This document shows, one piece after another, positions 1 to 64,000 of a stretch of 64,000 nt of DNA. Numbering within the stretch: position 1 is the first letter of the stretch; the number at the start of each line of letters is the position of its first letter. Position numbers and translations under genes: made by a program. This DNA comes from Apostichopus japonicus (Eukaryota > Echinodermata > Holothuroidea > Aspidochirotida > Stichopodidae), in the NCBI RefSeq assembly GCF_037975245.1, contig NC_092574.1, forward strand, positions 24,394,713 to 24,458,712. Reading direction: 5' to 3'. The notes under the pieces were generated by a model. The model was not told the origin of the DNA. It did not search any database and was given only the letters and a program-made list of their open reading frames with translations.

Positions 1-798
1 CTGCTTATATCACTTAAGATGTATAGGCTATGACAGAAATCCTTTCCACCAGATCTCCGACAGCCCAAATCCAACGAAGCAAATCAAGATACTTCGTGTA
101 CCGTAGGCCCAAGTCGCTTATTCCTCCCTTCGGATCTTAGAAACACATACGGGGGTGTTTAGATAGAGATTAGGGTGAGCCGGGGACAAAACTCAATCCG
201 CCAAAAAAAAAAAAAACACAAAAAAAAAAAAAAAACGGAGAAACGAATCGCCCCCAAAATAGATCAATAATGTTTGACCGATTGAAATATTTTAACATGG
301 CACTAACACAATGATGAACGGGCTCGGCTGTACTGAGTTATTTGAGATCCATAGCACGGTTAAGGATAATATCTTCAAATGTTCTTTAATCTTTATCTGG
401 CGTCTTCATTAATAAGTTAAGAAAAAAAAGGAGGATAAAACGGAAGACGAGAGACCGTGAAAGTGAAGGCGAGGGAGAGAGAAAATGAAATAATTGATGG
501 GATGATATGGTTTAATGTACAATACGTGTAGACATTTGATATGTATCAAAAACATTGATAGCTACAAGCACTAAAATGGAGAACATATGCCTGTTTCATG
601 TATTTATTGTATTATTTCGTTTTGAGTAAGAGAAACTCTGTTTATGTTTTTTTGTTGTTGTTGAAAGGAGGGTATATTTATCAGCTAGTAATTTCTTTCT
701 TGATATTGCTTTGTAACTGTTGACCGTGTTCTATAGACTTTTATCACAACCGAAAGTTAACTCACTCTTTAAATAAGATTTAACAGGTTATCATATTA

Positions 799-1001
799 AA
801 ATAAAATAAAAATAAAAATAAAATAAAACTGTTAGCAAACTGCTTATCCACTAGAGAGCCTGTGTAATAGAATGTGTAAAAGTAAGTTGGCCTGACGTTT
901 CGATCCTAGCAGGATCTTCTTCAGAGTCTAAAAAAATGCTTTTTTTTAGCCTCTGAAGAAGATCCTGCTAGGATCGAAACGTCAGGCCAACTTACTTTTA
1001 C
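799..1001 (-). mobile_element. Palindromic PLE-terminus-like insertion with 16-bp target duplication
   Basis: A 203-bp insertion is flanked by perfect 16-bp direct repeats (ACAGGTTATCATATTA, 783-798 and 1002-1017). Block I copy 2 has the single-copy empty site at about 45823-45838. Plus-strand 799-833 is a run of AAATA/AAAAT units, i.e. a TTTTA-type end on the minus strand. From about 875 to 1003 it is a near-perfect inverted repeat with arms of about 50 bp around a 25-bp loop. Each arm holds a CTGAAGA-hairpin-GAAA motif (953-979 plus; 898-924 minus). The arms look like the terminal region of a Penelope-like element arranged head to head. The long duplication indicates target-primed insertion; the family assignment is inference. 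Confidence 0.72.
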
Positions 1002-1017
1002 ACAGGTTATCATATTA

Positions 1018-3657
1018 TGAGATTTTAGAGAATCCAAGAAAATATGAGCATATATTTATCATCTTATCCGACGGAATTTGTATTCGTGGATGTTAGAACG
1101 TGATTATACCGGAAACCGCAAACGACGATGTTTATAAAACCGAATTACGTCCACATACATATTTGTCTTCCAATTTGTCGTTTCTTGTACTCAGTTATGA
1201 ATTTTGATGACATTTCAAATCTCTGAAGTGTCCCTCAGATTCCATTTTTTCAATTCGTTTTATAATAGACAATTCACCTGGGATTTTCTTTATCGTTCAG
1301 AAATCCCAAAGCAAATGTTTAATTTCCCAAGTCACCATTTTTAAATTGCATTTGTAAATATTTTCACTTCCTGTACGTCGTACACTAAATAATGATTACG
1401 TTATGAGAGACATAGAGAGTGAAAGAATATGACAAAGAAATGGCATCATAATATCTGCATGAATCAGTAACATATTGGTCCATAAAATTATGGCAATTGC
1501 ATCTAGATATGAATATCGCTGACATAATAATATATCACCATAGCAACACTAATTTCGGTCCCTTCTTCCTGTTACTTTTGAGAACCATAATTCAATGGGA
1601 CACTAATTATCATTACTTCTGAGAGTAACAGATTTTTTTGTTATCTAATTTGTTCTTGAATAGTTGCCGAACGTTATTTTAACATTCAATTACGCCAAAG
1701 GAAGCAATTTCTCGACCAGATATGATTCAATTATGTTACAATTCAATTATTGAATTGGAACAATAACTGTTTCGAATAAAAGACACTTTTCTAAATTTGG
1801 TCGTAACTTCCGGAAATATAATAACTTTTATGGAAAGATAGAAGAAGAAGACGAAGAAGAAGAAGAAATAAAAATAACCTGTCAGCCTTTGCTGGAATGT
1901 GGCTAACAGGCTATCAAAAATATCACCTCAGAGATACATTGACCAGCATTAAAAAGTTGGCACAATAAAATTACAAATACGGAAAATGTGAACGTGGTAA
2001 AGAAAAAATCACATACACACAAAGAAGACAAAAAAAAAGAAAAAAGCAAAGACAATTAATTCAAACTGGATTTTTTTGCGATGGATCAATATAATTTCTA
2101 AAGACATGGAAGTAGAGATATGGCTTCTATTGATTTCTAAAGCAAGAGAGAAATGTGATCAACCGAAGAAATCTTATTTGTGGTCACGTGATTAATTGAG
2201 ACACATTTCAGGCAAATTGTTACCTTTAAGAGAGAGAAGTAGAGAAGATAGAGATTGACAGAAAGAGAGAGAGAAAAGGTGGAGAGAGATGAAGAGAGAG
2301 AGAGGTGGAGAGAGAGGTGGAGAGAGAGATGGAGAGCTTTAAGAGAGCGAAAGAGCAAAAGAGAACATAATGATATTAAAGGTGAACATGATTGTATAGA
2401 TTAAACCAGCTGGAAGCGTTTAATTATTAAAATTAGATGTCTCCTTTCCACCGCTATGCTGAATCATTCAAATGGAAATATTTCTCGCAAATTATCAGGA
2501 AATATTGTCTCCTCTCCAAGACAAGAATAAGACTAACGATATACGACTTTTATATATTTATTTATTTGTCTTTAAATGCGAAATTGGCTAAATGTATTTT
2601 CTGCTCTGAAAAGTGTCGGTAGCCTATGGGCTTATATGCGTGATGATGAATGTGTTGAAATTATGCCCTGCTTTTCTGTAGATTTGAAGCATGCTTGCGG
2701 GAGGGGGTTGGTTGGTTGCTTCATCAATTTCTGACGAGTTTTACTAAACCTATATATATATATATATATATATTTATGTTGCTAATAAGTATGATTTCAT
2801 TTGTTCAAACAACATAAGCTGATTGTTTCACTAAATGAAAACTATGATTATTCGTAGTGAATACGGTAAAGAAAGACACATTTCGAAACTGATTTTTTGC
2901 TCGCAAGGTTACTAATGTCCAGCTTGCTTTAATCATACACAAACAGATGGGAAAGCAGGTCGAAAATATAAACGGAAACAAATTCTCGAAATTTAGACTA
3001 TGTAGTCAAGCTTTATGGGTTACATTGTGAAAGAAGTTTGCATCGATATGGTATCGAAAATATATCAAACTCAACTCGAAAAGCTATTTCATGTGCATCT
3101 CTTCATAAAATATTTTAATTCCTTACTCAGATTGTCCTTGCAAGTTATTCGTTTTTGCGGGTAAGGTCACGTGTGTCATAACGGTGCTACACAAGGGTAG
3201 AAAGGTTTTATGCAGTATTATGATAGTAATTCCAATCCTCCCCCCTCTCTCTTATATCACCCTTCCTTGAAGAAGACCTTCCTTCGAATCCATGTGTAAA
3301 TAATTCTAAAGGAGTGAAGGAAAAAGAAATGGAAACCCTCTCACCCATCACCCGCCCCGCCCCGCCCCACCCCCTCCCCCTCTCCCTCGTTTTTGCCACG
3401 CTTAACAATATTTCATCGTGCTCGTCAGGCAAGGAGGCATGTCATAATGCAATTTGTTCTAGAAAAACTTGGAATAAAGAAATTCTCCCATGTCAGATCG
3501 TACACACATTAAACACATACAAACCCCCCAAATTTATATGTTCCCGTGAAGCTTCAAACAACCGGAGACCGGAATGCCGGATCTCATGAGTTTCTGGTAC
3601 GAGATACGAAATACACCCCATGAAACTCATGTCGACTTATCACATACGCCGTATTTA
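1018..3657. other. Non-coding stretch of block I
   Basis: No gene is recognised here. It holds a GAA-rich run (about 1845-1866), a GAGA-rich purine tract (2230-2350), a short (TA)n array at 2751-2773 that is 85 bp in copy 2, and a C-rich run (3350-3390). Open frames here are composition-driven and are not kept intact in the copy at 45839-48530. Confidence 0.7.
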
Positions 3658-3663
3658 ATATAG

Positions 3664-4583
3664 AAAAGTGAAGTAAAGTAAAGTAAAATTTATTGATATC
3701 AATCATAAAATGAAGACATAATAAAATGGAATCCGCAGCTTAAAAATATGCAATATATATATACAAAAATATGATACAAATTTCATCTAGTTATGTGACA
3801 ATTCAAAAGCTTTATACTCCTCGGTAAAAAAAGAATGTCTAAAGCGTTCAGTACGCATACGAGGTAGGGTATACAACCTACGTGGAATGGTGTAAAACTT
3901 ATGGAGAGGATGGTCAGGATCAGTCAAAATCTTTCTTACATAATGAAGTACAATATCTTCAATGTACTGATCATCTATAGAATAATACTTTCTAAAATGT
4001 CTGTTAATCAAATTGAGTTATGTCTTGAAACAGGAAGAGAGCCACACAGAAGCACAATATACCAAGAGTGAAAGCACCATGGTTCGGAAGAGCCAAAGCT
4101 GTTTCTCATATTCTAGACCAAATCCTCCCAACCTATAAATACAAGATAGCCGCTGCTTTATTTTCGCAATTGTTGAGCCTATATGAGAGTCCCAAGTGAG
4201 AGTATGATGAAAAATGAGTCCTAAATATTTAAAATCTGACACAACCTCAACCTCACTATCATTAATTATAACTGGATCATGCATCTGAACTGAACGGAAA
4301 TCAACAATTAATTCCTTGGTCTTGGAGCTGTTAATAAAAAGGTAATCGGTTTCACACCACGCTACAGTCTCCGCAATAGCTGTGTGGTAATTGACAATGC
4401 CTTGTGGATATTTATCATTACACAAACCAACAATAGCCGTATCATCTGCATATTTTATAATGTAAACATTTTCATAAAGTGTGGACAAGGAATCAGTATA
4501 AACGGCAAACAGCAAAGGTATAAACAACACCCTTGTGGGACACCAGTATTAGTGACACCAGTATTATATATGCATATATATAG
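3664..4583 (-). mobile_element. 5'-truncated LINE insertion (CR1/L2/jockey-like)
   Basis: This segment interrupts sequence that is continuous in block I copy 2 (empty site at about 48530/48531). A short target duplication ATATAG is visible at 3658-3663 and 4578-4583. The 3' end (low coordinates, minus strand) is a TTTAC-type simple repeat at about 3667-3687, following the stop of the reverse transcriptase C-terminus. It starts inside the reverse transcriptase, so it is a 5'-truncated insertion. Because copy 2 lacks it, insertion probably followed duplication of block I. Confidence 0.85.
3787..4545 (-). pseudogene. LINE reverse transcriptase, C-terminal half, broken
   Basis: Read from 4545 down, the peptide gives a TGVPQGC-like motif, a frameshift, then LLFAVYTDSL, the catalytic YADDTAIVG motif, a KTKELIVDFR segment and FKYLG. 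After a further break near 4012-4018 the typical LINE C-terminus follows (ILTDPDHPLHKFY), ending at 3787. At least two frame changes mean it cannot encode a full polymerase. It is the coding part of the truncated insertion 3664-4583. The clade is uncertain; the order of motifs fits LINEs with an apurinic endonuclease. Confidence 0.85.
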
Positions 4584-5030
4584 TCTTGGTTTTGTCAAAC
4601 ATTGTATAAATGTCACCACGTATGAGCGTTTACTTAAAATAATACATTGTATGTCGCTTCAAGGTACAATCCACGCACGGTTGATGCTTATGTACGCCAT
4701 ACGGTACATTTCGTGCGAGTGGTAACGTGGACTGCATAATCTAAAATTCTACATGGAAGTCATGTGTTGATTAGACATATATGCGAAGTTTCAAGTATGG
4801 TACGTAGTAGATGAATTCAATTATTTCACACGGTGTAGGATTGAGAAAGGGAATTTAGTGACCTCCCCCACAAGTTGATAGATATCTGCTAAAATGGCCA
4901 CAGTGTTTGAACAATTACTATACACACTACGTTCATTTCGATGATACTTTATACGGAGAGAGATAGAGAGGGAGGGAGGCATTTGAGCTATAGCCATGTT
5001 TCTGTAAAAATTTTGGTTTTATTCTAAATC

Positions 5031-5259
5031 TTAAAAGATGCAAAAGTGGTATAGAAACAAAGCCTGGACTGATAGCAAAGTCGCCCAGGAAAGAACCTGG
5101 GCACGAAAACCAAACTACAGAACGACTGATCCGCTCTCAACCCCAGTCCCCTTGCATCGGGACTGTGACTGTGTGATCATCGTCGGGTGTGCATCACCAT
5201 TCACCTCGAAGGGGAACAGATACTACAGATTATCTTAGCCAAAAAGGCCGAGAAGCGAT
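5031..5259 (-). mobile_element. U2 snRNA-headed SINE-like element, block I copy 1
   Basis: On the minus strand from 5259 the sequence starts ATCGCTTCTCGGCC, the 5' end of U2 snRNA, and follows U2 through the branch-site pairing segment GTAGTATCTGTTC for about 46 nt. It then departs into an unrelated body holding a GGGACT/AGTCCC hairpin, an AGTTTGG-TTTT segment and a hairpin with stem GCCCAGG/CCTGGGC. The body is shared with 49001-49239 and 61662-61852. No target duplication is clear here. The low-coordinate border is approximate. Alternative: a diverged U2-like RNA gene rather than a SINE. Confidence 0.7.
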
Positions 5260-5399
5260 GTACGTGTGTATGCGTGTAAGTGTGTGTGTGACGCCTGGCT
5301 TGTAAACACGGTATCTCAAGTAGGGAAGCTTGGAACAATCTAATATTTGGTGCATATGAGTACCACATTGAGTAGATGTGCCCTATTTTTTGTTGCCTG

Positions 5400-5662
5400 T
5401 GAAGGTCACCAAACGTCGGTTAGAGGCCAAAAACCAAAATATTAAAACAAGCAAGAACTCCCATTGACAGGATCCGACATGGTTGATATTTTGGGACCAG
5501 TTGTGAATGGGGTAAGGGATCGTTTCAAATCATAACGGTCATGTGATCCAAGGTCAACAAAGGTCAATTAGGGGTCAAAAACTAGTATTTTTGCAATAAC
5601 TTGAGAACCAAATGTCCATCAAGGTTGGGAGTTACGCTATTGTAATACAATAGTCGAACTGC
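5400..5662. repeat. Single unit of an AGGTCA-rich repeat
   Basis: It contains closely spaced direct half-sites such as AAGGTCAACAAAGGTCAA followed by GGGGTCA. The same sequence is tandemly repeated with a period of about 445 bp in block I copy 2 (49376-50980). Copy 1 retains roughly one unit, interrupted at 5662/5663 by a LINE. Confidence 0.8.
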
Positions 5663-7842
5663 ATTTATTTATTTATTTGTTTGCCACAAAAGTACAAAGT
5701 GGAGGAAGTCTTCCATAAAGCTTAAAAGCTTAACAATGTGGAAGACTCCCTGAAGATAGAAAAGAAAAGAAAAAAACAACATATACATATGTGTATGAAT
5801 ACATACATAGATATAAGTACAAATTAAATGTTCAATATATATATATATAGTAATTACATACAGGTATAATTTAGTTTTAGTCAGTAACTTGCTATTATTT
5901 CCTTACAAAACCACTTCTTAAAGGATGTGACTGACTTTTTACTCTTTAAATCGTTCATTAGAAGATTCCATGTTTTTGTTGCATGGTTTTGTAGGCTTAA
6001 AGTTTCAATGGTGGTATTGTAGAGATTATAGTGGGCATGATTAGCATGCCTCGTGTTATGATTATGTACATCTCTGTTACTGGTTAAAAAATTGTCAAAG
6101 GCAGCTGGTAGTAATCCATTCCAGGTCTTGAAGGCAAATAATGCAAGCTTAACTTTAATGAGATCGTGCAATTTTAGTAAGTTGAGTTTCTTAAATAGGG
6201 GACTGGTGTGCTCACGTGGGGCTGAGTGTGTTAAGTGGCGAATGGCTGCCTTTTGGAGTATGATAAGATTGTTAAGGTTGGCGTTGTATGTGCCAGACCA
6301 AATAATGGAACAATAAGTGAGATGCGGGACAACCAGGGTCTGGTATAGTGTTCTGAGTATGTTTTCCGATAGATAATATTTCAACTTAGATAATATGCCA
6401 ACATTCCGTGCAATTATACTGCAAATAGTTGAAATATGGTTGCGCCAGCTAAGTTTACAATCAATATTTACACCTAAAAACTTAGTAGTATAAACTTGCT
6501 TAATTATTTTCCCATCCATACATATATCTTTATTCCAAATGAGTGTATTACGAGTATTAAAGACAATGTAATTCCTTTTTGTACATTTAGTGATAATTTG
6601 TTGGCCGAAAACCAATTACAGAATTTATTTAATTCATTTGACACGTTGGAAGATAATGTGATTATGTCGTCGCTCTCGAAGAAAATACTGGTGTCATCAG
6701 CAAAGAGAATGATTTTGGCTAGTTTGGAGACATGACGAATATCGTTAATATATAGAATAAATAACAAAGGACCTAAGACTGAACCCTGTGGAACGCCGCA
6801 ACGAATTTTAGCAAGATCGGATCTAGAGTTTTTATACAAGGTATACTGATATCTGTTCGAAATATAGCTTTCAAGCCAGTTGAGAGTAGTTCCTCTAATG
6901 CCGTATGAAAATAATTTATTGATAAGGATGGTATGATCGATCGTGTCAAACGCCTTCGAAAGGTCGAGGAATACACCAATGCAATTTTTGCCATTATTAA
7001 GACTAGTATGTAAACTGTTAAGTGCATCTGCCAAAGCCAGTTCAGTAGAATGTTCGGGTCGAAAGCCGTACTGTTCTTTTACAGAGAATATTATATTGGT
7101 TAAGAAAATTAAATATGCGATTGAACATAAGTCGTTCTATGATTTTAGAAAAACAGGAAAGCAATGAAATCGGTCGATAATTCTCATATACATTGGAATA
7201 TCTCTTTTTATAGATTGGTATAACCTTTGCCGTTTTAAGTTTATCTGGGAATACGCCAGTGTTAAATGATAAATTTACATATATGGGTCAAAGGCTTAGC
7301 AATAAAAGGAATAACATTTTTTATAATATCAGGTTTGAAATCATCATATCCTGCTGCTTTATTGGGTTTCAAGTTGGAAGTTGCAATTTTAATTAGTTCT
7401 TCTTCAGTGACTGGGAATGTGAATATTGAATGACTATTGTTATCATAGATGGTTTTATGTGATTTACCTTTGTTTTTTATTTTACTAGCAAGCGATGGTC
7501 CAAGATTTACATAGAAATTGTTGAAGTTATTCGCAATGATATTTTCATCACTGGTTTCTTGGTCACCATCTTTGAAAACAGCAGGATATGATGATTCTTT
7601 ACGGTTATTGTGCAACATTTCATTAATAGTACGCCATGTATGGTTTGTGTTATTTCTGCTCTCATTAAATTTATTGTCAAAACAGAGCTTTTTCGAAAGT
7701 CTGATTACTTGATTAAGCTTATTACGATAAGTTGTATACATAGACTTGTACATAACTGTAGGAGACTTTAACTGACGTCTGTAAAGTTTGTGCTTCCTTT
7801 TAATGGAAGTCAAAATACCATTCGTAATCCATGGGAGACCCT
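5663..7842 (-). mobile_element. LINE insertion, nearly complete 3' part
   Basis: In block I copy 2, sequence corresponding to the two flanks is continuous around 50975-50985, so this 2.2-kb piece is an insertion private to copy 1. The 3' end (low coordinates) has an AAATAAATAAAT tail on the minus strand, with a small TA array in the 3' region at 5835-5849. It starts in the linker before the reverse transcriptase and is therefore 5' truncated. It is related to, but distinct from, the LINE at 12540-13590, 42800-45040 and 53128-54690. Confidence 0.87.
5881..7842 (-). pseudogene. LINE reverse transcriptase (CR1/L2/jockey-like), frameshifted
   Basis: Reading from 7842 down: a PWITNGIL-like segment and an SSYPAVFKDGDQETSD linker (to 7262), a KPNKAAGYDDF segment, then VFLDLSKAFDTIDH (catalytic region A), the RCGVPQGSVLGPLLFILYIN motif, ILFADDTSIF (catalytic FADD) and NKLSLNVQK. 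A frameshift near 6500-6615 leads to TTKFLGVNID and a C-terminal domain ending at 5881. A gap also lies between about 7040 and 7262, where the first frame stops. At least two breaks make it non-functional. The core motifs are otherwise well kept, suggesting a rather young copy. The APE endonuclease domain is missing. Confidence 0.9.
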
Positions 7843-8169
7843 TTGGGAGACCCTTGACCTCAGGTTGACCTCCAGTGACATGCATTAGCTTCTTTCAAGA
7901 TGATTCTTTGAAGTTTCGTGGGCATATTCCAATCTAACAAGCTCATAAGTGACTCCTTTGCAACCTTATTGTGCGAAGTTACTAGAGATTTGGTTTGGTT
8001 TTGTAATACGTGGTGTGTCGATTCATAACATTGAGTACAAGAACCCTATTGTTTTTTATTGAGGTGTGTATAACCACGTACAGTAGACTGACCTTTGTTA
8101 GCATGCCATAGTGTTATTGTAACAGCTAGTTCTGGTTATACTAACAAGCAGAATTCTAGTGCGTTGAAG

Positions 8170-9414
8170 TCATCGAAACCACAATGCATTTTGCATTCTA
8201 GTTAGTTCCCGGTTGCTTCTTTCATGAGCAGTTTTGCAGTTTCTGTAGAGAATGACAAATTTGAGGTCAGATAAGCTGTGAATGGGGAGATAAAAGTGTT
8301 TAGCAACAGGGAAGCCTGGGTTATTTTTGCGGATACTTAGTTTGTGGTTATTAAACCGAAGCCTGAACTTAGTGCTGGTTTCGCCAATATTGATGACCTG
8401 GGGGCACTTGCAACAATAGAGGAGGTAGATGACATTGGCTGAGTCGCAACCAAATCTACCGGGTCTCAGAGTGGTGCATGAGGCCCGGTGGAGGAAAGCG
8501 GGGGAGGCGTCGAGTTGTGTGCACATCAGGCATCTCGGTTTGTTACAAGTGATGTTACCACTATCGGGCTCATTACTGGGTGGGGCGATATTAGTTCGAA
8601 CCAGCACTGAACGGATGTTACGTGGTTGTCTATAAGCTATTTCAGGGGGAGCTTTAAAAGTTCAGCTATTGTGGGGTCGGAACCTAGAGTGCCAATTGGC
8701 TTATTTGGTTTCATTGAAAAGGGGCGAAGGAAGGGGTGGTAAGTGACAAAGAGGGGTAGTTTATCAGAATCAGATTTGTTACGATAGGTTAGGAGACTAG
8801 ATCGTTGTAGAGACAGAACCCGTTTGAGGTGGTAGTTCAGTAGTCGGTACGGGTGTCCCCTTTTGAGGAAGAAATTAGGAAATTAGGAAGGCCTTATTAA
8901 GAAAAGTTTGGTCACGTGAGCAGATACGCCGGTATCTGAGTAACTGGCTGTAGACAATGGAATTTTTGGTGTAGCGGGGATAAAAACTATTAAAGTGGAG
9001 ATAAGAGTGCCTATCAGTTGGTTTGACATACACCGATGTCTCTATTTTGTGATTTTCGATCATGACGAGTACATCGAGGAAGGGGATTTGCTTTGAGGAC
9101 CGTTCGGTGGTAAACTTTATGGAATCGTGAAAATCATTGGCAAACGTGAAAAAGTTGTCCAGTTCTTGTTCGCCCTTATCCCATTACATACAAATACCAT
9201 CAATATAACATACACAGAGACATGGTTTGTAAGAGGATGAAGATAGTAATTCTTGTTCCAGGTAATGCATAAAATTATTAGCATATGAAGGGGCCATTCG
9301 GGTACCCATGGCTGTGCCTTTGGTTTGCAGATAATGACGACCATTGAAGGTAAAATTATTATGCTCAAGTGTAAACTTAATGAGCTGCGATATCTCACAA
9401 TGTTGGGTGACATC

Positions 9415-9415
<1 letters not shown>
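8170..9415 (-). pseudogene. Penelope-like element PLE-2, RT C-terminus and GIY-YIG, copy 1
   Basis: Minus-strand reading starts at the (TA)n border inside the reverse transcriptase: a GTRMAPSYANI-type motif around 9290, a degraded equivalent of the YIDDIF region near 9190, then KPTDRHSYLHF and SQLLRYRRICSRD (about 8890-9030). After several frame breaks comes the C-terminal part (8607-8170): a CNKPRCLMC zinc-binding-like motif, then NVIYLLYC and INIGETSTKFRLRFNNH, the GIY-YIG nuclease core. PLEs pair this nuclease with a telomerase-like RT. The N-terminal RT part is lost at the TA array. A better-preserved copy is 51333-52545. Confidence 0.88.

Positions 9416-9478
<63 letters not shown>
9416..9478. 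repeat. (TA)n microsatellite
   Basis: An uninterrupted TA array of about 63 bp at the end of block I copy 1. It separates two PLE fragments that point away from each other (PLE-2 on the minus strand, PLE-1 on the plus strand), both cut within the reverse transcriptase. At the matching position in copy 2 the array is longer and mixed with TCTA. Confidence 0.97.
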
Positions 9479-9479
<1 letters not shown>

Positions 9480-9486
<7 letters not shown>

Positions 9487-11110
9487 ATATAAAACCTGGT
9501 CGCTTTTATTTTCTGCCTAAAATTCACAAAGAAGGCAATCCCGGGAGGCCCATAATATCGGGTAATGGTACAGCGACTGAAAAAAAATCCAAATTCGTGG
9601 ATCTCCTCATCCAACCTCTTGTTTCGGCCCTACCGTCCTATGTGCAGGACACTACGGATTTCATCCGGAAAATTGGGGAAATAAAAAATCTTCCCTTATC
9701 TACTCTGTTAGTTACCTTGGATGTGTCTTCGTTATACACAAATATCCCTAACGAAGAGGGCATTTCGGCCTGCACAAAAGCATTCAAACCGAAACGTGGC
9801 AAAACCCCCACGAAGAAAGAATTGGCCGAATTAATGCAACTTATCTTGACCAACAATAATCTGGTATTTGGCAACAAACACTACCTCCAAATTCATGGCA
9901 CCGCAATGGGTACCAAAATGGCACCGTCTTTTGCCAACATCTATATGGGAAACCTCGAGAAAGAATGTCTATCTCGACAAAACTTGAAACCACTCACGTG
10001 GTTACGTTACATTGACGATATCTTCATGATATGGACCCATGGTGAGGCAAATCTAAAACTCTTCATTGATGACATAAACTCGTTTCATCACACTATCAAA
10101 TTCACTGCTGATTTTTCTGGACATGGCGTTCACTTCCTGGACACCACTGTGCCCCTTCAAAATGGTTCACTCAAAACAGACTTGTTCAATAAACCCACGA
10201 ACAAGAACAACTACCTCTTACCAAGCAGTTGCCATCCACGTCACTGTACCAGAAATATTCCGTACAGTCAAGCGTTGCGCATTCGACGCATTTGCTCCTC
10301 AGAAGTCGATTTTGATTTACGCACTAAAGAACTGTCACAACACCTCCTAAACAGACAGTATTTTCTGGGTACTATTGAAAATGCCATCAAAAAGGCTAAA
10401 AGCAAACCCCGTACCGAAACATTGACGTACAAAACTCGTCAAACCAGTTCCAAAAGGGTACCATTGGTTTACTGAATTCCACCTTGGTCTCCCACCACTG
10501 GCTAATATCATTCAGAAGAATTTTCACCTACTTCAAGGCACCGAACGCCTGAAATCAGTTTTCCAGAATTACCTGTCATCGCTTTTAAAAGACCCAGCAA
10601 CCTACGGGATATCTTAGTTCGGGCATCCTTTCGGGATGACACCCCATTAGGGGAAAGCAAAACAGAAACTACAGGATCATCGCCCTGTACACAAAATTGC
10701 AAAACGTAATTACTTGTCGATTCGACCGGGGCCTTTTAGAGCAACCAAACCAAACGCACGTTCCAAATTCGGCACAAAATTAACTGCGTATCCAAAAATG
10801 TCATTTACCTCATTTACTGCAATATTTGTAACTTACAATACATTGGAGAGTCAAAAAACACTCTTAGAATGTGAATGACACAACATAGATCGGCGATCAA
10901 AACAAAAAAGATCTACCAACGTGTTGCAAATCACTTCAATCTCCAAAATCAAACGATTCTTGGACATAAATCTAGGAAAGGGAAAGAAAATTTCTGGGAA
11001 CTAAACCTAAAGACCACGGCACCATTCGGTTTAAACATCAGAAACGATTTGCCGTCCCAGATAAACCAAAACAATTCCTTTACAATTACGACGGAATCGG
11101 ATTAAAATAA
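9480..11110 (+). pseudogene. Penelope-like element PLE-1, RT plus GIY-YIG, broken
   Basis: The main open frame runs to 10475. It has FYFLPKIHK and NPGRPIISGN (RT start), TLDVSSLYTNIP (catalytic Asp), GTAMGTKMAPSFANIYM, LRYIDDIF (catalytic YIDD) and FLDTTV, then IRRICSS. Beyond the stop, LPPLANIIQKNFHLLQ and, in another frame, RPSNLRDILVRASF continue the family C-terminus. The GIY-YIG domain (about 10795-11000) reads NVIYLIYC and LQYIGESKNTLR, with an in-frame TGA just before MTQHRSA. The N-terminal RT region is missing at the TA array and no genuine start codon is visible. It differs from PLE-2 and PLE-3 throughout, so it is a separate lineage. Confidence 0.93.
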
Positions 11111-11262
11111 TCCTACGCGGATTAAAATAATCCGAATTTCTAAAACTTCTGCTCAATTCAGCAGAAATCAGTAAGTCGCTTTGCCTTTACAACCATGCCG
11201 ACATCTTCTCTATAAAATAGTTTCAATTCCTGCTACTCCTTGTCACTTTCGGTGATCATGCA

Positions 11263-11289
11263 CTGAAGAAGAGCTAGTTTTGCTCGAAA
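11263..11289 (+). other. CTGANGA-hairpin-GAAA motif downstream of PLE-1
   Basis: CTGAAGA, then a hairpin with stem GAGC/GCTC and a seven-base loop, then GAAA, about 170 bp after the PLE-1 coding remains. The arrangement matches the conserved core and stem II of hammerhead ribozymes, except for one extra unpaired A before the stem. Stem III and a cleavage triplet are not evident, so catalytic activity is not supported by sight. Confidence 0.5.
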
Positions 11290-11299
11290 GTTCTGCAAA

Positions 11300-12539
11300 A
11301 TTGGCTGTTTTACTTCCAATCACTTACCTAATTCAATTATTGTACCTCACTCGAGATCCAGCCTTTGTCTAAATGCAGCATAGTTGTTTAACAGTTTTTC
11401 CGTTATTCCTCTATATATATATATATAATTTATATACATATAATTTATATATATATATATATATATAATTTATATGGATCACATGGATCATGGCCATTGT
11501 TGTTATCAGGTGTTTTGGTTTACAGGAAGTTTTTTTTAAATGTTTTCTTCTTCGCCGTCAGCTTTACGGAGATCATCGATCTGATAACCGAACGACTTGC
11601 ATATATTCAAATTTCTCAAGAGATGTTTGTCAAAGAAAAACAAAAATTTCTCCCAAATACATGACTACGAGGACACCGTGACACTACTAGGTATAGACTA
11701 TATAAGAAGACTGATTACAAGAGAAGACTTCAAATTCGATCTTGTTACTACATAACTATCTAGATATTTGGCCAATACGGCGGGAATGGAGCGGAGGGGA
11801 AGGAGGGGGGCGGGGGGGGGGGGCGTGAATGTCTCTGAGAAATCAGTTGACAACTTCTTAGACTTTGAATCATTTTATATTTCAACAATAAAACAGAAGT
11901 ATCTTGATCTTCTTCGTTGGATTTAGGCTGTCGGAGATCTGCTGGAAAGGATTTCTGACATAGCCTATACATCTTAAATGATATAAGCAACCTTTGAAAA
12001 CAAAATTGAAGTATACTTTCCTCTTCGATGTTTCTTCAACGCTTTTGGAATGTGACAGCTTTCCGCAGGAATTGAAATAGAGAATAGACTAAATAGTATA
12101 GAAAGTACTAGTATAGAAAGTACTAGACCGTACTTGGAAATGGATAAATATGAGTAAATTTTTCAAGATCGTATCATGCATGATGCATACAAACTTGAGT
12201 GCAGATCATCTGAATTAATACAGCCTATACCATTCAAATTGTTAAGTTATTAACATTTAAAGTTGTGTCAGAATGTTTGAAAATTCTCATTTTACTCAAA
12301 CTCGATGCCGAACTCCTCATCAGGCTGTTCGGGCTCCGTTATCACTACAGGGTTTTGGTACGAGCTTCTTTTATTTGCTGTGGCTACCTTGATTAATATA
12401 CAACCCATACATGGGTATGACGTCATGTTTATTTGTTGTCGTTTGCCATAGTATCAACAACGCATACCATAGAGTTGAAGTCAAGACGAGAAATCCTTGT
12501 CAGAACCAACCAGTTTTAGGCCGACTTCAATACAAAGTG
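11300..12539. other. Spacer between PLE-1 and the interrupted LINE
   Basis: No gene is seen. It holds TA-rich arrays (about 11411-11475), a G-rich run (about 11800-11825), and at 11885-11990, on the minus strand, a diverged copy of the first 100 bases of block I (compare 1-95 and 45052-45150). The short open frames here are not recognisable proteins. Confidence 0.65.
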
Positions 12540-13590
12540 ATATCAGGTTAAATGGGAGTTTATACCATTCAAGGCAATCCACCCCATAATGAGAATTCCA
12601 TCATCGGTGTAGTGTACATACCACCAAATGGCTCATTGGCTGATTTTAAGACACACATGGAAAACATATTTCTCACTATAACCAATCACCACAGTACTAC
12701 GTATGTCACGGGGGATTAGAACATTAACTTGTCCAATTTTAGTAAGTCTATAGAGATGTTTTAAACATTATGTACTCGTACGGTTTTCCTGCGATAACAA
12801 AACCTCTTCGTTTTAGTAGTAACGTAGCTACTGTTATTGATAACATTATAACGAATGTTAATTCCTCTCTCACTACAGGCATACTCATTACTGAGTTAAG
12901 TGATCATATGCCTATATTCCTAAAGATTCTTGACAAGACAAACAAGACAAAAGAATCTTTTAATATACGAAATTTTAACAGATTCAGCATACCAGAATTT
13001 ATTGATGATCTTGAGAAGGAAACATGGGATGAGATGAAGTTGATACTAATTCAGCATACAACTTATTCTTTAACACTTTTAATTTAATTTATAATAAGTG
13101 TTTTCCTCATCTATTAATTACTAAAGGAAATAGACGCAAGAGAAACCATTCATGGACTACTAAGGATAAACTTAAATCTATTAAAAGAAAAAACCATCTC
13201 TACAGACTATACTCAAAAGCTCCTCCAAACAGCAATAAAGAAACTTATGGTGCGTACCGAATCAAGTCAAACCACACAATAAGTTTCTCTCGAAGGTTAT
13301 ATTTTGATAACAAATTCAAAGATAGAAACAATAGTGTAAATGATACCTGGGACGTAATCAATGAGGTTCTAGAGTGAGACCGTAATAAATCATCGTACCC
13401 ATCTGTTTTCAAAGACGGCGATCACGAAACCAGCGACGATCAAGAAATTGCATACGGCTTTAACGATTTCTTCATTAACCTTGGACCCTCACTTGCCAGC
13501 AAAATCAATCATATGTCAAATCAAACAACCCCATATATAGTAATAGTAGTATGCGAAACTCTATTTTTTCCTACCATGTCTTTTACTTGT
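12540..13590 (+). pseudogene. LINE-B, endonuclease and linker part (interrupted copy)
   Basis: Translation gives pieces of an APE-type endonuclease: IIGVVYIPPNGSLADF, VTGD before an in-frame TAG where the family has GDFNINL, then FSSNVATVIDNIITN and the catalytic-type SDHMPIF near 12900-12925. The linker to the RT follows (SSYPSVFKDGDHETSDD, FINLGPSLASKI) with stops and frame changes. The element is cut at 13591 by the 10.2-kb insertion and resumes at 23837. The same LINE lies inverted and uninterrupted at 42800-45040 and, 5' shortened, at 53128-54690. Confidence 0.88.
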
Positions 13591-13610
13591 ACACTGTAAA
13601 CATAATCTAG

Positions 13611-14060
13611 TCAAGATGACTAGAGTACATTAGTCCAGACAATGCTTCTATCGACCAATTAATTCTAGTCACTTGACTAACTTTTGGTCCAGTGACCAAA
13701 TAGTTCTGGTCATATGACTAAGTAAACCTGGTCACATGACCAGTTTTTACTAGTCATTCAATTATGCCTCTATCGACCAGGCTTTAGTCAAGCGACCTAA
13801 ACGATTAGTCAAGATGTCAGTTGACTAATTCAATTAGTCACATGACCAGTTTTTACTAGTCATTCAATTATGCCTCTATCGACCAGGCTTTAGTCAAGCG
13901 ACCTAAACGATTAGTCAAGATGTCAATTGACTTATTCAATTAGTCACATGACCAGTTTTTGCTAGTCTTTCAACAATGCTCTATCGACCAGGCTTTTGTC
14001 AAGCGACCTAAATGATTAGTCCAGCAGTCACTTGACTAATCCAGTTAGTCTTGCCCATGG
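13611..14060. repeat. Left subterminal TAGTCA/TGACTA repeat array
   Basis: Short motifs TAGTCA, TGACTA, GACCAG and CTGGTC recur every 10-30 bp in both orientations. A larger unit of about 108 bp (starting near TCACATGACCAGTTTTT) is repeated three times at about 13732, 13840 and 13947. The right end (about 23695-23834) has the same motifs. This resembles the subterminal transposase-binding repeats of CACTA-type elements. Confidence 0.8.
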
Positions 14061-14094
14061 ATAAAAGTAGTTTTTCTATACTAGTTTTATATGA

Positions 14095-14164
14095 CCCACC
14101 ACAGATTCGAACCTGCGACAACTCCCTTATAGGTACAAAGCTGTCCGTTGAGCTAACTGGTGGG
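14095..14164 (-). pseudogene. tRNA-like sequence
   Basis: On the minus strand the 5' seven bases CCCACCA pair perfectly with the 3' TGGTGGG, 70 nt apart. An A-box-like TAGCTCAACGG and a B-box GGTTCGAATCT are present at usual spacing. The anticodon arm is poorly paired and no normal anticodon loop can be drawn, so I treat it as a tRNA pseudogene or tRNA-derived repeat head lying just inside the big insertion. Confidence 0.5.
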
Positions 14165-14529
14165 AACAATTCTTGGATATAAAACCTGATTGGGCCTTAA
14201 CCACTGCTAGACCATCAAGCCCTCTCACATGAAAAAAAGAAAGCAAGAATTTCTGTATTAATTTGGAATCACATTTTATATTTTCTCTTAAACACTACAT
14301 ATGCTTCACCTCAATAGTAAGTACAAAAGAGTGTCTGATTTCATCAGTAATTGAAGAACCAGAAAACCCAAAGGTTTAGTGGTTCTGATGCCAATGAGAG
14401 TTTATGAAATAAGATAAGTCAGAATTTGTTATTGTTATATACCTGTATTGTACTTATTGCCAGACAACTGAAACCAAACTGAAGCTGATCAGACATAAAG
14501 TTGTCAGTTGCACTCATGAATATAAATGA

Positions 14530-16015
14530 AATTTCAGTTTCCTGTAGCACTACTGTACCAACCTACCAAGTATGAAGGTGATCAGACATATATTTGAAAA
14601 AATATCGACATTTTAAGAATTTGATTACAAGCCCCACCCACATATTCATGTACTGGACAACAAAAACAATGAGGTCCATGTAATGATAATGTAGCATATC
14701 TACAAGTTATTCAATACATTTACAGTAATTAAATTTATTGTTTTTAAGATTATACATACACTTGCAAACATGCTAAACTGTAGATTACCTGGCCATCGTA
14801 AACAAAACCAAAAATTAATGCCTTTATTGATGTACATATAAAGTTGAAAAAAAGTGATATAGTTGACTCTAGGCATTTCACCACCCCACACCCCCTCTCC
14901 AGACAAACACATGCGGATCATACGACACAACCCATATCCCCAACCCAGAGCGGAACCCTTACCATCATACCACCTGCAGCCTCACCTACCATCCTACAAC
15001 CCTGATCCCAACATCACCCTACTCATCTGACAACCCCCCCCCCACCTGACACCCATCAGATTTTACCAGTTTCACACCTTACTACCAACACATTAATCTA
15101 CCCCACTCACATAAGATTTCCCTATACTCTATAGGTACATGTACAGTAATACCAGATTATTAAATTCATTTACTATTTTCACTATAGACTATCCCTTTAA
15201 TTGTCTGAGCCAGCTATTTATGCAACATAGATATACACACATACCCACACGCAAACTTGATCAAAACATACAAACATGCCAACTCATCACAACATACACA
15301 TATGCCAACTTAATTGCAAAGGTTACTTTTTTTCAGTCCAGTTTAATTTGTCACTGGACTACTCCTTTAATGGCCTGGCTAGCCAATTTCATGGTTTTAT
15401 AAAGCAAAACAAATATAGATAAGATCAGCAAGCTCCCAGGAACCAGGAAAACATGTCAAACGTGACGAATGACAGGAGTTTAGGAATGAGGGACAACAAA
15501 TGCTATATGGCCAACAAACACATGAATATTAATGAGGTTACATGTTATTTTCATATGAAAATGTAACTATTATTATCCACCACCAATCAACAAAGTATGG
15601 AGATGATCGGTTATACCGTTGCAAAGTTATTGACATTTTAAGAATTTCACTTTAACTGCTGCCTACTCATTAATATTCATGTCATGAACAACAAAAACAA
15701 TAGGGAACATCTACTAATCATGGAGCATGTACTAGTTCAAAATGACAGTAATTCAACATTTAATTTCTAAGATTTCAGGTTTACAAGATATTTCTAGCAA
15801 TTAAGGATTAAGCCCCACCTACTCATGAATATTAATTAGATGAAATTCCATTGTCATGTGACAATGAACCACTTACATCACCATACCAAGTATGAAGCAG
15901 ATCGGACATACCGTTGCGAAGATATTGACATTTTAAGAATTTTACTTTAAGCCCTACCCACTTATTAATATTCATGTGATGGAGAACAAAAACAATAGGG
16001 ACCATCCACACATCA
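14530..16015. repeat. Diverged repeats with a GACATTTTAAGAATTT core
   Basis: Three diverged copies share the order: CCAAGTATGAAG with GATC-GACATA, GACATTTTAAGAATTT, CCC(C/T)ACCCAC, TTCATGT, then GAACAACAAAAACAATAGG. Core positions are about 14606, 15631 and 15927; the last two are about 296 bp apart. No coding potential is apparent. The stretch 14700-15420 between copies holds only low-complexity and C-rich sequence. Confidence 0.65.
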
Positions 16016-16114
16016 CCAGTCCAATATGACATTGATCCAATGTGTCGTTGTTGAGACATCGTGTTTACAAGCAAGCTGTCACATCACACACACACACACA
16101 TACATGTTTGTGTT

Positions 16115-16495
16115 TTGTTCAGACCGAGGACCCCATTGTATTTTCCATTGTTCAAATCCACATACCGTAACATTAACAATACCCCATACAATAGAATTCT
16201 TCCGAGGACGTGGTGATTCTTTAGAAATCACAACCGAGGACCTGAAATTCTTTTGTTCAAGTCCTCGGTCAGATAGCAAAACAAACGCATACCCACATAC
16301 ACATGTTTGCATTACATTCAGACTGAGGACCCCATTGTATTTTCCATTGTTCAAATCCACGTACCCTAACCTTAACAATACCCCATACAATAGAATTCTT
16401 CCGAGGACGTGGTGATTCTTTAGAAATCACAACCGAGGACCTGAAATTGTTTTGTTCAAGTCCTCGGTCAGATAGCAAAAGAAACGCACCCTCAC
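16115..16495. repeat. Two-copy 199-bp tandem repeat with CCGAGGAC inverted motif
   Basis: Two nearly identical units follow each other with a 199-bp period (GAGGACCCCATTG at 16126 and 16325). Each unit holds GAGGACC near its start, CCGAGGAC twice in the middle and GTCCTCGG at its end, so each can fold into long hairpins. A CA-rich run precedes the first unit. Open frames across it on both strands are by-products of the repeat. Confidence 0.9.
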
Positions 16496-16782
16496 ACACG
16501 CCAACTTGATCGCATAGGTTACTCGGCCTTCGGCATTGTAACCAAAAATAACAACATTTTGTAAGTCAAAACTAACACACGCAACAGCTCAAATGATAAT
16601 GAAAAAGTTTTCAATGACTTATTATTTGCAAGTAAGTTACAGCTTTATAACACCTTAGCCTATTTTGACTCATATATGCTAGTGCAATTGATAGGCAGTA
16701 TTCTATGTTATAAATGTGATGACAGTTTGAGCCAAAAAAACTGTACAAAAAATGGTAGGTGCCTGGAGCAGTAATTAGGCCA

Positions 16783-19700
16783 TCAATTTTTAGCGATTTG
16801 CATGTTTAGTTTCTCCAGAATTTTATTGACTGATTTATCTGCCGGTGTAGTATCATCAACATTCAAAATGATTTTTTTTAAAACTGAAGGGTTTTCTTCA
16901 GCAAAGGCTCATATGCCATATTTAGGACATAGAACACTGCCAAATAATTGCACATGGCTGCGAACAAACTTTTCAAAGTAGCTACTTGCAAGGTTTCCAC
17001 TATCACAGTGTACTCTGGAACACCTTCATCCTCTGTCACCTGGATATAAACTGGCACATCTGACAAGTCTGTAACCTGCAAAGATATTAAGGTATATGTA
17101 TTCAATATACAGCGCTTTCCAGTTTCAGAAAATGGGAGGGGTGGCTGATCCACCATGATGGCCATGAGTGACCAACAAACAAATATACTCCACCAACGAA
17201 GGAATCAAAATAAATAATTTCTTAAATATTTTTTCAAATCAATTTACAGTACATCGTATTCACTACAAGTAATACTATTTTTGATGATATAAATAATAGC
17301 AGAGTATAAATGAAACAACAGAGCTAAATGGTGCACTGGTTCCGTGTATTTTAGAGAGAAAGGAATATTTGCCATGAGTTATGACATCTTGTTACAGCTA
17401 ATTACGTCATGGTAGGGATTCATTCCACTAGATGATTTTAATACACTTGGGGCTGATCAGGAAATCCACATTGGGTTATGGTTACTGCAACTACAGATTG
17501 AAATCTGTCCAACATTCTGTTCCAGTTATCACATACATACTAGTCTATTCTACCTTTGTGATGATGCCCTTACTATATTTACAGCTATGAACACTCCCAG
17601 GTCATACATGTGATATTTAGTTAGGGAATAATGATCAGATGTGCGGGCCTTTGTTGCAGACAGGTTTTCAGGGCCCAAATATTTCAAGGCCCTCCAGAAT
17701 AAGGATGCCAAAAAATGCCCCCCCCCCAAAAAAAAAAGATGCCCCAACAAATGTTAGGGCTAAACCAATTTTAGGGCAAATTTGTATGAAAAGTATCATT
17801 TTGAGTGATTTCATAAATTGGCCCATATGGTCTACAGGTGACTTAGGCCCCCAAATCCTAAAAACCCAAAGGAGGCACTGTGAAAAATGCTCAACACTGC
17901 ACCATAGAATTCATAGGAAAAGAAACATTTTGTGTGATTTCAGGCGGAGTTCAGGAGTTCAAAATGACCCATATGGCCCATACATGACCTTTGGCCTAAA
18001 ATTCCAAACACCCCAAAGGAGCACTACCAAAACACTATCGTGACAATTAAACTCTAAGCATTGTGACCATACAATCTGTAGGAAAATATTAATTTTGAGT
18101 TATTTCCTGAAATAGCCCATATGGCATCAGACCTAAAATTGCTGAATACCCCAAAGGAAACACTACCAGGGCACTATCATGATGAACCCTCGACACTGTA
18201 ACATACAAAATCAGACCACCTCTGATGGCCTTGACCCATAGTTTACATACTGTTGATTTAAATAATACATTGGGTACTTACACTATCCTCATCTGCAAAT
18301 ACAATCATAGCACCCAACTTCTCATTCAGTAGAGTCGGAACTGACAGAATTGCTGCATGCATTCTAGACTCTAAAAGAAAAATCAACAACAGAATGTTAA
18401 AGCACTCATAACATCATGACATTTCAGAAGAGTGATATTATGTCATATTTGGTAACATCGATAGGACAAAAATATCACAGATTCACTCATCTGCAGTCCG
18501 GAGAGCAATACTCAATACTCGATAAATTGCTTAGGTGATAATATTAAAGTAGAGTACTAAATACATCACAGGTCTTATTTTCAGCAAAGATATTTGTATC
18601 ATTTGATAAGGTCTAGGCTACTTAGCTAAGTAGTATCAAGTATGAGCTCAACCCAAGCAAGCATCTTTAAGTTATGCCAATTGTTCAGTTATTTGTCGTG
18701 GGCCCCTACTGGCATGGGCCATAAAAAATGATTGCATCCATGTCATTGTTTCAGCTTGAGGGATTCAAGACAATGATAACTGATAAGGAACATTTGAAGC
18801 AAAATATAGAAACATTAATGGAAAAATATCAAATACTGAGATTGTATTGAAAGAGTTGCTCCATTTGTCAAGAATATGTATCAGTTGTCAAACTCGTATC
18901 TTGGACCCAAAGCAGATAGGTTTCATTGATACCTACAGATTCCTGAAGTCCGAGAACATGTTTTCCCTGAATTAAAAACCATATACCATATTCTGAGGTC
19001 TTCAGTAAAATGAAGATAATAGAGAGCAGACTAGCAAGCAGATTGACACATGAAAATTTGAACCTCAGGATTCAGCTGGCAACAGAGCATGAACTAGTGT
19101 GAAAGTTGAACAAGGAAGATATTATTTGAGAATATGCAGACAGTGATAAATTGAAATGCCTCTTGTTTCCAAAGTAGAGTAAGTAGACTAGATTTCCATA
19201 TACTCAGCTTGTAACAATGTAACATTGCATCATATAAATGGATCAAACTGCATATCGTGTAGCCTATAATACATATAGGCATATAGGGGGAAGTGGGGGC
19301 AGGTTGTCACATACCACCTACTTCCACCCATGGATTTGCATATTGAACAATATATTTTTGGAAATTGGAATAGACATTCTATATCCATATCCATAACTTC
19401 AAACATGTTATAATAACCTTAATAATAATAAAACGTTTTTATATAGGGCATTCTGTCCAAGACCACAATGCTGCAATGCACTACACACAGAAAAAATATA
19501 ATTATACAAAACATTACCCATACTGCAAATATAAATGCTAATTCAGAGTTGATTTTTTAATTTTTTTTTAATAATCGAATAAATTTTGCAATAATCAAAA
19601 GTTCAATTTCCTCTCAAATGTTACCCAAATCTTCCAAAAACATCTATACCCACCCATATCACATACGAGCAGTCAGCCCAATGATTTAATTTGATTTCGG

Positions 19701-21827
19701 GACAATCAAGGGAAGTCAACAGTCTTGAATATAATTTCAAAATTAGGCCCTATATCCCCTCCACTAAGGGGCCCATGATACTGTACCAATTTCCCTTTGT
19801 TGAACACAGACACTTGTTTGTACCAAATGAAGTACTTCACAGCCATAATTTATGCAATCTACCGTCAATACACAGCCTGTCTCGTTATCATCTGAGCACT
19901 TGATTGTGTTCATCCATGATCATATCTGGCAGTCTGGGTTATCTGTGGTACAGGGTCTTTCACAGGGTCCATCCTGATCCTTATTCTACTGAACTTAACT
20001 GAACTCTGAGGGGATTCTAGCAGGCAATTTCTAGAATTGTTCAATTTGTTTAAGCATGATAGGCCTCATGCCATACCGGTGTATGTGACAAGGATTTTTC
20101 TCCCTGAAAATACAACCCCCCCCCCAGATTTACTGAAATTGCTTTGATACTTGATTGAGACTCTATTTTATAAGGAACTGCTTGATTTCAGAGAATATGC
20201 TGACCACAAATTCAACTTTTCCTGCCAAGAATTAGAAAAGTGATTTAAATCAGTGATTTAAAAAAAACCACTGATTTAAATCAGCATGATTTAAAATCAC
20301 ACAACCCTCTGCTAGTAAGTCTTAACAAGGTCCTAAATTTACATATAGATTTAGCATTTCAAACATGTGGTGGTAGTTGGTTTCAGAGTTTAGCAGCTGC
20401 TGAAAAAAGAACTCTCACCGTAAGTAATGGTGCTGACATTTGTACAATAAGTGTTGTAGCAGCATTTGACCTGAGAATATGTACCGGTTCATTGATATTG
20501 AGAAGTTCACATAGATAGTATGGAGCAAGTTTATTTAATATTTTGTAGGTCAAAAGCATTAACTTACACATGATACGCTTCTTCACTTGTAACCAGTGGA
20601 GATTTACAAGGATGGGGGTTATGTGTTCACACTTCCTAGATAAGGTAACCAACCTGGCAGCTCGTACAACGCTGGAGCTTATTTGGCAGTCCATAAATGA
20701 GTCTGTTGCAAGAGTCAAGATGTGAAGAGACAAATGCGTGCACTAGCCTTTTAGTGCTACCACAGTCTGAGTATGTACGGATGCGCCCTATTTTCCTCAG
20801 ACTGTATGATGCAAGACGACAAACGTTAATGTCTAATGAAGGTGTTTATTTTTCACTACCATACATCTGAATGGTTATACCCCCTTACCAAGACATATTT
20901 TGCATCCACCCCTGCCTCAGACTTTGCTCGAAGTCCATTTTGAAGACCCAGCACATACCCGGGTGATGATCACTTGAATAGTGAATTACAGATTGAATTG
21001 TTACTAATGTACCTTAACAGGCACCCTCGTCCTTCTCCATGGATGTATCTATGACAGTGGGATGCTTCATCTTCAAAGTGCAGCGGATTATGGCATCTCC
21101 ATACTTGGAAAGCCCTTCACCAAGCAACTGTGCCATTGTCGTCTTTCCTTCAAGTCGCTTTAATTCAAGTAGTATCTATGGTTAAATGAGATCAATTAGA
21201 TATTATACAGTACATATGGTAAATTCACCTGAGAAGTTAAGAGATCGCTTAGGACTAACACATATTCGGGATTATGTTCAGAGACGTAGATTGAGATGGT
21301 TTAGACAGGTCGAAAGGGATGGAAGATGCGAATTGGTAAAGAAGTAGAGAGAGACTACTGTAGCTGGTCAATGTAGGAGCAGTAGGCTCCCCAAGTCTTG
21401 GGATGAGGACATGAGGTTTTGCGGAGTGATCTTGCTGATAAAGGTATAGATCGGGCTCTAGCTCAGAATAAAACAAAATGGTTTCTTTTTAAGGGGGAAC
21501 ATCCCCCCTACAAATTCCCAATAGCAGTATCAGCAAAAAAAGTGTGGGAATCCTGCAATCGCGCTGCTTAGCGCAACAGTCTTGAATTGATTTTTGAAAA
21601 ACAAAGTCGTGGTTCGAACAAGTGGTGGGCATAAAGTGAATATATTCAAATGTCCATAACTTTTGAAACCACAAGATTGAATTTTACTTTTACGCAGACT
21701 ACTGTATAATAAATAATATCTACAAAGACATATTCATACAGTACCTCTTCATCTTCAAATAGCCAAGGATAGACTTTCTTAACCACTTCGCTAGTAGCAT
21801 CCTCTTCCACAATTAAACGACGTCTCT
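16783..21827 (-). CDS. Candidate spliced gene in the big transposon (SAMD3-like C-terminus), last exon frameshifted
   Basis: Four consecutive exons join in a consistent frame with AG/GT borders: 21827-21745 (RRRLIVEED...VYPWLFEDEE), 21175-21025 (ILLELKRLEGKT...HPTVIDTS), 18370-18282 (RMHAAILSVPTLLNEKLG) and 17075 downward (VTDLSDVPVYI...ALFAAMC-type region, AVFYVLNMAYEPLLKKTLQF). The donor after the second exon is weak (GTGCCT). The last exon hits TAA at 16878; one extra base in the adjacent homopolymer would let the frame continue to a stop at 16783, giving a more typical C-terminus. That is either a disabling mutation or an assembly error. Upstream exons and start are not found. The C-terminal pattern resembles SAM-domain-protein-3-like proteins of animals, from memory of the family; function is unknown. 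Confidence 0.5.
17740..18200. repeat. Degenerate ~147-bp tandem repeat, three units
   Basis: The landmark CCCATATGG recurs at 17822, 17968 and 18116. Each unit also has a GACCTAAAATT-like segment, an ACCCCAAAGGAG-like segment and a CACTATC-TGA segment. It lies in the intron between the third and fourth exons of the candidate gene. Preceding C/A homopolymers occur at 17717-17738. Confidence 0.7.
20310..20760 (-). pseudogene. LINE reverse transcriptase C-terminal fragment
   Basis: Minus-strand translation gives AARLVTLSRKCEHITPIL, LHWLQVKKRI and LTYKILNKLAPYYLCELL, the characteristic C-terminal region of CR1/L2/Rex-type LINE proteins. It continues as SAAAKL, a stop where tryptophan is expected, then NQLPPHV. 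It is a short dead fragment nested in an intron of the candidate gene within the 10.2-kb insertion. Confidence 0.85.
21230..21485 (+). pseudogene. Second LINE C-terminal fragment (different clade)
   Basis: Plus-strand translation gives KLRDRLGLTHIRDYVQRRR, LRWFRQVERDG and, after stops, LADKGIDRALAQNKTKW. The RRRLRWFGHV-like segment followed by a DRA-KW ending is typical of endonuclease-reverse transcriptase LINEs of RTE/I-like type, unlike the fragment at 20310-20760. It is broken by stops and frame changes. Confidence 0.8.
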
Positions 21828-21839
21828 CTGCCAATGTGA

Positions 21840-23690
21840 TAGACATACAACTTTTGTTATTTGTTCACATCCCTAATGTTCATGTGCATATTTTGTACAG
21901 CATGTGGGTAAACATGTACGGTACGATACCAGTCACAATTCAACTATTTAATCACATCCCATTACTAAAATGTACAGTAGAAATGGAAGTGAAATTACTA
22001 TGCAGTGATACAGAAGCCTGAATGCATTTGATACCTGTATGGAAAAGAAACATGTGCAAACATTAATCAATCCGCTATGGTAGCTACATTTTCATTTGTC
22101 AAGTGTACAATGATAACCAAATACATTTATGTTTGAAATTGTAGTATTTCCAAAAAGTTGAATGAAACACCCCGTGAAAGATGTCCTATTTTATTTCCAA
22201 TGGAATTAGGGTTAGCCTAGGGGGATCAACTGCGGTTCACGGTACCACAGGTAAAGCGAGGAATATTCCATCTTGAAAAAAGCCTAGTCCAAGGCTACAT
22301 GACTCCCTACAAACAGCTACAACAAATTTAACACCCACCCACCTTTGTTCTGAATCGGAACTGTTTTGTACAAACTTAAAAAATAGCAGAAAAAACTGTC
22401 GCTAGAATATATAACAAATTTTAGCCAAAAATTCCGGACAAGTCAGTGCAATTGTCCAGAAATAATCCCCCTCTATATTACTGACAACTAGGCCTATAAA
22501 TTGATATGACACAGCTGTTGCAGCAATAGGCTGTTAGATTGCTCCAAGGTCCCCAATGTTTATTTTGGAAGGGGGAGTGTATTCTCCTGTGAATTGTTAA
22601 CAGGATTGTTGGATAGGATGGTCAGTGGACAAACTGGTAATAAAAGATTGGCGTCATGTTCTGTTGATGTTTCGTATGAAACATAGGCCTAGCCTCTGTA
22701 TTTTATAAAAAAACTATTTAGGGCTAGGCCTGGGGGAGGGGGGCTATAGGGCCCTAGGAATAATCAGCTTATTTAGTGTAACAGTTTCGCACGCAACTAC
22801 ACAATCCCATACACACTATTCTAGTTAATTCGTTATCTTAGGGTGACCCTAATTGGAGGCTAATCCTTAACTCAAACCTAATCTAGGTATAAATAATATG
22901 GCCTAGGACCTAAGCCTTGGCTATTATGTCCCCCCTGAAAGTGCAGGAGAAACACTGCTGTGAATTTATCCCCCTAAAATATTTCAAGAATAATATAGCC
23001 AAGGTCCTATCCCCCTAAGGCTAAAGTTTCTAATACAGATTATAAATATTAAGTTTAATTTAGGTTTGTTATTTTGTAAAGAAATTATCCATTGCAAACA
23101 TGAGAAACGCGTGAATACCGGGGCCACCATGATACTGTAAATATACGGAGGCCTACTGTTACGATAAACTGTGCTGTACAACTACTACAACTACAAGGCA
23201 GCTTAACGTCATTAGGTTTAACGTTAGGCAATTCGCCTATAGCTACTGCATGATAGGCCTAGCCTAGGACCTAGATCTTAGCTTGTTCTTACACAAGTTG
23301 GAATAATCGAAAATACACACTTTATGGTCTAATATACTATATACTTTTTAAGTGACTAACAAACGACACTGGCCAAAGGCCCAAAGAAAACTGGTCTAAT
23401 ATACTAACCTTGCAATGGTTACTGACAATATCACTGGATGATAATATTTTTTTGATTTTTCGTACCGTAACCGTCTGGCTGCTAACTCCCTGCTGTACGT
23501 TCCTTGCTCGTCGTGTACGTATGTGTACAATGTACTGTAGTTCAGTGCAGTGCGCTAGGCCGTACCGTGGCGCTACAATTGTTAATATTTTCCCGCGCTT
23601 TTTCATATGACGAATATATCAACCTGATTGACTAGTGAGTTTCGTCCCAGTGCTGACATTTATTGTAGGACCAGATTAAAATAGAACTGT
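21840..23690. other. Right part of the big insertion without recognised genes
   Basis: No protein domain or RNA was recognised. If the candidate gene on the minus strand has 5' exons or a promoter inside the element, they should be here. A slightly more GC-rich patch with CG dinucleotides lies at about 23455-23610, close to the right terminal repeat. Short open frames on both strands there have no recognisable content. Confidence 0.5.
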
Positions 23691-23836
23691 GACCATTATG
23701 TTATGGTCAGGCGACCTTTTGGGTTAGTCGTGAAGGCATCTCTACCAAGATTATGGCGGGATAATCGTTGACTAACGTAAACCAGTCGATATGACTAGAC
23801 TTTAGCCTCGCTTGACTAGATTGTGTTTAGAGTGTA

Positions 23837-25000
23837 GCGAATCATTGCTTAAAGCCTAAGAAAGCAGCTGGGTATGATCAGGAGAGTTGTTATGGAACCC
23901 TCCCTGGTACGATGATTTCGAGCCAGATATTGTCAAGCAGATATTACTTTCATTCTCACCCCTTACTGAAATATCTGTACATATCGTTCACCACTGGGGT
24001 ATTCCAAGATAAGCTGAAGATTGCTAAGGTCTTTCCCATTTTTGAGAAAGGGGAATGCAATATCTACGAGAACTACCGACCAATCTAAATTCTCTCTTTT
24101 TATCTATGCTTTTCCAAAAGTATCGAACGTCTCATGTCCAACAGAATAATAAATTTCCTCCATGCTCATAACATACAATGCAAGGAACAATATGGATTCC
24201 GCCCTGGTCACTCAACTAAGCTTGCCCTGGCAGATACCATTGATAAATTATACGATAGCCTTGATAAGAAGACAACATTTATTGGTATATTCTTAGACCT
24301 ATCAAAACCTTTTGATACCATTGACCAATGTATTATTCTGAACAAGTTATCATTCTACGGCATTAGAGGACCAACCCTTATCTTGATGGACAGCTATACT
24401 TATCGAAACGTTTCCAGAATACTTCGTATAAGAACACCTTATCTGACCATGCTGAAATCCGCTGTGGTGTTCCTCGAGGTTCAATATTAGGACCACTTCT
24501 ATTCATTATATGTATCAATGACATCTGTCATATCTCTGATATTGCAAAAACTATTTTATTTGAAGATTAAATTAGTATATTTTCGAATCCAATAATTGGA
24601 ATATTTTACATGACATAGTATTCATGGAGTTATAATACATTTTACGACTGGTTTGCAACTAATTAATATGCTATCATTTAATCTTGATAAAACCAGCTAC
24701 ATTGTTTTCAGTAAAAGTCAATCTTCGTCTTAGAAAAAAGATATTTGAATGAATAGTAAGCCAATCAAGCATGTACATAGTACTAAGTTTCTCGAAGTAT
24801 ACATTGAAAAGTAAACTAACTTGGTGTGAAAATATTTCAAATATTGCAAACACTGTTGCGAAAAATGTTGCAATCATTTCTAAGTTGAAGCACTACTTTC
24901 CTCAGAATATTCTTAAAATGCTTTACCAAACATTAGTATTTTCCCACTTTTCATATTGCTCTATCTTTGAACAGACTTTTGTTAATGAAATGGGGGTAAA
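23837..25000 (+). pseudogene. LINE-B, reverse transcriptase part (resumed after the insertion)
   Basis: The LINE interrupted at 13591 continues here. It reads CLKPKKAAGYDQ, EQYGFRPGHSTKLALAD (24192 onward), GIFLDLSKPFDTID, then after frame breaks RCGVPRGSILGPLLF and ICINDICHISDIAKTILFED. The last holds ED where the family has ADD, so the catalytic motif is damaged. A segment ending [16 protein letters not shown] follows to about 25000, where it runs into a TA array. The C-terminal 100 or so residues expected for this family are missing. Many stops; not functional. Confidence 0.88.
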
Positions 25001-25003
25001 CGA

Positions 25004-25035
<32 letters not shown>

Positions 25036-25121
25036 TAGTAATATAGTTGTATGAAGCAAAACAGCTTTTAAAGTAAATACGTTTCTGTGTAAACTTTCAT
25101 TATTTGATTCTACATGACACC

Positions 25122-25127
25122 TTTATT
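25122..25127 (-). terminator. Polyadenylation signal of gene A
   Basis: AATAAA on the minus strand begins 8 nt after the TAA stop. The same spacing occurs in gene B (41880-41885). In gene C the corresponding hexamer is AATATA. No nearer alternative was seen. Confidence 0.6.
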
Positions 25128-25134
25128 TTCCATT

Positions 25135-28100
25135 TTAGTAGTCATATGTAGCGTCATAGCTGTAGTAACAAATGACCGAAAATACAGTCAGAATCACGGT
25201 ACTTCCAATTCCTAAGCCTGTCAGAATGGCTGCGACTTTTGCGTGTGACAGAGCCTTGTGAATGTTGGTGTCGATTCCAGTCAAAGCCTGTAGAAATGAC
25301 GGAGAAAGCAAAAATAAATAACATGCGAGCAATGTTATATATTACCTGACACACTCATTGGGACTTTTAATTATATTTATTATTCAGTGTTGCTTAACGG
25401 CCATCAGTGTTGAGGATGTTAAAACTTCCAATATTGATTGCAATTGTTGCCATTCGTTTGTAACATCTACATCGCCTACAGACACTTGTTCGTATTAGAA
25501 TAAATAACACGCAAAGAGCAAAACATGATAGAAATGAAAGAAAAATTGTAATCGATGGAAATAAAGGGTGTCATGGTAAAACGTCCATCATAGGATTGCA
25601 AATTATATAGAGTTATACTCGATTAGATTGGTCAAACTAACATTAACAGGCGAAAAAGTAGTTGACGCAGTGGCGGAGCGTCCATACAATCAGAGGGGCG
25701 GATCCCCCCCCCCCTGACGGACTTTTACCACCTTTTACTTATTCGCGATTATTGACTTTTTTTATTGCGCTTTCAAATACCTATTGACATTTGTCACATT
25801 TGGTTGGTGTAATTTTCTGACAATATTGCAATGACACATATTTATTCTTCGTTTATCTGCAAATTAGCAAGGCCCGAAAAGGGTCATTTCCGGCGATCTA
25901 GGGAGTATCTTTACTCAAAAATATGTTGTACGCTCCGCGCCAACCTGTGGTGGCGCCCGCTTAGATAGTGTCGAAAGCACCCCTACAGACCATTCTCGCC
26001 ACCCCTGACCAAGACCCCTAGCTCTACCACTGAGTCGACGCTGTTTTTAACTAACAGTCACGTGTATACCTTTATATAATACAAACAGCCGTAATCTATA
26101 AATTATCTTCAGAATACTGACCAAAATAGCAAAAACTATGGCCGGAATGGTGCAGCACAACGACGCGAGGCACAAAGAGAACACTATGGACAGCACCAAG
26201 GACAATATGGCCTTGGTCTTAATGGAAGATATCACATTTAAATCTTCCGGGCTTCGAATAATCTGTAAAACAAACGATACAGGAAAAATCTTTTAATTTT
26301 TAATAGAGTAATTGTTTTTCTATTTATTATTGAGGGCTTTTTGCCGTTGTATTGTGGCTGATTATAGTCATAGATTATAAATAATCAAATTGTTCTGATG
26401 TTGAGCAAACCTTGCATGACTGTTGATTTATGGTTGGGTGCACAAGGAAGTTTGAAGCCTTTCCACAAAGTCGTTATTATGTTGAAACGATTCTTGCATG
26501 ACTGTTGATTCATGGTTGGGTGAACAATAAATTTTGAGGCCTATTCACAATGTTGGAAATCTAAATTGCTAAGTGAATATAAGGTGCATATATTTTGTAC
26601 ATTGTAGACGTTTGAGTTCCATAAATATACGTTTTACTGTGAACTCATTTTGAACAAGGTCAGACATTGAATAATTTGAAAAGTGTTAACAATTTCCATT
26701 TGTAAAACTATTGTGACTTGTGCGCAAACAGTACCGTCATTCACAATTAACACACGTAGAATTTCTTAGTGTTGGTATCGATTATATATATAATAAAGCT
26801 AACAATACGCCTAACACAAATTTAACAAGTTGTTATTAAGTTGAGCAACTCTTGAACGACTGTTCATGGTTAGGTGCACAAGGAAGTTTGAAGCGTTTCC
26901 ACAATGTTGGAAACTGGAATTGCTAAATCAATAAAGGTGCATATATTTGTACATTGTAGGCGTATTAATTCCATATTTTATAAATCTCTAGTTTTGTCCC
27001 TAATTCAGGTTTGTTCAGTCATGTCACAATTCGTCTGATTTTCGAAAATGAAGTTCAGTCAAGTCGCCAACTCACAAGTCAATTGATTTTATCGCAGACC
27101 AATCCAAGTCACAAGTCGAGACATTTCAAGTTACAAGTTAATTCATTGGTTGTAAGTTGCGACACAAGCCAACTCTAGCAGCAACTGAAGTGATATGCTC
27201 TACATATAGGTACAGTCCTAACAAAATCAACCAGCTCAAATACAAAAAGGCTGCATCTTTGTGAAGTGATGATATCGGTCATGTTGTTGACCTGCTTCGT
27301 GAGCTCCAGTTGCAATGCTATGAGACGAGTAAATGCTACTTTGCATTAGACAGCAATTGAAAGTTATTTTAAAACTTGTACTTCAACCTCTCCCCTACAC
27401 TCTCTATCTCTCCCTCTCTCGATACAGAACATGAAATAATGACATACGTTACAGTAAAGTCATGAAACATGATCGTTGTCTGACGACAGTTACTAACTCT
27501 GTACAGCCAACATAACTCATATTGTACCATCGGAGGTGATGGTGGTGGGGCAAAGGGGGGGGGGGAAGGAGGTTGACGGGAAGGTTCTACTAATCTAAAA
27601 TTTAACACTGCCATGAATTAAAATTCAACACATACTTTTACAACTCGTTACACATACTAACGCAAAGTTGAAACATTCTGAATACATTATTTCGTCAAGG
27701 GAAGGGATACTCAATTTCGCCTATTGATTTTATGCTTAATGTTACTAATATAGCACATGCAAACTCAGTTAGCGAATCATCAGAACATACCATACCAAAG
27801 AAATATTGATAATTATAACATTAAATTATTAACTGATGCCATATTGTGACGTCACATCATACTTCATCCCCTCTTACATATCGATACTTGTAATTATGTC
27901 GTGGTAGTTGATACCAAACAAAATGACTACACTTTGAGGCGCAATAAACGACATATGTCTCCCATTGTGTCGTGGAAGGTAAAAGAAACAATGAATGTTT
28001 GTTTCGATCTTCTCCTACTTAGCCTTTCTTTCCATTTTCTTGGTGTCAAACAATTTGTTAGCGTCTACACTGGTGATTTCAACAAGTCAAATATGTTAAA

Positions 28101-28711
28101 GCCTAGTTATAAGTCATATGATTTTATCGCTAAGTCAAGTCAAATTTTGTCACTACTAACTATCTGATTATCTGAAGTCGAGTAACAAAATGTAACTCGA
28201 GTCTGACTCGAGTACAAAGTCATCGACTCTAGTCAATAACACTGTAAATAGATCCATTTAACACCGTTAATCAACTATCAGTAAGAAGTAGTGTCAAAGG
28301 AAGTTGAAGAGATATTTACGAATTATTTCTGAATTAGATTTTTTGCTCAAACAAATAAAGCATTCAGAATGTAATTGAAACATATTACCTGAGGTACATG
28401 TGGTACCGGTTGTGCCGTAATCATGGTGTTGGTACTTCCGAGATGTTGTGGTCCGGGATATCGTGGTCCGGGATATTGTGGTCCGGGATATTGTGGTCCG
28501 GGATACTGTGGTGGCTCTTCAATCTGAAGTTGGTCTGTAAAACATGGACAAAAGCATAAGAATATAAGTTAAGTTCAAACATTTAGTCCATTTTGTTAAA
28601 TAAAACACTTTTGGACGAAATTATGAAATGATGTATTGTTTGTTAATTAATCAAGTCTGATATTAAATCAGATGGCTTACCATTTTCGACCAAGTTTTTG
28701 TAATCCTCCAT
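25135..28711 (-). CDS. Dispanin/CD225-like two-TM protein, gene A
   Basis: Exons on the minus strand: 28711-28681 (MEDYKNLVEN), 28534-28389, 26262-26122 and 25287-25135, with GT-AG borders and phases 1, 0, 0. The total is 156 residues. Exon 2 encodes a proline-rich tail with four pentapeptides (QYPGP three times, RYPGP once) and QHLG. Exon 3 has a membrane segment, about residues 75-106 (LSLVLSIVFSLCLASLCC then IPAIVFAIL). Exon 4 has ALTGID, a HAKVAAILTG segment and a second hydrophobic stretch, ending Tyr-rich. The cysteine-rich first segment, short loop with Ala-Lys and second segment resemble CD225/dispanin proteins (IFITM relatives, membrane proteins often linked to membrane fusion or antiviral defence). 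Function here is inferred only from that. The start is the first ATG of the exon shared by all three copies; about 190 bp upstream is also conserved. Confidence 0.82.
25668..26032. mobile_element. hAT-like MITE in intron 3 of gene A
   Basis: A 365-bp element starts CAGTGGCGGAGC and ends with the complement of CAGTGGTAGAGC, flanked by 8-bp near-repeats AGTTGACG (25660-25667) and AGTCGACG (26033-26040). Gene B has an uninterrupted CGTCGACTAGTA site in the corresponding intron near 41325-41340. Short TIRs and an 8-bp duplication are typical of non-autonomous hAT elements. It is shared with gene C (55598-55994). Confidence 0.85.
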
Positions 28712-29210
28712 TGTCAGTTCGACTTCGTATTACTGAGTGATGTTGTTGTGTCAGAAGGTACCGTACGATTTGATTTTGACTATTACTTCCCTAACTGGTG
28801 CCCAAGAGTGCATCACGCATGAACAAACAGTCGCAAACACGGATGAACTTAAACAGTCAGTCCCCAGCGGTACGAAAAGCCCTTGCTATTCTTGTAGAAT
28901 ATGCATGGGGTTTCTTGACGTCACTCCTCATTAATATTTAATTAGGTAATACTTATCATTTTCGAAGGTCAATTTCACAGTCATTAACCAATTAATATGT
29001 CTGGTACTAACTGAATTTGATGAAAGAAAAGTGTCTTATCCAATCTTTATTAACAAAAGACACAAAAAAAGAGTAAAATGGAATTTTGGCCATATTTTCC
29101 GAACCTAAATTAACCATTTTCGTACTGTTTTTTTTTGTTTCCGAGTAATGTAGTGACTGTTCCGTTTCACGTTGGTACGTAATGCGCGAAATGCTTTAAC
29201 TAAGCGTGAT

Positions 29211-29736
29211 AAAACTTATGGAAATGAATTGCTTATATCATGGAACTCCATGCTTATATCGTATGATAACAGGAACTATTCATGGCCGTGAAATGACTTC
29301 TCTGTGGTGGATAGGGGCATATGGACGCCTGGAGATCATGAATTTCTCACTGCCAATACATCGGTTTGGTACATCCGCACATAAAAATACATGGAAGCAA
29401 TGCCATATCGTAACAATCGCTACTTATAGCACTACTTGCTGAAATCAGCCACTCAACACTGGTTTGAATTTATCAACAGCGATAATTTATTTAGAGACTC
29501 TCACCCATGCTGGTGCTCTTCAAATTCACCCTCCTGAAATTGTACATGGGGTGGCTAGTAATCAGCCTATGGAGCCTTGGCGGTATCGAGACAGGGGACT
29601 TTTTACTGGGTATATTTCCAACATAGCTAGTTTTGTGGAAACATGCAGATTATACAACAGGGAATTAAATTTGACACCTGAGAGGGCACTTTGGCTTAAA
29701 AATGGCCAGACAAAGCTGCCACTGTGACACCACGAT
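29211..29736. mobile_element. Insertion upstream of gene A, absent from gene B
   Basis: This 526-bp piece lies between TAAGCGTGAT and GATGAGGTCAG, which are fused in the gene B region (near 38380-38395). It is present, with extra length, upstream of gene C (59217-59825). Two open frames (29206-29442 and 29464-29727, plus) lie in it, including a PWRYRDRGLFTGYISNIASF stretch, but I do not recognise the protein and the gene C copy is frameshifted. Its class is unknown. Confidence 0.6.
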
Positions 29737-29739
29737 GAG

Positions 29740-31500
29740 GTCAGATTTGTTGGACATTTGGTCAGAGATCTTTTTTTTAAGAATGACAACACATTTACAT
29801 AATAATTAGTCATATGATGACATAAGTATATGAAATTACATATTAAATGGGTAATTTAACATGTTTGTGATAATATAACAACGGGTCAAGTCGACACCAA
29901 GCAGTTAGAACTTTTTTAGAAAAGTACATATAATTTCTAAAATATAATCACGGTGAAATAACTGTATATATCATTAAGCTAACAATACGCCTATTGTGTT
30001 GAAGCAATTCTTGCATGACTGTCGATTCATGGTTACAGTAGGTGAACAAGACATTTTGAGGCCTATTCACAATGTTGAAACTGGAATTGCTAAAGTTACA
30101 AGTTAATGCATTTGATTGTGAGTTGAGTCGCAATCCAAACTATACCTTCGATATACTCTTAATTTATGGCTTAACTACTATTATATGATGGACCTTGTTC
30201 GGTGAGGGGGGTGGGGGTTCCTATACTTTCTGGTCAAGTTACAGATCAACTAATGAAGAAGTGAAAATTGTGCACATTTATGACTTTCGTCCCAGGTTAG
30301 GGTGGATTTAAACCTAATAAGTCTCTATACACTCATGTTATGTTTAAAAGCACTCGTACTAATATCAGCAGTATATAAATATCATGTTTCTTTCAGAATA
30401 AAGGCAAGGAACTGTTCATACTGTCAGTACGAGTGCTTGGGAAGAATGATAAAAGAGGATAGTATGGCTGGTATAGGCATGAGGTTATTGTTCCAAAGGA
30501 CTTGCCATGGAGTACTCTAATTCAACCGATTCACACAGAGATTACAATAACTACTGTAAATCTTAAAGTTATATAATGTATATAGCTTAGCTTGGTACAA
30601 AAACAAATTAAAAGAGGGCATTAATATGGAGTTGAAATGACTTTAATTTGAATTTATGGAATTCTCTTTAAAAATCTAGATATTACTAAGGAATATAAAA
30701 TGAAATGATCATCTGTTTATAGTTTATTTATTCAATATAACTTAATACTCCAAGACGTTATAACGTTTTGATGAAATATCAATTAGTTGATAAATTGAAG
30801 AATAATTATTGATTTCTTGATGCTGGTCCTGTTCGTTGATTGATCTTTATAATAATATATATGAGAGGATTAATGAAAGCTATTTTTGGACCGTAATAAT
30901 AAAAAGGAAAAAAAAAAGAGAAATGTTCAAACTGATTTATTTCGACATTCTGAGGTCAGTTATTTTAAAAATATTTGTTCCCATAAATTGCGTGTATATT
31001 TAGATTCCGCTGTGTATATGCAGTTTACCGAAACGAAACAGATATTTTGTACACAATATATTTACCTCTATTGCACAGTTTGTGTTGTTACGTCTGTTTT
31101 TTTAGTATATGAATATTTATCATTTAATTTACATATTATTTACAGTATGTTGCTCTCACTTTCATTTCATTGGTTATTTAGTTATCGTCTTACTTTTGTA
31201 CATGAAAGAGTTATAATTTTTCAAAAAGTTGCTCATCAGTATGGTATCTTGTGGTATCAGATATCGGTATCATTCATACATACATACACACACACGCATA
31301 CAACACACAGACACATGCACACATACATACATACATACATACATACACACACACGCACACACTCTCCGCCTGCATGAATGCATAGGTTACGATTTCATCG
31401 AAACCAAAAACCATATTACGCCTCAACAGAGATCTCTCCTTTATGAGTATACATGCTAAGTGTAATCCCAATAAGGTCTAGTTTCTTCCATTTCATTTCT
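29740..31500. other. Region upstream of gene A without recognised genes
   Basis: Non-coding duplicated sequence shared with 59826-61980 and, up to about 30730, inverted at 37215-38380. It contains CA/CATA microsatellites at about 31275-31372. The open frame 30886-31377 ends in this microsatellite and is not recognisable. Confidence 0.6.
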
Positions 31501-31504
31501 GCAA

Positions 31505-31533
31505 CTGAAGAATGGCCGTGTTAACGCTCGAAA
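31505..31533 (+). other. Degenerate CTGANGA...GAAA motif
   Basis: CTGAAGA and GAAA are 18 nt apart, with only a weak stem between them (CGT/ACG). The paralogous site near 61988-62017 reads CTGAAAA, so the motif is decaying. The context CGAAATATTTTGTAACTG resembles PLE terminal regions. Confidence 0.3.
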
Positions 31534-31659
31534 TATTTTGTAACTGATTTATCGTTCTAAGTAATAAAGTTGGAAATGAAAGTATCATTTTCCCCCCTTT
31601 TCTCTTGTGGATATATATATATATATGTATATTGATTGATATATTGATATTGATATATT

Positions 31660-31722
31660 AATATTGATTGTATGTCCAGAGGTTCGAAACCGGTAGGGAA
31701 GGTCGTAATTCCACTGAATAAA
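31660..31722. repeat. Dispersed ~50-bp repeat with a GGTTCGAAACC box
   Basis: The segment ATTGTATGTCCAGAGGTTCG and the following 30 bases, ending GGTCGTAATTCCACT, occur here, at 33675-33722 and at about 62150-62200. It contains a perfect tRNA-type B-box (GGTTCGAAACC) and always lies next to TA-rich arrays or the tRNA-headed SINE, so it is probably part of a SINE. Confidence 0.6.
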
Positions 31723-32870
31723 AGTGTTAAATTAAACGTTAAACTTAAACATTTAGAAGAGCCGCTATATCTATTTTCAAGAAACTTAGTTGACAATCCA
31801 AAATAAACCTCCTGCCAGTACGATTAGACGCGAAAATTAATTTTCCGCAAAACTGTTTCCAGCACGCCCATTGTTTTCTGAATTCCTGACTCTTTTACCC
31901 CGGGAAAACAACAGCCAAACTCAAATCAATATGTCTCAAGAATCAACTATGGTCTTTATAGTCCCGAATCATCAGCCGGGCAAGTAAAAGAAAATGGCTG
32001 TGCCTACACTTTAAGGTGGCTTACTCCAATTAGAGTCTATATCAATCCGCTGGATGTTCACAGTCAGGAAAAGTGCCAAAATCTTAGTTTTTACGAAATG
32101 TTATCAATCAGGATCTTCTTTTTGTGGCTAACATGTTGAAGGGTATGAATGGAAGTACATTATTCAGGTGGATTCAAGTTAGCGTTAATCCTGAAAATTG
32201 TTGCTAAGCCACCTGACTACATGTGGTGCACAAAATTGGTCAATTGTGGCAATTTTAGACCCCTTTAGGCCTCCCAGGAGCAGCGTAGGAAAATTGTTTA
32301 CTACTGAGTGAAGATATTTGTTTACAAGTGAAGACAAATTCAGGCTCCGGATAGCGAAAAAATATCCACGGTCATGATGCAGAATTTTGATGGTGCCACT
32401 AAAGGCCAACTTTTCATCTATCCGGTGATGGGTAGCGTTTATCTACTGAGAACGTCTATCTAGACTTAGAGACCACATTACTTTTGTGATTTCTTATGTA
32501 AGTCGATGAAGCTTTTAATGGGCGTATGATACCTAACAATTCCGCCAGAGCCACCCCAATAAGGTAACATTAGTAATCATTAGCTATATGTACGTGTGTG
32601 ACCGTAAAATAGGGCCGAAACCGCCCACATGTTGGAACCCAAAGAAAGTGTCCCAACATGCATTTGACGTGGAAACAAAACATGTGGGCCAAAAAATGTT
32701 GGCTCAAAACATATTCTCCCCCTATTTTTTCCTCAAAATTTAGGTCCTAATTGTATCATTTATTTACAATATTTACACGTACTCTCATCTCGATCTTGTG
32801 CGATGCGTCGCGTCCGTTTAATGGTAGCGTTTATATTTGATTTATTACAGCCATATAATTCGACCTTCTG

Positions 32871-32923
32871 ATTGGCTGCTAATATATATCTGTATATATT
32901 CGAATTTGGACGCGTGTATAAAA
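32871..32923 (+). promoter_or_regulatory. Possible core promoter (CCAAT and TATA boxes)
   Basis: ATTGGCTG (an inverted CCAAT box) at 32871 and TATAAAA at 32917-32923 are 46 bp apart, and both are kept in the block II copy 2 (63252-63304). No open frame or known RNA follows clearly. Because the whole region is nearly identical between copies, conservation of the boxes is weak support. Confidence 0.3.
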
Positions 32924-33507
32924 TGGTATATCTGTCCCACAGAGCCTACCATACCCCTTTTCGTTGATCCCGAGTTTGCGATAATAGTTTCCATAGCCGT
33001 ATCATAGAGTTCGGCCAACTAGCAAATTGAAACCAAAAAAGTTCACTTCTGCACTGTCTTTATTTACGGCTCTGAAAGGTGCAAATAGGCGGCGACCTTT
33101 TTTATGTCTTTTTGATTTAGGGGGAACGTGAATGTCTTTTGATTTTGGGGTTGCAGTTTCGATAAATTGCGGGCAAATAAGGTTGTTTAAAATGACATTT
33201 TCAATCAGTTTGTATAACTCACAGTTTATTTAATTGAAAATTGGATGTGACATTAAAAATTGATCATAATAACACAGTTAAAACAGTGTTGACAATTAAA
33301 AGTTTGATTCGGAGAAGAATACTAATTCATGAACTAAACATGTGTATTTTCCTTACTTTACTTATTTTGTTAAGAGTTCAGGATTGTCATATATTCCCGC
33401 TGAGCATTATTTAAGGTTTCAAGTCATTATAAGGTTGGAAATGAAATAAAATTCATGTAAGTTTTCTATTTAATTTAAGGTATCAATTGAACAATTCTGT
33501 CCTGTTT

Positions 33508-33540
<33 letters not shown>

Positions 33541-33552
<12 letters not shown>

Positions 33553-33671
33553 GAAAATCGTAATGAGTTGGAAAATCAAGAACAGTGAAAAAACTTTCAG
33601 CCTCCACCGGGATTCGAACCACGGGCCTTCCGCTCTGTACGCGGACACCCTAAACACTAGGCTATGGACGC
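33541..33671 (-). mobile_element. tRNA-headed SINE
   Basis: Minus strand 33671-33600 is a 72-nt tRNA-like head. Its acceptor ends GCGTCCA/TGGAGGC pair at six of seven positions. The anticodon stem TCCGC/GCGGA is perfect with a seven-base loop (anticodon-position ACA), and it has a B-box GGTTCGAATCC. The T stem is imperfect. A unique tail follows (TTTTTTCACTGTTC to ATTACGATTTTCATT), ending in a TA array. The same tail occurs at about 42740-42805 and 54690-54765, where the tRNA part is truncated. No equivalent exists at this point in block II copy 2. Confidence 0.75.
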
Positions 33672-33827
33672 TGATTGTATGTCCAGAGGTTCGAAACCGG
33701 TAAGGAAGGTCGTAATTCCACTGTAGGCGTTTGTCACCTGTATCGAACAATACTAGTTCTGTTTTTGGTGACAAATTTTGCCTTACTCTAGAGATCAAAC
33801 ATTATGCAAACCAACTCGAAATCATTG

Positions 33828-34054
<227 letters not shown>

Positions 34055-34078
34055 CTGATGATCGCTCAACGCGTGAAA
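34055..34078 (+). other. CTGATGA-hairpin-GAAA motif at a TA array
   Basis: CTGATGA, a short stem CGC/GCG with a five-base loop, then GAAA. Identical at 63864-63887 in block II copy 2. CTGATGA is the canonical hammerhead core. No partner stem III or cleavage site was identified by eye. Confidence 0.45.
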
Positions 34079-34394
34079 CTCTGAGTTACAACTACTCGTG
34101 TTCCACTAGTCTCAACTAGTCTCAACATATATTTCGCTCTGTACCCCGGACATTGAACACTCTGCGCCAAGATAGACGCCAACCAACCAACTCTATATAT
34201 AAATATATATATGAATATATATATAGATATATAAAGATATATAAATAACTATAGCCTACTATATAACTATAACCTACATCCATTCCTTCTCTTTTATTCA
34301 TTGGATAGAAATATTTTAATTATACTTAGTTGGTAACAACATCGTTATGTTTATGTCTCTCTATAATGGGTTTGTTGATAGACAACAACCATAA

Positions 34395-34688
34395 TTAAAA
34401 AAAAAAATTAAGAAAAAAAGAGAGGATAAAACGGAAGTCGAGAGACCGTGAAAATGAGAGCGATGGAGAGAGAAAATGAAAACGATGATGGGATGATATG
34501 GTTTAATGTACAATACGTGTAGACATTTTATATATCATATTATGAGATTTTAGAGAATCCAAGAAAATATGAGTATATATTTATCATCTTATCCGACGGA
34601 ATTTGCATTCGTGGATGTTAGAACGTGATTATACCGGAAACCGCAAACGACGATGTTTATAAAACCGAATTACGTCCACAAACATATT
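34395..34688. repeat. Third, partial copy of the start of block I
   Basis: Matches about 415-540 joined to 1010-1155 of block I, i.e. it lacks the 540-1008 segment, and it stops where a MITE begins at 34689. Its position directly after block II copy 1 suggests that blocks I and II once formed one tandem unit. Confidence 0.85.
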
Positions 34689-34958
34689 CAGGGGCGTATC
34701 CAGGATTTTCTAACCCGGTGGGCGCAAAGTACTATCTAAGCGGAGCGCCACCATCTTCGCGATGTCTTGGCGTTTTTCTTCTGCTCCCTCCTTTTCTCCC
34801 TTTCTTCTTTTTCTCTCTTTTTTCTTTTTCTTTTCCCTTCCTTTCTCTCCCTCCTCTTTTTCCCCCTCTTTTTTCCCTTTCTTCTATTTTCTTTTTCTCT
34901 CCTCTTTTTCTTACCCGGGGGGCGCACGCCCCAACGCCTCTCCCTGGATACGCGCCTG
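34689..34958. mobile_element. MITE with CAGGGGCGTATCCAGG termini
   Basis: A 270-bp element starts CAGGGGCGTATCCAGG and ends CCTGGATACGCGCCTG, an imperfect inverted repeat. Its interior is a CT-rich strand (about 34780-34912) between GGGCGC-type motifs. Such termini are common in short non-autonomous DNA transposons (often hAT-like). A clear 8-bp target duplication was not found. Confidence 0.75.
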
Positions 34959-37214
34959 AGAGTGTATGTTCAGCTAGCATTCACCAGCCAGCCATGTAGA
35001 TGATGAAGGGGGCTAGTAGTCCCAATATTGTTATATTGAGCCTTATGTTGTGGGCGGAGGTCATATATTCGTTGAGTTCACCAGGGGTCAAATTGTGGAA
35101 ACCATTGTTTATCACAATATTTTAACAAGGACAGATGTCATATTTAGTATTTTGATGTATCACATTTAGTACAAGAAGCCAGTTGTTGAGGTCAATGGTC
35201 ATTTCAGGACAGCCTGTGTCATTGTGAATTATTGTTTGTCACATCACACTGCTTTTCACTGTATAACTAAGATCAAAATGACATCTATATGATCACCGTT
35301 TTATCTTTGTAACCATAACTTTGAAACAGCTTTGAACGATGAAAGGATCTAATTGAAATGGAGCTATATTGTGAGAATTACCGTATACACACAGTCTCTA
35401 TATAAATTACGAAGCCACTATCGTTTATGCTAAAGAATCTACGATATGACGAATAGCAGCAACCAATCAAAGCATTGGCTTCATATGATTTGCTTTAAAT
35501 AAGAAGATATTCATTCATAATTGTATGTGTGGCTAAATGTGTAAGACTGCATTGACTCCTTACATAAGTGCTCATTCTGGACACTCAAAGAGTAAACTTC
35601 AGAAATAAGAGATTTGCCAAGACCAAGCAAGATGATATACCAAATTGGAATTGGTCTAAAGTCCGAGTGCAGAAAACTGGACTCGAGTGTATATTACACA
35701 TTTCTTTGTGGGTATACTGTACGGGTGGGATCTACATTAAATACGTGTTTGTTGCCACATTGTTCAGTTCAGTGGTGTTGTTATTGTTTGTTGTGTAGGG
35801 CAATCAATCTTGTAAAGCTTTATACAACAGACACATCCCTACCTGTGATTCATTGATTAACGGTAAACTGTAACCGTGGGTGCTTTTTTGTTTTTTAAAT
35901 TATGTGATGCAACTTACCAGGTAGAAACAATTAAACACAAGAACACTGTGGTACAACAAATTTGAACACATTGTTAGTAACAAATGATGAAGCCACAAAT
36001 GAAAGTATGAGTTCATGTACAAGAATTCAAAATAATAACAATCTTGGAAGCTAGGAAAGTTTTAAAGAAAATGGTTACACATCTCTAAAAGAGTAATGGC
36101 GTTCCGTTATAACAATTCCTCATTCATATAAACACTTAATAGACATGCCGTTTTAACTGCAACTTTAAACTAGGGAGTTGAAAAAAATATTCATCTGTTT
36201 GCACAAATCGTAGATATAACCCTCAGTGTCAACGTGTAAATTGTGTATACAAGAGTACAGCGACACATGATTCGGTATTTGAGCAGGTTTCCAATAACAT
36301 GTTTTTGTACTTTTTGGAATAATATCTTTCTTTCTTTCTTTTAAAAAAACCGCAACTTCTCAAAAGAATCAAAATTTATTCCAATCCTTTGTATAGATGA
36401 TTGAATTTGTTTCAAAACAAATAAATGATAACAATCAACCGCAAAGTAGAAGGTTAAAAACACTCCCGTTACAAAGAAGTTTCATGCTGAAAGCAGTCAA
36501 TGATGCGTTTCCAAATTTCCTGTGATTTGTTTGGCTAATAGTACCTACCATTGTCTGCAAAAATTTTTGTATTTATCGTGCTCAATAAACACAACGTATT
36601 ATGCTTAAATAACTTATTTATATAGCGCATTATACTGACGGTCTCAATGCAACTAATTGTAACGTTGCTGTCCCGTGTAGAGATAGCAAAGTTTGTAGTA
36701 TAGGCTCTCATGTGTGTGCACTCTCAAATATCACAACGTGTATGGTTGGCCACAGTGGACAAAATTTAGAAATTATGACGACATATCAGAGGGCAGGACT
36801 TTTGTTATGTCTACATAAAATTGATTTGATGTGGACATAAATTCAAATTAATGCTGGCATATATTAAAATAATGTTGGCACCGTACCGTACCAGCTGCGT
36901 ACTGATAATGCAGTTGGCACCTTCCTCTTTCAATCTGTTTCAATCTGTGTGAATATTAATGTACATTTAAAGAGTTGTGTCTGTATTGCATGTATGGGCT
37001 ACCACATTATGTCAAAATATTCTTGCTATGAGTTGCACTTCTCTTTATATAGTAAGTACACCTTGTAAAGGGTTTCAGTGCAAACACATGAATTTATTTG
37101 TAATCTAAGATAATACATATAATATTAATGTCCCCACGCTTCCATAGGCATGTGTTGTATAGTTTGCATTTATGATTTTCAATATGCACATTATAAACCT
37201 ATAACTATAGGATA
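34959..37214. other. Single-copy spacer without recognised genes
   Basis: This stretch is not part of any duplication visible in the window. No protein domain, tRNA or transposon ends were recognised. It holds a short TTTC microsatellite near 36327-36345. Short open frames such as 35568-35798 look random. Confidence 0.6.
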
Positions 37215-39009
37215 TCCGTAAACTATACACAGATGATCATTTCATTTATTTTCCTTAGTAATGTCTTAATTTTTAAAGAGAATTCCATAAATTCAATTTA
37301 AAGTCATTTCAACTCCATATTTATGCCCTCTTTTAATTTGTTCTTGTACCAAGCTAAGCCATATACATTTTATAACATTAAGATTTACAGTAGTTATTGT
37401 AAACTCCGTGTGTATCTGGGTTAATTTCCTCATGCTTATACCAGCCATACTGTCCTCTTTTATCATTCTTCCCAAGTACTCGTACTGACAGTATGAACAG
37501 TTCTTTGCCCTTATTCTGATAGAAACATTTATATACTGCTGATATTATCAGTACGAGTGCTTTGAAACATAACATGAGTGTATAGAGACTTATTAGGTTT
37601 AAATCCAACCTAAACTGGGACGAAAGTCATAAATGTGCACAATTTTCACTTCTTCATTAGTTGATCTGTAACTTGACCAGAAAGTATAGGAGAACCCCCC
37701 CCCCCCCAAAAAAAAAGAAGGTTCATAATATAATCGTATAGTTAAGCCATACAATTAAGGATATATCCAAGGTAAAGTTTGGATTGCGACTCAACTCACA
37801 ATCAAATACATTAACTTGTAACCTTATATTCACTTAGCAATTCCAGCTTTCAACATTGTGAATAGGCCTCAAAACTTCTTGTTCACCTAACCATGAATCG
37901 ACAGTCATGCAAGAATTGCTTCAACACAATAACGACATCTTTTGGTTTAAGTTAGGCGCATTGTTAGCTTTATGATATATTATGGTATACTAAACTTAGA
38001 CATTATATGTTTATTGTGAATGACGGTATTGTTTGCTCGCACGTAACTATAGTTTTACAAAAGGAATTTTTAACACGATTCAATTTAGCCCATGTCTGAC
38101 CTTGTGTCCAATTTATTTACAGTTTAACGTATACACCGTATAGTACATATTGATATAGTGTTTCTGCATGGAAACTCACTTCCTTCTAGTGAGTCTACAA
38201 TCAAACAGTTATTTCACCTTGAATATATTTTAGAAATGATATGTACTTTTCTTAAACGTTCCCACTGCTTGGTGTCGAATTGACCCGTTGTTATATTATC
38301 ACAAACATGTTAAATTACCCATTTAATGATGTAATTTCATATACTTATGTCATCATATGACCAAATGTCCCACAAAGCTGACCTCATCACGCTTAGTTTA
38401 AGTATTTCGCGCAATACGTACCAACGTGAAACGGAACAGTCACCACATTACTCGGAACCTGTATTCGTAACCTGTATTCGTGTGCGCCTTTATTTGCCGT
38501 TACCTTGACTTCGTTACAGGAGGATTTGAAGAGAAATGGATACTTATTCGTGGTAAGGGAGTTTTATCAGCGACTATACTAGTTTTCAAAATTGGAAATG
38601 ATGATATTCATGCCCCCCCCCATTTTTTCTAAACAGATCCAAAGTGGTTTATTTACGTTCGGAAAATACGGCCAAAATTCCATTACCACTCTTTTTTTTG
38701 TGCCTTTTGTTAATAAAGATTAAACACCTTTCTTTCATCAAATTCAGTTAGTACCAGACATATATTGGTTAATGACTGTGAAATCGACATTCGAAGTTTA
38801 CCTAATTAAATATTAATGAAGAGTGATGTCAAGAAACCCCGTGCATGTTCTACAAGAATAGAAAGCGCTTTTCGCACCGCTGGGGACTGACAATTTGTTC
38901 ATGCGTGACGCACTCTTGGGCACCAGTTAAGGAAGCAATAGTCACAGTCATAGCGTACGGTACCTTCTGACACAACAACATCACTCAGTAATATGAAGTC
39001 GAACTGACA

Positions 39010-41872
39010 ATGGAGGATCACACAAACTTGGTAAAAGATGGTAAGTCATCTGATTTAATATCAGACTTGATTAATTAACAAACAATAATAATTTCATCCA
39101 ACAGTGTTTTCTTTAACACAATGGACTAAATGTTTGAACTTAACTTACGTTCTTATGCTTTTGTCCCTGTTTTACAGACCAACTTCAGATTGACGAGCCG
39201 CGACAGTATCCCGGACCACAATATCCCGGACCACAACATCTCGGAAGTACCAACACCGTGATTACGGCACAACCGGTACCACATGTACCTCTGGTAATAT
39301 GTTTTTTATTACATTCTGAAAGCTTTATTTGTTTCAGCAAAAAATCGAATTCAGAAATATTTCGTAAATATCTCTTCAATTTCCTTTGACACTACTTCTG
39401 ACTGATAGTTGCTTAACGTGTTAAATGGATCTATTTACAGTGTTATTGACTAGAGTCAATGACTGTGTACTCGAGTCAGACTCGAGTTACATTTTGTTAC
39501 TCGACTTCAGATAATCAGATAGTCAGTAGTGACAAAACTTGACTTGACTTAGCTATAAAATCATATGACTTTTGACTAGGGTTGAATATATTTGACTTGT
39601 TGACATTTCCAGAGTAGACGCTAACAAATTGTTTTACACCAAGAAAATGGAAAGAAAGGCTAAGTAAGAGAAGATCGAAACAAACATTCAATGTTTCTCT
39701 TACCTTCCACGACACAATGGGAGACATATGTCGTTTATTGCGCCTCAAAGTGTAGTCATTTTGTTTGGTATTAACTACCACGACATAACTACAAGTATCG
39801 ATATGTTAGAGGGGATGGCGTATGATGTGACGTCACAAACAAATCGAGGATGGAGAAAAAAGATACAATTATGAGAAAAAAAGACGATATGGCATCAGTT
39901 AATAATTTAATGTTATAATTATTAATATTTCTATGGTATGGTATGTTCTGATGATTCGCTAACTAGGTTTGCATGTACTATATTAGCTACATTAAGCATA
40001 AAATGAATAGGCGAAATTGAGTATCCCTTCCCTTGGCGAAATGATGTATTGAATGTTTCAACTTTGTGTTAGTATGTGTAACGAGTTATAAAAATATGAG
40101 TCGATTTTAATTTATGGTAGTGTGTAAGTTTAGATTAGGAGAACCTGCCCGTCAACCTCCCCCCCACCCTGCCCCACCACCATCACCTCCGATGGTACAA
40201 TATGAGTTATGTTGGCTGTACAGAGTTAGTAACTGTCGTCAGACAACGATCATGTTTCATGACTTTACTGTAACTTATGCCATTCATTCATGTTCTGTAT
40301 CGAGAGATGGAGATATAGAGAGTGGGGGAGAGGTTACAGTACAAGTTTTAAAATAACGTTCAATTGCTGTCTAATGCAAATGACTAAATTTGTAGAATTT
40401 ACTCGTCTCATAGCATTGCAACTGGAGCTCACGAAGCAGGTCAACCATAGGACCGATATCATTACTTCACCAAGATGCAGCCTTTTTGTATTTGAGCTGG
40501 TTGATTTCTGTTAAGGCTATACCTCTATGTAGTGCACATGACTTTAGTTACTGCTATAGTTGGCTTGTGTCTCAACTTACAATCAATGAATCTTGTGATC
40601 AAACTTGTGATTTGATATGTCTTGACTTGTGACTTAGATTGGCTTGCGATAAAATCAATTGACTTGTGAGTTGGTGACTTGACTGAACTTCATTTTCGAA
40701 AATCAGACGAATTGTCACATGACTTAACAAACCCGAAAGAGGGACAAAACTGTAAGATTTATAAGATATGGAACTGATACGTCTACAATGTGCAAAATAT
40801 ATGCACCTTATATTTACTTAGCAATTCCAGTTTCCAACAATGTGGAAAGGCTTCAAACTTCCTTGTGCACCTTACCATGAACAGTCATGCAAGAGTTGCT
40901 CAACATAATAACAACTTGTTAAATGCACCCAACCATAAGTCAACAGTCATGCAAGGTTTGCTCAACATCAAAACAATTTGATTATTTATAATCTATGACT
41001 ATTATCAGCCACAATACATCGGCACAAAGCTCTCAATAATAAATAGAAAACAATTACTCTATTAAAAAGTGAACAGTTTTTTTCTGTTTCGTTTGTTTTA
41101 CAGATTATTCGTAGCCCGGTAGATTCAAAAGTGATATCTTCCATTAAGACCAAGGCCATATTGTCCTTGGTTATGTCCATCGTGTTATCTTTGTGCCTCT
41201 GGCCGTTGTTCTGCACCATTCCGGCCATAATATTGGCTATTTTGGTCAGTATTCTGAAGATAATTTATAGATTACGGCTGTTTGTATTATATAACGGTAT
41301 ACATGTGACTGTTAGTTTGAAACAGCGTCGACTAGTATGTCGCCTGTTAATGTTAGTTTGACCAATCCAATCGAGTATAACTCTAAATAATTTTACATCC
41401 CATGATGTAAGTTTTTACCATGACACCCTTTGTTTCCGTCGATTACAATTTTTCTTACATTTCTATCATTCAGGTAGTATGTTTCCCCCTTTGCGTGTTA
41501 TTTATTCTAATACGAACAAGTGTCTGAAAACGATAGAGATGTTAGAAACGAATGGCAACCACTGTAATTAATATTGCAAGTTTTAACATCCTCAGCACTA
41601 AGGCAATACGGATGGCCGTTAAGCAACACTGACTAATAAATATATTTAAAAGTCCCCAAGAGTGTCTCAGGTAATGTATAACATTGCTCGCATGTTATTT
41701 ATTTTCGCTTTCTCCGTCATTTCTACAGGCTTTGACTGGAATCGACACCAACATATACCATGCTGCGGACAACGCAAAGCACGCAGCCACCCTGACATGC
41801 GTAGCACTTGGAACTGCCTTGATTCTGATTATAATTGGCGCCATTTATAACGTCAGCAACGGTTACTACTAA
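39010..41872 (+). CDS. Dispanin/CD225-like two-TM protein, gene B
   Basis: Exons 39010-39040 (MEDHTNLVKD), 39178-39293, 41104-41244 and 41729-41872 join with GT-AG borders and phases 1, 0, 0, giving 143 residues. The proline-rich exon has only two QYPGP repeats (four in A and C). Exon 3 encodes ISSIKTKAILSLVMSIVLS, then LCLWPLFC and TIPAIILAIL. Exon 4 encodes ALTGIDTNIYHAADNAKHAA and a hydrophobic stretch ending NGYY. It is the most diverged paralogue, especially in exon 4, yet has no stop or frameshift, which argues for retained function. AATAAA lies 8 nt after the stop. CD225/dispanin membership is from the two hydrophobic segments and loop pattern, as for gene A. Confidence 0.82.
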
Positions 41873-41879
41873 AATGGAA

Positions 41880-41885
41880 AATAAA
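41880..41885 (+). terminator. Polyadenylation signal of gene B
   Basis: AATAAA starts 8 nt downstream of the TAA stop, at the same relative position as in gene A. Confidence 0.6.
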
Positions 41886-42015
41886 GGTATCATGTAGAAT
41901 CAAATAGTTTAAGTTTACACAGAAATGTTTTTACTCTTAAAGCTGTTTTGCTTCATACTATCGATATTTTGTATATCGAAAATGTATACATTTATAACAA
42001 CGACATACTGCTATA

Positions 42016-42660
42016 TTTCGGAGTGGTTACCACTCCATCGTCAGGCAATTGTATAAGATCAATTAAATACAAGGGCTAATATACATCCGAAGACGACAAT
42101 AGTGATAAGCATGAGTGATTTTTTTTTTCATCTTTCTTTCTTATTCTAAACTAGGAATGATTAGGACAACCAGCAATTTTTTTAGTGAATTTTTAAACTA
42201 GGAATGAATAGAACAACCAGCAATAAAAAGTAAATAGGGATTAGAATAGCTCCAACCCGTAGCTCGCTACATTTCTATTTAAGTCAGCATTTAAGTCTTT
42301 TATTATGAGACTCTCTTTAATCTCCCTCCTGAACCACTGGGGTGCATTACCAATAGCGGCACAATGGTCAACAAACGTAGGTAGATTATGTTTGTGCGCA
42401 GTACAATGAAGGTTAATAGCGCCTTTCTGACCACCAAAGGAGCTCATCAGATGTTCTTTGAATCTATCCTCAAGCCGTCTATTGGTTTCTCCGACATAAA
42501 AGGAATCACAGTCTGGACAGTTTATCCAATATACAACATTGTTGGCATAATCTAACTTATAGGCATCCTTGAAATTGAACAAAGCAGAGATTTTCTTTTG
42601 CAGAAAAATTATTTTGATATGTATATTGTCATTACACAACTCCTTAATGTAACTACCTTA
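42016..42660 (-). pseudogene. Penelope-like element PLE-3, GIY-YIG end
   Basis: The minus-strand frame 42639-42241 gives LDYANNVVYWINCPDCDSF, then YVGETNRRLEDRFKEHL, a GIY-YIG nuclease with a CPDC pair, and ends GLELF. The N-terminal RT is absent. Downstream at 42044-42016 (minus) is CTGACGA, a stem GGAGTGG/CCACTCC with a three-base loop, then GAAA. It is present only in the inverted arm, so it inserted there after that arm split from copies A and C, or was lost from them. It is unlike PLE-1 and PLE-2 in sequence. Confidence 0.87.
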
Positions 42661-42799
42661 AGTCTTAGCGAGTTTATCACTGCTGGGGCCACAGTATGGT
42701 AATTTAACATAAACAAATATATATGTATATATATATAACGGTGGAGGCTGGAAGTTTTTTCACTGTTCTGGATTTTACAACTCATTACGTTTTCAATTA

Positions 42800-45040
42800 T
42801 ATATTCATTTGCCTTTATCGTTTACCTACATTTCATTAACTAAAGTCTGTTCAAAGATAGAGCAATATGAAAAGTGGGATATACTAATTTTAGGTAAAGC
42901 ATTTTAAGAATATTCTGAGAAAAGTAGTGCTTCAACTTAGAAAAGATTGCAACATTTTTCGCCACAGTGTTTGCAATATTTGAAATATGTTCACACCAAG
43001 TAAGTTTACTATCAATGTATACTTCGAGAAACTTAGTACTATGTACATGCTTGATTGGCTTACTCTCCATTCAAATATTTTTTTTTCTAAGAAGAAGATT
43101 AACTTTTACTGAAAATAATGTAGCTGGTTTTATCAAGATTTAGTGATAGCTTTTTAATTAGTTGCAAACCAGTTGTAAAATTTATTATAACTCCCTGGAT
43201 ACTATGTCATGTAAATTATTTATATTATTGGATTCGAAAATATACTAATGTCATCTGCAAATAAATTAGTTTTTGAAATATTAGAGATATGACAGATATC
43301 ATTGATACGTATAATGAATACAAGTGGTCCTGATAATGAACCTCGAGGAACACCACAGCGGATTTCAGCATAGTCAGATAAGGTGTTCTTATACGAAGTA
43401 TTCTGTAAACGTTTCGATAAGTATAGCTGTCCATCCAGTTAAAGGGTTGGTCCTCTAATGCTGTAGAATGATACATTGTTTAGAATAATACATTGGTCAA
43501 TGGTTTCTAAAGCTAAGTTGATAGGTCTTAGAATATAAGAATACATGATTTCTTCTTATCAAGGCTATTGTATAATTTTTCAATGGCATCTGCAAGGGCA
43601 AGCTCAGTTGAGTGACCAGGGCGGAACCCATATTGTTCCTTGCATAGTATGTTATGAGCATGGAGGAAATTTATCATTCTGTTGGACATGAGACGTTCGA
43701 TACTTTTGGAAAAGCATGATAGAATAGAGATTGGTCGGTAGTTCTCGTAGATATTGGACTCCCCTTTCTCAAAAATGGGAAAGACCTTAGCAATTTTCAG
43801 CTTATCTGGGAATACCCCAGTGGTGAACGATATGTTACAGATTTGAGTAAGAGGGGTGACAATGAAAAGTCATACCTGCTTAACAATATCTTGCTTGAAA
43901 TCATCATACCAGGGAGTGTTCCATAACAACTCCCTGATCATACCCAGCTGCTTTCTTTGGCTTTAAGCAATGATTCACTACAAGTAAAAGGTCCTCCTCC
44001 CTGACATGGTAGGAGTTTCGCATACTATTATTACTATATATGGGGTTGTTTGATTTGACATATGATTGATTTTCTGGCAAGTGAGGGTTTAAGGTTAATG
44101 AAGAAATCGTTAAAGCCGTATGCAATTTCTTGATCGTCGCTGGTTTCGTGATCGCCGTCTTTGAAAACAGATGGGTACGATGATTTATTACGGTCTCACT
44201 CTAGAACCTCATTGATTACGTCCCAGGTATCATTTACACTATTGTTTCTATCTTTAAATTTGTTATCAAAATATAACCTTTAAGAGAAACTTATTGTGTG
44301 GTTTAACTTGATTCGGTACGCAACATAAGTTTCTTTATTACTATTTGGAGGAGCTTTTGATTATATTCTGTAAAGATGTTTTTTTCTTTTAATAGATTTA
44401 AGTTTATCCTTAGTAACCATGAATGTTTTCTCTTGCGTCTATTTCCTTTAGTAATTAATAGATGAGGAAAACACTTTTTGTAAATTAAATTAAAAGTGTT
44501 AAAGAATGAGATGTAAGCTGAATTAGTATCAACTTTAATTAACACCTCATTCCATGTGTCCTTCTCAATATCATCAATAAATTATGATATATTGTGTTTG
44601 TTAAAATTTCGTAAATGAAAGGGTTCATTTGTTTTGTTTGTCCTGTCAAGAATCTTTAGGAATATAGGCATATGATCACTTAAATCAGTAATGAGTATGC
44701 CTGTACTGAGTAAGAGAGGAATTAGCATTTGTTATAATGTTATCAATAACAGTAGCTACATTACTATTAAAACGAGTAGGTTTTGTTATCGTAGCATAAA
44801 AACCGTATTAGTACATAATGTTTAAAACATCTCTATAGACTTACTAAAATTGGACAAGTTAATGTTATAACCCCCCATAATAGCCTATACGCAGTACTCT
44901 TGTGATTGGTTATAGTGAGAACTATGTTTTCCATGCGTGTCTTAAAATCAGCCAATGAGCCATTTGGTGGTATGTACACTACACCGATGATGGAATTCTC
45001 ATTGTGGGGTGGGTTAACCTGATATCACTTTGTATTGAAG
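42800..45040 (-). pseudogene. LINE-B, inverted and uninterrupted copy
   Basis: This copy shows the order of the family without the 10.2-kb insertion. The endonuclease region is near 44900-44640. The linker with a YPSVFKDGDHETSDDQEI-like sequence is near 44190-44100, the empty TA site is at 43979-43980, RT motifs run from about 43960 to 43250, and the C-terminal RT part ends near 42840. Stops and frameshifts are frequent. It is flanked at 42740-42800 by the tail of the tRNA-headed SINE. Confidence 0.87.
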
Positions 45041-47559
45041 TCGGACTATAGCTGCTTATATCACTTAAGATGTATAGGCTATGACAGAAATCCTTTCCAC
45101 CAGATCTCCGACAGCCCAAATCCAACGAAGCAAATCAAGATACTTCGTGTACCGTAGGCCCAAGTCGCTTATTCCTCCCTTCGGATCTTAGAAACACATA
45201 CGGGGTGTTTAGATAGAGATTAGGGTGAGCCGGGGACAAAACTCAATCCGCAAAAAAAAAAAAAAAAAAAAAAACCGGAGAAACGAATCGCCCCCAAAAT
45301 AGATCAATAATGTTTGACCGATTGAAATATTTCAACATGGCACTAACACAATGATGAACGGGCTCCGCTGTACTGAGTTATTTGAGATCCATAGCACGGT
45401 TAAGGATAATATCTTCAAATGTTCTTTAATCTTTATCTGGCGTCTTCATTAAAAAAGTTAAGAAAAAAAAGGAGGATAAAACGGAAGACGAGAGACCGTG
45501 AAAATGAAGGCGAGTGAGAGAGAAAATGAAATATTTGATGGGATGATATGGTTTAATGTACAATACGTGTAGACATTTGATATGTATCAAAAACATTGAT
45601 AGCTACAAGCACTAAAATGGAGAACATATTCCTGTTTCATGTATTTATTGTATTATTTCGTTTTGAGTAAGAGAAACTCGGTTTATGTTTTTTTGTTGTT
45701 GTTGAAAGGAGGGTATATTTATCAGCTAGTAATTTCTTTCTTGATATTGCTTTGTAACTGTTGACCGTGTTCTATAGACTTTTATCACAACCGAAAGTTA
45801 ACTCACTCTTTAAATAAGATTTAACAGGTTATCATATTATGAGATTTTAGAGAATCCAAGAAAATATGAGCATATATTTATCATCTTATCCGACGGAATT
45901 TGTATTCGTGGATGTTAGAACGTGATTATACCGGAAACCGCAAACGACGATGTTTATAAAACCGAATTACGTCCACATACATATTTGTCTTCCAGTTTGT
46001 CGTTTCTTGTACTCAGTTATGAATTTTGATGACATTTCAAATCTCTGAAGTGTCCCTCAGATTCCATTTTTTCAATTCGTTTTATAATAGACAATTCGCC
46101 TGGGATTTGTTTTTATCGTTCAGAAATCCCAAAGCAAATGTTTAATTTCCCAAGTCACCATTTTTGTATTGCATTTGTAAATATTTTCACTACCTGTACG
46201 TCGCACACTAAATAATATTACGTTATGAGAGACATAGAGAGAGAGTGAAAGAATATGACAAAGAAATTGCATCATAATATCTGCATGAATCAGTGACATA
46301 TTGGTCCATAAAATTATGCCAATTGCATCTAGATATGAATATCGCTGACATAATAATATATCACCATAGCAACACTAATTTCGGTCCTTTCTTTCTGTTA
46401 CTTTTGAGAATCATAATTCAATGGGACACCAATTTTCATTACTTTTGAGAGTAACAGATTTTTTTTGTTATCTAATTTGTTCTTGAACCGTTTGCCGAAC
46501 GTTATTTTAACATTCAATTACGCCAAAGGAAGCAATTTCTCGACCAGATATGATTTAATTATGTTACAATTCAATTATTTAATTGGAACAATAACTGTTT
46601 CGAATAAAAAACACTTTTCTAAATTTGGTCGTAACTTCCGGAAATATAATAACTTTTAGGGAAAGATAGAAGAAGAAGACGAAGAAGAAGAAGAAATAAA
46701 AATAAAAATAACCTGTCAGCCTTTGCTGGAAGGTGGCTAACAGGCTATCAAAAATATCACATCATAGATACATTGAACAGCAGCAAAAAGTTGGCACAAT
46801 AAAATTACAAATAAGGAAAATGTGAACGTGGTAAAAAAAAAACAACACATGCACACAATGAAGACAAAAAATTAATAAAAGACAATTAATTCAAACTGGA
46901 TTTTTTTTTGCGATGGATAAATATAATTTCTAAAGACATGGAAGTAGAGATATGGCTTCTATTGATTTCTAAAGCAAGAGAGAAATGTGATCAACCGAAG
47001 AAATCTTATTTGTGGTCACGTGATTAATTGAAACACATTTCAGGCAAATTGTTACCTTTAAGAGAGAGAAGCAGAGAAGATAGAGATTGACAGAAAGAGA
47101 GAGAGAGAGAGAGAGAGGTGAGTGGAGAGAGAGGCGGAGAGAGAGATGAAGAGCTTTAAGAGAGCGAAAGAGCAAAAGAGAACATAATGATATTAAAGAT
47201 GAACATGATTGTATAGATTAAACCAGCTGGAAGCGTTTACTTATTAAAATTAGATGTCTTCTTTCCACCGCTATCATTCAATCATTCAGTTGGAAATATT
47301 TCTCGCAAATTATCAGGAAATATTGTCTCCTCTCCAAGACAAGAATAAAACTAACGATATACGACTTTTATATATTTATTTATTTGTCTTTTGGATGCGA
47401 AATAGGCTAAATGTATTTTCCGCTCTGAAAAATGTCGGCAGCTTATATACGTGGTGATGAATGTGTTGAAATTATGCCCTGCTTTTCTGTAGATTTAAAG
47501 CATGCTTGGGGGAGGGGGTTGGTTGGTTGCTTCATCAATTTCTGACGAGTTTTACTAAA

Positions 47560-47561
<2 letters not shown>

Positions 47562-47646
<85 letters not shown>
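47562..47646. repeat. (TA)n microsatellite, 85 bp
   Basis: At the corresponding place in copy 1 the array is only 23 bp (2751-2773), so it expanded or contracted since duplication. Confidence 0.97.
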
Positions 47647-47650
<4 letters not shown>

Positions 47651-49000
47651 GTTGCTAATAAATATGATTTCATTTGTTCAAACAACATAAGCTGATTATT
47701 TCACCAAATGAAAACTATGATTATTCGTAGTGAGTACGGTAAAGAAAGACACATTTCGAAACTGACTTTTTGCTCGCAAGGTTACTAATGTCCAGCTTGC
47801 TTTAAACATACGCAAAGAGAGGGGAAAGCAGGTCGAAAATATAAACGGAAAAACAATTCTCGAAATTTAGACTATATAGTCAAGCTTTATGGGTTACATT
47901 GAGAAAGAAGTTTGCATCGATATGGTATCGAAAATATATCAAACTCAACTCGAAAAGCTATTTTATGTGCATCTCTTCATAAAATATTTTAATTCCTAAC
48001 TCAGATTGTCCTTGCAAGTTATTCGTTTTTGCGGGTGAGGTCACGTGTGTCATAACGATGCTACACAAGGGTAGAAAGGTTTTATGCAGTATTATGATAG
48101 TAATTCCAATCCTCCCCCCGTCTCTCTTATACCACCCTTCCTTGAAGAAGACCTTCCTTCGAATCCATGTGTAAATAATTCTGAAGGAGTGAAGGAAAAA
48201 AAAATAGAAACCCTCTCTTCCATCACCCGCCCCACCCTCCCCCTCCCCTCCACCTCGTTTTGCCACCCTTAACAATATTTCATCGTGCTCGTCAGGCAAG
48301 GAGGCATGTCATAATGCAATTTGTTCTAGAAAAACGTGGAATAAAGAAATTCTCCCATGTCAGATCGTACACACATTAAACACATATATACCCCCCAAAT
48401 TTATATGTTCCCGTGAAGCTTCAAACAACCGGAGACCGGAATGCAGGATCTCATGAGTTTCTGGTACGAGATACGAAATAAACCCCATGAAACTCATGTC
48501 GACTTATCACATAGGCCGTATTTAATATAGTCTTGGTTTTGACAAACATTGTATAAATGTCACCGCGTATGGGCGTTTACTTACAATAATACATGGTATG
48601 TGCTTCAAGGTACAATCCACGCACGGTTGAAGCTTATGTACGCCATACGGTACATTTCGTGCGAGTGGTAACGTGGACTGCATAATCAAAAATTTTACAT
48701 GGAAGTCATGTGTTGATTATACATATATGCGAAGTTTCAAGTATGGTACGTAGTAGATGAATTCAATTATTTCACACGGTGTAGGATTGAGAAAGGGAAT
48801 TTAGTGACCTCCCCCACCAGTTGCTAGATATCTGCTAAAATGGCCACAGTGTTTGAACAATTACTATACACACTACGTTCATTTCGCTGATACTTTATAC
48901 GAAGAGATATAGAGAGGGAGGGAGGGAGGGGGGCATTTGAGCTATAGCCATGTTTCTGTAATAATTTTGGTTTTATTCAAGATCAAAATATTCTAAATCT

Positions 49001-49239
49001 TAAAAGATGCAAAAGTGGTATAGAAACAAAGCCTGGACTGATAGCAAAGTCGCCCAGGAAAGAAACTGGACACGAAAACCAAACTACAGAACGACTGATC
49101 CGCTCTTCAACCCCAGTCCCCTTGCATCGGGACTGTGACTGTGTGATCATTGTCGGGTGTGCATCACCATTCCCATCGAAGGGGAACAGATACTACAGAG
49201 TATCTTAGCTAAAAATGCCGAGAAGCGATGTACGTGTTG
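49001..49239 (-). mobile_element. U2 snRNA-headed SINE-like element, block I copy 2
   Basis: Paralogous to 5031-5259, at the same position in the duplicated block, so it was present before duplication. On the minus strand it starts ATCGCTTCTCGGC at 49239 and has the branch-site segment GTAGTATCTGTTCC and the GCCCAGT/CCTGGGC-type hairpin, here with one mismatch. Confidence 0.7.
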
Positions 49240-49375
49240 TATGTGTGTAAGTGTGTGTGTGTGACGCCTGGCTTGTAAACACGGTATCTCAAGTAGGGAA
49301 GCTTGGAACAATCTAATATTTGGTGCATATGAGTACCACATTGAGTAGATGTGCCCTATTTTTTTGTTGCATGTG

Positions 49376-50980
49376 AAGGTCACCAAACGTCAGTTAGAGC
49401 CAAAAACCAAAATATTAAAACAAGCAATAACTCCCATTGACAGGATCCGACATGGATGATATTTTGGGACCAGTTGTGAATGGGGTAAGGGATTACTTCA
49501 AAACATAACGGTCATGTGATCCAAGGTCAACAAAGGTCAATCAAGGGTCAAAAACTAGTATTTTTGCAATAACTTGAGAACCAAATGTCCGTCAACATTG
49601 GGAGTTACGCTATTGTTATCAGGGAGTCGACCCGCATCTAGATGACCTTTGACCTCAGGTTGACCTCCGGTGACCTTAATCAGTTTGTTGGGTTATTTGA
49701 ATTTTCGTGGCAATAATCGGATCTCAAAGGTACCTTCCGATCAAAATGGTCCATAGTTGACCCCTGTGCGACCTTCGTGTGCTTTTTGGAATCAGTCAAA
49801 CTACATCTGACCGCGAGGTCAAAAGGTCAAACCTCGAAAAATATGCTCATTTTAGGAGATGCGGGGCAAAACAAAACAAAGAAAAAATTGTCAATATGTT
49901 GATATATGATAGAGCTCTTTGTGCTATATATAGGAACCAACTTCCGCTTCAATCGGACACCCAGTTCTCAAGTTATGGGGAGCCAAAGGTTGGTTTTGAT
50001 ACATTTCTAGCAATAGCATTATGTGTGTACATTGTAGGCCAAACAAATTTTAGGACAGAGTGCACCTCATCAAGAGGAACATTTTTGATACAAGCCATCA
50101 GGTCATCTAAGGTCATTCAAGGTTGATTATGTGCAAAACACTGCCAGCTTAAGCTAATTTTTGCAACAACTTCTAGTCACGAAGTCTGACATGGCTGTTA
50201 TATTAGGAAAAGTTGTGAATGAAGTGGGGGCACATTTTCCAAAATAACCGTGATGTGATCCAAGGTCACCAAAGGTCATTTATCGGTCAAAATGTGTTTT
50301 TTCTGAATAACTTGTGAAACTACCACTGACAGGGTCCGAAATGGTTGATATTTTGGGACTAGTTGTGAATGGGGTAAGTGATCATTTCCAAACATAACGG
50401 AAATATGATCCAAGGTCAACAAAGGTCAGTTAGGGGTCAAAATATAGTATTTTTGCAATAACTTGAGAACCAAATGTCCACCAAGGTCGGGATTTTAGGA
50501 CAGAGTGCAAATCATCAAGGGGAACATTTGTGATAAAAACCATTAGGTCATCCAAGGTCATTCAAGGTTGCTTATGTGCAAAAAACTGCCAAATTATGTT
50601 ACGTTTTGCAACAACTTCTAGTCACGAAGTCTGACATGGCTGATATATTGGGACAAGTTGTGAATGAATTAGTAGCACGTTTTCTAATATAATCGTGATG
50701 TGATCTAAGGTCACCAAAGGTCAATTATGGGTCAAAATGTGTAGTTTGGCAAATAACTTTTGAAACTACCGTTGACAGGGTCCGACATGGTTGATATTTG
50801 TGGACTAGTTGTGAATGGGGTAAGGGATCGTTTCAAAACATAACAGTCATGTGATCAAAGGTCAACAAAGGCCAATTAGGGGTCAAAAACTAGTATTTTT
50901 GCAATAACTTGAGAACCAAATGTCCATCAAGGTTGGGAGTTACGCTATTGTAATACAATAGTCGAACTGCATTTGGGAGA
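49376..50980. repeat. AGGTCA-rich ~445-bp tandem repeat
   Basis: Landmarks recur at about 445-bp spacing: TTTTGGGAC-type at 49461, 50350 and 50796, and GGAGTTACGC at 49601 and 50936 (1335 bp, three periods). Every unit has clusters of GGTCA half-sites at 4-6 bp spacing (AAGGTCAACAAAGGTCAA, then GGGGTCA), and the flanks hold TGACCTTTGACCTC. Copy 1 has about one unit. Confidence 0.85.
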
Positions 50981-51332
50981 CCTTTGACCTCAGGTTGACC
51001 TCCAGTGACCTGCATTAGCTTCTTTCAAGTTGATTCTTTGAAGTTTCGTGGGCATATTCCAATCTAACTTGTCCATAAGTGGACTCCTCTGCAACCTTAT
51101 TGTGCGAAGTTATTAGAGATTTGGTTTGGTTTTGTAATACTTAGTGTGTGGATTCATAACATTGAGTACAAGGACCCTATTGTTTTTGATGGAGGTGTGT
51201 ATAACCACGTACAGTAGACTGACCTGTGTTAGCATGCCATATTGTCATTGTAACAGCTAGTTCTGGTTATACTAACAAGCAGAATTCTAGTGCATTGAAG
51301 TCATCGAAACCTCAATGCATTTTGCATTCTGG

Positions 51333-52754
<1,422 letters not shown>

Positions 52755-52769
52755 TGTTTATGTCTATTT

Positions 52770-53041
52770 GATACCTTAGGTCGACAGTGTATGGTAAAAA
52801 AAGCGACCTTAGGTCGACAGTGTACCTTAGGTCGACATTTCAGTGTACACCTAATTTTTTTGCTACCATTTTAAGAAACTTTTATATTGTCGGAAATAGC
52901 TTCATCATGTTCTCCGTCCTCTAAAACGTTCATTTACAAGGTTTGGTTAGGGTCGGTTCAGGGTCAGGGTTAGAAAAAAGGGTTAGGGTTTGATAAAATT
53001 TAGTGTGTAATTAGTCAATGTAAATGTCGACCTAAGGTATC
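52770..53041. mobile_element. MITE with 17-bp TIR GATACCTTAGGTCGACA
   Basis: Perfect 17-bp inverted repeats at 52770-52786 and 53025-53041 bound a 272-bp element lying between two TA arrays. Three ACCTTAGGTCGACA-like repeats lie in the first 70 bp, and a GGGTTAGGG-containing stretch lies near its right end (52950-52993). No coding potential. Flanking TA arrays prevent recognising the target duplication. Confidence 0.8.
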
Positions 53042-53048
53042 ATAAGGT

Positions 53049-53051
<3 letters not shown>

Positions 53052-53114
<63 letters not shown>

Positions 53115-53120
53115 CATATA
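53052..53120. repeat. (TA)n microsatellite
   Basis: TA array with small interruptions directly between the 272-bp MITE and the LINE-B copy. Confidence 0.95.
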
Positions 53121-53127
53121 ATTTTAT

Positions 53128-54690
53128 GCTCAAAAGCTCTTCCAAATAGCAATAAAGAAACTTATGTTGCGTACCGAATCAAGTAAACCACAGAATAAGT
53201 TTCTCTAAAAGGTTATATTTTGATGACGAATTCAAAAGATATAAACAATATTGTAAATTATACCTGGGACGTAATCAATGAGGTTCTAGAGTGAGACCGT
53301 AATAAATCATCGTACCCATCTGTTTTCAAAGACGGCGATCACGAAACCAGCGACGATTAAGAAATTGCATACGGCTTTAACGATTTCTTCATTAACCTTA
53401 AACCCTCACTTGCCAGATAATCAATCATATGTAAAATCAAACAACCCCATATATAGTAATAATAATATGCGAAACTCTATTTTTTTTTCCCTACCATGTC
53501 AGGGAGGAGGAACTTTTACTTGTGGCGAATCATTGCTTAAAGCCTAAGAAAGCAGCTGGGTATGATCAGGGGAGTTGTTATGGAACCGTCCTTGGTATGA
53601 TGATTTCGAGCAAAATATTGTTAAGCAGATATTACTTTCATTGTCACCCCTTACTGAAATATCTGTAACATATCGCACACCACTGGGGTATTCCAAGATA
53701 AGCTGAAGATTGCTATGGTCTTTCCCATTTTTGAGAAAGGGGAATGCAATATCTACGAGAACTAACGACCAATCTCAATTCTCTCTTTTTATCTATGCTT
53801 TTCCAAAATTATCGAACGTCTCATGTCCAACAGAATAATAAATTTCCTCGATGCTCATAACATACTATGCAAGGAACAATATGGGTTCCGACCTGGTCAC
53901 TCAACTAAGCTTGCCCTGGCAGATGCCATTGATAAATTATACGATAGCCTTGATGAGAAGAAAACATGTATTGGTATATTCTAAGACCTATCAAAACCTT
54001 TTGATACCATTGACCAATGTATTATTCTAAACAAGATATCATTCTACGGAATTGAGGACCAACCCTTATCTGGATGGACAGCTATACTTATCGAAACGTT
54101 TACAGAATACTTCGTATAAGAACACCATATCTGACTATGCTGAAATCCGCTGTGGTGTTCCTCGAGATTCAATATTAGGTCCACTTCTATTCATTATATG
54201 TATCAATGACATCTGCCATATCTCTAATATTGCAAAAACTATTTTATTTGCAGATTAAATTAGTATATTTTTCGAATACAATAATTTGAATACTTTACAT
54301 GACATGGAGTTATAATAAACTTTACGACAGGTTTGCAACTAATTAAAAAGCTATCACTTAATCTTGATAAGACCACCTACATTGTTTTCAATAAAAGTCA
54401 ATCTTCTTCTTAGAAATATATTTGAACGGATGGTTAGCCAATCAAGCATGTACATAGTACTAAGTTTCTCGAAGAATACATTAATAGTAAACTTACTTGG
54501 TGTGAACATATTTCAAATATTGCAAACACTGTGGCGAAAAAATGTTGCAATTATTTCTAAGTTGAAGCACTACTTTCCTCAGAAAATTCTTAAAATGCTT
54601 TACCAAACATTAGTATTCCCCCACTGTTCATATCGCTCTATCATTGAACAGACATTTGTTAATGAAATGGAGGTAAACGACAAAGGCAAA
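53128..54690 (+). pseudogene. LINE-B, 5'-shortened copy near gene C
   Basis: Starts at the linker before the RT and runs through a YPSVFKDGDHETSDD region (about 53318-53360), the empty insertion site near 53521, EQYGFRPGHSTKLALAD (53875 onward), DLSKPFDTID, RCGVPRDSILGPLLF and KTILFAD (catalytic region, followed by a stop). It ends at about 54690 after [14 protein letters not shown]. Several frameshifts. Followed by the SINE tail (54690-54762) and a TA array. Confidence 0.87.
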
Positions 54691-54762
54691 TGAATATATA
54701 ATTGAAAATCGTAATGAGTTGTAAAATCCAGAACAGTGAAAAAACTTCCAGCCTCCACCGGG

Positions 54763-54893
<131 letters not shown>

Positions 54894-55027
54894 CGATAAA
54901 CCAAATATCGTTAGCATGAAGCAAAACAGCTTTAAGAGTAAAAACATTTCTGTGTATAACTTAACTGTGTATAACTGTGTATAACTCTTAAACTATTTGA
55001 TTATACATGATACCTATATTTTCCATT

Positions 55028-58000
55028 TTAGTAATCATAATAATAACCGTGGTTGCTGTTATAAATGACGGCAATTAAACTCAGAATCACGGCACTTCCA
55101 AATGTTACGCCTGTCAGAATGGCTGCGACATTTGCGTGTGACACAGCATTCTTGATGTTGGTGTCGATTCCAGTCAAAGCCTGTAGAAATGACGGAGAAA
55201 GCAAAAATAAATAACATGCGAGCAATGTTATATACTACCTGAGACACTCTTGGGGACTTTTAGTTATATTTATTATTCAGTGTTGCTTAATGGCCATCAG
55301 TGTTGCCTCAGTGTTGAGGATGTTAAAACTTGCAATATTGATTGCAATTGTTGCCATTCGTTTGTAACATCTACATCGCCTTCAGACACTTGTTCGTATT
55401 AGAATAAATAACACGCAAAGAGCAAAACATGATAGAATTGAGAAAGAAAAATTGTAATCGATGGAAATAAAAGGTGTCATGGTAAAACGTCCATCATAGG
55501 ATTGCAAATCATTTAGTTTTTTGTTGTTGAGTTACTTGCAAATTATACTCGATTGGATTGGTCAAACTAACATTAACAGGCGAAAAAGTAGTTGACGCAG
55601 TGGCGGAGCGTCCGTAAAGTCAGAGGGACGGATACCCCCCACCCCCCGACGGACTCAAATGGACTGCTGGCGCCTTTTCAGCTTTTTACCACCTTTTACT
55701 TATTCGCGATTAATGACTTTCTATTGCGCTCTCAAATACCTGTTGACATTTGTCACATTTTGTTGGTGTAATTTTCTGACAGAATTGCAATGACACATAT
55801 TTATTCTTCGTTTATCTGCAAATTAGCAATGCCCGGAAAGGTCATTCCCGGCGATCTAGGGAGTATCTTTACTCAAAAAATATGTACGCTTCGCGCTAAG
55901 CTGTGGTAGCGCTCCGCTTAGATAATGTCGAAAGCGCCACTACAGACCATTCTCGTCACCCCTGACCTGACCAATACCCCTAGCTCTACCACTGAATCGA
56001 CGCTGTTCCAAACTAATAGTCCCTTATATAATACAAACAGTCATAATCTATAAATTGTCTTCAGAATACTGACCAAAATAGCAAATATTATGGCCGGAAT
56101 GGTGCAGAACAACGGCCAGAGGCACAACGAGAACACGATGGACAGCACCAAGGACAATATGGCCTTGGTCTTAATGGAAGATATCACATTTAAATCTTCC
56201 GGGCTACGAATAATCTGTAAAACAAACGATACAGGAAAAAAATGTTTTAATTTTTACTATAGAGTAATTGTTTTTCTATTTATTATTGCGGGCTTTGTGC
56301 CGTTGTATTGTGGCTGATTATAGTCATAGATTATAAATAATCAAATTGTTTTGATGTTGAGCAAACCTTGCATGACTGTTGATTTATGGTTGGGTGCACA
56401 AGGAAGTTTGAAGCCTTTCCACAAAGTCGTTATTATGTTGAAGCGATCCTTGCATGACTGTTAATTCATGTTTGGGTGAACAAGAAATTTTGAGGCCTTT
56501 TCGCAATGTTGGAAATCTTAATTGATAAGTGAATATAAGGTGCATATATTTTGTACATTGTAGACGTTTGAGTTCCATAAATATACGTTTAACTGTGAAC
56601 CCATTGTGCACAAGGTCAGACATTGAATAATTTGAAAAGTGTTAACAATTTCCATTTGTAAAACTATTGTGACGTGTGAGCAAACAGTACCGTCATTCAC
56701 AATTAACACACATAGAATTTCTTAGTGTTGGTATCAATTATATATATAATAAAGCTAACAATACGCCTAACACAAATTTAACAAGTTGTTATTACGTTGA
56801 GCAACTCTTGCATGACTGCTGACTTATGGTTGGGTGCACAAGGAAGTTTGAAGCCTTTCCACAATGTTGGAAACTGGAATTGCTAAGTGAATAAGGTGCA
56901 TATATTTTGTACATTGTAGGCGTATTAATTCCATATTTTAAAAATCTCTAGTTTTGTCCCTAATTCAGGTTTGTTAAGTCATGTCACAATTCGTCTGATT
57001 TTCGAAAATGAAGTTCAGTTAAGTCACCAACTCATAAGTCAATTGATTTTATCGCAGACCAATCCAAGTCACAAGTCGAGACATTTAAAGTTACAAGTTA
57101 ATTCATTGATTGTAAGTTGAGACACAAGCCAACTCTAGCAGCAACTAAAGTGATGTGCACTACATATAGGTACAGGCCTAACAAAATAAACCAGCTCAAA
57201 TACAAAAAGGCTGCATCTTTGTGCAGTGATGATATCGGTCATGTGGTTGACCTACTTCGTGAGCTCCAGTTGCAATGCTATGAGACGAGTAAATTCTACA
57301 AGTTTAATCATTTGCATTAGACAGCAATTGAAAGTTATTTTAAAACTTGTACTTCAACCTTTCCCCTACACTCTCTATCTCTCCCTCTCTCGATACAAAA
57401 CATGAAAGAATGACATACGTTACAGTAAAGTCATGAAACATGATCGTTGTCTGACGACAGTTACTAACTATGTACAGCCAACATAACTCATATTGTACCA
57501 TAGGAGGTGATGGTGGTGGGCGCAGGGGGTGCGGGGGGGGGGGGTGGGGAGGAGGAGGTTGACGGGAAGGTCCTCCTTATCTCAAATTACACACTGGCAT
57601 GAATTAAAAATCAACTCATATTTTTATAACTCGTTACACATACTAACACAAAGTTAAAACATTCTGAATACATCATTTCTTCAAGGGAAGGGATACTCAA
57701 TTTCGCCTCTTGATTTTATGCTTAATGTAACTAATGTAGTACATGCAAACCCAGTTAGCGAATCATCAGAACATACCATACCAAGGAAATATTGATAATT
57801 ATTACATTAAATTATTAACTGATGCCATATCGTCTTTTTATCTCATAATTGTATCTTCTTTTCTCCATCCTCGATTTGTTTGTGACGTCACATCATACGT
57901 CATCCCCTCTTACATATCGATACTTGTAATTATGTCGTGGTAGTTATTACCAAACAAAAAATGACTACACTTTGAGGCGCAATAAACGACATATGTCTCC

Positions 58001-58711
58001 CATTGTGTCGTGGAAGGTAAAAGAACAATGAACGTTTGTTTCGATCTTCTCTCACTTAGCCTTTCTTTCCATTTTCTTGGTGTAAAACAATTTGTTAGCG
58101 TCTACACTGGTGATGTCAACAAGTCAAATATATTCAAACCTAGTCAAAAGTCATATGATTTTAAATGTAGTCACAAAATGAGTCACAAAATGTAACTCGA
58201 GTCTAACTCGAGTACAAAGTCATCGACTCTAGTCAATAACACTGTAAATAGATCCATTTAACACCGTTAATCAACTATCAGTAAGAAGTAGTGTCAAAGG
58301 AAGTTGAAGAGATATTTACGAAATATTTCTGAATTCGATTTTTTGCTGAAACAAATAAAGCATTCATAATGTAATAAAAACATATTACCTGAGGTACATG
58401 TGGTACCGGTTGTGCCATAATCATGGTGTTGGTACTTCCGAGATGTTGTGGACCGGCATATTGTGGTCCGGGATATTGTGGTCCGGGATATTGTGGACCG
58501 GGATACTGTGGTGGCTCTTCCATCTGAAGTTGGTCTGTAAAACATGGACAAAAGCATAAGAATATAAGTTAAGTTCATACATTTAGTCCATTTTGTTAAA
58601 GAAAACACTTTTGGACGAAATTATCATATGATGTATTGTTTTTTAATTAATCAAGTCTTATATTAAATCAGATGGCTTACCATTATTGACCAATTTTTTG
58701 TTATCCTCCAT
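55028..58711 (-). CDS. Dispanin/CD225-like two-TM protein, gene C
   Basis: Exons 58711-58681 (MEDNKKLVNN), 58534-58389, 56214-56074 and 55180-55028 join with GT-AG borders and phases 1, 0, 0, giving 156 residues. Exon 2 has QYPGP three times and QYAGP once, then QHLGSTNTMIMAQPVPHVPQ. Exon 3 gives LSLVLSIVFSLCLWPLFC and TIPAIIFAIL. Exon 4 gives ALTGIDTNIKNAVSHANVAA and a second hydrophobic segment ending in a Tyr-rich tail. It is closest to gene A in exons 1-2 and flanks, while the LCLWPLFC segment is shared with gene B rather than A, possibly by gene conversion. The polyadenylation hexamer is AATATA instead of AATAAA. The reading frame is intact, so a functional gene is likely. Family call as for gene A. 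Confidence 0.82.
55598..55994. mobile_element. hAT-like MITE in intron 3 of gene C
   Basis: Orthologous to 25668-26032: starts CAGTGGCGGAGC, ends with the complement of CAGTGGTAGAGC, and is flanked by AGTTGACG (55590-55597) and AATCGACG (55995-56002). Its 397 bp include a stretch missing in the gene A copy. Confidence 0.84.
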
Positions 58712-59216
58712 TGTCAGTTCGGCTTCGTATTACTGAGTGATGTTGTTGTGTCAGAAGGTACCGTACGCTATGACTTTGACTATTACTTCCCTAACTGGTG
58801 CCCAAGAGTGCGTCACGCATGAACAAACAGTCGCAAACACGGATGAACTTAAACAGTCAGTTCCCAGCGGTACGAAAAGTGTTTTCTATTCTTGTAGAAT
58901 ATGCATGGGGTTTCTTGACGTCACTCCTCATTAATATTTAATTAGGTAATACTGATCATTTTCGAAGGTCAATTTCACAGTCATTAGCCAATTAATATGT
59001 CTGGTACTAACTGAATTTGATGAAAGAAAAGTGTCTAATCCAATCTTTATTAACAAAAGACACAAAAAGGAGTAAAATGGAATTTTGGCCATATTTTCCG
59101 AATCTAAATCAACCACTTTCAAAGTGTTTAGAATTTTTTTTTGGTTCCGAGTAATGTAGTGACTGTCCCGTTTCACGGCGGTACGTAATGCGCGAAATGC
59201 TTTAACTAAGCGTGAT

Positions 59217-59825
59217 AAAACTATTGGAAATGATTTGCTTATATCAATGCTTATATCGTATGATAACAGGAACTATTCATGGCCGTGAAATGACTTCTCT
59301 GTGGTGGATAGGGGCATAAGGACGCCTGGAGATTATGAAATTCTCACTGCCAATACATCGGTTTGGTACATCCACACATAACAATACATGCAAGCAATGC
59401 CATATCGTAACAATCGCTACTTATAGCACTACTTGCTGAAATCAGCCACTCAACACTGGTTTGAATTTATCAACAGCAATAATTTATTTAGAGATCTCTC
59501 ATGAGATGGACCCATGCTGGTGCTCTTCCAAGTTCAAGCCCTGCCACTACAAAGACTACAAGCCCTGCCAGTGCCCCTTCAAATTCACCCCCTGAAATTG
59601 TACATCGGGTTTCTAGTAAGCAGCCTATGGAGCCTTGACGGTATCGAGACAGGGGAGTTTTTACTGGGTATATTTCCAACATAGCTATAGTTTTGTGGAA
59701 ACATGCAGATTATACAACAGGGAATTAAATTTGACACATGAGAGGGCATTTTGGCTTAAAAATGGCCAGACAAAGCTCTAGTTCACCCACTGAAGAGAGA
59801 GTGGTTGCCACTGTTACACCACGAT
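59217..59825. mobile_element. Insertion upstream of gene C
   Basis: Counterpart of 29211-29736, absent at the gene B locus. It is about 80 bp longer, with additional CCTGCCA/CCAGTGCCCC-rich sequence near 59535-59580, and its frames are broken. Class unknown. Confidence 0.6.
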
Positions 59826-61570
59826 GAGGTCAGCTTTGTGGGACATTTGCATGGTCAGAGATTTTTTTTTTAAGAATGACAACACATTAACATAATAATT
59901 AGTCATATGATGACATAAGTATATGAAATTACATCTTAAATGGGTAATTTAACACGTTTGTGATAATGTAACGACGGGTCAAGTCGACACCAGGCAGTTA
60001 GAACTTTTTAGAAAAGTACATATAATTTCTAAAATATATTCACGGTGAAAAAACTGTTTGATTGTAGACTAACCAGGAGGAAGTGAGTTTCCATGCAGAA
60101 ACACTATATCAATATAAACTATACGGTAAATATACGTTTAACTGTAAATAAATTGGATACAAGGTCAGACATGGGCTAATTTGAATCGTGTTAAAAATTC
60201 CCTTTTGTAAAACTATAGTGACGTGCGAGCAAACAGCACCGTCATTAACAATACACAGGAAATGTTTTACAGTTAACTATACCATTATATATCATAAAGC
60301 TAACAATACCCCTAACCCAAATCGAAAATGGTTACAGTAGGTGAACAAGACATTTTGAGGCCTATTCACAATGTTGAAAACTGGAATTGCTAAGGTTACA
60401 AGTTAATGCATTTGATTGTGAGTTGAGTCGCAATCCAAATTATACCTTGGATATACTCTTAATTTATGGCTTAACTACTATTATATGATGGACCTTGTTG
60501 GGTGGTGGGGGGGGGGATTCCTATACTCTCTGGTCAAGTTACAGATCAACTAATGAAGAAGTGAAAATTGTGCACATTTATGACTTTCGTCCCAGGTTAG
60601 GGTGGATTTAAAAATAATAAGTCTCTATACACTCATGTTATGTTTAAAAGCACTCGTACTAATATCAGCAGTATATAAATATCATGTTTCTTTCAGAATA
60701 AAGGCAAGGAACTGTTCATACTGTCAGTACGAGTGCTTGGGAAGAATGATAAAAGAGGATAGTATGGCTGGTATAAGCATGAGGTAATTGTCCCAATGGG
60801 CTTGCCATGGGGTACTCTAATTCAACCGATTCACACAGAGATTACAATAACTACTGTAAATCTTAAAGTTATATAATGTATATAGCTTAGCTTGGTACAA
60901 GAACAAATTAAAAGAGGGCATTAATATGGAGTTGAAATGACTTTGAATTGAATTTATGGAATTCTCTTTAAAAATCTAGACATTACTAAGGAATATAAAA
61001 TGAAATGATCATCTGTTTATAGTTTATTTATTCAATATAACTGAATACTCCAAGACGTTATAACGTTTTGATGAAATATCAATTAGTTGAGAAATTGAAG
61101 AATAATTATTGATTTCTTGACGCTGGTCCAGTTCGCTGATTGATCTTTATAGTAATATATATGAAAGGATTAATGAAAGCCATTTGTGGACCGTAATAAT
61201 AAAAAGAAAAAAAAACAGAAATTTTCAAACTGATTTATTTCGACATTCTGCGGTCAGTTATATATATTATTATTTGTTCTCATAAATTGGGTGTATATTT
61301 AGATTCCGCTGTGTATATGCAGTTTACTGAAATGAAACATATTTTGTACACAATATATACCTCTAGTGCACAGTTTGTGTTGTTACGTCTGTTTGTTTTA
61401 GTATATGAATATTTATCAAATTAATTTACATATTATTTACAGTATGTTGCTCTCACTTTCATTTCATTGGTTATTTAGTTATCGTCTTACTTTTGTACAT
61501 GAAAGAGTTATGATTTTTCAAAAAGTTGCTCATCAGTATGGTATCTTGTGGATTCAGATATCGGCATCAT
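59826..61570. other. Region upstream of gene C without recognised genes
   Basis: Non-coding copy of 29740-31270. No domain or RNA was recognised. Differences from copy 1 include about 250 bp at 60050-60300 that copy 1 lacks but the inverted arm has (near 37960-38220), so copy 1 probably suffered a deletion. Confidence 0.6.
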
Positions 61571-61661
61571 TCATACATACATACACACTCACGCATACAA
61601 CACACACACATACACACACACTCCGCATGCATGAATGCATAGGTTACGATTTCATCGAAAC

Positions 61662-61852
61662 GCTTCTCGGCCTTTTGGCTAAGATCATGTGTAGTATCTG
61701 TTCCCTTTCGAGGGGAATGGTGATGCACACCTGACGATAATCACACAGTCACAGTCCCGATGCAAGGGGACTGGGGTTAGAAGCGGATCAGTCGTTCAGT
61801 AGTTTGGTTTTCGTGCCCAGGTTTTCTCCTGGGCGACTTTTTCTTAAATGTG
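61662..61852 (+). mobile_element. U2 snRNA-headed SINE with 12-bp target duplication
   Basis: The insertion starts with CGCTTCTCGGCCTTTTGGCT at 61661, identical to U2 snRNA from its third base, and continues CTAAGATCATGTGTAGTATC before diverging after about 44 nt. The body has an AGTCCC/GGGACT hairpin (about 61751-61771), AGTTTGGTTTTCG and a GCCCAGG/CCTGGGC hairpin (61815-61834), ending in T-rich sequence. It is flanked by TTTCATCGAAAC at 61650-61661 and 61853-61864. Block II copy 1 has a single TTTCATCGAAAC (near 31391-31402) and no insert. This is a textbook occupied/empty pair, showing retroposition. It is independent of the block I copies. Confidence 0.88.
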
Positions 61853-63251
61853 TTTCATCGAAACCAAAAAGCCATATTACGCCTCAACACACACAACAAT
61901 GGGCTCAACAGAGATCTCTCCTTTTTTAGTATACATGCTAAGTGTAATCCCAATAATGTCTAGTTTCTTCCATTTCATTTCTGCAACTGAAAAAGGGCCG
62001 TGTTAACGCTCGAAATATTTTGTAACTGATTTATCGTTCTAAGTAATAAAGTTGGAAATGAAAGTATCATTTCCCCTCCCCCCTTTTTCTCTTGTGGATA
62101 TATACATATATATATATATATATATATTGATATTGATGAATTCATATTTATTGTATGTCCAGAGGTTCGAAACCGGTTGGGAAGGTCGTAATTCCACTAG
62201 AAAAAAGTGCTAAATTAAACGTTAAACTTAAACATTTAGAAGAGCCGCTACATCTTTTTTCAAGTAACTTGGTTGACAATCCAAAATAAACCTCCTGCCA
62301 GTACGGTTAGACGCGAAAATGAATTTTCCGCAAAACTGTTTCCAGCACGCCCATTGTTTTCTGAATTCCTGACACTTTTACCCCGGGAAAAACAACAGCC
62401 AAACTCAAATCAATATGTCTCAAGAATCAACTATGGTCTTTGTAGTCAATAAAAAAAAAATAAGAGTCAATATAATCCGCTGGATGTTCACCGTCAGGAA
62501 AAGTGCCAAAATCTTAGTTTTTCGATATGTTATCAATCAGGATCTTCTTTTATTGGCTAACATGTTGAAGAGTATGAATGGAAGTACATGTGGTGGTTGA
62601 CAATTGGTCAATTGTGGCAATTTTAAACCCCTTTAAGCCTCCAATGGGCAGCGTAGGAAAATTGTTTACTACTGAGTGAAGATATTTGTTTACAAGTAAA
62701 GACAACTTCAGGCTCCGGATAGCGAAAAAAATATCCACGGTCATGATACAGAAAATTGAAGGTGCCACTCAAGGTCAACTTTTCATCTATCCGGTGATGG
62801 GTAGCGTTTATCTACTGAAAACGTCTATCTATACTTAGAGACCACATTACTTTTGTGATTTCTTATGTAAGTCGATGAAGCTTTTAATGGGCGTATGCTA
62901 CCTAACAATTCTGCACAATTTTCCGCCAGAGCCATCCCAATAAGGTAACATTAGTAATCATTATCTACATGTTCGTGTGTGACCGTAAAATAGGGCCCAA
63001 ACCGCCCCACATGTTGGAACCCAAAGAAAGTGTCCCAACAGGCATTTGACGTGGAAACAAAACATGTGGGCCAAAAATGTTGGCTTAAAACATATGCTCC
63101 CCCTATTTTTTCCTCAAAATTTAGGTCCTAATTGTATCATTTATTTACAATATTTACACGTACTCTCATCTCGATCTTGTGCGATGCGTCGCGTCCGTTT
63201 AATGGTAGCGTTTATATTTGATTTATTGCAACCATATAATTCGACCTTCTG

Positions 63252-63304
63252 ATTGGCTGCTAATATATATCTGTATATATTCGAATTTGGACGCGTGTAT
63301 AAAA
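63252..63304 (+). promoter_or_regulatory. Possible core promoter, copy 2
   Basis: Same ATTGGCTG and TATAAAA pair, 46 bp apart, as at 32871-32923. What it would drive is not evident. Confidence 0.3.
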
Positions 63305-63756
63305 TGGCATATCTGTCCCACAGAGCCTACCATACCCCTTTTCGTTGATCCCGAGTTTGCGATAATAGTTTCCATAGCCGTATCATAGAGTTCGGCCAAC
63401 TAGCAAATTGAACCAAAAAAGTTCACTTCTGCACTGTCTTTATTTACGGCTCTGAAAGGTGCAAATAGGCGGCGACCATTCTTATGTCTTTTTGATTTAG
63501 GGGGAACGTGAATGTCTTTTGATTTTGGGGTTGCAGTTTCGATAAATTGCGGGCAAATAAGGTTGTTTAAAATGACATTTTCAATCAGTTTGTATAACTC
63601 ACAGTTTATTTAATTGAAAATTGGATGTGACATTAAAAATTGATCATAATAAGACAGTAAAAACAGTGTTGACAATTAAAAGTTTGATTCGGAGAAGAAT
63701 ACTAATTCATGAACTAAACATGCGTATTTTCCTACTGTTGATTACTTTACTTATTT

Positions 63757-63758
<2 letters not shown>

Positions 63759-63847
<89 letters not shown>
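63759..63847. repeat. (TA)n microsatellite, 89 bp
   Basis: Matches the 218-bp array at 33832-34049. In this copy the array directly follows TTATTTTG, without the 460 bp and SINE seen in copy 1. Confidence 0.97.
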
Positions 63848-63851
<4 letters not shown>

Positions 63852-63863
63852 CATCAGAGTCGT

Positions 63864-63887
63864 CTGATGATCGCTCAACGCGTGAAA
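63864..63887 (+). other. CTGATGA-hairpin-GAAA motif, copy 2
   Basis: Identical to 34055-34078: CTGATGA, short CGC/GCG stem, GAAA, just beyond the TA array. Confidence 0.45.
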
Positions 63888-64000
63888 CTCTAAGTTACAA
63901 CTAGTCTCAACTAGTCTCAACATATATTTCGCTCTGTCCCCCGGACATAGAGCACTCTGCGCCAAGATAGACGCCAACCAACCAACTCTATATAAAAATA

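Follow-up and report, generated by a model that had tools for sequence, protein, structure and literature searches.

A U2 snRNA-headed SINE family of Apostichopus japonicus with copies resident in U2 genes at the insertion site of Keno-like LINEs

The heads of SINEs are usually explained by the co-option of RNA genes whose promoters are internal. U2 snRNA genes do not possess such a promoter, and therefore snRNA-headed SINEs pose the question of the source of both the head and the transcription. In the SINEU elements of crocodilians, U1 or U2 heads were reportedly added repeatedly, and a Tx1-type LINE is said to be the mobiliser. SINEU (Kojima 2015, doi 10.1093/gbe/evv100) are introduced as snRNA-headed SINEs in the accessible parts of papers that cite them (PMC8010984, PMC5753468, PMC7245038). 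Non-autonomous elements of another type, the R2 SIDEs and R2/R1 hybrid SIDEs, are described for Drosophila rDNA in the available portion of PMC3414825, which reserves the name SINE for elements made by polymerase III. As for U2 genes, the available text of PMC4640811 and PMC6136364 gives a U2 target site for the LINEs Keno and Utopia, and the nick is placed at U2 nt 38/39 in that of PMC4640811.

The family analyzed here, from the sea cucumber A. japonicus, is truly snRNA-headed, and combines a SINEU-like structure and a SIDE-like habitat with a probable head origin that is visible within the same genome. As in SINEU, as far as the accessible accounts of those elements go, a head from an snRNA gene is joined to an unrelated body and the copies are dispersed. 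However, the sea cucumber body also occurs within U2 genes, at a site targeted by LINEs, and these copies offer a direct, probable origin of the head. The crocodilian snRNA-headed SINEs are a described analogue, likened here by structure. The family shares with the R2 SIDEs, in the portion of PMC3414825 available, the properties of a short non-autonomous element that sits at the target of a site-specific LINE, and like them it would borrow the LINE machinery and the transcription of the target gene. In contrast, the SIDEs of that account consist of the 5′ and 3′ ends of the LINE and are confined to rDNA (PMC3414825), whereas the body of the U2-headed SINE matches no LINE 3′ end compared and most of its copies are dispersed. 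In the literature searched, which included few subscription papers, no SINE was described as residing at a U2 site targeted by a LINE, and the novelty is provisional to that extent.

The window, which is the whole stretch of 64,000 nucleotides analyzed, contains the SINE insert on the forward strand at 61662-61852, bounded by an exact 12-bp target duplication. The 5′ copy of the duplication, TTTCATCGAAAC, is located at 61650..61661 (+) and the 3′ copy at 61853..61864 (+). The head corresponds to U2 snRNA nt 3-45, comprising stem I and the branch-site pairing region (61661..61703, +), and matches the U2 of this genome at 43 of 43 positions; the last C of the 5′ target copy is common to U2 nt 3. 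The SINE body and 3′ tail, with hairpins and the 3′ terminus CTTTTTCTTAAA, follow at 61704..61848 (+). The tail is separated from the second target copy by TGTG (61849..61852, +), where most other copies have AAGT(AT). A single, empty target copy is present in a duplicated block at 31393..31404 (+). The occupied allele reads GGTTACGA-TTTCATCGAAAC-insert-TTTCATCGAAAC-CAAAA from 61642, and the empty allele reads GGTTACGA-TTTCATCGAAAC-CAAAA from 31385. Thus, the preliminary description of a U2-headed SINE caught as an occupied/empty pair was confirmed by the exact duplication, the U2 match and the empty site. The empty target does lie in the duplicated block, but two bases away from 31391-31402, the position that had been given for it.

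The occupied and empty blocks are duplicated about 30 kb apart, and the flanks of the insert agree with the duplicated block at 94.6% over 930 bp upstream and 86.8% over 745 bp downstream. Since the other block has no copy, the window insertion is younger than the block duplication. The window copy is 98.4% identical to the family consensus (188 matched nucleotides, head and body). In the Rfam search, U2 was matched at 61659-61735 (50 bits against a cut-off of 46; E 5.8e-07 over the whole window), and the convincing span is U2 nt 1-45. Among 4227 Rfam families, no credible family besides U2 was detected for the SINE body (next best E 3.2), and at a loose threshold the body likewise had no family. 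The score of the body against U2 nt 46-193 was reached by 285 of 300 shuffles; that is, the body is unrelated to the remaining U2. Exact body patterns gave 0 matches in the viral contigs and in the collection of genome contigs searched. Several hairpins with predicted energies were obtained for the predicted RNA, and in a search for conserved RNA structure among 48 copies, two-sided changes were observed in only two pairs.

A second SINE insertion, of an older subfamily and with a shortened 3′ end, was found at 5077..5259 on the reverse strand (94.5% to the consensus), and its segmental-duplication copy at 49046..49229 (-) (91.3% to the consensus). As their flanks are in common, these two copies represent one insertion that was duplicated. 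The window thus contains two independent SINE insertions, the 61662 insert and the duplicated one, in agreement with the preliminary description. A clear target duplication was sought at the 5077 and 49046 copies and none was found; both copies stop after GACTTT. The window as a whole is built as a mosaic from large segmental duplications, direct as well as inverted and for the most part 86-99% identical, and contains LINE fragments. The direct pairs are 411-9429 / 45452-52563 and 23979-33330 / 53668-63710, and inverted copies lie at 36-44 kb. Some of the fragments in these duplications are presumably Penelope-like. A tRNA-like sequence (33599-33671, reverse strand, 47.4 bits) was also observed within a duplicated block.

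The whole genome (671.6 Mb, 35 contigs) was searched for further copies. A 30-mer over the U2/body junction of the main subfamily gave 370 exact copies, a lower bound for the family because only exact junctions were counted, and the reversed control gave 0. At least 44 matches with differing flanks were located on at least 18 contigs (best 40 of 2609 candidates scored). For the junction study, the 40 copies that best matched the window copy were used, and identity is overstated in this set because of that choice. In all, 46 copies were aligned, and the 3′ end was present in 43 of them. A flanking exact repeat of at least 7 bp was detected in 29 of these 43, compared with 4.2% of shuffled pairings. 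In the other 14, the script found no duplication of that length, although two of them, L012 and L040, show one further out by eye. The 43 copies do not correspond to 43 independent events, since several are segmental copies with common flanks (L042/L043/L046, L015/L016, L022/L030, L018/L031, and L034/L035).

The consensus is 196 nt long, up to GTAT, and is composed of U2 nt 1-45, about 145 nt of body and tail with no relation to U2, A's and GTA. The 5′ end was at U2 nt 1-2 in 29 of the 46 copies. The dispersed copies terminate in AAAAAGTA at the 3′ side, like a continuation at U2 nt 36-38. After the A run, the next four positions are G, T, A and T in 38, 34, 34 and 32 of the 43 copies, respectively, matching U2 nt 36-39. 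At least two subfamilies (A and B) were seen in addition to older variants, subfamily A being the commonest in the set examined. The copies are short, dispersed and numerous, and have variable target duplications, as is expected of a SINE. The genome-wide search with its junction copies and duplications therefore bears out the earlier proposal of an active multicopy family. Two findings had been named in advance as contrary to that proposal, namely that only the copies in the window exist, or that the true U2 gene shares the body. Neither was observed, as there are numerous copies and the body is absent from the true U2 gene. When exact U2 heads followed by a different body were sought, 27 places were found. 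Twelve of them were read and proved to be 12 point variants of the same SINE, and another, C16:31097054, is a known truncated LINE. Thus, no second U2-headed family was present among the 13 of 27 exact-head places identified.

Above the Rfam cut-off, 46 U2 matches were detected in the genome, 42 on contig C16 and 4 on C15. The C16 array is composed of 645 bp units, and the 93.9 kb of it that was read contains 36 full U2 genes, 19 5′ fragments and 18 3′ fragments. The 3′ fragments begin at nt 35 (13 fragments) or nt 38 (5 fragments), subject to the ambiguity of an A run. Immediately upstream of them, LINE 3′ ends were found in 14 cases and the SINE in 4. The LINE insertion site in the array is thus a single site, U2 nt 35-38. 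The 5′ junctions are more variable. In seven intervals of 4977-5044 bp they lie at U2 nt 25-32, and in shorter LINE copies of 520, 658 and 4877 bp they lie at nt 50, 45 and 45, respectively, the final 3 nt being ambiguous in the 4877 bp copy. Three LINE 5′ junctions in total are at nt 50. The LINE 3′ ends in the array are of four types, A to D; the last 19 nt are common to families B and C, and the terminus of family D is much alike.

Exo_endo_phos and RVT_1 domains were detected in L078 and L079, which are two loci of two LINE families, read in part. The array LINEs are called Keno-like here on the basis of the site and the endonuclease type: they are inserted at the U2 nt 37-39 site, L078 and L079 have an AP-type endonuclease and a reverse transcriptase, and the AP-type endonuclease fits Keno rather than Utopia. 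Within the accessible text of PMC4640811 and PMC6136364, Keno and Utopia use the same U2 site as the array LINEs, and Keno has the AP-type endonuclease. They are, however, autonomous LINEs, whereas the U2-headed SINE would be a short parasite of such LINEs. A LINE sharing the 3′ tail of the SINE had been anticipated, but no convincing common tail was found in the three U2-site LINE families compared (A, B and C). The body and tail aligned to the last 400 nt of these families no better than shuffles. Poly(A)-type SINEs need no 3′ tail shared with a LINE. With no match beyond chance to the 3′ ends of families A, B and C, the body is of putative origin, and the LINE that would move it is likewise a putative partner.

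Three U2 units of the array, which lies outside the window, possess normal U2 upstream DNA, U2 nt 1-45, a 142 bp SINE body and, after it, the remainder of U2 starting from nt 35-36, so that the resident body is flanked by duplicated U2 sequence. In two of these units, the upstream DNA was identical by eye to that of normal U2 genes (110 nt compared). Upstream DNA, U2 nt 1-45 and body are therefore joined at the LINE site inside U2 genes. In a fourth unit, a 5′-shortened body lies behind U2 nt 1-52 or 53. Another shortened SINE lies behind a LINE inside one U2 unit (L085), and two consecutive SINEs were found in one U2 gene (L086). The shortening points differ, which indicates that SINEs inserted into the C16 array separately at least four times. 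The SINE tail joined to U2 nt 36-52 was detected at 8 places genome-wide (control, 0). Six of these lie in the C16 array, and the other two are a U2 copy on C20 and a site on C5. The C20 resident (L091) is a full SINE of subfamily A that has a head of its own, and U2 about 9-28 is joined there to SINE nt 4 onward. It is the one resident of subfamily A, and its U2 copy is without recognisable first nucleotides and the usual upstream DNA. The known residents with an intact promoter belong to subfamily B, which has near-identical dispersed relatives on C11 and C15. On C5 (L092), a SINE is located inside the U2 head of another SINE. Thus, seven of the eight tail/U2 junctions are in U2 genes or copies and most family copies are elsewhere; target loyalty is weak, since most SINE copies lie outside U2.

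Based on these results, we consider it likely that the SINE uses a U2-targeting Keno-like LINE, obtained its head and promoter from the U2 gene in which it landed, and was scattered off target. A LINE that targets U2 nt 35-38, Keno-like in its AP-type endonuclease and reverse transcriptase, would move the SINE in trans. We infer that the head was gained when a body landed in a U2 gene with its 5′ junction at nt 45. The U2 promoter would then produce a U2(1-45)-body RNA, and target-primed reverse transcription would carry this RNA back into U2 or, more often, to off-target places that resemble the site. In this view, the U2 head would not be a polymerase III head but a piece of target flank, captured and supplying an RNA polymerase II promoter. 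The cut points of the U2-site machinery agree with both SINE ends, since LINE junctions occur at nt 45 and the 3′ GTAT corresponds to U2 nt 36-39. Long target duplications often begin at the A or T of GTAT, near the nick at nt 38/39 given in the available text of PMC4640811. The LINE target site is contained in the head, so that any dispersed copy is itself a possible target, and the use of such a landing pad by a further SINE was seen once, on C5. It also seems fairly probable that the SINE makes its own head, by landing in the gene that its helper LINE targets: it would take the U2 promoter and the first 45 nt and spread as a polymerase II U2 chimera, the dispersed copies of which are new landing pads.

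A full-length SINE that landed in U2 would acquire a double head, and elements copied from such a resident would keep it. Double heads were observed in L012 (extra U2 about 7-37) and L040 (extra U2 about 7-23), in both cases before a nearly complete SINE and inside the target duplication, and the C20 resident has the same layout. The extra U2 pieces of L012 and L040 would also be given by a template jump, in which the reverse transcriptase switched from the RNA of an ordinary SINE or LINE fragment to mature U2 snRNA, and the copies in U2 genes arose later. A precedent for such a jump is found in the available portion of PMC3414825, where R2 5′ ends are joined to U12 snRNA and tRNA in Drosophila. 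However, a template jump predicts neither the agreement of nt 45 with two truncated LINE 5′ junctions nor a 3′ end at U2 nt 36-38, and the C20 resident, with its U2 piece joined near the start of the SINE, is a double head made by insertion. We therefore regard a template jump as an unlikely origin of the head.

For transcription, a standard polymerase III SINE may be considered, in which the head is an internal promoter, as in tRNA- and 7SL-headed SINEs, and the U2 residents are dead ends. An internal promoter would equally yield the 5′ ends at U2 nt 1-2. However, T runs occur in the consensus at nt 15 and 150 (T4) and at nt 180 (T5), and 37, 44 and 40 of 45 copies, respectively, retain them. 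Such T runs stop RNA polymerase III, and U2 genes are polymerase II genes. Judged from the sequence, the runs of four or five T's disfavour polymerase III transcription of the SINE, and this explanation is improbable. The U2 upstream DNA of C16 was also sought beside the dispersed copies, and no match was obtained at E 0.01 (39 loci and the window). Given the T runs and the dispersed copies without C16 U2 upstream DNA, the residents in U2 genes are the simplest source of RNA, and the SINE would use the U2 promoter. Partial U2 copies are common in animal genomes and the window is highly duplicated, but an explanation by ordinary U2 pseudogenes, or by segmental duplication that happened to yield a few copies, can hardly be entertained in view of 370 exact junction copies (control, 0), differing flanks on at least 18 contigs and a body unrelated to U2, and it is ruled out by the copy number and the target duplications.

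In the preferred reading, in which the head was obtained in a U2 gene through the Keno-like LINE, the intermediate is visible: the body is present in U2 genes, the LINE site is U2-specific and the junctions match. The origin of a SINE head is thus testable directly within one genome. If true, this reading accounts for the existence and the repeated addition of snRNA heads. It would also suggest a general route in which SINE heads arise from snRNA, tRNA or rRNA genes through the LINEs that insert there site-specifically, and it predicts that similar target-headed parasites are left by other site-specific LINEs.

Three further observations were made in the genome. The U2 genes form two classes with near-identical RNA and different upstream DNA, represented by the C16 array (L060) and by the four C15 matches (L048-L050). 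On C5, eight exact junction copies lie on one strand at 11042412-11066015 with a spacing of about 2.7 to 4.1 kb, and are probably part of a larger unit repeated in tandem. At L010 (C11:20354032-20355819), three tandem SINEs were found, two of subfamily B and one of subfamily A, and the same AAGTACCTTTCCT stands behind each of them. That this array arose by tandem duplication only was rejected because the three copies span two subfamilies, and the arrangement suggests repeated insertion into one site made by the element's own 3′ end.
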